From Hoplostethus atlanticus (taxonomy: Eukaryota; Chordata; Actinopteri; Trachichthyiformes; Trachichthyidae), in contig JAXDDX010000180.1 in NCBI GenBank assembly GCA_034670405.1, positions 353,501 through 417,500 on the forward strand: a DNA stretch of 64,000 bases, in the 5' to 3' direction. A program made the translations under genes and the position numbers. Positions 1-64,000 of the stretch are shown piece by piece (position 1 is the stretch's first letter; each line of letters opens with the position of its first letter). A model generated the notes under the pieces. The model was not told the DNA's origin and did no database searches. It saw only the letters and a list, made by a program, of their open reading frames with translations.

Positions 1-166
1 ACCGTGCTGCTCTAAAAAGCAGATAGTTGTAACCACTACGTAGCTTCAGCTCAGCTTCTCTTTACATTTGTACACAGTGAAAAAATACCAATGCTATACT
101 TCTGTATATAGAGGCTTCACAGTTTGACCACCAATCTGCTACTAACCATCTGATCCAGGATCAGTC

Positions 167-646
167 TGTTAGCTCATAATGTGTCAGTAGAACCAGTTGA
201 CTGTCTGAACCAGGTTGTTGTGGTGTGTCTGTAGATCATCCAGTAACGTTCTCAGTAAAAGTGAACAGTGTGATCAGGTAGATTTGTCTCCAAATGTAGG
301 TTACTGTGACTCAGTAAACTTGGAGCTGGAGAAGAGTCAGCTAGTTAACCTGAACAAACTGGTAGCTAGCTAACTAGTTACTGTTAACATGGGACTACTA
401 GCCACTGCTAACGCTAGCTTCTACTAGATACGTTAGCTAGTGTGCTAACCAGATGTGTTCACAACAAGACAGTGATGGTTAGCTGACCAGATACTATGGT
501 TAGCTAGCTAACAAGCTACATGATCTAAACACTAAATCAATCAGATGGATCAGTGATGAAATGATCAGTTCCCTGGTCATAGAGCTGAGGACCTCCAATA
601 TGGCTGACCAGACGGTGTTGCTACATCATCTGAAAGCCCTTTATTC
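167..646 (+). repeat. Interspersed repeat family 1, copy A
   Basis: Starts near AATGTGTCAGTAGAACC, contains TAGCTAGCTAACTAGTTACT and ends near GGACCTCCAATATGGC and CTACATC. The same order of blocks recurs at 46850-47312 (same strand) and at 36116-36697 (opposite strand), with a rearranged copy near 17.3-18.0 kb. Copy A lacks about 45 bases (the TAGCCCTAGTCTCTACTCC block) present in the others. It lies in an fgf12 intron. No coding capacity or clear terminal repeats were identified; it is probably a non-autonomous mobile element. Confidence 0.75.
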
Positions 647-847
647 ATGAATATGGTCCAGATGCTTTTCGTTTTTCAAAATAAAAGTGTTCTGTGGAGC
701 AGTTAGAATGTCACATTGATGCGACACTGAAGGCAACGCAACGCCTCTAATGAAATTTAAGAGTTAGCTAAACGACCAACGACTTAATAATGCTGACTTA
801 ATAAGCCATGAAGCCATTTTCTTCCCCCTGTCTGTCCTCTCTGGCAG

Positions 848-1046
848 GATATCTTCACAGCGGAGTGTAAGTTTAAGGAGTCGGTGTTCGAGAACTACTA
901 CGTCATCTACTCGTCCACGCTGTACCGGCAGCATGAGTCCGGCCGGGCCTGGTTCCTCGGCCTCAACAAGGATGGAGTCATCATGAAGGGAAACCGAGTC
1001 AAGAAAACCAAACCCTGCTCACACTTTGTCCCCAGACCCATCGAAG
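848..1046 (+). CDS. fgf12: fgf12 penultimate coding exon
   Basis: Flanked by the acceptor ctctctggcag and the donor GTGAGA. It is read from GAT ATC TTC (DIF) to CCC ATC GAA G, ending in phase 1. It carries the conserved FHF core strands, including [14 protein letters not shown]. The open frame runs on past the donor into a CA-rich intron start, which is not coding. Confidence 0.94.
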
Positions 1047-2585
1047 GTGAGACAGGAACACACACACACATATGGGTTTTGCTATATTTGTGAGGACCAT
1101 GACCTCATATCATCTTGTGAGGACCAGCCAGGATGCAACATTTTTTTTTATCACTAGGTGGGAGTAGAAAACCAGAAATTTGAAAAAAACCCAAACAAAC
1201 TGGTGAAGTTGTGAGGACCAGGAAGTTGCCCACCTTCAACGATAAATGTTCTTAAATTCTTTAATTCAAATGCAAGTTTATCTTTTTTAACTGAGACTTT
1301 TCAAATGCAGACATACTGCCACAAAATGTCAAGCTGAGCAATTTCGTATTTTTCTAACTTATTAACAGCAGTAGTATCACAGTAAACTGACCTGACTCAT
1401 GACACAGATCTGTCAAACAGTTTTTTTCCTAACACCACATGCAGCTGCAAACAGGAGAGCAACAAGCTTAGTAAGTGATTTTAGGATCAACTAGATACTT
1501 CAGATACAAACCATGCCGCTGAGGTGAGTGGAGGGTTGTTCATGGTTATTGTCTTCTACTCAGGATCAGAAGAATGTTCTTCATGATGGTTTACTAATAA
1601 ATGTAGTTTAGTTAGAAGTTAAACTGTATGAATGTGAAAACTAAGTCCTCACAATCCTGGACCCTGATTGGCCGACAGCATCTGCTGAGTGGAGGATTTT
1701 TAGTTCAAATGCTGCAAACTGGCCTGATTGGACGGATTTCAGGAAGTAAGGGGGCCAATCAGGACCAGTTGTGATGCGTTTACCGGAGTTGGTTTGAAAC
1801 TGTTTGAAGGAATAGAGAGGATTTTTGAAAATGCTTGATAACTTGATGTAGGCGGTTCATGTCTTGTGACTGAGCAGAGGAAGCTGCTGCCATCACTTTG
1901 ACTGTTCCACTCCTGAGGACAAACTGAAGCTCTAATATCACAGATGGAGGTTTAACTGGAAACACAAAGCCAACGCTCTTTCTCTCATTTCATCTCCTCT
2001 GGTCTTCTCTTCCCTCTCTCTTCCTCTTCCTCTCCATGTCCTCCTATCAATCCTCCTCCCTCCCCCTCCCCCCCCTCCCTCCCCTCTATATATATTCATT
2101 TAAAAATATCCTTCACCTATCGTATTCCTTCTCTCTTTCTCTCTCGTCTTTCTCTCCTCCTCTTCCTCCTCTCCCCTCCCTCTCATTTCCTACCTCTTCC
2201 TCTCCACTTTCCTTCTCTGTCTCCCTCCCTTTCTGTTCTTCCCTCCCCTCCCCCCTTTCTCCCTCTCTGTTTCTCTCATTCCCTCTCTCCTCTCTTTCCA
2301 CTTTTTCTTCCTCCCCCTTTTGTCCTCTGTCCCATCCTGTCTCTCCCTCCCTACATCCCTACTTCCCCCTTTCTTGCTACTCTCTTTCTCCCTCTCTCCT
2401 CTTTGTGTCCCCTCCTCCCCCTCCCTCCCCTCTCTCCTCCAGTCTGTATGTATAAGGAGCCGTCGCTGCATGAGATCGAGGAGAAGACGAGGAAAGACTC
2501 AGCGAGTCCGACGATGAACGGGGGAGAAAAGGTGGGAGATGAGGAGCAGCAGCAGGAGGACTCAACAGAGCAGGACGGCTCATAG
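848..2585 (+). CDS. fgf12: fgf12, last two coding exons (partial gene)
   Basis: Fibroblast growth factor homologous factor, an intracellular FGF-fold protein that binds voltage-gated sodium channel C-termini and is not a classical secreted ligand (family knowledge). Two exons are visible, 848-1046 and 2443-2585. The first encodes the second half of the beta-trefoil, including [18 protein letters not shown] and [19 protein letters not shown]. The second encodes [12 protein letters not shown], then a tail with SPTMNGG. The VCMY and PTMNGG signatures point to FGF12; I recall FGF13 and FGF14 carrying VAMY here. The exons join in phase 1 (GAA G|TC TGT). The tail after MNGG is longer and more acidic (DEEQQQED) than the short human ending. 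The upstream exons and start codon lie left of the window. Confidence 0.93.
1047..2442 (+). other. fgf12 last intron, with long polypyrimidine tract
   Basis: No gene is seen. From about 1980 to 2440 the + strand is almost pure C/T (irregular CTCC/TCTC repeats) and runs straight into the terminal-exon acceptor. Open frames on both strands here are low-complexity Ser/Pro/Leu or Arg/Glu/Gly artefacts. Confidence 0.8.
2443..2585 (+). CDS. fgf12: fgf12 terminal coding exon
   Basis: The acceptor ctcctccag closes a pyrimidine-rich stretch about 460 bases long. Two bases complete the split valine codon, followed by [18 protein letters not shown], the PTMNGG motif and an acidic Gln/Glu-rich tail, then TAG at 2583-2585. 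Confidence 0.92.
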
Positions 2586-3616
2586 CCTGCAGCGCCCCCT
2601 GCAGCACCGGAGGAGGAGGCGAACTCCCATTTTAACACTCCCTCTGTTCAACAACAACGACCACACCAATGACGACAACCGCGACGACAGCGACCATGGC
2701 GATGACGTCAGCAACAACGACGAAGAAAAAAAAAGCTAAAAAACTGAAAAAAATAAATCTTGCCTGTGATAAAATATTTTAGAGAAAAAATATATAAAGG
2801 GGGAGAAATCAGGACGTTGATGATGAATTTACATTTTATGCAAAAGGCCCTGCTGAACGGCGCCGGGAGGCTAGCACATGTATTCTTCATCATCCTTATC
2901 GTAATCATCATCATCATCATCTTCATCGCCACGACGACGGCGTTTAAAAAGTCGAGCGCTGAGAACTCCTAAGCTTTAAGCCATGGTAGAAACTTCACTT
3001 TTCATTTTGATGAATGCAAACGGCACTTTGGCTCCCTGCTTCCCCGTTGATCTGACCAATCAGAAATCAGAGTTTGTCATTGTGTCTGTCCTTTAGCTGC
3101 CACGTGTTTGTTCTGTTTGTTCCAACGTGGTCAAAGCGTCAGGGAGGTTTTGACACTGCCGATAAAGGTTTGGAGGGGAACTCCGGTTGGTAGTTCTGTC
3201 CAGACAGGATTAGTTTTACTGGAGGTGACCTGATTCACACCGGTGTAAATCAGTGATTCTAGTGGTAATTTGTGATTATTCCAGGGTTTACTCTCCGTGG
3301 GACAAATATTCCACTTCTGGTCCCGTCCAGATGGATGCAAGTTACCATTTAAAATATGAAAATAAAATGAAAAACTCCCAGTTCCCTCTTTGTGGAATCT
3401 GATGAGACACAATTGGTGGGTTTTGTGTTTTAACAGTTTTATCTGTTGCAGGCGGAAGGAAACATTGCATGATGTATTTCCAAAAGTGTAACGCCGCCCT
3501 CAGTAATTTTTTTGAATAATATTGTAAAAAAGTACTGAAATCACTGATGAGCATCGTGAAACATTATGGAGCAAATTTGATGCAGAAACAATTTAGTTTT
3601 TGGAGACAAATTTTGC
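2586..3616 (+). other. fgf12 3' untranslated region and flank
   Basis: After the stop, an AATAAA lies at about 2751 in an A-rich run, and others follow (about 3358). Short CAT/ATC trinucleotide runs lie near 2890-2925. No further coding exon is seen. Confidence 0.55.
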
Positions 3617-3839
3617 ACAGCAAACAAAATTTGCAGGCATCTCAAAAGTACAAATCTTGTCTTGTGAGTCTTGAAGATGCATTTGTCGATATGCGTGCAC
3701 GTGTGCATCTCAAGTTGGCACACAAAACACAAATCAAACCATTTCATATTTCTGCGTACGATGAGGAAAAAATCCACACGTGTATGTCACTTGTTACGCT
3801 TAAATTCAGTCTGATCTGAATTTAATATATTACTAACCA

Positions 3840-3872
<33 letters not shown>

Positions 3873-4093
3873 GCGGCGAGAGAAGAGGGAGGAGCCCAGC
3901 GCCGAGTCGATGACCTGGGGTTAACAAGTGACATACACGTGTGGATTTTTTCCTCATCGTACACAGAAATATAAAATGTTTTTTGTGTGCCAACTTGAGA
4001 TGCACACGTGCACGCATATCGACAAATGCATCTTCAAGACTCACAAGACAAGATTTGTACTTTTGAGATGCCTGCAATTTTTGTTTGCTGTGT
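3617..4093. repeat. Long inverted repeat with a 28S rRNA-derived spacer
   Basis: The left arm (about 3617-3796) and right arm (about 3922-4093) are imperfect reverse complements of one another. For example, AAGATGCATTTGTCGATATG on the left recurs reverse-complemented as CATATCGACAAATGCATCTT on the right. The spacer of about 125 bases contains a stretch matching the 5' part of vertebrate 28S rRNA. The arms do not look like rDNA. The arms create mirror-image open frames that are not genes. Confidence 0.85.
3816..3908 (+). pseudogene. 28S rRNA 5'-end fragment (rRNA-derived)
   Basis: Contains CTGAATTTAA, then GAGGAAAAGAAACTAACC, AGGATTCCCTCAGTAGCGGC and AGCCCAGCGCCGA. These are in the same order and spacing as the extreme 5' region of eukaryotic 28S rRNA, with a handful of substitutions. 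An 11-base inverted copy of its first bases (CTTAAATTCAG) sits just upstream at 3799-3809. It is too short to be functional rRNA. Confidence 0.85.
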
Positions 4094-7000
4094 AGACATT
4101 TCTTTTTCACATTTGTGACTTGGAAAAAACACGCGAGTTGTGTTTTGCTGTGCACTCGCCAAAGATAGTTTTGGCATTAAATTCACTCCATACACCATCA
4201 CCTACATCACCTACATACCTACGGGGAGGTGTGACACTAATGCTGTCTGAACAGTTCTAGTCCCACAGGGGGCGCTAGACTGGATTTGGACGAAACTGCC
4301 CTGTCCAGGATGCTAATGTTAAAAAGAAACTCGACACTGGAACTGGAAATGACATGATATGATCTGGTGTACATGAGATATGATATGATAGCTGGTGTTC
4401 TTGCTCAGTATATAAATGTGTTGAAAAATGACACAGCATGTGTTGAAGATGTCCAAAATGTACACAACATGTCCTTTTTTAACACGTTTGTATGTTTTGT
4501 TCAGGTACGACGGACGCTGTTATGTCAGTGTGTTTTTTGAAACGCTGGGCTGGGATTGGTCCGTTTTCAACTCACGGTACCTTTCAACACGTTAGTAGCA
4601 TGTTAACAGTGTGTTGAAATACACGTAGCTTTCGTCCCAGATGTGTTGAAAACTGACACGTCCTTCTAGTTCACAGGTCAATCACCTGAAGGGGGCGGGT
4701 TTTAGATAGCAATCTGACCAATGGCAATGCAGTCGCAGGCTGGCCCCACAGCTCAGTATTACAGCAGTCTCTCCAACAACTGTTAATTAAAGGTTTATTA
4801 ATTATTGATTATTGACCTTTTGGGCCTGAATTTACAAAGCAGCAGAAAAGTCAAATTTTTAACTCTTTTTCTTCCACTTTAAGGTCAGATTTGGGAACGC
4901 TGGGTTAAAAAAGGCTTTGAATGTGGCAATTTATTAATAATAATTGACTTTTAAACCAAAAACAGATGAACTCTTTGTGAGACAGGTATTGTGATTTTAA
5001 AGGTTTGGGTTGTTTAGCCAGATGCCGGTAACTTGGGGTTAACAAACCTACCGGATGTTGTTGTTGTCCAGCCACAAAGCAGACAGACAGGACAACAGAC
5101 AGAGAAACAGACAGGAGGGATACAGATCGTCTTGTCTGTTCCAGCGATGGACAGACAGACTGATATGTCAGATATAAAGGACAATAATATATATCATAAT
5201 CTAGCCAGAGCATCTCATGTACAAGTGCTGTGACGAGGCTTCAGACTTCCTTCTCTCATCTGTTCATGTATGAGACTCATGGTGCGTTCAAGACACCTGG
5301 GATCTGTGGAATGCGCTGATAAGGTGTTGGCTGATGGGGGGGGTGGCGATGGCGATAGTAACATATCCGACAACACTGCCCTGCTTCGGTTCGACTTTGA
5401 ATTTCCTCCTCTGTGGGAAAAAGCACTGCCCTGTAAACCGTCTTAACTCCGCCTTCACCAACACCTCACCTTTAAAACGAACATCCAGCTGTTGGGTGAA
5501 AACCTTGTATCTTCAAAACGTCAAGAAGTAGGAGAACAGCCTTATTTTAACATTGACAGAACTGTGTCGGCGGAGTCATCCTGGGTTTCCTGCGGTCATG
5601 AAGCTCAGGATCACAGGAACCATGAAAAAACAACTGAATTGGAGTTATGAGGTTTTCCCCCGACAGCAGTAATGTGGTTTTCAATACAGCTATGGGAGAG
5701 AAAACACACCTGGAGATACTTTTCAATACAACGTGGTAATAGTAGCAAACATGTCAACATGAAGTGTACCTGAACACATCTTAACCCACCAGACACTCTG
5801 TGATGCAGTTCCAGTATTTTAGAGTTTCCTGAGTGAGGTGAACAGACGCTCTCGCCCCTGAGCTACGGTGGCCTGTAGTAGACACAAAGCCAGAAATCTC
5901 AGCAGCTGGCCAAGTAATCATTGAATCATTGGTATTGATCAGTAATCCTATCAACCCCCCAATATATTATGGTCTGTTTGAGCTATGGAGTATAAACATG
6001 ACTTATTGCCCCTTTAAGTACATGCTTCCCCAGTACAACCACGGTCTCTACTGGTTCTACTGGGAGCTGACCATCACAACCACAGTCTCTACTGGTTCCA
6101 CTGGGAGCTGACCAGTCCAGTGTTTTTAATGGTTGTGTTGAACAGTAACAGAGGTGTGTGTTGTACCCATGGAGGTGTTGAAAGCGACTCGTTCTGCAGA
6201 GTGAGGTTGGACCCTCAGCCAGGAAGCTGCACTGCCCTCTCTCTTCTACCTTCCTTCTTTTTCCCGTATCGTCGCCGGTTCCTCTCAGCGTTACCGACTG
6301 GGTTTCCCAAAAGCATCTTGATTAAAGCTCCGTTCACACAGAACTGGTACGATGTGCTGAAATTGTGCAATTAATGAATTAACATCCAATGAAGTTCACT
6401 GAACTCTAAACCCTTCGTCTCTAGAGGAGGAAGGTAGAAATCACGCACCAAAACCAAGAGTGTTATCATTTGGGTAGATATTCTCAGGGACCTCAGGAGG
6501 TTGTTTGAAAATTAATTAAATGATTCTAACAGGATTAAAATCACTGAAGATTTCTGCTGTTATTACAAATCACCAGGTCATATCAGTCCCTTGTCAATAG
6601 CAGCTTAATCTAACCTTCAGCTGGTTGGTTGGTGATGTAACTCTGTATGTTGCATGTTGAGGATTTTAACCAACGATCCAGACGGCGTATATGTATCACT
6701 CCAGTCAGAGGCTGGAAAGCAAAGTGTTTGTAACATCATCAACCAGATTACCAGATTACCAGATTACCAGAGATTCACTTCATCTACAGATGGTTTTGGG
6801 AAACACAGTTGTCGCCCATCAGTCACACCGGTCCTGCCGTCAGTTCCCTCTGCGTTCAGTCGACACAGGAAGTGGATTTACTTTAACAATAAAATACAAT
6901 AATTTTTTCAGAGAAAAAAGTGAGATAAAAACCCAAGGGCCTTCTGGGACGTTTCACCTGACAGCAAATTGAGAATGCATGCTCTGTTGTAAAACCATTG

Positions 7001-7596
7001 CAGTGTCTACTGCCATTTTACTTTACTTTTCATTATTGAAAGTGAAGTGAAGCCAACCCTGACGACCCAGATGGGAATGTAGTTGGTGGGAGTGAAGTAG
7101 GCGGAGTCAGAAGGTCAGAGAGGCTGACTCTGATTGGCTGCTGCAGCCCTTTTTTGGTTTATTTTTATTGGGTGATTTTGCGTTTCTTGGGTTAAATATG
7201 GAAGAATGGAAGGAAATTAATGAAATTATAATCCACACCGTACTGCCTCTGAGAAAGTCTTCCAATGGGGAAATGCCACCAGCACTGGGAAAGGGGGGTT
7301 GGGTCACACCATAGAATGGAGATGAATAGAAAAGGCATTTTCTGGTGTTTTATTGTCATTTTGGTCCAAAGGGACATTAACTAACCACACAGTGAGTGGG
7401 ATTAAATCCACCTACAGCCAAACGACTCGCCAGAAGGTTTCAGTTTTAATGGGAATGTCCTTTCTATCCAGTCTAATTCTATGGAATTCCTTCTGTACTG
7501 GTAGTTAATGGGAAGTCGTGTTCATAGAACTAGAATGCATTGAATGGGAACACCCCTTCTATTCAGTGTAATTCTATGAAAATCTTACAATAGTTA
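4094..7596. other. Intergenic DNA between fgf12 and il1rap, no gene seen
   Basis: Unique-looking AT-rich sequence with minor repeats: a CAGA-rich stretch near 5080-5165 and a duplicated unit of about 45 bases (CTCTACTGGTTCYACTGGGA) near 6043-6115. Open frames are short, without recognisable domains or exon signals. Confidence 0.6.
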
Positions 7597-7943
7597 TGCT
7601 GCGTTCATGTCCTATCGGAAGACGGGGGAGAGCAGGATGACGTCTTGCATTTAACCCGTTAACGCCATTAAGATGGCGACTGTAAAGTCAGTTGTCGTAA
7701 ATTCAATCCTTCTTGTATCATCAGGTATTTCATGATCAGCTGATATTATTATCTCCTTCTGAAAGACGAGGAGGATTTGCTGCAGTGTTGACACATTTCA
7801 GAAAGTCAAGTGGGAGATCGTGGAGTCCACAAAAAAATCCCACATGTCCTATTTGTAATTACCACTAGGAGGCAGACGTGAATGTTTTTTTCCTAGTCGG
7901 CAGCGCGTAATTACGGTAAATCCGGTGTGATGTGAACGCAGCA
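7597..7943. mobile_element. Small inverted-repeat transposon (Harbinger-like MITE)
   Basis: The ends are TGCTGCGTTCA and its reverse complement TGAACGCAGCA, flanked on both sides by TTA (7594-7596 and 7944-7946), a candidate 3-bp target-site duplication. The length is 347 bases, with no coding capacity. TWA-type 3-bp duplications are typical of PIF/Harbinger elements; the family assignment is inference. Related copies lie at 40423-40788 and 42478-42775. Confidence 0.72.
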
Positions 7944-8089
7944 TTAGTTACTTAGGTAAGGTTCATAGAATTACAAGGCATAGAATGGCCACTTCCTGCT
8001 GAGAGTTTGTGATTTGAATGTAAACAGACGGTTGACCCAGGGGCGTCAAGCCACTGAACCCTGAGCTACAGCAAACTGCCTGCATCTAA

Positions 8090-8368
8090 ACCCAGTTACC
8101 ACCAGAACATCTGAAACCAGTTACCACCAGAACATCTGAAACCAGTTACCATCTAAACCCAGTTACCACCAGAACATCTGAAACCAGTTACCACCAGAAC
8201 ATCTGAAACCAGTTACCATCTAAACCCAGTTACCACCAGAACATCTGAAACCAGTTACAACCAGAACATCTGAAACCAGTTACCATCTAAACCCAGTTAC
8301 CACCAGAACATCTGAAACCAGTTACCACCAGAACATCTAAAACCAGTTACCACCAGAACATCTGAAAC
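8090..8368 (+). repeat. Minisatellite, 24-bp unit with a higher-order period of about 66 bp
   Basis: Units of AACCAGTTACCACCAGAACA plus TCTG recur about a dozen times. Every second or third unit is replaced by a short variant (CCATCTAAACCC), giving a higher-order unit. Confidence 0.9.
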
Positions 8369-9022
8369 CATCAGAACGAGGATCAATGACCAATAGCCGA
8401 TCAGATATTAATATTTGGCTTCTGAATGAATTCCTGGTGATGTTCTTGATAACAACGATGAGATCAAGTGTTGAGGTTGAGTTGACGCCCATGGGTCCAC
8501 CGAAGTAAATCTACAGCTGTTGAGTTTCTACTGTAATCATGAAATACGAGGTAAGGCCAGTAGAGACAGCTGTTGCATGGGGAAGTTAGCAGCACTGCCG
8601 TGTGATGATGTCATAAAAATGCGACAGACCCAGCGCTGCCCCCCCCCCCCGCCATATTGAAACGGTCTTTGTCGAGCCTGAACTCTCTTTATCTCTATTT
8701 GTGTTTGCTAATGTTTGCACCTTTTTTGAGACACCTTCATATAATGCATCATATAGTAGAAAAAAATAATCGCAAATACGCAGCGGGATGAAAAACATAC
8801 TGAAAAATAAAAAAAGACTGATACAAACGCCTTGGTGTCTACCTTGTGTTTTACTGCAATAGAACCACAGAAGAAGGAAGTGGAGCCAGACTCACCAACG
8901 ATCACTTCCTCTCTCGTCTCGTTGGTTTCCTTTGGTATAAACCGGTTTACTGAAATCACTGCACAGGAATTCTGGGTAATGAAGTTCAAATGTCACAAAC
9001 AGTTACCGCTCCATATTAGGCA

Positions 9023-9789
9023 TAGAGTGGTGCAGGGATGACGTATTTTTGTAGGCCAACCCGGAAGTTAGCATCGCCCTGGTTCCCTCGACAAAAAATC
9101 AATGGGATTTTTCCATTGATTTTGGATTATTGCAGAAAATAAACTCTGTGGCAAACACAAGTTTATGATACTTACATGTTTTGTTCAGCAAGATACTCTT
9201 CACAAATGAACACCACTTTATGATTTCTGAAGTGTAAATGCAATCGCCAGAAGTAAAAAGCTAACGCTAGGCTAACGAACTACACCACGGTCACATGACT
9301 TCAACGTCACCACCACTAAGAATACTATAACTTGATAAATCAAGATTCAAGAACTTTATTTGTCACATACACACACGGGGTGTGTAGTGAAATGAAAAGT
9401 GGCAATGCTCAACGGGAATGTGCAAAAGGGCAACAGTACATCTACAAGTTGGAAAGTTTGAGTTAGAATAGTTTGGAAGAGTAGAAACACAAACACAAAC
9501 ACAAGTAGAGGCTGTAAAGGAGGACTAGTCAGTAGATGAGTTACCGTGTTCGGCGTGATGCGTTCAATGTCCCCGACAACCTCTGTAGTCTCATTTAGCC
9601 ACTTGTTAGCAACCGGGGTGGGGTATTTACTGACGTATTTTATGTCGTAGAACAAAACGTGAAAACCTCTTATTTCATTCATCTAACCAAAAACACATTC
9701 AAAAAACCCATTGACTTCGAGACGAGGGAACCGGAAGTGCTAAAATGCTAACTCGTTTCCTTTTAGGACTCATTCCTGCACCACTCTAT
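9023..9789. mobile_element. Non-autonomous DNA transposon with long terminal inverted repeats
   Basis: The left end TAGAGTGGTGCAGGGATGA matches the reverse complement of the right end (TAGAGTGGTGCAGGAATGA). The inverted repeat continues for about 90 bases inward with gaps (GTTAGCAT, GGTTCCCTCG and AATCAATGGG blocks). TA flanks both ends. The interior (about 9345-9480) carries another fish repeat motif (AAGAACTTTATTTGTCACAT). No transposase frame. Confidence 0.72.
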
Positions 9790-9884
9790 TTAGGTGACAG
9801 TCGTATCCATAGCAACGGTAGCCGGTAGCGTGATCAGTGTCAGGTCAGCCTGATCGACACAAACTAGGAATTTGACCTGGTTAA

Positions 9885-9885
9885 A

Positions 9886-9920
<35 letters not shown>

Positions 9921-10131
9921 TTACTAATTCTACTGCTACTACTACTATTACTACTACTGCTACTACTGCTGCTACTACTACTATTACTACTACTACTACT
10001 ACTACTGCTGCTACTACTACTATTACTACTAATAATAATACTGCTACTACTGGTACTACTAGTTCTAATACTACTATTGCTACTACTACTATTACTACCA
10101 CTAATATTTATATATATATATATATATATAT
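9885..10131. repeat. (CTA)n trinucleotide array plus (TA)n
   Basis: Interrupted CTA/TTA/CTG triplets from about 9885 to 10105, followed by alternating TA to about 10131. It creates poly-Thr and poly-Val open frames on the two strands, which are artefacts. Confidence 0.93.
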
Positions 10132-10630
10132 TGTAGTGACTATTTGCTACTCAAAGTAGACTGGGAAAACTAAGTTTGGACGCGTGAACTCAATACAGAG
10201 GACTTCTGTAGCGTTTAAGACTGTTTATTCTAATAATAAAGCAGAACAAAGGCGTGTGCATGGCTACATGGTCAAAAACTGTGTGCTCATCCCGGTCTCA
10301 ATCACCTGCAATCACTCTCACCTTCACCTGTGAGCTCACCTATATGCCTTTCTGCACCCATACACCACCAAGTGTTCAAAAGACAATTACAACAAATAAA
10401 CAATAAATAATCAATAACCAAACATATATAATGGCTGCAACATATATATATTCCTGTCCTTGAGACAGGATTAGCTCCGCCCTCCTCCCCGAACTCAGCC
10501 GAATTCAGAAAAATGACTCTTCGCTGTCTTTATATAATATATATAGTTCCAACAGTCACATAGTTATTCTATACAACTATATAAGTCTATGGACTATAAC
10601 GGATATGTAGATCAGAAGTCAGGAAACAGA

Positions 10631-10632
<2 letters not shown>

Positions 10633-10678
<46 letters not shown>
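10633..10678. repeat. (AC)n microsatellite
   Basis: An uninterrupted AC dinucleotide tract of about 45 bases. Confidence 0.95.
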
Positions 10679-10680
<2 letters not shown>

Positions 10681-10929
10681 CGTGAGCTGACCTGGAGCGT
10701 CCTGCAGCATCGTGTTCTACTGACTCAGATGATGGAGCTGGAGGTGAAACGCTCAGTGACACGCTGTGACCCTGAACGCACCTCGGCTGGTGATGTCAGC
10801 GTTAACTAACCTGGGATCACAACCCTGAACGACGGCCTGGTTCCGGTGTATTGACAACAAATATCTAATAGATCTATCGTGATCATTACACATGTGGATA
10901 CACCATGTGTGTGTGTGTGTGTTCTTCAA

Positions 10930-11160
10930 CCTTCATTTTGAAGGTTTTGCAATTTGAGTTACTTTTGCTTTGTTCAGTTTTGTTCTTTTATTTTGAAGGT
11001 TTGTAGGTTGCGTATTGGTGCCTTCTTTTATTGTTTTATTGTTTTATTGCTTCATTTTGAAGGTTTGTATTTTTATGACTTCTTATGTGCAGGAGTGCAG
11101 TTTGGGTTACTCCAGTTTGTTTTTGTTCAGTTCCTTTATTTTGAAGGTTTGTAGTTTGTT
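10930..11160 (+). repeat. Dispersed tandem motif ATTTTGAAGGTTTG
   Basis: The motif (C/T)ATTTTGAAGGTTTG recurs four times at spacings of about 50-80 bases, giving Phe/Leu-rich open frames. It is a decayed tandem repeat rather than a gene. Confidence 0.55.
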
Positions 11161-11166
11161 CATTGC

Positions 11167-11275
11167 ATTTTTTACATTCCGGTCATTTATCAGACGCTTT
11201 TATCCAAAGTGACTTACAATAAGTGCATTCAGGAAAGAGAACTACTAGTCACCAGAAATCGTAAGTGCATCTTTT
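11167..11275 (-). mobile_element. L2-type LINE 3'-end fragment
   Basis: The reverse complement matches, in order, the 3' tail of the LINE at 29281-29400: ACGATTTCTGGTGACTAGTA, TGCACTTATTGTAAGT, then GGATAAAAGCGTCTG. Only the tail remains. Confidence 0.82.
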
Positions 11276-11821
11276 GTTTGGATTTTATTTTGGTTGGTTC
11301 TTTTATTTGAACAATTTATTGAATGAATTGGAGATTCGTTGAGTTTATTTGGTTTTGAAGGTGCACATTGTTGTTTGGCTCCTCCTTGAACCACTTCCCA
11401 GCTAGCTCAACCATATCATCACCTGCTTATGGTGACAAAGGCTGTGAGATCAAGCCCTGGTTGGTGTTGAAGAAATGTGACAGTTATTCCACAGCCTGTA
11501 CTGGTTGGGGGAAGAGACGCTGTTAAAACGTCTGCAGACGCCTTTAACTAAGGTTTGTATTTAACTGAGGGACTTCACTTGTCTGTCAGACCAGAGGAGT
11601 AACCCAGTTCACTAAGTGACAGTCATGTCTGAGTGCTCAGTCAGTTACAGAGTTCACAACATCAAAGTTTCTGCATATGATTTCCTTTGCACAGAAATCC
11701 CGTTGTGGCCACCAGAGGGTGCTGTTTGGCCAGATGAGCTGTGAGCCTCCAACATGCCACATCATCAGTGCTAGGAAGGTACTGGGAGGGATTTAAACCC
11801 TCAGTTTTAACACAGATGGCA

Positions 11822-11893
11822 GGCTCGTTGGTCTAGGGGTATGATTCTCGCTTTGGGTGCGAGAGGTCCCGGGTTCAAATCCCAGACGAGCCC
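11822..11893 (+). tRNA. tRNA-Pro (anticodon TGG)
   Basis: A 72-base cloverleaf. The acceptor stem GGCTCGT pairs perfectly with ACGAGCC, followed by discriminator C. The anticodon stem CTCGC/GCGAG encloses the loop TTTGGGT, so the anticodon is TGG, reading the proline codon CCA. The A-box-like TGGTCTAGGGG and B-box GGTTCAAATCC are present. The T stem reads CCGGG against CCCAG, leaving one C-A mismatch. No intron and no encoded CCA. Likely a real Pol III gene, though the mismatch leaves some doubt about function. Confidence 0.93.
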
Positions 11894-12623
11894 TTCCTTT
11901 AACCCCTGGGGTCATAGAAGCCTTTTTAGTTTTACCAACGTGGTGATGTGTTTGTTTCTCATGCAGCCTGGTTTCAAAATGGAAACCTTGTATGTAACTG
12001 CATTGTATAACAGTGAGTAAAACCTTCACAATGTGTAGCAGTGTCCAAAGGTTTTGCTCACCTGCCAAGAGCTGGTAAACAAAAAGGATTCCCATCCACG
12101 GACGATTCTTACTGGCTTTAACTGATATATTAACATTACATGTTCATTTAAAATCACTGGATCACGTTTATGCTACTTTTACTTGCAACAGCATCCAAAT
12201 CACAAGAGAGTATTTTCAAGTGTACCCCCGACACACACACACACATGCACGCGCACATGCACTGATGCTCAAATCAATCAATCAAATTATTTTATATCTT
12301 AGTGTAAATGTAAAGATGTCCATGTTCTTTGGGTTGATAGTATTTTGCTTCAGTAGCTAAACTCAGATGATGTTTACTTTCAAACACTAAAGAATACTAG
12401 CATTTTATACTGTGAGCAATGCCACTAAAATCTGCCTAGCAACAAGGATGGTCCTCACAATGTTGGTTAAAAACTTCTCTTGTTCTTGGCTAGTTCAGCT
12501 AATCTGACGTGATAATTGGGGAAAGGGCGGCATCTAGTGTCCAGAATGATAATTGCAGTGTTCCTAAGTGGAACAGAAATAGGGTTCCTCAGTTTGTTGG
12601 TTGATTCACTGGACCTCACTATG

Positions 12624-12628
<5 letters not shown>

Positions 12629-12654
<26 letters not shown>
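12629..12654. repeat. (GT)n microsatellite
   Basis: A short GT tract; a matching (AC)n tract follows about 120 bases downstream (12772-12819). Confidence 0.93.
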
Positions 12655-12655
<1 letters not shown>

Positions 12656-12769
12656 CTAGATTTAACTTCCAGGTGGGTTTGATGTTATAATAATGTCTCT
12701 CACATAATGTGTGTACTACACGCCACCTGCTGGATAAAGGATGCTGGTGCATTGACTGTTCACATGCAC

Positions 12770-12771
<2 letters not shown>

Positions 12772-12819
<48 letters not shown>
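12772..12819. repeat. (AC)n microsatellite
   Basis: An AC tract of about 48 bases. Together with the GT tract at 12629 it could form an inverted pair. Confidence 0.95.
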
Positions 12820-12821
<2 letters not shown>

Positions 12822-13418
12822 CATTGGTTACCATGGTGTCCAATATGCCTTTACAGGCTTTAGAATGATTTTTGTTTAACTAACATGTTCTCAGTATTGG
12901 ATCTGTTATAGATTATTATAGAAATTGATTATAGATATTGACAGGTAATCTTTCATCGCCATAGCAACATGCATTCTGACCAGGCAACACAACATTCAGA
13001 CAATCTGCAATACATATAATTGGTGTTGTACACATTATGTCTTTGTGTTTTTAATCATCATCATCTCAACACAAGATAAATGATACAAAGAGATAAATCA
13101 ATATTTAAAATAATAGATAAACATCATACAAGCAAGTCAAGCAGATCGATAATGTCCCTGGGGGGGGGGGCTCATCAGTTTGGAGTTTCATCAGTCTGCT
13201 TTCAGTGGAGCGTTTTAGTGTCCATGATGGTCTCAATGCTTCAGAGGCAGGAAGATGATCAAAGATGTTCTGAGCATCTGTCCTCCGTCATGACGGCATG
13301 ACGTCACTAGAGGGCGCCATTGGGTTACATTTGGGTTTAAACGTAGTTAATAATGATCAGTCTGAGATAGTAATCCAACATGTAACTGTCATCCCTTAAT
13401 ACGTCACTGATGCATTAA

Positions 13419-13502
13419 CATGTATAGATCTATAACCAATAGAAATACATGTATAGATCTATAACCAATAGAAATACATGTATAGATCTATAACCAATAG
13501 AT
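13419..13502 (+). repeat. 29-bp tandem repeat, about 3 copies
   Basis: The unit ACATGTATAGATCTATAACC plus AATAGAAAT is repeated three times almost exactly, just upstream of the il1rap first-exon region. Confidence 0.88.
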
Positions 13503-14131
13503 ATCATTCAATCTTTGATATAGTTTGAGAGGACTAACTGTTGATGTTGAATAGTTCACATCCTTTGTTGTTTGTGATAAACAAACATGCCAATAAAGTT
13601 TATTGAATGAAGCAGAAGTCCAGACAGACTCATCAGGTTGGGAAATAACGCTGAGAATGTCGCAACTCCCGGTAGGAGGAGCGTCAACCGGAATGAAGCT
13701 CAACTTCACTTCCTACCAGCAGCCTACCGACTCTCTACGCATTTAAGAGGAAAACAACGTGTTTTAACGCTTATTCTGCGCATTTACGCACATTTCTAGC
13801 GGGGACGGAGCTCACGCGAGTCCAGGAAGAGGAGCGCGTGTGTGAAGTTTGCTGTGTGTCTGACAGCTTCCGGTTTACTGCGGTCCTGTTCAGTTAGTTG
13901 GTTACCAGATGAAGTTAATCCAGAGTCATTACTAACCCTGGAGGTCCTGGATGTCTTCCCGGGACTGTGCACCGCCCGCCGCCGCGCGCACCGGGTCGCT
14001 GTGGGTCGTTTCTTCTGGAGATTTACAGCCGTCCCGTTAATCATCGTACCCCGCTCCTCCCGGTGCTGCGGAGCTATCTGGAGGTGAGCCGGTCTGCGTC
14101 AGCAGCAGGGGCCCGTCACGCCCCTTCCCCC

Positions 14132-14197
<66 letters not shown>
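14132..14197. repeat. (CA)n microsatellite in the presumed il1rap 5' UTR
   Basis: About 33 CA units between two candidate first-exon donors. Confidence 0.93.
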
Positions 14198-14205
<8 letters not shown>

Positions 14206-14314
14206 GCAAGCCTGGGATACCCCGTCTTGTCCTGCCCCGCCCGCCTGCCGGGACGCTCAGTCCGCCAGTCAGCCCCAGTTGGTTCATTCGGACAGCGCGA
14301 GCAGCCTGCTGGCA

Positions 14315-14316
14315 AT
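14315..14316 (+). CDS. il1rap: il1rap first two coding bases (AT of the split start codon)
   Basis: CTGGCAAT|GTGAGTAAAC is a strong donor. Joined to the acceptor CTCCAG|GGCTTTC at 16806 it makes AAT+GGCTTTC, so the ATG spans the junction (AT|G) and opens directly into a hydrophobic signal peptide. No alternative in-frame ATG was found in exon 2. This is inferred from sequence only. Confidence 0.7.
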
Positions 14317-14924
14317 GTGAGTAAACCTGATATCAGATGTTCTTTATTAATGATTATTGATCCGGACAGTTACTCTGGGTTGTTGTGGTGCTGAAGATCA
14401 TTTTACTGAGTATCAATAGAATATCAGCCAAACGGTAGAAGACGTACAGCGCGTGATCCAGAACTCCAGTTTCCTTGCTTGTCTGCAGACGGGACACTAG
14501 AACTGAACATATCAATAACAATAATAATAATAATAATAATAAATATATCTCTTCCATATCTCACCCAACACACCAATCAACTTTAATGATCCCTCCGGTT
14601 AGAGAAGTTGAGTTAACGTGCTGCTCGGTGGATCGTCAATATGCCGAATCTACCAGAAACCCAGTTGAGTCGTAAAAGGTCTCCGGTCATGTTCTGGTCT
14701 TTACGATGATCAAGGAAACATTACATGCTCAGTTTCTTTAATGGAGTTTGGTGTGAGGTTCGCTCCGCGCGAGAGCACGGCATGTGTCAGGGCTATCAGC
14801 ATTGATCTCTCTTTACATTTAAAAACAACTTTCACACTTAATGTCAAAATATAATATCAATATGACATATTGGAACCGTGTTAACATCCTGACTTTAAAA
14901 ATCATTTATTTAGAGATGGGAGTC

Positions 14925-14990
<66 letters not shown>

Positions 14991-15638
14991 AGAGACAGGC
15001 AGACAGGACAGACAGACAGACAGACAGGCAGACAGACAGCAGACAGGCAGGCATTTAGAGATGTGTTGAGCCTGTAGAGTGAAACATGACGAAGATCAAC
15101 TTATTATGACCCAAAATATCCTTTGAACGATTCAGTATCAGGATTTATTAAATATCCGTTGAGTGGTGTTGAGATCAGATCACATCAGATCACATCAGAT
15201 CAGATCAGATCACATCAGATCAGATCACATCATATCATATCAGATCACATCATATCTTCAGAAACAGGATCATCAGTCTTCACACAGACCGGATCCCTCC
15301 AGGGATCTCAAAACTCACACATGTTTTATCTTCATAACTGACATCAGTCTGATGCTGACAGGCACACAGACAGGCAGAGAGACAGACAGGCAGCGAGACA
15401 GACAGACAGGCAGACAGACAGGCAGGCAGGCAGACAGACAGGCAGGCAGACTGACGCAGCATCGATCCAGTCTGATAATCAGATTATGTGAAACAGACAG
15501 GATCGATGCTGAGCACACTGCAGTCCACCTTCATCATCATCATCATCATCATCACATGTCTACATTTGATTAAAATAGGAAAGAAACACATTTATCGTCT
15601 TCATCATCACTTCAAATGCCTCGACCCCACCACACACA

Positions 15639-15683
<45 letters not shown>

Positions 15684-16472
15684 AAAACTCATGATTACAC
15701 TCTAGGCAGCATGGAGCTCCATAAACACAGCACTATAAAACTACTCTGTGTGCGTGCGACAGGAAGAGGGCGAGACAAATATTGCGCATTTTCATGAAGC
15801 TGAAGTTGTGAAACTGTGACGCCGTTCTCCAACACCAACTTATTGATCATCTACGTGTTGATCAGAGGATATTGGTTCATGAAAGTCTAGAAGTGTTACC
15901 CCAAAACACAAGGCATTATGGGTAGAAGAGAACTGTGGTGGTTTGTTAGGAGAGAGAACGGGATCCAACCAGCTACAGGAAACCACCCCAGAACACAAGG
16001 CATTATGGGTAGAAGAGAACTGTGGTGGTTCGTTAGGAGAGAGAACGGAATCCAACCAGCTACAGGAAACCACCCCAGAACACAAGGCATTATGGGTAGA
16101 AGGAGACTTGGTCAGTCTGGACTGATGCTCATGTTCAGATGTTTCTTCATGTGTTCTTAACTGGTATGAACACCAGAGAAGAGCAGACAAGTCCATCATG
16201 GTAGATCAAGTGACAGACTGGAACCAGGTTGGTTTGGACTCTCTAACCTGGTGGGATGACAGGTTACCAGAACTCAACCAATCAACCAGCTGCTGGGGAA
16301 TCATGGGACTTCTGGTTGGTTGTGATTGGTCAGTGTGAACCAGGTTCAGGTTCACACTGACCAATCACAAGCCAGATCGAAGCCTCACTGACATTTGTTG
16401 CTGCTGGAGATGTTCAGGTCTCTCTACCTCCTTCTCTCTCTCTCTTGATCTGTCTGTCTCTTCTCTCTACCT

Positions 16473-16510
<38 letters not shown>

Positions 16511-16609
16511 CTCTCTCTTAGTATTATTAGTAGTATTATAATTTGTATTACTTTTATTCTCTTTGTTTTGCAGCATGGAGAGAAATCAGATACAGCATGG
16601 CATATATAC

Positions 16610-16652
<43 letters not shown>

Positions 16653-16763
16653 GCTATTACTACTACTACTACTACTACTACTACTGCTATTACTACATAT
16701 GTATACTACCTCTACTGCTATTTCATGTTCGACAGTGTATTAAAGTTTTCTTCCACAGTTCTG

Positions 16764-16804
<41 letters not shown>

Positions 16805-17029
16805 GGGCTTTCTTCATCTCCACCCTCCTCTTCCTCTCTGTTGTGGTGGGCGGGGCGACGCCGGCCGTCAGTCAATCCAGTGACCAGTCAGGTGGGTGAC
16901 AGATGATTGATTGGTGCTCGTTAGGGGGATACGCTCAGTTACACCAGCACAGTGCACAAGTGGCATGCTGGGAAAATTCCACCATAAAATACAATTCACA
17001 TTATTTAGGAATAGTAGAAGTAGTAGTAC

Positions 17030-17062
<33 letters not shown>

Positions 17063-17067
17063 CAGCT

Positions 17068-17110
<43 letters not shown>

Positions 17111-17118
17111 CAGCAGCT

Positions 17119-17152
<34 letters not shown>

Positions 17153-17157
17153 CAGCT

Positions 17158-17188
<31 letters not shown>

Positions 17189-17214
17189 CAGCTGTAGTAG
17201 TAGTAGTAGCAGCT

Positions 17215-17268
<54 letters not shown>

Positions 17269-20200
17269 TCAGTGATGAAATGATCAGTCAGACAGAAATT
17301 ATCCATGAAGATTCAATTCTGTTGAGACAGAAACACAATCAGCTGTTCAGAGCTGAGGACCTCCAACATGGCCGCCAGAGGGGGGTTAGGTCACATGAAA
17401 CCTTCTGTATCTTCAGTGATATTCAATAGTGAGTTTTACTTCCTGGCCGAGTTCCCGGTGTGTGAATGTGTGGAAGTGTTTGAATGTGAAGCCGTGAGTC
17501 AGTCAAGCTTGTAAAGGTTAAACAGAAAGATAAAGATCAGCGTGAAGGAAACTGCAGTCATCAAACTCTCTTGGTGGTTTCGAAGTTCTAGCTAGACCTC
17601 TGTCATGGTGGCCAGCAGGACCGTCTCTCTCAACAAACACCATTAACACATCTGGTTAGCACACTAGCTAACGTATCTAGTAGCAGCTAGCGTTAGCAGT
17701 GGCTAGTAGTCCCATGTTAACAGTAACTAAACTAGCCTGCTGGCTAGTTAGCTAGCTACCAGTTAGTTCAGGTTAACTAGCTGACTCTTCTCCAGCTCCA
17801 ACTCAGAGTGTTTTGGAGTAGAGACTAGGGCTAAAGACAAGACAGTTTACTGAGTCACAGTAACCTACATTTGGAGACAAATCTACCTGATCACACGGAT
17901 CACTTTTACTGAGAACGTTACTGGATGATCTACAGACACACCACAACAACCTGGTTGAAACCTCCATGGGTTGAAAGCACCCTGCTGGGCTTCTGGCCCC
18001 GCCCCAGTCTGTGATGTGATCTGTGATGTCATAGCAGAGGTTTTAAGGTAGTAATCGACCCAACTAGAGATGGGACGATCCATCGATGCAAGGACTCCTT
18101 TCTCTGGAGAAATAAAGTTAAAAGGTTAAAGAGAATCAGATACCCTGTACCACTATGTGGACTTTCCTCTAACATGCATCAGAGGTTGTGAACAGCTCCC
18201 AGGTCTGTTCTACCTTCTGGTTCCTCAGTGAAACTCTTGGAAATGGAAAATTCTTCCTGTTCTCATGCAACTCTGCAAAAGCAGGGTTAATTAAAAACCT
18301 CAGCGCTCAGCCCCGCGGGACGGGGGAGGGATCGTTCTGGAGAGGAGGGTCATTTGTTACACTCTGTCTATGTGTGTGTGTGTGTGTTGGGGGAGGACAG
18401 TGGGGGGGCGTAGAGGGAGGAGAGGATTGGTTTGGGGGGTGGATGGATGGAGGTGAAGGTACGTGGGTGGATAAGATGAGATATGAGACTTTAATGATGG
18501 TGAGAAAACAGCAAGCAGTAATAGGATACAGCAATAGAGACCAGAATAGAAACACACAACATTTAAATAGAATACAACACTAGAATGTAGTAATTAGAAA
18601 TGTATGAATGGAAAGTCTTAGTTCAGGAGAGACTCAGTTTGAGATCAAGCTTTTATTGGACAATGAAAATAAACCGAATGAGCTCTTGAGGTGTAATGAG
18701 AACCAAACTGGTGGATATATAAGACCAATCAGGCTAGCTAACTAGCTAACCTAGATAGCTGCAGGCTAGTATGGCTAGTTTGAAGTAGGAAGCTCAGATA
18801 GGCTAACTAGCTAACCTAGATAACTTAGTATGACTACATTGTATTGTATTGTTAGCAGCAGAGCGCTAGGCTACACGATGTTAGCTAGCTCCTCTCTGAC
18901 CTCACTGGGCTTCAGTCTGACCTTACTGTTGGTTTTAGGCTCCGCCCACTGAGGTTTAACTCAACCAATCAGATTATGTCTCCCTCAGAGAAATGATTGT
19001 TGAACTAAAACTACAATATGCAAGAAAATGAGAGGGGTTGGAGGGGTGGATGGAGTGATGGAATGAATGGAGGGATGATGGAGAGATGGATGGATGATAG
19101 AGGGGTAAAGGGAAGTGGAGGGATGATAGAGGGGTAAAGGGAGGTGGAGGGATGATAGAGGGGTACAAGGAGGTGGAGGGATAGAGGGGTGAAGGGAGGT
19201 GGAGGGATGATAGAGGGGTGGAGGGAGGTGGAGGGATGATAGAGGAGTAAAGGGAGGTGGAGGGATGATAGAGGGGTAAAGGGAGGTGGAGGGATGATAG
19301 AGGGGTGAAGGGAGGTGGAGGGATGATAGAGGGGTGAAGGGAGGTGGAGGGGTAAAGGGAGGTGGAGGGATGATAGAGGGGTGGAGGGAGGTGGAGGGAT
19401 GATAGAGGGGTGGAGGGAGGTGGAGGGATGATAGAGGAGTAAAGGGAGGTGGAGGGATGATAGAGGGGTGGAGGGAGGTGGAGGGATGATAGAGGAGTAA
19501 AGGGAGGTGGAGGGATGATAGAGGAGTAAAGGGAGGTGGAGGGATGATAGAGGGGTGGAGGGAGGTGGAGGGATGATAGAGGGGTGGAGGGAGGTGGAGG
19601 GATGATAGAGGGGTAAAGGGAGGTGGAGGGATGATAGAGGGGTGGAGGGAGGTGGAGGGATGATAGAGGAGTAAAGGGAGGTGGAGGGATGATAGAGGAG
19701 TAAAGGGAGGTGGAGGGATGATATAGGGGTGGAGGGAGGTGGAGGGATGATAGAGGGGTGGAGGGATGATAGAGGGGTGGAGGGAGGTGGAGGGATGATA
19801 GAGGGGTAAAGGGAGGTGGAGGGATGATAGAGGGGTGGAGGGAGGTGGAGGGATGATAGAGGGGTAAAGGGAGGTGGAGGGATGATAGAGGGGTGGAGGG
19901 AGGTGGAGGGATGATAGAGGGGTGGAGGGAGGTGGAGGGATGATAGAGGAGTAAAGGGAGGTGGAGGGATGATAGAGGAGTAAAGGGAGGTGGAGGGATG
20001 ATAGAGGGGTGGAGGGAGGTGGAGGGATGATAGAGGAGTAAAGGGAGGTGGAGGGATGATAGAGGGGTGGAGGGAGGTGGAGGGATGATAGAGGAGTAAA
20101 GGGAGGTGGAGGGATGATAGAGGAGTAAAGGGAGGTGGAGGGATGATAGAGGAGTAAAGGGAGGTGGAGGGATGATAGAGGAGTAAAGGGAGGTGGAGGG

Positions 20201-21676
20201 ATGATAGAGGGGTGAAGGGAGGTGGAGGGATGATAGAGGAGTAAAGGGAGGTGGAGGGATGATAGAGGGGTGGAGGGAGGTGGAGGGATGATAGAGGGGT
20301 GCAGGGAGGTGGAGGGATGATAGAGGAGTAAAGGAGGTGGAGGGATGATAGAGGAGTAAAGGGAGGTGGAGGGATGATAGAGGGGTGGAGGGAGGTGGAG
20401 GGATGATAGAGGAGTAAAGGGAGATGGAGGGATGATAGAGGGGTGGAGGGAGGTGGAGGGATGATAGAGGAGTAAAGGGAGATGGAGGGATGTTGGAGGA
20501 GGTTTTAATAGAAAGACTAATACTCTCGCCGGGAAAATCTGACAGGTCAATTACTAACACACTGCCGCACAGCCAGGACGACCACTGGAGCACACACGTG
20601 CACACGCACACGCACACGCACACGCACACGCACATGCACACCACACACACACACACACACACACACCACTATGTACAGAAGGTGTAGAGAGCCTCCATTA
20701 ATCCCTGCAGGGTTCAGACTCCTGAGGCTTCATCACAGCATCTCCTCCTGCAGTCTGCATGGTGTCAGACTGAGGCTCAGGAACAGGCCTCAGGTCAGTT
20801 TCTAGAGGGGTTTTCGATGGCTGATGCATGACCCATGTTGGATCGAAGCGTTGTTGGCTGACAATTTGGTAAATTATTTATCTTTTAAATTTTTCATAAC
20901 CGAAGTAAAATCATTACTTTGTTTTTACTTAATACGATGAACATAAAAACTGAAACCAGTCGTGTGATTGGCTGAGAGACTGAAGCATCACTCTGCTGTT
21001 GCATGTTAGCATGTTAGCTAGAGAGAGCAGTGGGTTCTCAAAGTGGGCTCCATGGACCTGCAAGGATCTTTGAGGGGGTTCGGTGGGTTCTTGAGGGAGT
21101 TCTAGGGCTCTTACAAGAGGGACCATGGTGGTCTAGATTCTGTTTCCACCCTGACAGAAAGTTGTCATTTTTTTGGGTTTGTTTTGGCTTGAAAACATTC
21201 AGTTTTAAAGACACTGACTATCGGCAAAAGATCACTATTGCTGAAATAGCTGAATCATCTGTATTGGCATCATTCTTCTTCACATGTTTTGACCCCTGTG
21301 GTGGTTGGAGAGCATTTCTACAAAACAAATCTAGTCTTGCCAAACCCAAATCAGCCGAATCCTCAGTCCAGGTTGTGTCCTTTCAGAGCTGAAGGCAGTA
21401 GAAAAGGTAGAAACAGTAGAAACGGTGCAGCCAGTCTGCAGTGACGTTTTCAACCTGGCTGATATCTGCCTCCTCATCTGAAGGGATCAATTATGAAGCT
21501 AATTTCTAAATGAAACGGTTCCTGTAATGAAACGAGGGCGTGATAACGTCGTACCTTAACGAGCAGAGTGTAATTGGTTTCCTGCCTCCAGTAACGACGA
21601 CGCCCACTAAGCTCTGTTTGATTCACAGATAAAAGCTGTAGATCAATGGAGGAGAAACACTCTGGCACAGCGCCTG

Positions 21677-21710
<34 letters not shown>

Positions 21711-24437
21711 GTGTGTGCGTGTGTGTGTGCGTGTGCGTGTGTGTGAGTTAAACCTCCATCACAGCTCCATTGCCTTCCATCAGCCTGACCATCCATCTCT
21801 CCCTTCACTCCTTCAGTCCAAAAGGGATTTACTGGAATGAAAACAAATAAACAAATAAAAGATGATATTTTCTGTCAGTCTGTATTTATTTCATATGTTT
21901 TAATATATTTTCATTTTCAAACGATACCAATTTCTCCCCTGACAGTAGCCGAGATAGACCAGAATGCAATGCAGTAGCCAAGATAGACCAGAATGCAATG
22001 CAGTAGCCAGGATAGACCAGAATGCAATGCAGTAGCCAAGATAGACCAGAACGCAATTCATGGCGGGGCGGGGCGGGGCTCTGGAGCAGCAGAGAGTCAT
22101 TGATTTATTATCTGATGATCAGTTTCTGATTCCAAAGTGACTTTTAATGATACTGAATTGATTTTCTCCACCCCTCCTCTCCCTCTCATCTCTCTTCTCA
22201 TCTTCCACCCCTCCTCTCCCTCTCATCTCTCTTTTCATCTTCCACCCCTCCTCTCCCTCTCATCTCTCTTCTCATCTTCCACCCCTCCTCTCCCTCTCAT
22301 CTCTCTTTTCATCTTCCACCCCTCCTCTTCCTCTCATCTCTCTTCTCATCTTCCACCCCTCCTCTCCCTCTCATCTCTCTTCTCATCTTCCACCCCTCCT
22401 CTTCCTCTCATCTCTCTCTCTTCTCATCTTCCACCCCTCCTCTTCCTCTCATCTCTCTGTTCTCATCTTCCACCCCTCCTCTCCCTCTCATCTCTCTTCT
22501 CATCTTCCACCCCTCCTCTCCCTCTCATCTCTCTTCTCATCTTCCACCCCTCCTCTTCCTCTCATCTCTCTTCTCATCTTCCACCCCTCCTCTTCCTCTC
22601 ATCTCTCTCTCTTCTCATCTTCCACCCCTCCTCTTCCTCTCATCTCTCTTCTCATCTTCCACCCCTCCTCTTCCTCTCATCTCTCTGTCTCATCTTCCAC
22701 CCCTCCTCTCCCTCTCATCTCTCTTCTCATCTTCCACCCCTCCTCTCCCTCTCATCTCTCTTCTCATCTTCCACCCCTCCTCTTCCTCTCATCTCTCTTC
22801 TCATCTTCCACCCCTCCTCTTCCTCTCATCTCTCTCTCTTCTCATCTTCCACCCCTCCTCTTCCTCTCATCTCTCTTCTCATCTTCCACCCCTCCTCTTC
22901 CTCTCATCTCTCTGTTCTCATCTTCCACCCCTCCTCTCCCTCTCATCTCTCTTCTCATCTTCCACCCCTCCTCTCCCTCTCATCTCTCTTCTCATCTTCC
23001 ACCCCTCCTCTTCCTCTCATCTCTCTTTTCATCTTCCACCCCTCCTCTTCCTCTCATCTCTCTTCTCATCTTCCACCCCTCCTCTCCCTCTCATCTCTCT
23101 TCTCATCTTCCACCCCTCCTCTCCCTCTCATCTCTCTTCTCATCTTCCACCCCTCCTCTCCCTCTCATCTCTCTTCTCATCTTCCACCCCTCCTCTTCCT
23201 CTCATCTCTCTGTTCTCATCTTCCACCCCTCCTCTTCCTCTCATCTCTCTTCTCATCTTCCACCCCTCCTCTTCCTCTCATCTCTCTTCTCATCTTCCAC
23301 CCCTCCTCTTCCTCTCATCTCTCTGTTCTCATCTTCCACCCCTCCTCTTCCTCTCATCTCTCTTTTCATCTTCCACCCCTCCTCTTCCTCTCATCTCTCT
23401 CTTTTCATCTTCCACCCCTCCTCTTCCTCTCATCTCTCTGTTCTCATCTTCCACCCCTCCTCTTTCCTCTCATCTCTCTCTTTTCCTCTCTCTCCTTCCC
23501 TCCTTCTCTCCCTCTTTCAGAGCCTATGTGTTATGACTGGGGGGAGTCGGGTGAGGGAGCGGTTGTAGTTTTAGAGGGGGAGGCCAGTTGGCTTTCCTGT
23601 CCTCTTTTCTCTAATCCCTCCGTCTACAACTACACCTCCGCCCTGAGCGCCGGACTCAACCTCTTCTGGTACCACTTTCCTATTGGTCATGACCTGGAGC
23701 AGCCAATCGAATACAGGTATGCTGATGGGAACACTATTCTGTGTTTCACAAGAAATAAGAAAAATCTGAAATACTTAATTTTTATTATTTTTATTTTTAT
23801 TTTTTAAATACTATATAGTATATAGTATTTTTTTTACTTCGCCACCAAATTGCCCTCACGACCCCCTGGGGGGCCCCGGCCAGGTTGAGATGATAGTAGC
23901 GAACTGAAGTCTTTCGGTTAACAGACGGGATCCTCTAGATTTAGTTACTGAATAATGAACTAGAGGTAATGATTTCCTCTCCATTGGATGTATAGAGTTT
24001 GGAGTCGAGCCTCCCGAGGACTTCAGAGTCGTTCTAATGTAATTCTAATTGAATCGTTTCTGATTTATGTTTATTGTGAGTTTGATCGGACTTGTTCTGC
24101 AGCCAGCGGCTCAGTAAGGAGAGAGAGAGACTGTGGCTGCAACCAGCGACCGCGGAAGACACCGGACAGTACATCTGTATGCTACGGTAAGGAAGGAAGG
24201 ACGGACGGATGGACGGATGGACGGATGGATGGACGGACGGATGGACGGACGGACGGATGGACGGACGGATGGACGGACGGACGGATGGACGGACGGATGG
24301 ATGGATGGACGGATAGATGGATGGATGGATGGATGGACGGCTGGACAGATGGACGGATTGATGGACGGATGGATGACGGATAGATAGATGGATGGATGGA
24401 TGGATGGATGGATGAATGGATGGACGGATAGATGGAT

Positions 24438-24470
<33 letters not shown>

Positions 24471-26098
24471 ACAGATAGATGGATGGATAGATGGATGAAT
24501 GAATGGATGGACGGATGGATGGATGGACGGATAGATGGATGGACAGATGGATGGATGGATGGATGAATGAATGGATGGATGGATGGACGGATGGATGGAC
24601 GGATGGACGGATGGATGGATGGATGATGGATGATGGATGGATGGATCGGCGGACACAGCACTGATTAGACTTAAAAACACTTCAGTCCAGCTCAGTAGAC
24701 CTTTTAGGTTGTCTGGGGAATGAAAACCTCTGGTCCAGGGTCAGTTTCGATCTACTTACTTGGCCACTCAACACTTAATCAACTAAAGTGGCGTTTCAGA
24801 GTCTAAAGGTGTGTTAGTGCTCAACCTTGTGTTTTAGATAAATTGCGATTTGGGCCATGAGATTTGAATGGTCAGTTGGAGACGTTCCAAAACTGCATGT
24901 GATGCTGAACAACAACAGTTTACTGTTTTGTCTGTTTGTTGCTAGGTTACAGTGATGAGAGGTTGCTTAGTTACCATGCTGAGGATGCTTGCTAAGTGGC
25001 TGATGGAGCGGCCGATAGTCTGGGTATGTAGGCTGATAGAGGGTACAGAGGGATGATGGAGGGTACAGAGGGATGATAAGAGGGTACAGAGGGATGATAG
25101 AGGGTACAGAGGGATGATAGAGGGTACAGAGGGATGATAGGAGGGTACAGAGGGATGATAGAGGGTACAGAGGGATGATAGAGGGTACAGAGGGATGATG
25201 GAGGGTATAGAGGGATGATAAGAGGGTACAGAGGGATGATAAGGGTACAGAGGGATGATAGAGGGTACAGAGGGATGATGGAGGGTACAGAGGGATGATA
25301 GAGGGTACAGAGGGATGATGGAGGGTACAGAGGGATGATGGAGGGTATAGAGGGATGATAAGAGGGTACAGAGGGATGATAAGAGGGTACAGAGGGATGA
25401 TAGAGGGTACAGAGGGATGATGGAGGGTACAGAGGGATGATAGAGGGTACAGAGGGATGATACATACACCTGTGTGTGTACCTAAGTGTGTGTGTGGGGT
25501 ATAGAGGGATGATAAAGGGTATAGAGGGATGATAGAGGGTACAGAGGGATGATGGGGGTATAGAGGGATGATAGAGGGTATAGAGGGATGATGGGGGTAT
25601 AGAGGGATGATAGAGGGTATAGAGGGATGATAGGGGGTATAGAGGGATGATAGAGGGTATAGAGGGATGATAGTAGAGAGTATAGAGGGATGATAAAGGG
25701 TATAGAGGGATGATGGGGGGTATAGAGGGATGGTAGAGTGTATAGAGGGATGATAGAGGGTACAGAGGGATGATAGAGGGTACAGAGGGATGATGGGGTT
25801 ATAGAGGGTATAGAGGGATGATAGATGGTATAGAGGGCACAGAGGGATGGTAGAGAGTATAGAGGGATGATAGAGGGTACAGAGGGATGATAGAGGGGTA
25901 CAGAGGGATGATAGAGGGTACAGAGGGATGAGCTCTACTGGTTCCACTGGGCAGCTTCACTGCAACATGTTGGAGGTTAAAGTCATAATCCTCAACATCT
26001 TCCTCACTGAGATATTCCCAACCGGTCTCGAACCTCCAGACTACGACTGACTGCCAGTCAGCTGAGACCAGAGCAAAATTCTCAGGAAATCAATCTGC

Positions 26099-26156
<58 letters not shown>

Positions 26157-27893
26157 ATTTTATGGTAAATGGAGATAAGTCATCAATCTCTGCCAGGAAG
26201 TGCATTACCGTCGTAGCGTCCGGCTTCCTGGATGAAAACACTCAAAAGAGTTTTTATCTTTTATTCAGCGTCATTAAACATCCTCCAAGATAATTCAGTT
26301 CAAATTCAGTACCTTTCTGGTTTCATAATATGATCAGTTAACTTGTTCTATTTGAAATGATGAAATCAGTTTCCTGTTTTCTACTTGTGTGATGATTTGT
26401 CGACTTAAAAACTGTCGACTTAAAATAAAATACAAATATAAAAATCTTGAATTGGCTAATTTTTGGTATTAGTATTTGTATTTGTATTAATATTAGTATT
26501 AGTGTTTCAATTTGTATTATTGTTAGTATTAATATTAGTATTAGTATTAGTTTTAGTATTTGTATTAGTGTTAACATAAATATTTATGTCAATATTAATG
26601 TTAGTATTAGTATTAATATTAGTATTTGTATTATTCTTTGTATTACATTTGTATTTCAGTTACAAAACACTTCACAGCTTTACAAAGGATTAACGAAAAA
26701 AGATAAAACCGACAGCAAAACCAATGAACCAAAGAAACATAAAAGTAAACCAGTCAGACGCTTCATAAAAGCAGGTTTATGGCGAGGGTTTAAAAGATGA
26801 TCCAGATTACATACAAGTACAAGATGAAGCTGCCTGCAGAGCATCCTGTCCTCAGCGCGTGACCCAGTTAGTTTCCTGTGTGGTGACGAGCTGCTCTGGT
26901 TCTGATGGGACTCGATCCGTCGACGTCACGATATCAATAAGAGTTATTATGAAAGGATCACAGGTAAAACCAACTACGGGTTCTCTGCACCAATGAAGAC
27001 GTTTTTAGAACGTCCATCGGCAAGTTTCTATCTTAATTTGGTGTTGCTGTTTTCTCATTTCATTTTACGTCTTTATTTTTAACTATGTTCTTCCTCACTC
27101 ACTATATATTTTACTTTTCTTTGTTTTGCCTTCCTGTAGAGATTGTTCCTTCCTTCCTCTGATTTTAGATAAATTCTATAGAAATTAAGATGATTATTAT
27201 TATTATTATTATTATTATTATTGCAGTATTGCAGTATTAGTTCAGTACTGATCAAATATATCATATAATATATCAGGTATCAAATACCTTTCCAACATAG
27301 CTACTTCAGTCTGCATGGCCACCTTAGTGCACCAATCAGAAAGCAGGTCACATGTCAAATAATAAAGCTTTAAAGGAAAAATCCACCCTAAAACACTTTA
27401 CCTGTTAATATGTAGCAGCCAGCTAAGAGTTAACTACAGTAACCATGGTAACAAGTCGAGTCACGTTATCTAACATGAAGCATCGTTGTTTCCTAGCAAC
27501 AAGTCGTCATGTACGAAGATCGCCATGCGTCTGGAGGTGTTGCCACGCGACAAGGCGGCGTCTGAGAGTGGCTGCAAGCCTCTGGTTGCCGTGGCGCCCA
27601 GTCAGGTGGTCATCTCGCTGCAGGAGGGGAAGACGCTAAACTGTCCTGACCTGCAGGACGTCACCAAGATGGCCGACAGCAGCCCGTCTGTCACCTGGTA
27701 CCATGTGAGACAACAGCACTCAGTCTCCATCTACTGATACTAATACTACTAATACTTATACTACTACTATTGCTACTAATACTACTAATAATACTAATAC
27801 TACTACTATTACTACTACTGATACTAATACTACTAATACTTATACTACTACTACTGATACTAATACTACTAATAATATTAATACTACTACTGA

Positions 27894-27926
<33 letters not shown>

Positions 27927-30900
27927 TGCTACTACTACTACTACTAATAATCTGGGTTCAAAGCGGGTCACTCGAGTCGCTCCATGCCGCTAGACCTAAC
28001 TCTCTCTCCTCCGTCCTGATACTCCTGGACCTGTCTGCAGCGTTTGACACGGTGAACCACCAGATCCTCCTCTCCACCCTTGAAGGGATGGGTGTCTCAG
28101 GCTCTGCACTCTCCATGTTTGCATCCTACCTGACGGATCGCTCCTACCAGGTGACATTGAGAGGGTCTGTGTCCAAACCACGCAGGCTGACTACGGGGTC
28201 CCGCAAGGTTCGGTTCTGGGTCCTCTTCTTTTTTCCCTCTACACAACATCTCTTGGTTCTGTTATCCACTCCCACGACTTTTCCTACCACTGCTATGCCG
28301 ATGACACCCAGCTGATCTTGTCATTTCCCCCCTCTGACACACAAGTGGAGGCTCGCATTGCTGCATGCCTGGCTGACATCTCGGAGTGGATGTCGATGCG
28401 CCACCTGAAGCTCAACCTGGACAAGACTGAGCTGGTGTTCCTCCCGGGGAAGGGCTGTCCGCACCGAGACCTGGCCATCACCATTGATAATGTTGTGGTG
28501 ACGTCAACTCGGACTGCGAGGAATCTGGGTGTGACCCTGGACGACCAACTGTCGTTCTCGGCAAACATCGCATCAGTGACACGCTCCTGCAGATTCCTCC
28601 TCTACAACATCAGGAGGATTCGCCCCTTCCTCACTGACAAGGTAGTGCAGGTGCTCATCCAGGCTCTTGTCATCTCCCGCCTGGACTACTGCAACTCCCT
28701 CCTTGCTGGTGCCCCGGCGTCTGCCATCAGACCTCTGGAGCTTGTTCAGAAAGCTGCAGCTCGTCTGGTGTTCAACCGCCCCAAGTTCTCCCACACAACT
28801 ACCCTTCTCTGTTCTCTACACTGGCTCCCTGTAGCAGCTCATCCAGTTCAAGACCCTGGTGCTAGCCTATAGGGCAGTGAAAGGAACAGCTCCTTCTTAC
28901 CTCCAGGCTATGGTCAAGCCTTACACCCCCGCCCGACCACTTCGCTCTGCTGCCTCGAGGCGACTGGTTGCCCCGTCGCTCAGAGGGCCCTGCGGCCGAT
29001 CTACACGGTCACGGCTCTTCTCTGTCCTGGCCCCGCAGTGGTGGAATGAACTCAGGACAGCAGAGTCGCTGCCCATCTTTCGCCGCCGCTGAAAACCCAC
29101 CTCTTCAGGAATCACTACCCTGACTCTTCCTCTTAGCCTTGCCTATTTGTCGTCAATTATGTGTCTGAGCTCTTGTTTATTGGCTCTTGTTCATTTGATA
29201 CACTTATTTGTCTCATTTGTTTAAGATATAGTAGGTTGCTAACTTATTGCACTTTTACCTTAACACTAGTTATGCTCTTAGTTGCTTGTTTAGGAAGGAA
29301 ATGCACCTACGATTTCTGGTGACTAGTAGTTTTCTTGCCTACCTATGTTGAATGCACTTATTGTAAGTCGCTTTGGATAAAAGCGTCTGCTAAATGCCAA
29401 TAATGTAAATGTAATGTAATGTACTAATACTACTATAACTATTACTACTACTATTACTAATACTACTACTACTACTTCTACTATTACTACTACTGCTACT
29501 ACTACTACTACTACTGCTACTAATACTACTATTACTAGTAGTACATCATTTCTTTGTAGATGAATTATGTCCGATTTCAGAATTTTATCTCAAAACCTGT
29601 CTGTCTGCCTGTCTGTCTGTAGAAGTGTAAGGAGTATCCGTTCTGGAACAGCGACAGGGAGGTGAAGGGGGCGGGGCTTGTGGTCCACGTGATGCTGCAG
29701 CCCTACCAGGGTTACTACTACTGCACCGTCCAGTACCAGAGGAGAGGACAACCGCTGCAGTACACCAGGATGATCAACGTCACCGCCGTCTGTAAGACAC
29801 AACTAGTAATACTACTAATACTAATGATGCTCCTAATACTAGTAATACTACTAATATTAGACGGCTGCAGTACACCATGATATACCTAATACCACTACTA
29901 CGACTACTACTACTACTACCACCACTACTACGACTACTACTACTATTACCACTACCACTATTACTACTACTAATACTACCACTAATATCCAGGATATTTA
30001 CTTGAGTATCTATAATGTGTGTATTTATTTCAGATCCCACCAAAAATTTGCCCAAAGATCCCATCATCCTCCATCCGACCAAGAACCAAACCTTCACCGT
30101 CAAGCAGGGTACGTTACCGGGTACCGGGTCGGTTATCGGGTAGGACAACTGGTGAACCTCTCTCCACTGGTTAACACGTTTCTTGTCAGGGCGGAGAGGC
30201 GTGTGAACCAGATCAGTAGGAAGGGATAATGTAATAACTGCCAGGTAATGGAGTAATTGGTCTAAATGTAGTAAATGGGATATTTACAGATTAACAGATC
30301 AATATTGCTACCTTGGTGTAATTACTGTGAACCAATGAGACCACCATTGAGACTACATTTCCCATAAGCCCCGTTGCTTCCTGTCCCCCCCTCCCCCTCC
30401 CTGGCGTCTTTGTCTTTCCTGAAGAGGATCAACATGTTGAAGTGATTTCTCCATCTTCCTTTCTCTCCTTCCTCCATCTGCCGTCTCCAGAAACTCTTTA
30501 TCTTTAGCTCCGTTAGCGCTGGAAGAACAGCGCCCTCTTCCTGTTTGGTGCCGTAAAGCAATCCAGCAGATTTCCCTCCAGATCGACCCGGTGGACACAA
30601 TGTAGAATGAGAGTAGAGGCTGGTAGAGGCTGACAGGCTGGTAGAGGCTGGTAGAGGCTGGTAGAGGCTGGTAGAGGCTGACAGGCTGGTAGAGGCTGGT
30701 AGAGGCTGGTAGAGGCTGACAGGCTGGTAGAGGCTGGTAGAGGCTGGTAGAGGCTGACAGGCTGCTAGAGGTGGAGTTATACTGATGACTCTACACTAAT
30801 GTGGTTTATTGATGGTGAAAGGAAACATAAAGCACATTTTACAGGCTTTACTACATGTCTGACTCATTTAAAGGGCATTTTATTACATGTTGACAAGTTT

Positions 30901-33900
30901 ACGGCAGGGCGCTCCACCCTGTCCCATGTTGTAGAGACAGTATGTATCAAGAGACTCATTGATCACTAGATGACAGTGAGGGTTGTTGGTGAAGGACGTC
31001 GTTGTCAGGTTGATGGAGTGGTACAGCCGAACCTTTCACCATGGTAATTTGTTATTGATCAGAATTGGAGGAGCTTCAGGAGGACAGGAAACATCCTGGT
31101 GTGTCAGGATCCTTTTCTTTTCACAGTTGATAGAGAAGGGAAATATTTGGACACCATATAACCAATGCAGGGATCAAAAATATGAAAACAAGATTTGATA
31201 CATGTGATAAAAATAAAGGTGCACAGTGACAAAAATGTGAATACTTTGGGTTCGATATCAGAAAATGTTTCATGATCTAAAACATCAACGGTAACCGTCA
31301 GGTTTTGGTGTCAGCCAATCAGAATCAAAGAGCAAGGGCTTCTTTCTAGACCGACGATCAACAATCATACAGGAGAAATCCATCAGAGGAGAGAGAGACC
31401 AATTTCTACACCGACAGGAGATAGACCAGAATGCAGTGCAGTAGCCGAGATAGACCAGAATGCAATGCAGTAGGCCAGATAGACCAGAGTGCAATGCAGT
31501 AGCCGAGATAGACCAGAATGCAATGCAGTGGCAAGATAGACCAGAATGCAATGCAGTAGCTGAGATAGACCAGAATGCAATGCAGTAGCCAAGATAGACC
31601 AGAATGCAATGCAGTGACCAGGAAAGACAAGTTAGATTTTGAGTAAGCGGGGCGACTCTCTCTCGCTTTTTCTCAACTGAAAATTGCTGTTGTTTCGTCT
31701 CTCTCTCTCTCTCTCTCTCTCTCGCTCCACCGACATGTAAACTGCAGCTGAAAGCAACAAGTACAGGCATGCTCTTTTGTCTAAAGGCATTCTGGGAAAT
31801 GTAGGAAATCACTAACTGAAGTGGAAGTAGACGAGGCAGGTTGAAGTAAATACAAAACTTCATCACTAAATAACTGAATGTGTTGAACATCACAGACAGG
31901 AGGAGCCCCCCACCCACCAGCCCTTGCGTATATCATCCTGTCCTCTCTGTCTCTACGTCTTTCATTACCCTCCCTACCTGCCGTGGGAGCTCAGGGTATA
32001 AAGCTGCTCTGAGACAGTGACGGAGAGGAAACTCTGCCAACAGCTTATTTTAAATTGGTTTTCCTGAGAGTGGAGCAGGGGAGGAGCGATTTAACACTCA
32101 AAACTTTATCGTCCATCCAGTATTAGTCAAGGCTGCTGGGAGCTCGTCCCATAAAACAGAATGAAACATCACAGCGCACGGACATATTCCTCCTGTACAC
32201 ACCGCCATGGACGTAGTGCATCCATCCACTGATTAAATACAGTCTACAGTGGCGGTGAGAGTCTGCAGGTTTTCACTCCAACCAAAGACTACAGCAGGTG
32301 ATTTCACTGGTTAGCCCCTCCTCTCTGGTTGAAGGTGTTAACCAGTGAAATCACCTGCTGTAGTCTTTGGTTGGCCCTCCATGGCACATGGTTGCCCACC
32401 CCTGGTCTACAGCCCCCCCCTGGTCTACAGCCCACCCCTGGTCTACAGCCACCTCAGACTCCCCTGCTCTCATATGAAGTCTGATCAATGTAAAGGGAAA
32501 TGTTTAGTGTTGTCTAGTATGTTTTCCTATGAAAGGGGAAATTCACTGTTTAATGAGGACTGTCAGAATATCTCAGCACTGTTGATTCTAGTAGTACTAC
32601 TAGTTGTAGTAGTAGTATCACTATTATTATTGTTACTGTCAGATACTGAGGTGCGTTTGGAGTGCCGAGGGATGTTCCCCTACCTGGACGGACCGTGGGA
32701 GATGTGGTGGACCATCGATGGGAGGACAGTGGAGCAACTGGCCGACTCGCGCTTCTCCAAAACGAACAGGTAGAAACCTACAGAGACTCTTCTGATAGGT
32801 CGAATGTAGCAGGGGGCGGGGCTACCTCACCTGGTTCAGATAGTCAACTGTTTGTATTGGCACGTTATTAATACTAGACTGATGATGGATCAGATGGTTG
32901 GTAGCAGGTTGCCTGTATCCCGTACAATCACTAAGCAATAGGAAGCGCCAGTAGACAAACATGAATGGGGGCAGCCAGTAGCCTAAAGGTTGCCAGTTCG
33001 AGTCCCAGACCAGTTTGGAAAATCTAGGTGGGGTAACTGGTGAGTAACCCCCCTCCCTCAACAACTGCTCCGTCTGTACTGGTCCCAGTGGAGCTCTGGG
33101 TAAATAACGGGTCAAATACCCTCTTCAGGATGATCAACCTTCCTGACAGGTTATCTATGACTCCGGGGACCCATCAGATGACAGGAGTTTGCTGTAATGT
33201 GTTTTATTGCCTCCCGAGTCATCATATTTTATTTCTAAATATGTGAAGTGATGATGGATGTTCCTGCAGACAGGTGAAGTACGACTACGGCGACCGGACG
33301 GAGGAGAGCGTGCTGCTGATCCAGGACTTCGGGGCTTCAGACCTGGACCGGGAGTATAACTGTTCTGTGAGAAACCAGAGAGGCTTCGTGACTCGCCGAG
33401 CTCAGCTGGAGGAGGAGGGTGAGCAGAGCGTCCTCCCATCATGCATCACTGCTACATTCTGTTCCTTTAGCGTGCCATGCCTGCTGTTACGCCCATTCAG
33501 CACCAGATTGGATCAACGGTTTCATTTGAGTCTTTTGGTTTTTTTTGCTGTTTCATTTTGTTTACGCAATGGTAAAGTCCCTACATGTGATATCATTTAC
33601 CACCAACAAACCTACTGATGTCTACTAAAGCTGTGGGTAAAACTGAGCAGAAACTGATAACTGACTGATAACTGATAACCGATAACCGATGACCGATGAC
33701 TGATGACTATCTGGTCAGTGAGATAATCATTACCACCAAACACTTTAGATGAAACATTGAAATGAATTTATGATGATTTTTGCTTGATCTGTTGTAATGA
33801 TGGTTCAACCCCACCCTGCTGAAGGGTACCATCTCCAGACCCTGACCTCTGACCTCTGACCTCCCTGTGGAGGGGGGAGGGGGATTTTCCTACAGAGAGC

Positions 33901-36115
33901 AATAGAGGATCACAAGAGTGGTCTTCTTCACTGGTGGGCGGCTGTGGGGGTAGAGCGGGTCGTCCGCTAATCAGAAGATCGGCGGTTCGATCCCAGGCTC
34001 CTCCAGTCCGCATGTCGAAGTGTCCCTGGGCAAGACACTGAACCCCAAATTGCTCCCAAAGCTGCGCCTTCGGTGTGTGAATGTGTATGAATGGTTAGAT
34101 TCCCCTGATGTGCAGGTTGGCACCTTACATGGTAGCGCCCTGCCATCTGTGTGTGAATGTGTGTGAATGGGGTGAATGTGAATGTAGTGTAAAGCGCTTT
34201 GAGTGGTCGGAAAAGACTAGAAAAGCGCTATATAAGTACAGTCCATTTACCATTTACTGTGGTGTTCCTCACTGTGGTGTTCTTCACTGTGGTGTTCCTC
34301 ACTGTGGTGTTCCTCACTGCTCTTCCCAGAGATCACCTGTCAATCAAACAGTGTGTCCAGTACTGACGTGACGTCTTTCTCCTTGGATTTTCTGTTGATG
34401 GAGTTTGAGTTCCTGTAGGTGGCGCTCTTTTCTTTGTCTGTTCAACCATGGTGGTTATCGCTGCTCATGCTAACTACCCAGTTCTTCTTCTGTTGAAATG
34501 TAAAACGCATCACTTCCTGTCTCCAGAGGGTTTCTCCCAGGAAAGACCTACCTGACACCGGGTGTTGAGAACAGAAGATGGAGAAGCTTCATGATGGTTG
34601 AGGTTGATGATGTTGAGGTCCAGAGATCAGAGAGAGGACAGAGATGTAGAGGAACATGTTGAAGATTCCTGAACCTCCGGTGTGTCTTGTCCTCCTCCAG
34701 TGTCGATGCCGTCGGTGGAGCTGGGTTGTGGTCTCGGTGTGACTCTGGTCCTGATGCTGGTTCTGTTCGTGGTTTATCACGTCTTCTGGCTGGAGCTGCT
34801 GCTGCTCTACCGGTCCTGGTTCGGCACCGACGAACGCCACACAGGTAGGCGATGGCTACCAGTCCAGGAGTCCAGGAGTCCTTCCTGTCTGTCAGCTGAT
34901 CAATGAACGCCAAAATGGCCAAAACAAATCTAACAAATCTTGTCCTCCTGTCTTCCTGTCTTCCTGTCTTCCTGTCCTCCTGTCTTCCTGTCCTCCTGTC
35001 TTCCTGTCTCCATCCAGACGATAAGCAGTACGACGTCTACATCTCGTACGCTAGGAACAGCGAGGAGGAGCAGTTCGTTCTGAGCACGCTCAGAAGAGTC
35101 CTGGAGAACGACCTGGGATACACCGTCTGTATCTTTGACAGAGACAGTCTGCCTGGAGGGAGTGAGTACCCCGGATACTAGTACTACAACTAGTACTGTT
35201 ACTAGTACTACTACTGCTAGTGAAACTACTACTACTACTACTGCTACTATTACTACTACTACTGCTACTATTACTACTATTACTACTACAACTACTACTA
35301 CTAGTAAAACTACTACTTCTACTACTACTACTACTATTACTATTACTACTACTACCACCACTATTACTTCTACTACTACTTCTACTTCTACTACTTGTAC
35401 TGCTGTTACTACTGGCAAAACCTCTACTACTACTACTACCACTTCTAGTAAAACTACTACTGCTGCTACTACTAGTAAAACTACTACTAGTGAGACTTCT
35501 ACTTCTACATCTACTACTACTACCCCTGCAGCTGTTGCTACTACTAGTACTGTAACAGGTAGGACATGAGTGAGACACCAACACACACCACCACCATCCC
35601 CATCACCCCTCCCTCCCTCCCTCCCTCCCTCCATTAACCCCTCCCTCTCTCCCCCTGCAGCCATCACAGATGAGACTCTGAGTTTCGTGGCTCGTAGCCG
35701 GCGGCTGCTGGTGGTCGTCAGCCCGGGCTACGCCTCCCAGGGCTCCCAGGCTCTGCTGGAGCTCAAGGCCGGCATCGACGGCATGGCGCTGGGCGGGCAC
35801 CTACGGGTGATCCTGATCCAGTACAAGCCGGTCCAGCGGCAGGGCTGGGTGAGGGAGCTGAGGAGGGCCCGGGTGGCCCTGGCGCTGGTCCGATGGCAGG
35901 GAGACAAGTCCAAAGAGCTGACGTCTCGCTTCTGGAAGAGGCTGAGGGTGGAGTTACCTGTTCAGAGGGAGGTGGGGGAGGGGAGGAGCAGGGAGGAGTT
36001 GGACCTGAAGAGGCTTCATAGTCAGAACAGCACCAGTTCCCAGACAGGTCTCATTACCAACACAGTGAAAGAACCACAGAAAGCAGGGCTGGTGTACAGT
36101 GCATCATACCTGTAA
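14315..36115 (+). CDS. il1rap: il1rap, interleukin-1 receptor accessory protein (12-exon membrane form)
   Basis: Co-receptor that pairs with IL-1R1, ST2 or IL-36R at the plasma membrane and brings a second TIR domain for MyD88 signalling (family knowledge). Coding join: 14315-14316, 16806-16891, 23521-23716, 24103-24186, 27497-27704, 29623-29791, 30034-30108, 32643-32769, 33270-33418, 34701-34844, 35018-35161, 35661-36115. This totals 1839 bases, 612 codons plus stop, with every phase matching. Layout: signal peptide about 1-24, Ig1 about 30-127, Ig2 to about 250, Ig3 to about 365, transmembrane about 371-395, TIR from about 417. Diagnostic blocks shared with human IL1RAP are [59 protein letters not shown] and TDETLSF. 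Introns hold megabase-style minisatellites but the exons are intact. Exon 11 can alternatively join 39332-40407. Confidence 0.93.
14929..15056. repeat. (CAGA)n/(GGCA)n tetranucleotide array
   Basis: CAGA units grade into GGCA units and back, in il1rap intron 1. A similar array lies at 15360-15455. Confidence 0.93.
15172..15262. repeat. ATCAGATCAC tandem array
   Basis: 5- and 10-base units (ATCAG/ATCAC/ATCAT) repeated about 17 times in il1rap intron 1. Confidence 0.9.
15360..15455. repeat. (CAGACAGG)n array
   Basis: A CAGA/CAGG tetranucleotide mixture, partner of the array at 14929. Confidence 0.9.
15623..15681. repeat. (AC)n microsatellite
   Basis: An AC tract with one CC interruption. Confidence 0.93.
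15899..16106. repeat. 88-bp tandem repeat, about 2.4 copies
   Basis: The blocks CAAGGCATTATGGGTAGAAG, GAACTGTGGTGGTT and GGATCCAACCAGCTACAGGA recur with a period of about 88 bases. Copies are over 95% identical by eye. Confidence 0.9.
16320..16370. repeat. Perfect 22-bp hairpin with CCAAT motifs
   Basis: Arms 16320-16341 (containing GATTGGTCAGTGTGAACC) and 16349-16370 are exact reverse complements around a 7-base loop. Each arm carries an ATTGG/CCAAT element. Confidence 0.9.
16428..16802. repeat. Cluster of (CT)n, (CTA)n and (TC)n microsatellites before il1rap exon 2
   Basis: (CT)n at about 16470-16518, (CTA)n at about 16605-16695 and (TC)n at about 16770-16802. The last serves as the pyrimidine tract of the exon 2 acceptor. 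Confidence 0.92.
16806..16891 (+). CDS. il1rap: il1rap exon 2 (signal peptide)
   Basis: Begins with the G of the split ATG, then [20 protein letters not shown], a classical hydrophobic signal core with a small-residue cleavage region, then VSQSSDQS. It ends in phase 1 before GTGGGT. Its acceptor pyrimidine tract is a (TC)n microsatellite. Confidence 0.85.
17012..17268. repeat. (AGT)n trinucleotide array
   Basis: About 85 AGT units with AGC interruptions at regular spacing. It makes poly-Ser and poly-Val frames on + and poly-Thr on -; none is a gene. It abuts copy B of repeat family 1. Confidence 0.95.
17268..17965. repeat. Interspersed repeat family 1, rearranged copy B
   Basis: The segment 17268-17420 (ATCAGTGATGAAATGATCAG to CATGGCCGCCAGAGG) is in the + orientation of copy A. 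The segment about 17640-17965 (TAGCTAGCTACCAGTTAGTT, CTACATTTGGAGAC and onward) is in the opposite orientation. One arm has therefore been inverted relative to copies A, C and D. Confidence 0.7.
17966..19035. other. il1rap intron 2, no gene seen
   Basis: Contains a short GT tract near 18370 and a duplicated unit of about 70 bases built on GCTAACTAGCTAACCTAGAT near 18735-18830. Nothing else is recognised. Confidence 0.6.
19040..20505. repeat. Large 29-bp purine-rich minisatellite
   Basis: About 50 tandem units of GAGGGATGATAGAGGGGT plus an AAAGGGAGGTG-type end (the middle varies GGAGGG/AAAGGG). The + strand is almost all purine plus T. Because 29 is not a multiple of 3, the - strand stays open in two frames over 520-560 codons (Pro/Ser/Leu repeats), which is an artefact. 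Confidence 0.95.
20595..20670. repeat. (CA)n microsatellite with CG variants
   Basis: CACACG units pass into pure CA units. Confidence 0.92.
20700..21675. other. il1rap intron 2, unique-looking DNA
   Basis: No repeats, exons or RNA genes are recognised. Confidence 0.5.
21677..21746. repeat. (GT)n microsatellite with GC interruptions
   Basis: About 35 GT/GC units. Confidence 0.93.
21944..22060. repeat. 29-bp minisatellite, AGATAGACCAGAATGCAATG family, locus 1
   Basis: About four units of AGTAGCCAAGATAGACCAGA plus ATGCAATGC. The same unit forms a second, longer array at 31426-31618 in another il1rap intron. Confidence 0.9.
22165..23480. repeat. Large 37-bp pyrimidine-rich minisatellite
   Basis: About 35 units of TTCTCATCTTCCACCCCTCC plus TCTCCCTCTCATCTCTC with small variants. 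The + strand is nearly all pyrimidine. It runs to within 45 bases of the exon 3 acceptor. An open frame crosses it into true exon 3, but only the part after 23520 is coding. Confidence 0.95.
23521..23716 (+). CDS. il1rap: il1rap exon 3 (Ig1, first part)
   Basis: Completes the split Glu codon and reads [11 protein letters not shown], then [20 protein letters not shown] and [12 protein letters not shown], ending EPIEY-like QPIEY in phase 2 before GTATGC. It aligns with the human SERCDDWG to LIWYW segment. NYT is a candidate N-glycosylation site. The acceptor sits at the end of a 1.3-kb pyrimidine minisatellite. Confidence 0.95.
23717..24102 (+). other. il1rap intron 3
   Basis: A short intron of about 386 bases with an A/T-rich start. 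No other feature. Confidence 0.8.
24103..24186 (+). CDS. il1rap: il1rap exon 4 (Ig1, second part)
   Basis: Reads [20 protein letters not shown], then TGQYICMLR, the F/G-strand region with the Ig1 cysteine. It matches human ENRISKEKDVLWF to YTCMLR. Acceptor ttctgcag, donor GTAAGG. Confidence 0.95.
24187..24645. repeat. (GGAY)n tetranucleotide array
   Basis: GGAC/GGAT units over about 450 bases, beginning directly after the exon 4 donor. They give His-Pro-Ser-Ile repeats on the - strand that are not coding. Confidence 0.95.
25028..25932. repeat. 20-bp purine-rich minisatellite
   Basis: Units of AGAGGGTACAGAGGGATGAT, with TATAG and length variants, over about 900 bases, interrupted near 25462-25500 by a short unique/GT segment. 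Long open frames on the - strand are artefacts. Confidence 0.95.
26103..26155. repeat. (CA)n microsatellite
   Basis: About 26 CA units. Confidence 0.95.
26156..27496 (+). other. il1rap intron 4, distal part
   Basis: Holds a degenerate (TAGTAT)n array (about 26462-26645) and an (ATT)n tract (about 27198-27224). No other gene seen. Confidence 0.7.
27497..27704 (+). CDS. il1rap: il1rap exon 5 (Ig1-Ig2 link and start of Ig2)
   Basis: Completes the Arg codon, then [46 protein letters not shown] and PSVTWYH, ending in phase 0 before GTGAGA. It corresponds to human NTTYCSKVAFPLEV to ITWYM. The acceptor TTTCCTAG has a weak pyrimidine tract compared with the other exons. Confidence 0.93.
27737..27950. 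repeat. (CTA)n-type array, left of the LINE
   Basis: Mixed CTA/ATACTA units; the continuation lies at 29425-29545, beyond the LINE. Confidence 0.92.
27953..29424 (+). mobile_element. 5'-truncated L2-type LINE
   Basis: Reverse transcriptase remnants in three frames: [12 protein letters not shown] at about 28030, [13 protein letters not shown] at about 28200, CYADDTQL at about 28291 with the catalytic YADD, then [26 protein letters not shown] and the C-terminal [14 protein letters not shown] region. The 3' end has TAAGTCGCTTTGGATAAAAG, CGTCTGCTAAATG and a short TAATG-type tail, characteristic of fish L2. It starts inside the RT domain, and at least three frameshifts plus a premature TGA make it dead. 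It is oriented with il1rap, within intron 5. Confidence 0.92.
27995..29092 (+). pseudogene. L2 reverse transcriptase fragment, frameshifted
   Basis: The frame breaks near 28190 (just before the YGVPQG motif), near 28830 (two-base loss in the LHWLPVAA segment) and near 29090 (RRR followed by TGA). Endonuclease and N-terminal parts are missing. Confidence 0.88.
29425..29545. repeat. (CTA)n array, right of the LINE
   Basis: CTA/CTG/ATACTA units like those at 27737-27950. Confidence 0.92.
29623..29791 (+). CDS. il1rap: il1rap exon 6 (Ig2, second part)
   Basis: Reads [20 protein letters not shown], then [20 protein letters not shown] and [10 protein letters not shown]. It contains the GYYYC cysteine motif of the Ig2 F strand. 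It ends with one base of a split Tyr codon before GTAAG. Acceptor tgtctgtag. Confidence 0.95.
29800..29990. repeat. (CTA)n-type array in il1rap intron 6
   Basis: ACTAAT, CTACGA and CCACTA triplets shortly after the exon 6 donor, including an imperfect copy of exon 6's last bases (GGCTGCAGTACACCA at about 29862). Confidence 0.9.
30034..30108 (+). CDS. il1rap: il1rap exon 7 (Ig2-Ig3 linker)
   Basis: A short 75-base exon: split Tyr, then [20 protein letters not shown] and TVKQ, ending in phase 1 before GTACGT. It corresponds to the human GSPKNAVPPVIHSP region. NQT is a candidate glycosylation site. Confidence 0.9.
30343..30812 (+). repeat. Repeat family 2, copy 1 (carries a minisatellite)
   Basis: Matches 43917-44742 on the opposite strand from end to end: ATTTCCCATAAGCCCCGTTG, GTCTTTGTCTTTCCTGAAGA, GCGCCCTCTTCCTGTTTGG, a GGTAGAGGCT tandem block (30616-30765), then ACTGATGACTCTACA and TTTATTGATGGTGAA. 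No coding capacity is recognised. Confidence 0.88.
30616..30765. repeat. (GGTAGAGGCT)n tandem block
   Basis: 10-base units with periodic GACAGGCTGG interruptions. The same block is about three times longer in the second copy. Confidence 0.92.
30813..31425. other. il1rap intron 7, no feature seen
   Basis: Unique-looking DNA; nothing recognised. Confidence 0.5.
31426..31618. repeat. 29-bp minisatellite, locus 2 of the AGATAGACCAGAATGCAATG family
   Basis: About seven units, with GAGATAGACCAGAATGCAAT and CAGTAGCC blocks, as at 21944-22060. Confidence 0.9.
32278..32374. repeat. Perfect 36-bp inverted repeat with 25-base spacer
   Basis: Left arm 32278-32313 and right arm 32339-32374 are exact reverse complements (core AGCAGGTGATTTCACTGGTT). 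A short tandem (CCCCTGGTCTACAGCC, three times) follows at about 32399-32450. Probably a remnant of an inverted-repeat mobile element. Confidence 0.92.
32643..32769 (+). CDS. il1rap: il1rap exon 8 (Ig3, first part)
   Basis: Reads [17 protein letters not shown], then [20 protein letters not shown], ending FSKTN in phase 2 before GTAGAA. The WWTIDG block is shared with human IL1RAP. Confidence 0.94.
32966..33115 (+). mobile_element. tRNA-derived SINE fragment
   Basis: Contains the Pol III B-box-like GCCAGTTCGAGTCCC and a downstream GGTGGGGTAACTGGTGAGTA segment. Truncated; in il1rap intron 8. Confidence 0.6.
33270..33418 (+). CDS. il1rap: il1rap exon 9 (Ig3, second part)
   Basis: Reads [20 protein letters not shown], then [19 protein letters not shown] and [11 protein letters not shown], with the YNCSV F-strand cysteine and an NCS glycosylation site. 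Phase 1 at the donor GTGAGC. Confidence 0.95.
33936..34254 (+). mobile_element. tRNA-derived SINE, near full length
   Basis: The A-box-like GGGGGTAGAGCGGG and B-box GCGGTTCGATCCC lie about 45 bases apart. A body follows (GTCCCTGGGCAAGACACTGA, repeated GTGTGTGAATG) and a tail with AAAGCGCTTTGAGTGGTCGG and AGCGCTATATAAGTACAGTC. The structure is typical of teleost tRNA SINEs. In il1rap intron 9. Confidence 0.82.
34255..34320. repeat. 15-bp tandem repeat at the SINE 3' end
   Basis: ACTGTGGTGTTCCTC-type units, about four or five copies, directly after the SINE tail. Confidence 0.8.
34701..34844 (+). CDS. il1rap: il1rap exon 10 (transmembrane)
   Basis: Reads [20 protein letters not shown], then [20 protein letters not shown] and GTDERHT. 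The single hydrophobic helix followed by YHVFWLE and the FGTDE turn matches human IL1RAP closely. Phase 1 at GTAGGC. Confidence 0.96.
35018..35161 (+). CDS. il1rap: il1rap exon 11 (TIR domain, boxes 1 and 2)
   Basis: Reads [20 protein letters not shown], then [20 protein letters not shown] and DSLPGG. It contains TIR box 1 (YDVYISYA) and box 2 with the BB loop (RDSLPGG). It ends with a single base (phase 1) at GTGAGT and can therefore join either terminal exon. Confidence 0.96.
35175..35565. repeat. (CTA)n-type array in il1rap intron 11
   Basis: CTACTA, CTAGTA and CTTCTA triplets fill nearly all of the 499-base intron between exon 11 and exon 12a. Confidence 0.94.
35661..36115 (+). CDS. il1rap: il1rap terminal exon 12a (canonical TIR C-terminal half)
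   Basis: Reads [20 protein letters not shown], then [34 protein letters not shown] and the box 3 motif [12 protein letters not shown], matching human IL1RAP. A tail of about 45 residues ([12 protein letters not shown] and onward) is longer than the human end. Stop TAA at 36113-36115. A copy of repeat family 1 begins immediately after the stop. Confidence 0.95.
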
Positions 36116-36697
36116 TATAGAGGCTTTCAGGTGATGTAGCCCCGCCCCCTCTGGCGGCCATGTTGGAGGTCCTCAGCTCTGAACAGCTTGTTGTGTTTCC
36201 GTCTCAACAGAATTGAATCTTCATGGTTAATTTCTGTCTGTTTCTACTGAACTGATCATTTCATCACTGATCCATCTGATTGATTTAGTGTTTAGATCAT
36301 GTAGCTTGTTAGCTAGCTAACCATAGTATCTGGTCAGCTAACCATCACTGTCTTGTTGTGAACACATCTGATTAGCACACTAGCTAATGTATCTAGTAGA
36401 AGCTAGCGTTAGCAGTGGCTAGTAGGTCCCATGTTAGCATGAACTAAACTAGCCTGCTGGCTAGTTAGCTAGCTACCAGTTAGTTCAGGTTAACTAGCTG
36501 ACTCTTCTCCAGCTCCAACTCAGAGTGTTTTGGAGTAGAGACTAGGGCTAAAGACAAGACAGTTTACTGAGTCACAGTAACCTACATTTGGAGACAAATC
36601 TACCTGATCACACTGATCACTTTTACTGAGAACGTTACTGGATGATCTACAGACACACCACAACAACCTGGTTCAGACAGTCAACTGGTTCTAGCTG
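36116..36697 (-). repeat. Interspersed repeat family 1, copy C
   Basis: The most complete copy, in reverse orientation relative to copy A, starting directly after the exon 12a stop. It includes GGCGGCCATGTTGGAGGTCC, TTGAATCTTCATGG, TAGTTAGCTAGCTACCAGTT and CACCACAACAACCTGGTTC. Part of it would be 3' UTR of the short isoform. Confidence 0.75.
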
Positions 36698-39331
36698 GTT
36701 CTGATAGATTAGAGATAGAAAGGCAGAGAGAAAGATATTAATACTCAATTAATACTATATTCCCTTGGCAACATAGGTTTATTCGTCTCATGCCATTAAA
36801 GCAGATTGGAATTGAACTGTATTGAAGAGAGAGAGAGGGAAAAATGGTGCTGAAGCAACCAGGGGTGCTGCCTTAAATGAAATTGCATCGAGGGAAGATG
36901 AACAACTCTGACTCAGTGAAAAAACAGTCCAAGCTTTAACAGTTCATCATATTGAAAACAGGACTGATATTCACCAGGTAAAACTACAACAGGGAACGAG
37001 CTGGAACAAATGTCCTGGTGTTCATGAGCAGAGGATACAGGACCAGTCTGGGTTTCCATTTCCCTCCAGTACTTAATCTGAAGAAGGTTCATTTCACAAC
37101 ATCATGCTATTAATATGATGAAGTATTAGAACTTGGACAGGTTTGTCACCTCGTCCTCCTTCTATGTCATTTAATTTAAGGTAACAGCTTTTCCTCTGGT
37201 TGCTGCAGCACTATTTCTTCCACCGTCTAAAGAGAGAGAGGAAGTGAGAATATTGACGATGGATCAGAAATGGTTGTGGGGTTTTCAGTCCATAGCGTCT
37301 CTCTCCAACAGACACAATAAAGATAAACACTTAAAATAGAAGCAGAGACTGCAACACAGAGCAGCTTTAACACAACAACAACAGCATCAGAGGCAGAATG
37401 GAGGAAAGACGTACCACTTCCTGTCTGGTCCTCTATCACAGCATCATCACCACCAACCACGTGTCCTTGTCATGTTGCCATTACAGCATATTTTCAAACC
37501 AGTAAGTGTTAAGTTGTTTTAATGTCACCATTGCCGCCACTACAGTATTTTCTACCTGTCAGTGTTTCTTAATCATGGTTACATCCAGTATCAACATGAA
37601 GCCTGATTGTAATGGGACTGATCAGATCCCTTCAGATGAACCCGAGACACCGTGACGCACTGGCATTCACCTCCAAGAGTAAAATACATTTAGTTTAAAG
37701 ACGTCTTAAAGTGGAACTGACGTGCACTAGAAACAGGAAGTAGTTCATTTTAACCATGACCAGAACCTCAACCTGACTGGTTTAGTTACCTAACCTCAAC
37801 CATTAGCTAACCAAGTCCAGTTCTTGCTGTTGGTGAAGGAACATTATTCCACAACATGTAATCTGCATTTCCAGGCTCGTTTTTTGTGTTTATTTTGTTC
37901 TGCCTGTTCATAGCTGAGTTCACAACAAGCCAGAATACTGTCTGTCTGTCTGTCTGTCTGTTGAAAACTGCAGATTACACATTACAAGCTGCACTACAGC
38001 CGGGACAGGCCCACTACCACATGACCACAGATAGGAACCATGAAGAGGAAACACTGACCCGTTTATCTGATCGTTGCTTTTCACTCGTCATGATGGAAAT
38101 TATTCTGCACTTTTTCTATTGTAATTTCACAACATTTTACATTTACGCAAACATGAATATTCGTTCTTTTTTATAAAAAAAAAAATGTATTTTGATATAT
38201 GATTGTTTTTTTCAACATTTTGTTTTCATTATTCATTCTGATGGGAGAATGCAATTGGAAATGCACTTTCTTATGTTCTTAATTTTCTGTCACAAAAATG
38301 TATTTCATATTTTTTTAAATAAATGAGTTTCATTTCATGTCATAATTATCATTCATTTCAGTGTGTGGCTCATTTCATATCCCCTGCCTACACACACACA
38401 CACACACACACTCATTTGAGATTCAAATTTCACAAAATGTCACAAAATCTTCAGTATTTTTCAGTTCCTCATACTCATTCAGTCATTCAGTCTACACCAT
38501 ATAACATATCGAATCACAGGATCTAATTGGTCCAATCAGTGACCAATCCAATAATTCCAATCAATTGGTTGCTATGGTAACCTTTGTGGTAACCTGGGAG
38601 CTAGTTAGTGATTTTTCTTGTTTTGTCTTGTTTATTCTTATGTATGTTCACTACTTGGAAGAAAGCTTTTCACACCTGGACACAAATAAAAACAAAAGAC
38701 TGATGGATGTAGTTCTGCTGATACTTCAGCTTTATCAGGTTTCTCCTGCATCCTCTCCTCTATTAAACCTAAACCAGAAGTGGTTAGAGAGAGAAGAGCT
38801 TTAGAAGATCAGGAATTCCCACTGGTCATGGAATTTCTGGAATATCAGGGAATTTTGAGGTGTATTCCAGACAGGAAGTCAGGGAATATCAGGGAATTTT
38901 ACCAATGGGACACTTTAAAGGAATATACCACAATGTATTTTACACATTCATTACATTAGAAGCTGGTTTCCCACGCCGACTGTTCACCCCTTTAGTAAAA
39001 CAAGGAAGGAATAGTCTGTGGAGGTCATGGAAGTGATCCAACGTAGTTCCAAAAAGTCCTGGGTAAGTCATGGGATTTAACACCGAGGCTGGGAACCCTG
39101 TAGGGTAATATTGATGATGTACCAGGTTTCTGAAGCTTGCTCTCCTCCATCAGAGCTGTCAGAAGGTCTCCTGCTGGTCTTCATCTTGATATAATGCTGT
39201 TGGTGTTTTAGTTGTGTTTCTGACCTAGCTGAAGCCATCGTGTGTGATGATGCTACTGGTCCTCTTTAAACATAATATTGATGATGTATGTTGTTGTCGG
39301 GTCACTAAGCTTCCTCGTCCTCCTCTCCCAG
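36698..39331 (+). other. Intron between alternative il1rap last exons, or short-isoform 3' flank
   Basis: AATAAA signals occur at about 37315 and 38319, candidates for exon 12a polyadenylation. A short (CTGT)n at about 37938 and (AC)n at about 38388-38410. No further exons recognised. Confidence 0.55.
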
Positions 39332-40407
39332 ACCTATCAGAAGCCGTCCTGAGCTCCATGCAGCGGAGTCGTCGTCTCCTGCTCGTCCTCAGTCCTGACT
39401 ACTTGGTGGAGAAGAGCTTCAGCCTCCTGGAGTGTCGTCTGGGCCTCTACCTCCAACATGGCCACCAGGCCTCCATCGTCACCATCCTCTACTGGTCGCT
39501 CAGCAAAACGCCCTGCACCGAGGTCGCCCAGCTTCGGGTGGCCGCCACCAGCACCGTGACCTGGCGAGGGAGTCGCTCCGAACCCCGGCGGTCGAGGTTC
39601 TGGCTGAGGCTGAGGTTGGCGCTGCCGGTCCGACCGCTGGCGATGGGCAGGAGGATGATTGACAGCACGTCGTCTCACTCGGACCTGGCAGCCCTGGCGC
39701 TGCAGCGGGCGCAACGGGTGGACCTGCTGAACCAGAACCAGAAACACTATGACAGACCGGGAACCAATCAGAGTCAGAGAAACAGACAGGCTTCTGCCAA
39801 TCGGAGCCGCAGAGACAGACAGGCCCCGCCCAGAGGGAGGGGCAAGCTGGGAAGAGAGAGAAGTCGAGGACGAAGCAGAGAGGAGGGGCAACAGCACAGC
39901 AGGAGCTACTCAGGGTGCGTTGGGTTTGTTGGTCAGATGGACACTCAGGAAGAGGTGGAAGGCAGAGGGACGGAGCTTATGGTGGAAATAGATATCCAGC
40001 AGGTGTCAGATAATAGGACTGAGGTACAGTCTGACTCCGCCCCTCACTCTAACTCCACCCCCATTCCTGACTCTGCCCTTGAACATAACCCCACCCCTAA
40101 GCCCACCTCCACGCCTGACCTTGACCCTGACCCTGACACCGACATTTACCCTGACCCTGACCCCGACCCCGACCCCGAACACAGAGACGAACAACAGCAA
40201 AAGATAGTCGCTGCCAGAGGTCTTCTGGGTATTAAAGATGCAAACAGGGAAGGGGGAGGGGCTTGTAGTGACATCAGTGTCACCAGCCAACAGGCAGCAG
40301 AGACTCAGCCTGGCCAATCCCCTAACACTAGACCTGTCTTTAACTCCACCCCTCCCCCAAACCCCACCCACCCCGGTGCTGAATACTGTCCCATGGTGAA
40401 ATCATGA
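39332..40407 (+). CDS. il1rap: il1rap alternative terminal exon 12b (AcPb-like, long C-terminus)
   Basis: The acceptor CTCTCCCAG leads into two bases that complete the phase-1 codon left by exon 11. It then reads LSEAVLSSMQRSRRLLLVLS, PDYLVEKSFSLLECRLGLYL, ILYWSLSK and the box 3-like SRFWLRLRLALP, a second, diverged version of the exon 12a half-TIR. After this comes a hydrophilic tail of about 235 residues, rich in Arg/Gln, then Asp-Pro repeats (DPDPDTDIYPDPDPDPDP) from a degenerate tandem repeat, ending CPMVKS and TGA. Joined to exon 11 the protein is 819 residues. Mammalian IL1RAP has a known CNS isoform (AcPb) made by exchanging the last exon; homology to it is my inference. Confidence 0.85.
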
Positions 40408-40860
40408 GGAGATTCTGTTTAGTGCTGCATTCATGTGACATGGGGAAGATGAGCTTCCTACTAGAAAACACTACTACTACTACTAGATATTACTAGCTTA
40501 GCTTTCAGAGGGTTTGGTGATGGATTCTGATTTCTCTGACTTTCTTAATTTCCTTCAACATGTCAGGACACGACGACTGCTGGGTTTCTGGTTTGTGGTC
40601 GACATTACAATGTTTGGTTTGCTGTAAAACAGGAAGTCAGATGTTTCATCAGTTCATGTTGTTGAGAGAGAACAAGCCGATCAGGAGAAACCAGAGTCGT
40701 CAGGAAACTACAATCATGGCGTCTTCCAAGTCGGTGCTTTGAGCCGTCAAGTCATTCCAGGTTATTCCCACATGATATGAATGCAGCATAAGGAGATTAC
40801 CCACAATTCAAAGGGAAAGTGACGTCCTTAAAGAAGTCACACCTATTAATAAAGTAATTG
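40408..40860 (+). other. il1rap long-isoform 3' UTR
   Basis: An AATAAA lies at about 40848 in TATTAATAAAGTAATTG, a plausible polyadenylation signal for the exon 12b transcript. A MITE occupies most of the interval. Confidence 0.45.
40423..40788. mobile_element. MITE related to 7597-7943
   Basis: Ends TGCTGCATTCA and TGAATGCAGCA, flanked by TAG and TAA. The interior shares AGGACACGACGACTGCTGGG and GGTCGACATTACAA with 42478-42560. It begins 15 bases after the exon 12b stop. Confidence 0.7.
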
Positions 40861-42048
40861 AAAACCTCCTTACTCTAACTACAGACGTGAAGCTGAGCGT
40901 AAACCTTCCTAGTGATATTACCCATCATGCTCATCAACCTGTATTGTTTAATTGTATTTTATTGTGAATTTATTATTATTACTCATTTGCTTTGTAATAT
41001 GAATTGGTTTAGTTTTACTGGAACACCTTTCGAACCCCGGGCTGCTGACGCTGCCCTGCCGACGAGGCCGGTCCTGAATCTCCTGGTTTACAAACTGGTC
41101 GTTTCTTGGACTTGTGAACCTTGAAAACTCTTGAGCGATATGTCAGCCGAGTCACCGTCCAGAGGATTAACTATGAGACCTCAACAGAATAAAATATAAG
41201 TACAATCAGTCGCTGTGGTTTCGACTCCGACTGACACGTAGATGTTGAAATCCTGCTTGGGAATTAAAGACGACACCAAATGGAAAAACGTAACAGAGAC
41301 ATTGAACGCCCCATCAGTTCTCATGATTTTGTTTTCAAATCTACTCTGGCTCAGGATATGAATCATGTTCTTCAGGATGTTTTGCAAATAAATGTAGCTG
41401 AAAGTTTAATTGAATTAAATTGAGTGTGTGTTCACGTGCTGCTGGGAAAGTCAGCGTTGCGTTCACTTGTTCTTTTGACGGAAAATCAAACCCGGAAGAC
41501 ATAAACCACCACGGAGGCTGCAGCTACGCAAGCTAAACTAACGAACGGTACTCATGGCGGTTAGTCTGACTAGCTACAAACGTGTAATAAAGGCTCATGA
41601 GCTTTCTTCCTGTTTTCCGCCATGTTGAAAAGGTTAAAGGTCATTATCGCGTTATAATTAAAAACAGGCGGCAAGATGTTCTGACTTTCCAACTTATCAT
41701 CGGACTTTGAACATCGTTCATGAGACATGTCCAAGCAGGAAATTAATTTTTCAGTCACAATACTGGACTCTGATTGGCTGACAGCACCAGCCCCTCTAAT
41801 TCAATATGAGTCCAGTTGTGATGCGTTCACTGGAGTTGGTCTGAAACTGCCTGGAAAAAAGGGTGGATTTTCAACAAGTTTATAACTTTAATAAACACTA
41901 AAATAAAATCTGATTTTAACGTCTCTATTAAACATCTTCTATCATTCATGTACATCAGTAGAGGAAGTTGTGATGTAAGACTGTGACTGTATGGGAAACA
42001 GAAACCAGCAGACCTGACTGAAAAACTCACTAGGTGTCACTCTTTGAC

Positions 42049-42088
<40 letters not shown>

Positions 42089-42477
42089 AATAGTGAATAA
42101 CATTGTGGTGGTTAATCTGTCGTGTTAATAAAGCACCATTGAACTGAAAGAGAGGGAGAAGGAAAGGAGAGAGGTTTGTGTGGGTGGAGGGTGGACGTCT
42201 CTAATGCGATCAAACCTCATAACTCTGTTCTTCTTCTTGTTTTCATCTACTTGAGAGGTCACGTGGTCCTTTGTGTGCTGGGTAAATCTTCACGCCTTCA
42301 CGCCCATTCAAAACCCATTGTATCGTTTCAAAACGTAGCTCCGTCGACGGGGACGGGTCCACCTCGCTCTGGGGCCAGAGTCATACATTGACACAGTTTG
42401 GCCAATGCCGTTTTAAGCGGCAGCCATCTTGGCTCCTTGATGTCACCAACAAGGAAATATCTGTAGCTCCTAAACAC
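40861..42477. other. Intergenic, no gene seen
   Basis: AT-rich unique-looking DNA with a (GT)n tract at about 42050-42084. Confidence 0.55.
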
Positions 42478-42775
42478 CATGTCAGGACACGACGACTGCT
42501 GGGTTTCTGGTTTGTGGTCGACATTACAACGTTTGGTTCACTGTAAAACAGGAAGTCAGTCCTCCTCCACGGGATCTCCTCTCCTCTCCACTGGATCTCC
42601 TCTCCTCTCTACTGGATCTCCTCTCCTCCTTCACTGGATCTCCTCTCCTCCTCCTGAACTAACATTTTCCTTTTGCCATTCAGTATATTTTATCCTGCTT
42701 GCTTCCAGAGCTGAGGTTGTTTTGGACCGTCAAGTCTTCAGTGCCGTTTATTCCCATAGGAAGTGAACGCAGCAC
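42478..42775. mobile_element. Degraded MITE copy of the 40423 family
   Basis: Shares AGGACACGACGACTGCTGGG and the following 60 bases with 40562-40640, and ends TGAACGCAGCA. A (CTCCACTGGATCTCCTCTCC)n expansion of about four units (42572-42650) replaces the middle. Confidence 0.65.
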
Positions 42776-43244
42776 ATGGCCCTCCCATGGTGAGGTTCTG
42801 GAGGATGCTTCTCCACAACATGGGGATCGTGACACAACCTGGACTAACTCTGGGTGCGTATGGCTCTGGATGAACCTGCTAATCGTCCTAACAACAGAAA
42901 CCTCTCCACTGTGTCGAGTTTCATCCCTCAACCTGAGCTGAGAGCAGCAGGAGAGGCAGGAAACAACGCTGGTTACTCCTCACGACCACCACACCTCTTC
43001 CTGTCTACCTACCGTCTGTCTCTACAGGTCGACCTGAACACAACCAGTTAGATTAGACACCTAACAAGGGTGGAAGTAACTAAGTACATAGTTACTGTAA
43101 CTAAGTAGCTTTCTTCTCAGTAATTCTACATTTACTGTGTTCAGACTTCAGATTTTTACTTTATTACATTTTAAATCAGATCTATCAGACGTACAGATGC
43201 TATTAGCATTGTATCAGATATCTCTACCACAGAGCCTTCAGGAG

Positions 43245-43395
43245 ACCCACGGGTGACGAGGCAGAGCCACAGTAGCCAGGAGGTTGGCGGTTCGAGACCC
43301 TTGACCGAGTGAACCAGTAACACTTCTGGTGCTGATACTACTGAGTTCTCCACCCTGCACTAAAAACCTGCTGTCTAAGGTCACACTGATAAGGT
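43245..43395 (+). mobile_element. tRNA-derived SINE fragment
   Basis: B-box-like GGCGGTTCGAGACCC with a downstream tail that runs into a GT microsatellite. Confidence 0.45.
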
Positions 43396-43407
43396 GTGTG
43401 TGTGTGT

Positions 43408-43475
<68 letters not shown>

Positions 43476-43518
43476 ATACAGATGCCTTTACACACAGGAC
43501 AGGTGTGCCTATTTCTAT

Positions 43519-43553
<35 letters not shown>
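43394..43553. repeat. Compound (GT)n microsatellites
   Basis: Two long GT tracts (about 43394-43474 and 43521-43552) separated by about 45 unique bases; Cys-Val frames are artefacts. Confidence 0.94.
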
Positions 43554-43555
<2 letters not shown>

Positions 43556-43916
43556 CTGACAGGTGTGTATGTCTCTATCTGTCTGTAGCTATCTGAGACA
43601 GGTGCTAATGAGTGAGTCAGGGGGTCAAAGGTCATGTGATGGCAGGTCTGTATCTGTTAGCAGATTACAGCAGCTCTGATATCCTCGTTCCAACGTGAAG
43701 CAACAAAGAATTTCAATCTCACCCGAGATGCAGACGGAGGGAGTTTAAACCCTCTGGTTCTGGTACCCATGTCATGTTTGGTAACGGAGACACTGATTCT
43801 GCTTTTGTTTCCAAATCCACCAGATCCTGTTTTGTTTACCAACAGGCTTCTGTATCATAGCAGAACCCTTTATGGTGCTGTACCATTAAGAACCATTTAA
43901 AGGTGCCTCATATATC

Positions 43917-44742
43917 ATTCACCATCAATAAACCACCTTGTTAATGTAGAGTCATCAGTATAACTCTACCAGCCTGTCAGCCTCTACCAGCCTCTACCAG
44001 CCTCTACCAGCCTGTCAGTCTCTACCAGCCTCTACCAGCCTCTACCAGCCTGTCAGCCTCTACCAGCCTCTACCAGCCTCTACCAGCCTCTACCAGCCTG
44101 TCAGCCTCTACCAGCCTCCACCAGCCTCTACCAGCCTCTACCAGCCTGTCAGCCTCTACCAGCCTCCACCAGCCTCTACCAGCCTCTACCAGCCTCTACC
44201 AGCCTGTCAACCTCTACCAGCCTCTACCAGCCTCTACCAGCCTGTCAGCCTCTACCAGCCTCCACCAGCCTCTACCAGCCTCTACCAGCCTCTACCAGCC
44301 TCCACCAGCCTCTACCAGCCTGTCAGCCTCTACCAGCCTCCACCAGCCTCTACCAGCCTCTACCAGCCTCTACCAGCCTGTCAACCTCTACCAGCCTCTA
44401 CCAGCCTCTACCAGCCTGTCAGCCTCTACCAGCCTCTACCAGCCTCTACTCTCATTCTACATTGTGACCACCGGGTCGATTTGGAGGGAAATCTGCTGGA
44501 TTGCTTTACGGCACCAAACAGGAAGAGGGCGCTGTTCTTCCAGCGCTAACGGAGCTAAAGATAAAGAGTTTCTGGAGACGGCAGATGGAGGAAGGAGAGA
44601 AAGGAAGATGGAGAAATCACTTCAACATGTTGATCCTCTTCAGGAAAGACAAAGACGCCAGGGAGGGGGAGGGGGGACAGGAAGCAACGGGGCTTATGGG
44701 AAATGTAGTCTTAATGTGGAGAAACACTAGTAACAATACCAC
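43917..44742 (-). repeat. Repeat family 2, copy 2 (inverted, expanded minisatellite)
   Basis: Reverse complement of 30343-30812 at both ends. The internal (CTCTACCAGC)n block at about 43965-44452 is much longer than in copy 1. A Gly-rich open frame in the unique part is shared by both copies and shows no known domain. Confidence 0.88.
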
Positions 44743-45017
44743 TGGTGAGGTAGAGGCTACCAGTCGTCTCCACCATGGTCTCACTGGTTTACAGTCATAC
44801 TACCAGGTAGAAGTAGTGATGTGATGAAAGAAGTTAAAGAACCACTATGAGTTCACGGCTCTATAGAACCAAGGTGCAGGATGGGAAATCACCAGAGAAA
44901 TGCCGGTAAATTCTGGCTGGCTGGTACATCTGTCTTTTCCAACATCCAGTTGTGGTAATAAAACCTTCATGCTGTTTTAAATGGTTCTTATCTGACTGAG
45001 AGTGGCTGGTACATTTG

Positions 45018-45964
45018 GGCCGAATCCCATTTCTCATTTTCACCCCTACGGCTCCCTCGCCCTTCGGCTTGGCCCTCGGAACAGAGTTACAAGGGGTAGT
45101 GGTTGAAATCTCTCCCTATGAAATGAGACAACCCTTCAAGACCCTGATACGTCATCACGTTGATGGCGTTCACTGTAAACAGACGCGACTAGTTTGTTGG
45201 CGGACATTACGATGGCAATAATGGTATTATCACAGTGACATTTGCCATTCATCTGATGGAGATAGAAAAGCATGGACGCTCGCGATTCGTTCACAACTTA
45301 TAAGTTTCACGCTACTAATCGATCAAACAAGTCATCAAATAAAAAAGACCACTGCTTCATTACCAGACCACTTCATGACAGAATAGCGTTAGCGGTGCTC
45401 TGTAGCTAGCAAGCCGTGCTCCTACCGTTACCCTGCCAGTCTGCACTGGTATTAGAGGAGCCGGAACAAGCAGCAACTTAGTTATACTTCGGCGAACTTT
45501 AGTTATATTTTGGCGTCATATGCCACCAAAGGGGGAAATGCGACATGGAAATATGTCAAAATGCGGGACTGTCATGCACAAATCAGCCTAAAAACAATGT
45601 TGTAACTAGCGAGGTAGAGACATCGGCATACTAGCGATTTTTTGTTATGCTTGTTATAAAGAAAAGGTCTATAATACATTGAAACGACATTAAACTAAGA
45701 TAATACCACGGTTAGAATATTTTTTAAATCTTTGGTGACTTTGGATGGTAGTGTAGCGTTCGCCCCCATCTTGCCGATGATTGTCGGAGATTTCTCCTAG
45801 CCCTCGGTTTGTAGTGTGCCCCTGAAAAACCTCCGTTTGGAGGGCCATGTAGCCCTAGACCTTCACCCTACCCCTCGATCCCAAGAGAATTGGGACACCC
45901 CTACCCCTTCACGTGAACGCGCAAAATGGAGGGGAAGGGCGAAGGGGTGAATTGGGATTCGGCC
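45018..45964. mobile_element. Non-autonomous DNA transposon, 947 bp
   Basis: The left end GGCCGAATCCCATTTCTCAT pairs with the right end GAATTGGGATTCGGCC. A shared inner block reads CACCCCTACGG...CTTCGG on the left and CGAAGGGGTG on the right. TTG flanks both sides (45015-45017 and 45965-45967), a candidate 3-bp target duplication. No transposase. The superfamily is not assigned. Confidence 0.78.
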
Positions 45965-46440
45965 TTGGATCTGACTGAGCAGGCTTGGTGCCTGCAGGTC
46001 GCAGGGTTGAAACCTGAAGGGCTGCATTAAGAGTTTACATTAAACCCTGTACTCTCTGCAGGGATCTGTGTCTCGGGGGAAATCAGGCTCTGTCACTTGG
46101 TTTCACTGATGTTCTCCAGCAGCGGTGGAAGTGCGTCAACATGCAGACTGCTGAATGCAACCAGAGGAAACACTGCAGCTTGTTGGTTTAACTCAATAAA
46201 CTCTGGTGGTCCAAACCCTGGTGTTTGATGTAGCTTAGTATTATTTATTGTACAGTGATAAAAAACAATGATTAAAAATGCAGAAGTGAATAAATGACTG
46301 ATCTGTGCAGGTAAAAACCCAAGAGGCTTATAAAACATCTCAGCCACATTTATAAATCTGATCACTCAGAGCTCGGCTGCCTCAACATCCATCACTTACA
46401 TCCACATTCACAGCTGAGCGCTTCCTCTCACTGCAGAAGG

Positions 46441-46443
46441 TGA

Positions 46444-46515
<72 letters not shown>
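46441..46515. repeat. (GT)n microsatellite
   Basis: About 37 uninterrupted GT units; a smaller one lies at about 46630-46652. Confidence 0.95.
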
Positions 46516-46518
<3 letters not shown>

Positions 46519-46849
46519 AATTGAAAGAATCAATACGAAGATAGCACAATGTTTATTAAAGTACTGTGTGTGTATACAGAGGGGGAAATGATCAATAGCA
46601 AAATGGCATTGCTGATTTAAGTACTCTAAGTGTGTGTGTGTGTGTGTGTGTGCGTCAAGGGAAAGGATCGATAGCAATATTAAAGAGGTGTGTGTGCTTG
46701 TGTTTACCAGTCAGTCGGTGGGTGTGCTTGCTCATCCTCCTGCTACTGATAGTGATTTGCTATCAGGACTCACACCTGCAGATGTGACCTGAACCGAGGC
46801 CAATAGAGACACAGTTGAGACACCGGTCGCCTAGCAACATGTCGGAGAA

Positions 46850-47312
46850 TCACCTGTTAGTTAGTAATGTGTCAGTAGAACCAGTTGACTGTCTGAACCA
46901 GGTTGTTGTGGTGTGTCTGTAGATCATCCAGTAACGTTCTCAGTAAAAGTGATCAGTGTGATCAGGTAGATTTGTCTCCAAATGTAGGTTACTGTGACTC
47001 AGTAAACTGTCTTGTCTTTAGCCCTAGTCTCTACTCCAAAACACTCTGAGTTGGAGCTGGAGAAGAGTCAGCTAGTTAACCTGAACTAACTGGTAGCTAG
47101 CTAACTAGTTACTGTTAACATGGGACTACTAGCCACTGCTAACGCTAGCTGCTACTAGATACATTAGCTAGTGTGCTAACCAGATGTGTTAACAACAAGA
47201 CAGTGATGGTTAGCTGACCAGATACTATGGTTAGCTAGCTAACAAGCTACATGATCTAAACACTAAATCAATCAGATGTATCAGTGATGAAATGATCAGT
47301 TCAGTAGAAACA
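46850..47312 (+). repeat. Interspersed repeat family 1, copy D
   Basis: Same strand and block order as copy A, including the TAGCCCTAGTCTCTACTCC block that A lacks. It ends at GATCAGTTCAGTAGAAACAG, where a (CTA)n array starts. Confidence 0.78.
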
Positions 47313-47336
47313 GACTACTACTACTACTACTATTAT

Positions 47337-47368
<32 letters not shown>

Positions 47369-47390
47369 TTACTACTATTACTACTACTTC
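47313..47390. repeat. (CTA)n array
   Basis: About 25 CTA/TTA triplets abutting repeat copy D. Confidence 0.93.
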
Positions 47391-49130
47391 TGTTGCTGCG
47401 TTTACTATTTACGATAGTAGTATTATTATGACTACTACTGGTTCAAATCTGCCCGTGACCTTCTTGTCGGGTCATGTGACCTCTGTCGTCTCTTTCCATC
47501 CATCAGCCTAATAAAGCAGAAAGCGGCTTTACAGAAACGCTTCCATCAGCGTTTATTAATCTGTTGTAGCTCCGCCAGCCGAGTCCTCTCTGGAGCCATC
47601 CATCATTACCTCAGCACTCAGTGGGAGCGCCGCCAGGCACGACACTAAATCAAAACTATTGATTCAAAGTTTAGTCACTGTACTTTCCACTGGCAGCCAT
47701 GTTGACTCCACGGTCCTGCTGCATGGTGATGTTATGGAGGTTATTGTTTCATAGATACCGACAGTAGAGAAGACCATGGTACACCCTGGACCAACTCTAG
47801 TGGTCTTGTGGTACATCTGGTCTGACGCCATACTGCAAAACAGTCATCCAGTCCAGCGTTGAGTCTTTAATCTAATTAATTTTCTATTAAAACAAGTGAA
47901 ACATTCTGCCAGTGATGTGAGATAATCCACTGGTGTCAAGAGTTTTCCACAATAAGAGTCGGTCTGTTGAATCGCTGCTGTCCAGATGACGACAACATTG
48001 ACAACAAGTTGATTTACAACTGAACAAGTCAAATGTTATAATGTAGGAAGTCATTAGTACACTTTTAATATCCATTATTGTAGAAGAATAATTTGTACTA
48101 TTAATAAATACTTATTTGACTAAATAAATTCAATTATACAGCTTTGTCTTTAATAATAATTGTCTGTCTACTTTTGAAAGGCGTGGTGATTCATTCTGGA
48201 TACGAGTCCTTACCGTTGGTGATGAACGTCAGCTGAATCACGTCTTGAGTGATTTCAATGAGGGATGAGCTGCTTCCTGTCTCTGAGACACTCGTCTTAC
48301 CTCAACGCAGCGGGCCGGCGGCCAGACGAGGCTTTCAATCTCAGCCTGATCCCGGTCCTGGTCTGGATGACAGACGGCTGCACATCGATCCCCCTGGAGG
48401 CCCAGATCAGGTACATGGGACCGCAGAGTGGACCAGCCGGTAGACGGACCTGTCTGGTTAAGGTCACGGGCTCAATCCCTTCATCAGCCATTAGAAGACA
48501 GCCACCTCCTGCTGCTCATTCATGGGGAGAGAACGTCAATGTCATCTTAATGTCCACCATTTATAAAAAGTGACAACTGCTGTTCTAAAACGATGGAGAG
48601 CAGAAAGTCTGGAGGAACGTAGAGAAACGAGGCGCTTGGTTGGCTGAATGAGACTCTGGATCCTCTGGAGGACGAACTTCAGGTAACTGACACCAGGATC
48701 TAACCTGGACCAATAGGGTGGATCTACGGTCTCAGGTAGTGGGGATGGGACGGCTCTGCAGCAGCATCACTTCCTGGTTCAGACTGAGAACACGGCTGGA
48801 GGGTTACAGTGAAATCTGGTCTAGTTTATCATAACAAATCAAAGTCAAGGTGTTCAAAGACCGAAGGACCGTAGAGGAGTAAAGGAACCAGCTTTACTCA
48901 GTAGTCATAGTCAGCTGGGGTCACCTGGCAAAGCATCATGGGATCCCCTGAACTAGAAGTGGTCCCTGGCTGAATCTACTGGGATCTTGGAGCCAATATC
49001 AGATTTAACAGTTAAGACGTCTGTAATCTAGTCTGGTGTTCTCTCTGGGAACGGGTTTCGACCTGTTAGTAATTATAGGCATTTGGTTGGGTCATACCTC
49101 TGATTTGTCCCATTGTTGTGCCAATGAAAT
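47391..49130. other. Intergenic, no gene seen
   Basis: Contains no repeat array. The segment 48265-48420 is GC-richer with an open frame, but it has no recognisable protein homology. A possible SINE scrap (GGTCACGGGCTCAATCCC) lies at about 48462. Confidence 0.5.
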
Positions 49131-49131
49131 G

Positions 49132-49170
<39 letters not shown>

Positions 49171-49283
49171 TGTGTGTGCTAATGCCAGAATTAGGGCACT
49201 TATCCAGCATTATGTTTGAAGTGTGTGTGTAAGTGTACGAGACTGTGTGTTCATGGCATTGTGCCAGTGTCAAGGTATTGTGT

Positions 49284-49341
<58 letters not shown>
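49132..49341. repeat. Cluster of (GT)n microsatellites
   Basis: GT tracts at about 49132-49178 and 49288-49340. Confidence 0.93.
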
Positions 49342-49344
<3 letters not shown>

Positions 49345-49907
49345 CCCCACAGTGCTAAAGTTCGTCTACGTGGTTGCGTTACATTCCGTACACGCTTAGA
49401 ACACGCGACCGGCCGCTATTTGATCTGCAGGCTGGAAACCGCCTGCCGCCCAGTCGAGCTGCTGCAGCGTTCCTGTTTTCTATCCCTCTCTCTTCTGATC
49501 ACGTCTGATTTCTCTCCATTTCTCTCAGTTCAGTTCAAATGAGAGTGAATTCATTCTCATTTCCTCCAGCAACATTACAAGCAACCCCAGGTAAGGACCG
49601 CAGGGTCGAAGCCAGTAGGTGTTAATTTGAAAATCCATGATGGATTGAAAGTGGAATTGAAGCGTTTTGGGTTGGTTGGTTGGTTTAGATGTCTGATGTC
49701 TCATTCTTTCTCCCTTGGGCTGCAGACCACTACAATAAAACAATAAAACATCATCCGAATTCGACGTCCACACTACAACGCGAGGTCGGTTGTCAAACCT
49801 ATCCACTTGGAGAGTTTGAACGTTTTGGGGGTCGAAAATGGAGTCATGACCAGACCAGGAGGGGGCGGGCTGGTAGACAGAACAGCTGATCAGACTGACG
49901 GGGATAT

Positions 49908-50025
49908 AGGGGGGGGGGGGGGCAGTTCAGTGTTTATTTGAAGAGATCGACCCCCCTCCTCCTCCCCCTCCTCCCCCCTCCCCCCTCCTCCTCCCTCCTC
50001 TCCCCTCGTCCCTCCTCTCCTATCT
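49908..50025. repeat. Poly-G run and CCT-rich tract
   Basis: A G run of about 13 (49909-49922) is followed by (CTCC)n from about 49949. The two tracts are complementary in composition and G-quadruplex-prone. Confidence 0.8.
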
Positions 50026-50639
50026 GTCAGAAACTCTGCGTAATTCTCCATTCATGAATCTTGAATCTGCCTTGATCTGACCGGCCGACCCAGAGAGACT
50101 TCCTGTTTCGGTCAACATTAGAATAAATCGCCATTCATCACCAACATTACAAGCAACCGATAGTAAGGAGGTCAAGGGTCAGAGGTCACAGGATCCTAGA
50201 TAGAACAAATATTCCTGAGAGGTTAGAATGATGATGGAGTTCAAAATTAAGAAATGAATGGAGTCAATGAAGGTCCTCACAAATGTAGTAAAACCAGTGT
50301 GTGTGTGTGTGTGTGTGTGTGCTGCGCTGATGGAGACTGCAGTAGTTAGTGTGTTAGTATGTAGTTACTCATCACAGTGGGAACGCCATAAAGACACGTT
50401 AATCATTAACCTGACCGGAGGGATCCACCTGCTTCACAACCCATATCCTGGATCTGGTAGAGAGATGAGCAGACTGGAGACGGGCCGGATCACCATAGCA
50501 ACGGGGGTTGATGTGCTTCGTAATGTTAGCTATAGCAGTTAGCTACATTAGCTTTATGTCCAAACCAAGTAGATCCATAATGTTAGCTAAAGTTAGCAGT
50601 CAGCTACTTGTTAAGGTTTTGTTATATTAGTTAATTATA

Positions 50640-50935
50640 TTATCTCTTTTATCAGGCTTACCTACTGGGAGCTCTAAAAAACTACAACTGGTCCAGAATC
50701 CTGCCAGAATCCAAAAGACCATATAACTCCCATCCTGTCCTCATTACACTGGCTACCAATTCAGGCCAGGTGTGACTTCAAGGTGCTTCTACTTACATAT
50801 AAATCATTACATGGGATGGCACCGTCCTACTGATGAGATCTGATTAAACCATATAAACCGCCACGCCCCCTCAGATCTCAGGACGCTGGCTACCTGTCTA
50901 TCCCAGCAGTCAAAAAGAAAACTGCAGGTAACAGA
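50640..50935 (+). mobile_element. LINE reverse transcriptase C-terminal fragment
   Basis: Frame-broken translation gives LQLVQN, SLHWLPIQ-like TLHWLPIQARCDFKVLLLTY, KSLHGMAPSY and RSQDAGYLSIPAVKKKT, the C-terminal pattern of CR1/L2/Rex1-clade LINEs. It differs in sequence from the L2 at 27953. Confidence 0.75.
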
Positions 50936-51048
50936 GCGCATCACTTTCACTTTGTACTTTGTACTTCATTTCCTCTGTACATACTGTAGTACTTCATCTA
51001 GTTTATCCTTAAACCTCAGGCTTTATCTACCTGTCCTCCTCTGAGACA

Positions 51049-51597
51049 TCGGGTGTCATCTGGTGTCATCGGGTGTCATCGGGTGTCATCGGTTGTCATC
51101 GGGTGTCATCGGGTGTCATCGGTTGTCATCGGGTGTCATCGGGTGTCATCGGTTGTCATCGGGTGTCATCGGTTGTCATCGGGTGTCATCGGGTGTCATC
51201 GGTTGTCATCGGGTGTCATCGGGTGTCATCAATTGTCATCGGGTGTCATCGGGTGTCATCGGGTGTCATCGGTTATCATCGGTTGTCATCGGGTGTCATC
51301 GGTTGTCATCGGGTGTCATCGGTTGTCATCGGGTGTCATCGGGTGTCATCAATTGTCATCGGGTGTCATCGGGTGTCATCGGGTGTCATCAGTTGTCATC
51401 GGGGGTCATCGGGGGTCATCGGGTGTCATCGGGTGTCATCGGGTGTCATCGGATGTCATCGGTTGTCATCGGGTGTCATCACGTGTCATCAGGTGTCATC
51501 AGGTGTCATCAGGTGTCATCAAGAGTCATCAGGTGTCATCAGTTGTCATCAGGTGTCATCAGGTGTCATCAGTTGTCATCAGGTGTCATCAGGTGTG
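51049..51597. repeat. 10-bp minisatellite (GGGTGTCATC)n
   Basis: About 55 units with a few variants (GGTTGTCATC, AGGTGTCATC). All three + frames stay open through it, giving three overlapping Ser/Val/His/Cys-rich artefact frames. Confidence 0.96.
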
Positions 51598-51762
51598 TTT
51601 GGTTTGGGACACACTCTTCAGATGGCTGTTGGTTTTCTCCCTCAGTGATCCGTCCACCCAGAGGTCAGAGGTCAGCAGCATCAATACACTTATACATGAT
51701 GTATTACCCAAAACCAATGAGTCTGAACACACAGCAGGCTGGACCGAGTCAATCTGTAACTG

Positions 51763-51898
51763 AGGTGTGTGTGTGTGTGTGTGTGTGTGTACATGTATGC
51801 ATAATGGTGCATTCATTCTTGACTGTCTAGGTGTGTTAGCTTGCATATTTGTGTGTGTCTGTGTTTGTTGGGGGAAATTTGTCTTTGTGTGTGTGTGT

Positions 51899-51937
<39 letters not shown>

Positions 51938-52033
51938 TGCATGTCTTCAGTCTAACTTTGTTGGATTTGTATTTACAACAACAACAATTCACATCACTCA
52001 ACATTACTGTGAGGTTATTAGGTTCCAATGGAT

Positions 52034-52087
<54 letters not shown>

Positions 52088-52153
52088 CGGTATTCCCTCA
52101 TCAATCAGCTAATTACTGTTAGAGACTAATCAATACAGTCTGGGACCACCTGA

Positions 52154-52195
<42 letters not shown>
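51763..52195. repeat. Cluster of GT and AC microsatellites
   Basis: GT tracts at about 51763-51791, 51887-51933 and 52036-52086, and an AC tract at about 52156-52194. Confidence 0.93.
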
Positions 52196-52200
<5 letters not shown>

Positions 52201-52827
52201 CCAGTGATTTAGTAGCCCATGTGGCTGTTGCTCTGCGTGAAACAGGTTTCAGGGCTGCAGACAGACAGCAGATCTCCTGACAGTTGGTGTGAAGTAGATC
52301 TACAGTAGATCAGCTGGGATCCATTACTGTCGCTGTTAGGGAACCGTAACCAGGAAGTGATGCTGCAGCAGAGCAGAGCATCATGGGGGATTCAGACATG
52401 AACACACTGACTGATATAGAATATTATTGATCCTGTTTGTTTAGCGGTATTTTAGTGTAATATTGCAGCTTTAATGATAATGTGCTTTAACAAGAACATG
52501 CTTCTTCAATCAAAACAAAGAAACAACAAAAAGAGAAATAATGGGGGGGAGGGGGGGGGCTAGTGGACAGATGCAGTCCTCTGTGGCAGCACATTAAGGG
52601 TTAATGTAGGTTAATGTAGGTTAATACGTACCCTGGGGGTGTTGTGGTTGAGTCGGTGCTGGGGGACACTACCTCTAACTAACTGACAGCTGACTGACTC
52701 CGCTCACCGCTCGTCGTGATCGGCTTGATATCCCACTGGTTTACACTGTCGGTCACTTTTGATTGATCCCTCATTAATGGCCTTATGTCCCGCCCCAACA
52801 TCCTGTTTCAACAGGAAATACAAAGTC

Positions 52828-53182
52828 CAACCTGGACTAACTCTGTCTATATATGACTCTGGTCTAACCTGGACTAACTCTGTCTATATATGACTCCGGT
52901 CTAACCTGGACTAACTCTGTCTATATATGACTCCGGTCTAACCTGGACTAACTCTGTCTATATATGACTCCGGTCCAACCTGGACTAACTCTGTCTATAT
53001 ATGACTCCGGTCCAACCTGGACTAACTCTGTCTATATATGACTCCGGTCCAACCTGGACTAACTCTGTCTATATGTGACTCCGGTCCAACCTGGACTAAC
53101 TCTGTCTATATATGACTCCGGTCTAACCTAGACTAACTCTGTCTATATATGACTCCGGTCTAACCTGGACTAACTCTGTCTG
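52828..53182. repeat. 37-bp minisatellite
   Basis: About nine units of CTAACCTGGACTAACTCTGT plus CTATATATGACTCCGGT. Confidence 0.94.
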
Positions 53183-53269
53183 GCAGTAATACTAAACTAG
53201 AACATCCAACAGTTCAGTAAAGCTGCGGTTACTCAACTGGTAACACACCAGTTACTGCTGGAATGAATG

Positions 53270-53276
<7 letters not shown>

Positions 53277-53308
<32 letters not shown>
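53277..53308. repeat. (GT)n microsatellite
   Basis: About 16 GT units. Confidence 0.93.
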
Positions 53309-53310
<2 letters not shown>

Positions 53311-53999
53311 CCAAATGTCCTCATAAGGATAGAAAGCTGAGGGAAAAACCTCATCATTGTGAGGACATAAAATTACGATTAGATTTGAGTGGATTAGTGT
53401 TAGGGGTTCCTCGCAAGTATAGTACTACTATATTGTATATAATATATATATATATATATTAAGTATACAATATATTTTGTCAAGAGCTTCAGAAGTAGGA
53501 ACATTGTAGATTGTAAATGAGATGTGATCCATTTTCCTATGGCTATGGAAAACCTAGAAAAGTCAAGGAAAATGGATCATGGTCATAATCTTGTGAACAT
53601 GTTGCTGATCTTTTCCTCCAACCAGTGAAGTATTGAATGTTCCAGCTTGGCTACTTGTTGATCCACTTCAGATCAGAAATGTCCTGATAGTTTCGGTCCT
53701 AAGAGATAGTTGGAGCAGAAATCAGACCTGGACATTCAATCAACACACCATAAACACAATGAATGAAAACTGTTCATCATCGAAAAATAATTGAGTCTTA
53801 AAATCCAAATTTTCCTAAAACAAGTGAAAATGTAAAATCTGCTAACAGGATAATATAATATATGATGATAATTTTCTTTGATTTCCATGTAGCTTAAATT
53901 GTTGAGATCATTTCCTTAAATCAGATCTTCCTTATTAGAGGACATTCTTCAAACAGGTTGAGAAAGTGAATCCTCTCACTCCCCCGGCAGATTAACTGA
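53309..53999. other. Intergenic, no gene seen
   Basis: A short AT tract at about 53436-53461; otherwise featureless. Confidence 0.5.
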
Positions 54000-54560
54000 C
54001 TTGTTTCACTGAAAGAGAGATTCTGTGACTCATTACGAGGTGAATCGACTTGTTCAGACGAGTGTTTTTGAGGTGAGCCAAGCTGTCAGGCGCTGCGAGA
54101 GCGCTGCAGCGAGGCAGTTCCCCCGATCAGCCGGGGCGTATTGAGTTTCAGCCAGCAGGCCTCTTTAATGACCCCTTCCCTCTCCGACAGCCAACAACAA
54201 CAGAGGGCCTGTGATCTGAAGCTGCCTTCCTTTCACGTTCCCCGACCAAACCGAATCCTCGCCGGCCTGAAAGAGCCTCCAATCTGTCGGACATCTGCAG
54301 GGAGGCTTTACCTTGTCATTAGAGACAGACCACTCGCTCTGCCCTGCCATGGCGAACTCTGCAACACAACTTTCCCTCGGCCGGGCTCTCGGGGGACCCG
54401 GGGCAGGGCCGGGACCTCGTATTGGGCCCCCCCCCCCCAGGGAGAAGCTCCCACCCCATCGTTACCTCGAGGGGCGTATCAGGGTGGGTTTGAGGGGGTG
54501 GGGGGTCTCCAGGGAGCCATCGGCCTCCTTTTGTTTCTGAGAAGAAGAAAGACAGAGCCG
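54000..54560. other. Repeat-free GC-rich block, possible regulatory element
   Basis: Unusually free of tandem repeats. Contains homeodomain-like TAATGA/TCATTA sites (CTTTAATGACC at about 54164, TTGTCATTAGA at about 54314) and an ordinary 155-codon open frame without protein homology. A conserved noncoding element is possible but unproven. Confidence 0.3.
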
Positions 54561-57500
54561 TGGTGGAGCGGTGAAGAGGATGGTTGGACTGGTTTAACTG
54601 GTAACTGAGCTAAAGAGGAAGGCTGGCTGTCAGTCGACCATTCAACTCAACACTCACCATTTAACCCAACACTCTGCTAGTTCCTCAAGAAGAACCAGCC
54701 AGTGGGTTGACATCATTTCTTTCTTTTCTCAGAACGTTGCTTGAAGCCGATCAATCCATTTGTTTCCAATGCAGCTCAGTTTTTTTCAAGCTTGCACCAA
54801 GTGAGATTGAAACAAGAGACAGAGTATTATCCACTTTAAAACACTAATCCTTAAAGTTGTCATTTGAGGTTTACACGTTGTACCAGATCTGAAGGTTTCC
54901 ATCGTTTTCATGGTTCTCCAATAAGTTTCTCCAGAGCCGAAACTCATTTTGTTCCAAAATAAAATCGATTTGAGCGACCATTTGAAATGAAACCTACTCT
55001 TAATAAAAATGATTGGTAGGACAAAATTATTACATTATAATTGTTTTCAAAGTATATTGAGTAACATAAAGTCTCATAACTAGGACACATTTATAGATTG
55101 GGTCCTCTAGATATTATATATTATATAAATATATTGAATGATGAACTGCAGGTAATGATATTTTTAGAAAATGGATATAACAGCATTTTGGAATGGGACT
55201 CTTCTGTTTGGGCTTCACTTGGAAAATAAGTCTCACAAGCTTTGCAGATGCTTTCATTGGAAAGTATTGTAAATAAACTGAATTTAAACATGAAAGATTT
55301 GATTTTTTGACTCTTTGTGTCTCAGATCTGATAAGTAAACGGTGACCTGCTGTGAGTCTGATTTCAGTGACCTTCATGTGTTTACGTGAATCGAAGTGGT
55401 TAGAAAGAACACAATCACAAGGTCACAGGTTCACGTCCCATCTACCTGGTCAAAGTGTGAATCTGTACCTGCTCAACCACTCTAAGTCTGAACAAGACTA
55501 GTAATGCTAGTTAGTGCTGGACCCTGGACTGGTACTTTGAAGATGACTAGTAGTGTCAATTTATTGGTCCATTTATTTTGTATTTGATGACTCTCTTGTT
55601 GAAATGGGCAAAACTGAACTTTATAAAGATCCTCCTGCTATAAAGACAAAACTGCTTCACCAGCACAATGTTGTTGGAACTGAGAGTTTCACTATAAAAA
55701 CATCATCATATATTTATTGATGTTTCATGAAAATCTGAAATATTGTCCTCATGAACATTTTCTGTGTCTAATTAGTGTCTCTGTCCTCACAACGTCTAAT
55801 GGACTTAAACACTCCTGGTCTCTACTGATCTCAGAGCTCCACTCATTTATTTAGTCCTTTAGAAGCTGCTGGCCTCGAACACCTGACGATCTAAATGAAC
55901 AAAAAGTAAAGAACCTTTCCTCAAGACTGATGGACTCAAGGAGAGAGACTCAGTGAGTTAGTGAGTTAGTGACTCGGTGAATCAGGGACATTCACTCCTA
56001 TAGGCCCTCCAGGGTCCAGCAATAATTAAATGCTGTAAAAATGACATAGAGCGGATGAAAACCATTCAAACCCTGTTGTACAGTTAAAGAAATCCATGGG
56101 TGTCAACCAGGCTGGAACATGACCAGCAGCTACCAGCCTGCTGGTAAGTGTTAGTCAGTGTCTGGTAAGTTAGTCTTCTCTCCAGGTAACCAACCACCAA
56201 TTGGAGTCCTGCTCTATCCTAAACATCTAGTTGGCTGGTAAAATAGTGAAAGTGTCTGGTGGATTTTGGGATGAACCATGTGGAAAACAAGATGCTTCCT
56301 GCCCTGGTGTCCATCTAAAGATGAAGCTTAGTTCCTGACTGTTTGGAGACACGAGGTTTCATCATGACAGGAGTGTATTGTAAAATAAACTGCAGCGACA
56401 TAGATGTGCATGTATCAGCTTTGTTTGCTGTTAGTCCACAGTATGGATTAAATGATGAAATGAAGAAAATAATGTTTATTTTCCCATTGACGTCTGTGTC
56501 ATTTCTGAATGGAGTTCAACAGAAAGACACTCAACACATAAATGACAATGGAAACCTGCAATTCAAGTTAGAAACAGAAAGACACCAAAATTGCAGTTTC
56601 AATGTGTTAAACGACAACAGCACTTCATACAGGCTAAGGACTTTGTTCCCCCGAAACCTCTACAGCCAAACTTTGTAATTCCGTTTTTAACAGTTTCACT
56701 TTGATCACTTTTTTCATCTTATTCACAACAACAACAACAACAACAACATCACCAAGTCACCAGAAGTCCATTCATTTCCTGGACCGGGGAACTCGGCCGT
56801 TGTGTCGGCGCACAACAGGTTTGTTGCCACGGCTGAACTTTTCATGGTCACTGGCCACCAAGTAGCCAATCAGAATTCTGCGCTTCCTTATTTCCTACTG
56901 ATATGATTTAGTTTTGTGATCAATAGTTCTACCTGTCAAACCGTCTCAAAAACAATGCTTGGAGAACGATTGATCCATCATTGGTCGATGGGAAGATCTG
57001 AAGTCATTTTGGTTTGTTTCTGTTTATTTTTGATTAATGCTACCTAATTAGCCCCAACTAGCTAGTGTATGTTAACTCATCAGAATGATCATGTTATGAA
57101 ACATTACCAAAGCAGTGAAAACGTCTTGAACAGGCACAACAATTGGTTAGAATAGAGCAACCTATCAACTATGTCAAAGCTGTCAGGCCAGATAACTAGA
57201 AGGTGGAGGATAGTTGAGTTTCTAGAGAGTCAGCCAGTCAGCCAATCAGGGCTTAGTCAAACCAATCACATGTGAATTAGAGTGAATGGAAAGGACACTT
57301 GGGTCAGCTCCTCATGAGTTATTGATTTCAATAGGAAAGGCCATCCCAGCCACTCTAATTCTGTGATTGTGTTTAGTGGTAGTCTAATCCAGAGTCCTAC
57401 GTGGAGAGAGTCTGGCCAGGTTGCACTACGTCTCAGTGTTGCTGCCCCTAGAAGTAAGAAGTGTTGGCTGTATCGTGACTTGGCAGGACTGTGGGGCCAA

Positions 57501-59336
57501 CGTGACAGTAATGGCCGAACTTGGTCTCTCAGTGGCTCTGGTCTTATAAGTATGTGGGTTAGCATTTAGTTAAATTATTTACACTGTGTTGTTCAGAGCC
57601 TTCCCAGAACATGATGTCACCACTGATGTCATGATCTCACTCATTAAAAGTGTTGAGCTCATCAGGATCAGCAGCGCTGTTCCTGCTGCACCTTCATGAT
57701 GTCAAAGTGCTCATGGTTGTAGATGAGCAGTAAAACCTGGAGACCTCCACATAGACACAGATGTTCCAATGCACAAGGACCACCCTGTACCCATAGTGGA
57801 CCTATAATCATGATTATGGTACAGTATCAGTACTACAGTACCCATACTGGACCTGCTATGGTTCAGTATCAGTACATGTTCATGGAGCAGAGCAGCAGAA
57901 ACCATTGTGTAACCCTTTGCAGCATCCTTTGAAAGTGGACCAGAACCAAATACCAGCACGGGTTTAGCATAGCTGTGCCAAACTAAACTGTGCACAAAAT
58001 ATGATGGAAAAACACACAGCACTGCCAATACGAGTATAGAATAGAAAACGCATGACATGGCAATGACACAAGACAGAACTATGAGCCTTCATAAGGCAGT
58101 AAACTGTTCTGTAGTTTGTATAGAGTGTGTAGAGCAGTTTGGTGATACAGCTGACCAGTGTGTCACAGTTCACAGCGCTAGCAACCACATCAATGTCTTA
58201 CAATCTGATTTGAGCGAGCTGATTGATAGCTGTGGTGCAAATGGTGCTGCAATGACCGGCAGGACATGGAGCAGCACTAGTATGTGATTGGCTGCTGATG
58301 GGTGATGCCAGACAAGAAGTTCAGTTGCTCCCGAGTTCTCTGCAGCGACAAGTGAGGAAACAAGAAGACTGTTCGATGTAATCCTCTTTCTGGAGTTGCT
58401 GTCTGGTGTGAAAGCAGGGACAGCAGAAGCAGCAATGGGAAATTTTCCTTTTATCTACAAATTCAGGTCCTTTCAACACTCAAATCCCATTCCTCCCTAA
58501 TGGAGATTAACCCCACCACCAATATCAAGTCCTGTTTTTGGCATTGTCCTGATTCATTTCCTGTGAAGCAGAGGTGAGGTTCCCACTTGGCAGTTCCCTC
58601 TGTTGTTCCGTGGCAGCTTTTACATCTGAAAGTTGGAGGATTTCAGTCTCGGGCAACTAAACAAGGCCTTTACATAGACCCTTTGTTCTTCTGGGCTCCA
58701 CTCTCACGCAGTATGTCTAATCACTTCTAATATAATCTGTTACTGTTTGTGTCTTGTAACATAAACTTTAGAACTTAATTACTTTATAGTAATAACTTCC
58801 CCAACACTGATCACCCACTAAAATCACTGCAATTATTACAAAAGTTCAGTGGCAGTCATAGCTTGGTGGCAGCCATTTTGGATCCTTCCCAGTAAACATT
58901 CAGTGCAATTCCAGTGGGTACCCAAGACCAACACTTCATGTTGTTCTGTGGCAGTTTCATACCAACCCCATAACAGTACCCTACCATATTGGTTGTTTAT
59001 AATGTTGACGGTAAAATGTCGTGTAATGCCCATTGTTATTCATATTGGTTTAGTTCTAGGTGTAAGTCCCCTTCCCTTTTGAAAGTACTATTCCCTGTCC
59101 ACATTACCTTACAATGTTGCCCATGCACCTTCACGTGGGCAGAGCAGAGCTTTTTAACACCCCTACTGTCTCATCGAGCCACTGGCAAGTTAATCAGAGG
59201 GGCACAAACTCCCAGCAACCCCTGTGCATGGGTTCAGCCAACCAGTTAAGTCTTACACAGGGGAGGCCAAGATGTGCTTAAGGCAGTACTGCCCATCTAC
59301 ATGCCCTAAAATGTCACCTGTGTATCTTTTAAGGCT
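54561..59336. other. Intergenic, no gene seen
   Basis: Mostly AT-rich unique sequence with a short (ACA)n at about 56725-56748. Only small open frames without recognisable domains. Confidence 0.5.
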
Positions 59337-59342
59337 TTTATT
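59337..59342 (-). terminator. gmnc polyadenylation signal
   Basis: AATAAA on the - strand (TTTATT on +), about 220 bases after the gmnc stop. Confidence 0.55.
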
Positions 59343-59389
59343 TTTTTAATCTAGTCTCCCATGTAACCAGGACCGCCTGGTCAGAGGGG

Positions 59390-59580
59390 CCAGAGCTCAC
59401 CAAACAAGAATCTTGTTTAAGGAGGGCCAACACCTTGTTTAGGGCCTTTGTTAGAGACCTAACCTAGGGTCCTTGTTAGGGAAGACAAAAACCTGGCCTG
59501 GGGCTCTTGTTGGGGAAGACCAACACCTATGCTAGGGTCCTTGTTTGAGGAGAGCCAACACTAGGATCCTTGTTTGGGGA
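59390..59580 (-). repeat. Degenerate tandem repeat overlapping the gmnc stop
   Basis: Four or five decayed units of about 40 bases (core AGGGTCCTTGTTTGAGGAGA, GCCAACACC on +). The most 5' unit on the - strand includes the last gmnc codons (CCCAAACAAGGATCC). Confidence 0.6.
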
Positions 59581-60761
59581 CCCAGGTGAAGTTCCATCGG
59601 CCCTGTGTGTCCTTTCTGACGAAGGCTTGTCCCTGGGGGAAGCTGTGTGTCTTGACACTACTGGAGGGGCTGAGGGACATACTGAACACCACATCTGTCC
59701 GACAGCGAGGGGTCTGGGGGGTGGCAGGAGGCCTGTTGACAGTAGCACCCCCTGGTGGGCTAGTGGGGCTGTGGCCGTGGTTGATTGGGGTGCAATGCTC
59801 CATGGAACTCCAATGCTGAGATGTTAATGGACTCAAAGACAAGATGGGACAGCAGGGCACTCTTTCTGGTGACTGGGTGAACTGGGTCATCTCCTGTGCT
59901 TGTGTCTGGCTGCCCCTCTGTTGCAGTGGAGATGGATAAGCCAAATGCTCTGCTGAGTTCCCCTCCTGAAGTTGGGCTCGACTTGAAGCTGTGATGGAAC
60001 AGGGTTGTGTTGTTTCTGGTGACTCTGTGAAGGATATTACCTCCATTGACTGTTTCTTGCTAACCCTCTGTGATAGCGAAGATTGAAAGGCAGGTGTTTT
60101 GGTTGTAATTATTGATCACAGGTGCATTAACTTCATACCGACCGGTCAATTTAGTGGCAGTGAAGTTAGAGCATTGGTCTAGAGAACTTCTGCAGTTCTG
60201 AACTGAATTATTGAAGGCAGGATCACTGCAATTATTGATATTTGCTTCTTGGCATTCAGTGACACCAACAGTAGCACTGTAGCCACATGTAGTTTGATGT
60301 CTTGAGGTTTGGCAGTAGCTCTTACAGTTGTGGATGGCAGGAGGGGTTGAGGTAGAGATTGAAGGGCTGAAAGAGGAGTTGAGAGTGTATTCAGCGGAGG
60401 AGAGGGCAGGCGGATGGTTTGGGGAGGTGACTGCAGCATCGTAGGAAGAGCTGAGACTATATTCAGGTGAGGAAGAAGAGGCGGAAGTGTAGTCAGTGAA
60501 GGAGGAAGACTCAGGGGAAGTATCGATCGTGTCTCGGTCCTTCAGTCCCAGAGTTCGTAGAACCCAGAGGTCCAGGTTCGGTTCTGAGGCTGCAGACGTC
60601 TCCGACTCAGAGCAGAACTCAGCGGTGAGGTTCCTGCAGACTCGCTTGCTGACCCGCTGGGAGCCCGGAAGGAGACAACTGGAACCGAGGTTCTGGAAAG
60701 CTCCATCATCAGTCTGCATCAGGCTTCTCTTTAGCTTCCTCTTGCCATCAGCAGTTAGTTT
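59561..60761 (-). CDS. gmnc: gmnc last exon (with frameshift)
   Basis: Starts after the acceptor CCCTCATAG with KLTADGKRKLKRSL and continues open to about 60101. The frame then meets TAG at 60060-60062. The +1 frame is open from about 60120 to the true stop TAG at 59561, and encodes the conserved C-terminal domain (HSFPQGQAFVRKD, FTWVPKQGS). The switch point lies near a TTTT run (AAAA on the coding strand) at 60097-60100. Confidence 0.9.
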
Positions 60762-63700
60762 CTATGAGGGTGGAAACAGAGTGAGAATGAGAGAGTTGTT
60801 GTCAGAACAGCCTCTCTTAATGTATGTTCACACTATTCCACTTTTTTCAAACTGCCACCGTCTTTCTGATGACTTCCTGCTGATGAAGAAAGTAGCAGTA
60901 GAAAAGTTGATAGTAGTTAATCTGTTAAATTAAATTAATCTGTTGTTGGAGTTTCTCAAAGTGTTTGAGAGGTACTGTTTGCTGATAATGGCAGCTACTG
61001 CAGATTATGGAGTCATTATGGAAACAAACTTGCTTTTCGTTACCAGTACAAAATGCAGTTGAGTTTTTCTACCAAAAAAGCAGAACAATGTGAACATGCC
61101 CTTATTTCGTATTTGTGCAAAATTAGCTGGATTTACACAGACACAAAAAAGTAAGTCTTCCTGGGATGTAATATTTTTGTTTTGTTCCTTTTATTTTACA
61201 GCACTTTGTAGTTTTGTTAAGAAGAGTGCCTTATAAATGTATTTGTCATTTCTGTACCTTTGCCTTTTCCTCCAGGTTCTTCACAAAGGACGAGTTGAGG
61301 AACCCTCTGAGTTTGTTGTTTTCCTCCTGCAGCCTGGCCAGCTCTTCCTCTCTCTGCAGCAGAGTGTCTTGAAGCTGGAGAAATTACGAAAGGTAAAAAA
61401 ACAGGACAATGTCAAGTCAAATGTACGGTGAACAAGCACATCAACAATTTACCTGTATGCACGTCTAGAGGTACGGGAATGTGGGACTGGACCATGATAT
61501 GGAGGTATGGGTGTGTAGGACTAGACCATAATCTGGAGGTATGGGGGTGTAGGACTAGACCATGGTCTGGAGGTATGGGGATGTAGGACTAGACCATGAT
61601 CTGGAGGTATGAGGGTGTAGGACTAGACCATGATCTGGAGGTATGGGTGTGTAGGACTAGACCTCGGTCTGGAGGTATGGGGGTGTAGGGCTGGACCTCG
61701 GTCTGGAGGTATGGGGGTGTAGGACTAGACCATGACCTGGAGGTATGGGGGTGTAGGGTTGGCCCCGGTCTGGAGGTATGGGGGTGTAGGGCTAGACCAT
61801 GACCTGGAGGTATGGGGGTGTAGGGCTGGACCATGGCCTGGAGGTATGGGGGGTGTAGGACTGGACCATGGCCTGGAGGTATGGGGGTGTAGGGCTGGAC
61901 CATGGCCTGGAGGTATGGGGGTGTAGGACTGGACCATGGCCTGGAGGTATGGGGGTGTAGGGCTGGACCATGGCCTGGAGGTATGGGGGTGTAGGGCTGG
62001 ACCATGGCCTGGAGGTATGGGGGTGTAGGACTAGACCATGACCTGGAGGTATGGGGGTGTAGGACTAGACCATGACCTGGAGGTATGGGGGTGTAGGGCT
62101 GGACCACAGTCTGGAGGTATGGGGGTGTAGGACTAGACCATGACCTGGAGGTATGGGGGTGTAGGACTGGACCATGGCCTGGAGGTATGGGGGTGTAGGG
62201 CTGGACCATGGCCTGGAGGTATGGGGGTGTAGGGCTGGACCATGGCCTGGAGGTATGGGGGTGTAGGACTAGACCATGACCTGGAGGTATGGGGGTGTAG
62301 GACTAGACCATGACCTGGAGGTATGGGGGTGTAGGGCTGGACCACAGTCTGGAGGTATGGGGGTGTAGGACTAGACCATGACCTGGAGGTATGGGGGTGT
62401 AGGACTAGACCATGGTCTGGAGGTATGGGGGTGTAGGACTAGACCATGACCTGGAGGTATGGGGGTGTAGGACTAGACCATGGTCTGGAGGTATGGGGGT
62501 GTAGGGCCGGACCAGGACTTATATGCTAGCACCAGGGTTTCCAATGTTCCTACTTTTTGTATGAACCAAACTGAACATGAATTGACCCCCATCTCACTGA
62601 AATAACATGATCCTGGTTACCTTTACTAGCACAGTTACAGTCATAATGTAACTAAGTAATGTAACTATACAACACAACAGGTAAACTGACGTGACGGTGG
62701 TCCCACCTGTTTGTTCCTCTGGAGCTGAGGGGAGAGCTGGTCGGTCCACACTGGAGCAGGAAGACGGGTGTAGTTAAAACCACACTGGGCCTCTGAGAGA
62801 CAGACAGGCAGACCGATAGGTAGATAGACAGGCACAGAGTTGGGAATGATACTTGATGTAATCCCCAACAGATTACTTGGAGTAATCAGTAATGCTTCTT
62901 TAATCTTACTGATAATAAGAAGTACGGTGTTTCCTGCCTCTTAGCACCACATGACCGTAATATACCTGGTAACCAATACCAATACCAATACCGATCACTT
63001 TCCGGCCACTTTTGAAATAAGTTACAAGTAATGAGTAACATATTACTTTTTTTGACTGATTATCCGATAGTTGACAGTCTCAAGTGAACAGTACTGGGTG
63101 GTGACTATAGCTGTAATCCTCCAGTTACAGTTGCTTTTTCAGGGGTTACAGTTCCATTTCGAGTGACTTGATGAATTGAACGAGTCATGTAGGAGATTAA
63201 AATATGAATCTTAATATAGAGCGGTCCAGACAGGAAGCAGCTAGCGGTAGTCATGTGGAACCCGCCGCAGCGTTTCATTACCCAGAAAACCGGCTGACTG
63301 ATGAGTCCTGCTGCTTTCATATTGAACAGACTCAGCAAAGTAAAACCGTCCAGTCACAGTTTAGATCACAATCCTCTTCAGGCTTTAGTTTGAAAACTTT
63401 CTAACACTGACCATTTGTTTTTTATTATTACTTTCAGAAGTCCCTAATGTTATTACATCTGTATTATTATTTAATATTGTTTTCAAAAGTTCCCAATGTT
63501 GTTAAATGTTCAAATGTTCATGTATATTGTAGTATATTAATTTATTATATTCATTTATTATTATTATTATTATTATTATTGTAGTTATTACTTTTGCTGA
63601 TCACTATCTAAACATTTTAAATGTGTTCTTTTATTGTTGTAATTATTAAGATGTACATTTATCATTGAATTATTATTATTTTCAAATGTTCTTAAATATG

Positions 63701-63924
63701 TAATTGATTATTTAGTACTCACCCCACAAAGACGACGGCTCCTGCTGCTGGCACGAGTTCATGTCTTCACCGAGGTCACCAAGGTCACCAGGGTCACCGA
63801 GGTCACCGAGGTCACTAGGGTCACCAAGTTCACCGAAATCACAGGGGTCACGGGCCCAAAAGGAGGACAGGGTTTCCATGGAAACTTCAACAGCGGGAGG
63901 GCCGATGGAAGAGTTGTAGAGAGA
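59561..63924 (-). CDS. gmnc: gmnc (GEMC1), geminin coiled-coil domain protein, 5' end outside the confident model
   Basis: Nuclear coiled-coil protein that partners Geminin/Multicilin and works with E2F4/5 to start multiciliated-cell differentiation (family knowledge). Exons on the - strand: 63723-63924, 62707-62792, 61258-61374 and 59561-60761, phases consistent (1, 0, 0). Diagnostic blocks shared with human GMNC: SLWEAQ-type join, LQRNKQ|LQDTLLQREEELARL, QEENNKLRGFLNS, VKNLEEKAK, LWVLRTLGLKDRDTID, and the C-terminal THSFPQGQAFVRKD and WNFTWVPKQ. The central Ser/Tyr-rich region (SSSSPEYSLSSSYD and onward) is longer than in human. The last exon needs a one-base shift near 60097-60100. The first exon(s) and start codon are upstream or unresolved. 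Confidence 0.92.
61258..61374 (-). CDS. gmnc: gmnc coiled-coil exon
   Basis: Exactly 39 codons, phase 0 at both ends: LQDTLLQREEELARLQEENN, then KLRGFLNSSFVKNLEEKAK. This is the geminin-type coiled coil. Acceptor TTTCTCCAG, donor GTACAG (both - strand). Confidence 0.96.
61490..62512. repeat. 34-bp minisatellite in a gmnc intron
   Basis: About 30 units of CTGGAGGTATGGGGGTGTAG plus GACTAGACCATGAC, G-rich on +. It makes a 206-codon open frame on - (PIPPGHGP-like repeats), an artefact. Confidence 0.95.
62707..62792 (-). CDS. gmnc: gmnc exon before the coiled coil
   Basis: 86 bases: completes a Glu codon, then AQCGFNYTRLPAPVWTDQLS and PQLQRNKQ, continuing the heptads into the next exon. Acceptor GTCTCTCAG, donor GTGGGA. 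It corresponds to human EEAQLSSQLYRNKQ with a fish-specific insertion. Confidence 0.92.
62793..63722 (-). other. gmnc first visible intron
   Basis: Unique-looking AT-rich DNA with an (ATT)n tract at about 63556-63580. No other gene seen. Confidence 0.7.
63723..63924 (-). CDS. gmnc: gmnc N-terminal exon
   Basis: Reads SLYNSSIGPPAVEVSMETLS, SFWARD, a run of LGD/PGD repeats, then EDMNSCQQQEPSSLW, ending in phase 1 at GTGAGT. VSMETLSSFWA matches human VSTETWVSFWA. The 5' boundary is uncertain: CATCAG|TCTCTC is a plausible acceptor, but the frame stays open leftwards as Pro/His codons to the window edge. Confidence 0.82.
63766..63838 (-). repeat. In-frame 9-bp coding repeat in gmnc
   Basis: About eight units of GGTGACCTC/GGTGACCCT on the - strand encode GDL/GDP repeats. 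Because the unit is a multiple of three, length changes keep the frame. Confidence 0.88.
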
Positions 63925-63934
63925 CTGATGAGGA

Positions 63935-64000
63935 TGATGAGGAGGAGGTGGAGGAGGAGGAGGATGAAGAGGAGGAGGTGGAGGAGGAGGAAGAGGAGGA
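63935..64000. repeat. (AGG)n / (CCT)n tract at the window edge
   Basis: Purine-rich on +, pyrimidine-rich on the gmnc strand. Either an acceptor pyrimidine tract or a Pro/His coding run. Confidence 0.85.

Follow-up and report, generated by a model that had tools for sequence, protein, structure and literature searches.

A stretch of 477 bases in the Hoplostethus atlanticus DNA (3617-4093 of the window, by which we mean the whole analysed stretch of 64,000 nucleotides) was found to be a near-perfect long inverted repeat capable of forming a hairpin, and the alignments place two 5′ ends of 28S rRNA head to head at the tip of this hairpin. The structure is real and unusual, and is probably a single fold-back relic with 28S rRNA at its tip. 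The origin that we favour, tentatively and with somewhat less than even confidence, is that fold-back (snap-back) synthesis at the 5′ end of 28S rRNA produced the long inverted repeat, that the left half then suffered a deletion and that the arms were later homogenised or re-duplicated. We take the element to be a passive relic, and no function is known for it.

The arms were delimited by self-comparison and arm alignment at 3616-3796 (left arm, plus strand) and 3922-4092 (right arm, minus strand). In the self-comparison of the window for inverted pairs (blastn, word size 9, dust on), they were the sole pair longer than 40 bp with more than 75% identity and less than 3 kb apart. Alignment of arm against arm from 3617 yielded 167 matches, 3 mismatches and one indel of about 9-10 nt near 3727-3737, which makes the two inverted arms of about 175 bases claimed in the preliminary description real. 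Folding of 3617-4092 as RNA gave -316.1 kcal/mol versus a shuffle mean of -113.2 (z -36.6), and 0 of 100 shuffles were as good. Neither arm had a recognised Rfam match above the cut-offs, and no Pfam family was assigned to the open reading frame (ORF) spanning the right arm or to the other tested ORFs within 3 kb, the Pfam scan having been performed on 20 of the 73 ORFs listed. In the right flank (4093-4152) the outer arm end (TTTGCTGTG) is repeated about 60 nt farther out; by eye, each of the two copies of TTTGCTGTG, in the arm end and in the flank, is bracketed by a small inverted repeat, and the sequences of these brackets differ.

The very stable predicted hairpin and the high identity of the arms would suit a functional long-hairpin RNA gene, a putative source of siRNA with arms kept alike by selection. 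However, any near-perfect inverted repeat folds likewise, and the Rfam matches to hairpin families and the like (MIR2646, snoR03 and mir-239) all remained below their gathering cut-offs, the best being MIR2646 with 103.8 bits compared with the 245 required, so that we consider such a gene very unlikely. Long reads and whole-genome amplification are also known to give rise to inverted duplicates, which would suit an assembly or sequencing artefact, for example a fold-back read. The two halves differ, though, by 3 substitutions, by the indel of about 10 nt and by a one-sided stretch of about 95 nt, which is not what a fold-back read would yield, and an artefactual origin is judged extremely improbable.

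Between the arms lies a long, truncated sense piece of 28S rRNA (3816-3908, plus strand, about nt 30-124, delimited by Rfam and alignments), and the 13 nt that separate it from the right arm (3909-3921, plus strand, read from the sequence) have no assigned match. The Rfam family LSU_rRNA_eukarya matched 3810-3890 on the plus strand at model positions 24-103 with 60.1 bits (E 1.3e-11; gathering score 50), and by this covariance-model score above the curated cut-off the loop qualifies as a eukaryotic 28S rRNA fragment. A longer match to the LSU model, its alignment being stretched over 3790-3815, reached 66.1 bits. When 3816-3908 was aligned with 28S sequences, 87 matches, 6 mismatches and a 1-nt gap were obtained with a provisional teleost-type sequence, 82 matches, 11 mismatches and a 1-nt gap with a likewise provisional human sequence, and 75 matches, 14 mismatches and 8 gap columns with a database sequence (contig L001), a eukaryotic 28S reference that is not vertebrate-like; none of 2000 shuffles reached the score of the last alignment. 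On the strength of the Rfam score and these alignments, the loop is taken to be the 5′ end of 28S rRNA (its first ~120 bases), in agreement with the earlier assignment to the extreme 5′ end.

About 70 nt of the 28S sequence in the loop are also ~84% identical to bacterial 23S rRNA, because this LSU segment is universally conserved. Matches in plasmids (20 of 61 records listed) and phages (16 of 16) covered about 10% of the query, and all records read lay in the conserved LSU part. Three 28S patterns searched in viral contigs had 0 matches each, and the single match of a 28S pattern in prokaryote contigs was L001 itself, which is eukaryotic rDNA filed under a cyanobacterial MAG. Positions 1-2500 of this contig, assigned to an uncultured Coleofasciculus MAG, carry eukaryotic 18S, 5.8S and 28S rDNA and represent a binning contaminant.

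The 28S sequence had been described as an insert forming the loop of the hairpin; its presence in the loop holds, but its confinement to the loop does not, since minus-strand 28S sequence is also present at 3798-3815. This short antisense piece makes up the hairpin tip (3797-3815, minus strand), where 3798-3809 corresponds to nt 41-30 and 3810-3815 to nt 17-12 of 28S rRNA, nt 18-29 are missing and base 3797 is unassigned. The minus strand of 3798-3819 agreed with nt 8-17 plus 30-41 of human 28S at 22 of 22 bases around the 12-nt gap (0/5000 shuffles), and 3798-3815 agreed with the database 28S sequence at 18 of 18 bases (0/2000 shuffles). For the human 5′ reference, nt 1-20 were taken from two papers (PMC12819141, PMC7153239) and the rest was provisional, nt 21-41 agreeing in layout with the database sequence. 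The inverted 11-mer at 3799-3809 pointed out in the preliminary description is present, but the inverted match to the 5′ end of 28S rRNA is longer than this, at 22 nt. A candidate sense-strand start of 28S rRNA at 3790-3815 was rejected, as its local alignment stayed at shuffle level (897/5000 with human 28S; 1038/2000 with the database sequence).

The 10-bp stem by itself accounts for much of the 22-nt match: 10 of the 22 matched antisense bases are the plain reverse complement of the sense copy. An exact 10-bp stem with a spacer of 3-12 nt arose in 11 of 20000 loop shuffles, and such stems occur at 4 separate places in the window, the tip included. The independent signal of the match consists of the 6-nt tip (nt 12-17) and the dinucleotide GC (nt 40-41), for which simple arithmetic gives chance probabilities of ~1 in 4096 and ~1 in 16, respectively; together they constitute a small but specific signal, both parts of which were noticed post hoc. 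The antisense copy retains this GC after TTTAA and the sense copy has lost it; the antisense copy was therefore not copied from the sense copy in its present form.

The joint between the two head-to-head pieces is no more than about 12 nt away from where mature 28S rRNA begins, a position marked by the ITS2-28S junction as given in PMC12819141, and no ITS2 sequence was recognised by eye at the joint. As the two 28S 5′ ends face each other, the 28S sequence would seem to be the innermost part of the palindrome and not an insert that landed in a loop.

Fold-back synthesis would start from a chimeric strand composed of ~125 nt from the 5′ end of 28S rRNA and then a body of ~180 nt, the strand having ended near 28S nt 8. 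Its terminal CTGA (complement of nt 8-11) could have paired with TCAG, the complement of nt 30-33 located six bases upstream, and then been extended. The extension would have copied the entire strand, giving a palindrome in which the two 28S 5′ ends face each other across a 6-nt tip, the complement of nt 12-17. Subsequently, ~95 nt would have been deleted from the left half, comprising most of the 28S sequence there together with the 13-nt filler, so that the long copy would be left on the right only. The arms would afterwards have been homogenised by gene conversion or duplicated afresh, and the unpaired 28S sequence would have drifted. As source strand we would propose a cDNA, in which 28S was joined to the body by template switching, rather than rDNA. 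The primate 28S/LINE-1 chimeras and the yeast fold-back priming compared below are precedents that speak for this origin.

The antisense 28S ends at nt 41 directly beside the left arm, and the sense 28S reaches nt ~124 and is followed by the 13 nt before the right arm. Nt 30-41 of the antisense piece are contiguous in 28S rRNA with nt 42-124, the stretch present on the right only, and the arms resume at the matching base on both sides (3796/3922), as expected from one left-side deletion. The simplest account, we infer from this layout, is that both halves once carried 28S nt ~8-124 and that one deletion of ~95 nt then occurred on the left. A one-gap alignment of the whole palindrome with free axis gave this one-deletion model no support, as the score of the real loop was reached by 47 of 100 shuffles, a control of little power because gap extension had been set very cheap.

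The divergence of the arms was compared with that of the 28S sequence. Drift of both arms to the extent seen in the 28S sequence of the loop would be expected to give about 22 mismatches between them, versus the 3 observed (Poisson 6e-7, with the provisional teleost-type 28S as reference); if the arm-arm comparison is conservatively taken as one lineage, the difference gives a Fisher p of 0.053 with the same provisional reference. Beyond the arms, an older outer inverted repeat, much more diverged than the arms, is possible at 3545-3634 (plus strand, overlapping the arm end) and 4133-4209 (minus strand), with a significance that depends on the framing of the shuffle tests. In the first test, 357/1000, 4/1000 and 6/1000 shuffles did as well for 60, 120 and 200 nt, respectively; in the second test 1/500 did so in a framing picked after the first test, and 7/500 and 46/500 in two wider framings, the last of which aligned another stretch. 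Outside the limits originally given, a weaker, diverged inverted repeat may thus extend the structure. The more diverged 28S sequence and the weak outer inverted repeat hint that the arms may have been homogenised or re-duplicated later; homogenisation is rated as likely only, because the 28S reference was provisional and the 28S sequence may have been diverged already at its capture.

If the outer inverted repeat is real, it points to an older palindrome, into the loop of which a 28S fragment, retro-inserted or used as a patch at a break, may have landed. The arms have no recognised Rfam match and the right-arm ORF belongs to no Pfam family, so the arms and the 28S sequence may have separate origins. 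This sequence of events is nevertheless unlikely in our view, given that the antisense 28S beside the left arm needs a second event and that this antisense piece has 28S letters missing from the sense copy.

Membership of the element in a mobile family is possible, and one form that it could take is a family of non-autonomous DNA transposons, fold-back or MITE-like, that picked up the 5′ end of 28S rRNA and were mobilised in trans via their terminal inverted repeats, with one copy here. The arms at 3616-3796 and 3922-4092 provide the terminal inverted repeats characteristic of MITEs and fold-back DNA transposons; they are long with sharp ends, a further outer inverted repeat may be present, and the arms are more alike than the loop is to 28S rRNA, a pattern that would fit a recent copy within an older family. 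A target-site duplication as expected at the repeat ends of a MITE, however, was not found at 3616/4092, where the longest exact word common to 3561-3616 and 4093-4150 was 6 nt and did not adjoin both ends. Nor was there a second copy in the window, in which blastn of 3600-4110 returned the element, its own arms and one chance match of 14 nt. Two arm patterns (24 nt and 23 nt) had 0 matches each in viral contigs, and one 22-nt arm pattern had 0 matches in prokaryote contigs, both being weak evidence because fish DNA is not expected there. Altogether, we regard a MITE-like family as somewhat unlikely.

Other repeats and genes were seen elsewhere in the window. A LINE copy comprises a reverse-transcriptase ORF (28084-28869, Pfam) upstream of a UnaL2 3′ element (29349-29403, Rfam), and kilobase-scale minisatellites are located at 19083-20499 (29-bp unit), 22167-23479 (37 bp) and 61468-62505 (34 bp). 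A lone tRNA-Pro (TGG) gene or pseudogene lies at 11822-11893. The ORF at 35570-36112 encodes a TIR domain (Pfam, 4.9e-13) and matched structures of the interleukin-1-receptor family (best 7.7e-16, accessory-like proteins), and the ORF at 39229-40404 has a TIR match below the Pfam cut-off. The LINE copy and the ORF at 35570-36112 fit an animal genome, probably that of a fish.

A dispersed retroelement family headed by the 28S 5′ end would be a further form of mobility: a 28S-headed RNA would be reverse-transcribed, the cDNA would snap back via its built-in TCAG/CTGA, the hairpin cDNA would integrate and spread, and hairpin-mediated conversion would keep the arms alike. We hold such a family to be distinctly unlikely. 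The locus bears no direct mark of retrotransposition, as no poly-A tail was seen by eye and the arm ends lack a duplication. The internal Pol III promoter of a SINE was likewise not found by simple box A and box B patterns in 3541-4215 on both strands, two patterns that a degenerate promoter could still escape. Of the two proposals made earlier, the creation of the junction by a fold-back or template switch is borne out in so far as the inverted piece matches the 28S 5′ end beyond the 11-mer, but the proposal of a composite mobile family gained no data in its favour, there being no arm-end duplication, no Pol III boxes by the two simple patterns and no second copy in the window.

The literature was searched for comparable structures. 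Among the titles and abstract openings of the matches listed, none dealt with a long hairpin tipped by a 28S segment, which does not prove absence, and a text search with words of 19-26 letters from fish 28S sequence gave no match. Should the fold-back reading be correct, the locus shows how a palindrome can be initiated at the 5′ end of an rRNA in vertebrate DNA, and the loss and homogenisation that its two halves then underwent can be traced. Copies with the same boundaries in other genomes would make it an rRNA-headed hairpin element, a kind not found described in the literature searched.

Among known systems, SINE28 is a 28S-derived SINE of mammals that was reportedly described by Longo et al. 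in 2015, and, like the present element, it combines a short piece of 28S origin, located outside rDNA, with other sequence. According to PMC8010984, SINE28 stems from the 3′ end of LSU rRNA, whereas the segment found here comes from the 5′ end (LSU model positions 24-103), lies within an inverted repeat and has no Pol III boxes by the two simple patterns; going by that description, the element at 3617-4093 is therefore not a SINE28 member. With the MITEs and fold-back DNA elements of fish, as defined in PMC7599744, it shares long inverted repeats and the lack of recognised coding capacity, but no target duplication was found at its arm ends and it is known here from one copy. Fragments of 28S rRNA joined to another sequence also characterise the primate 28S/LINE-1 chimeras made at retrotransposition, of which PMC13174262 reports 18 loci, often starting near nt 3636, and for which it gives template switching or RNA ligation as explanation. 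According to the same paper, 28S fragments do join other templates during retrotransposition; the primate chimeras, however, accompany LINE-1 and often start from nt 3636, in contrast to nt ~8-124, a body without an assigned match and an inverted structure here. Finally, in yeast, short inverted repeats prime fold-back synthesis that leads to a palindrome (PMC10622511); these inverted duplications are of chromosome scale and arise at double-strand breaks, whereas the present case is an element of 477 bp with 28S rRNA at its tip.
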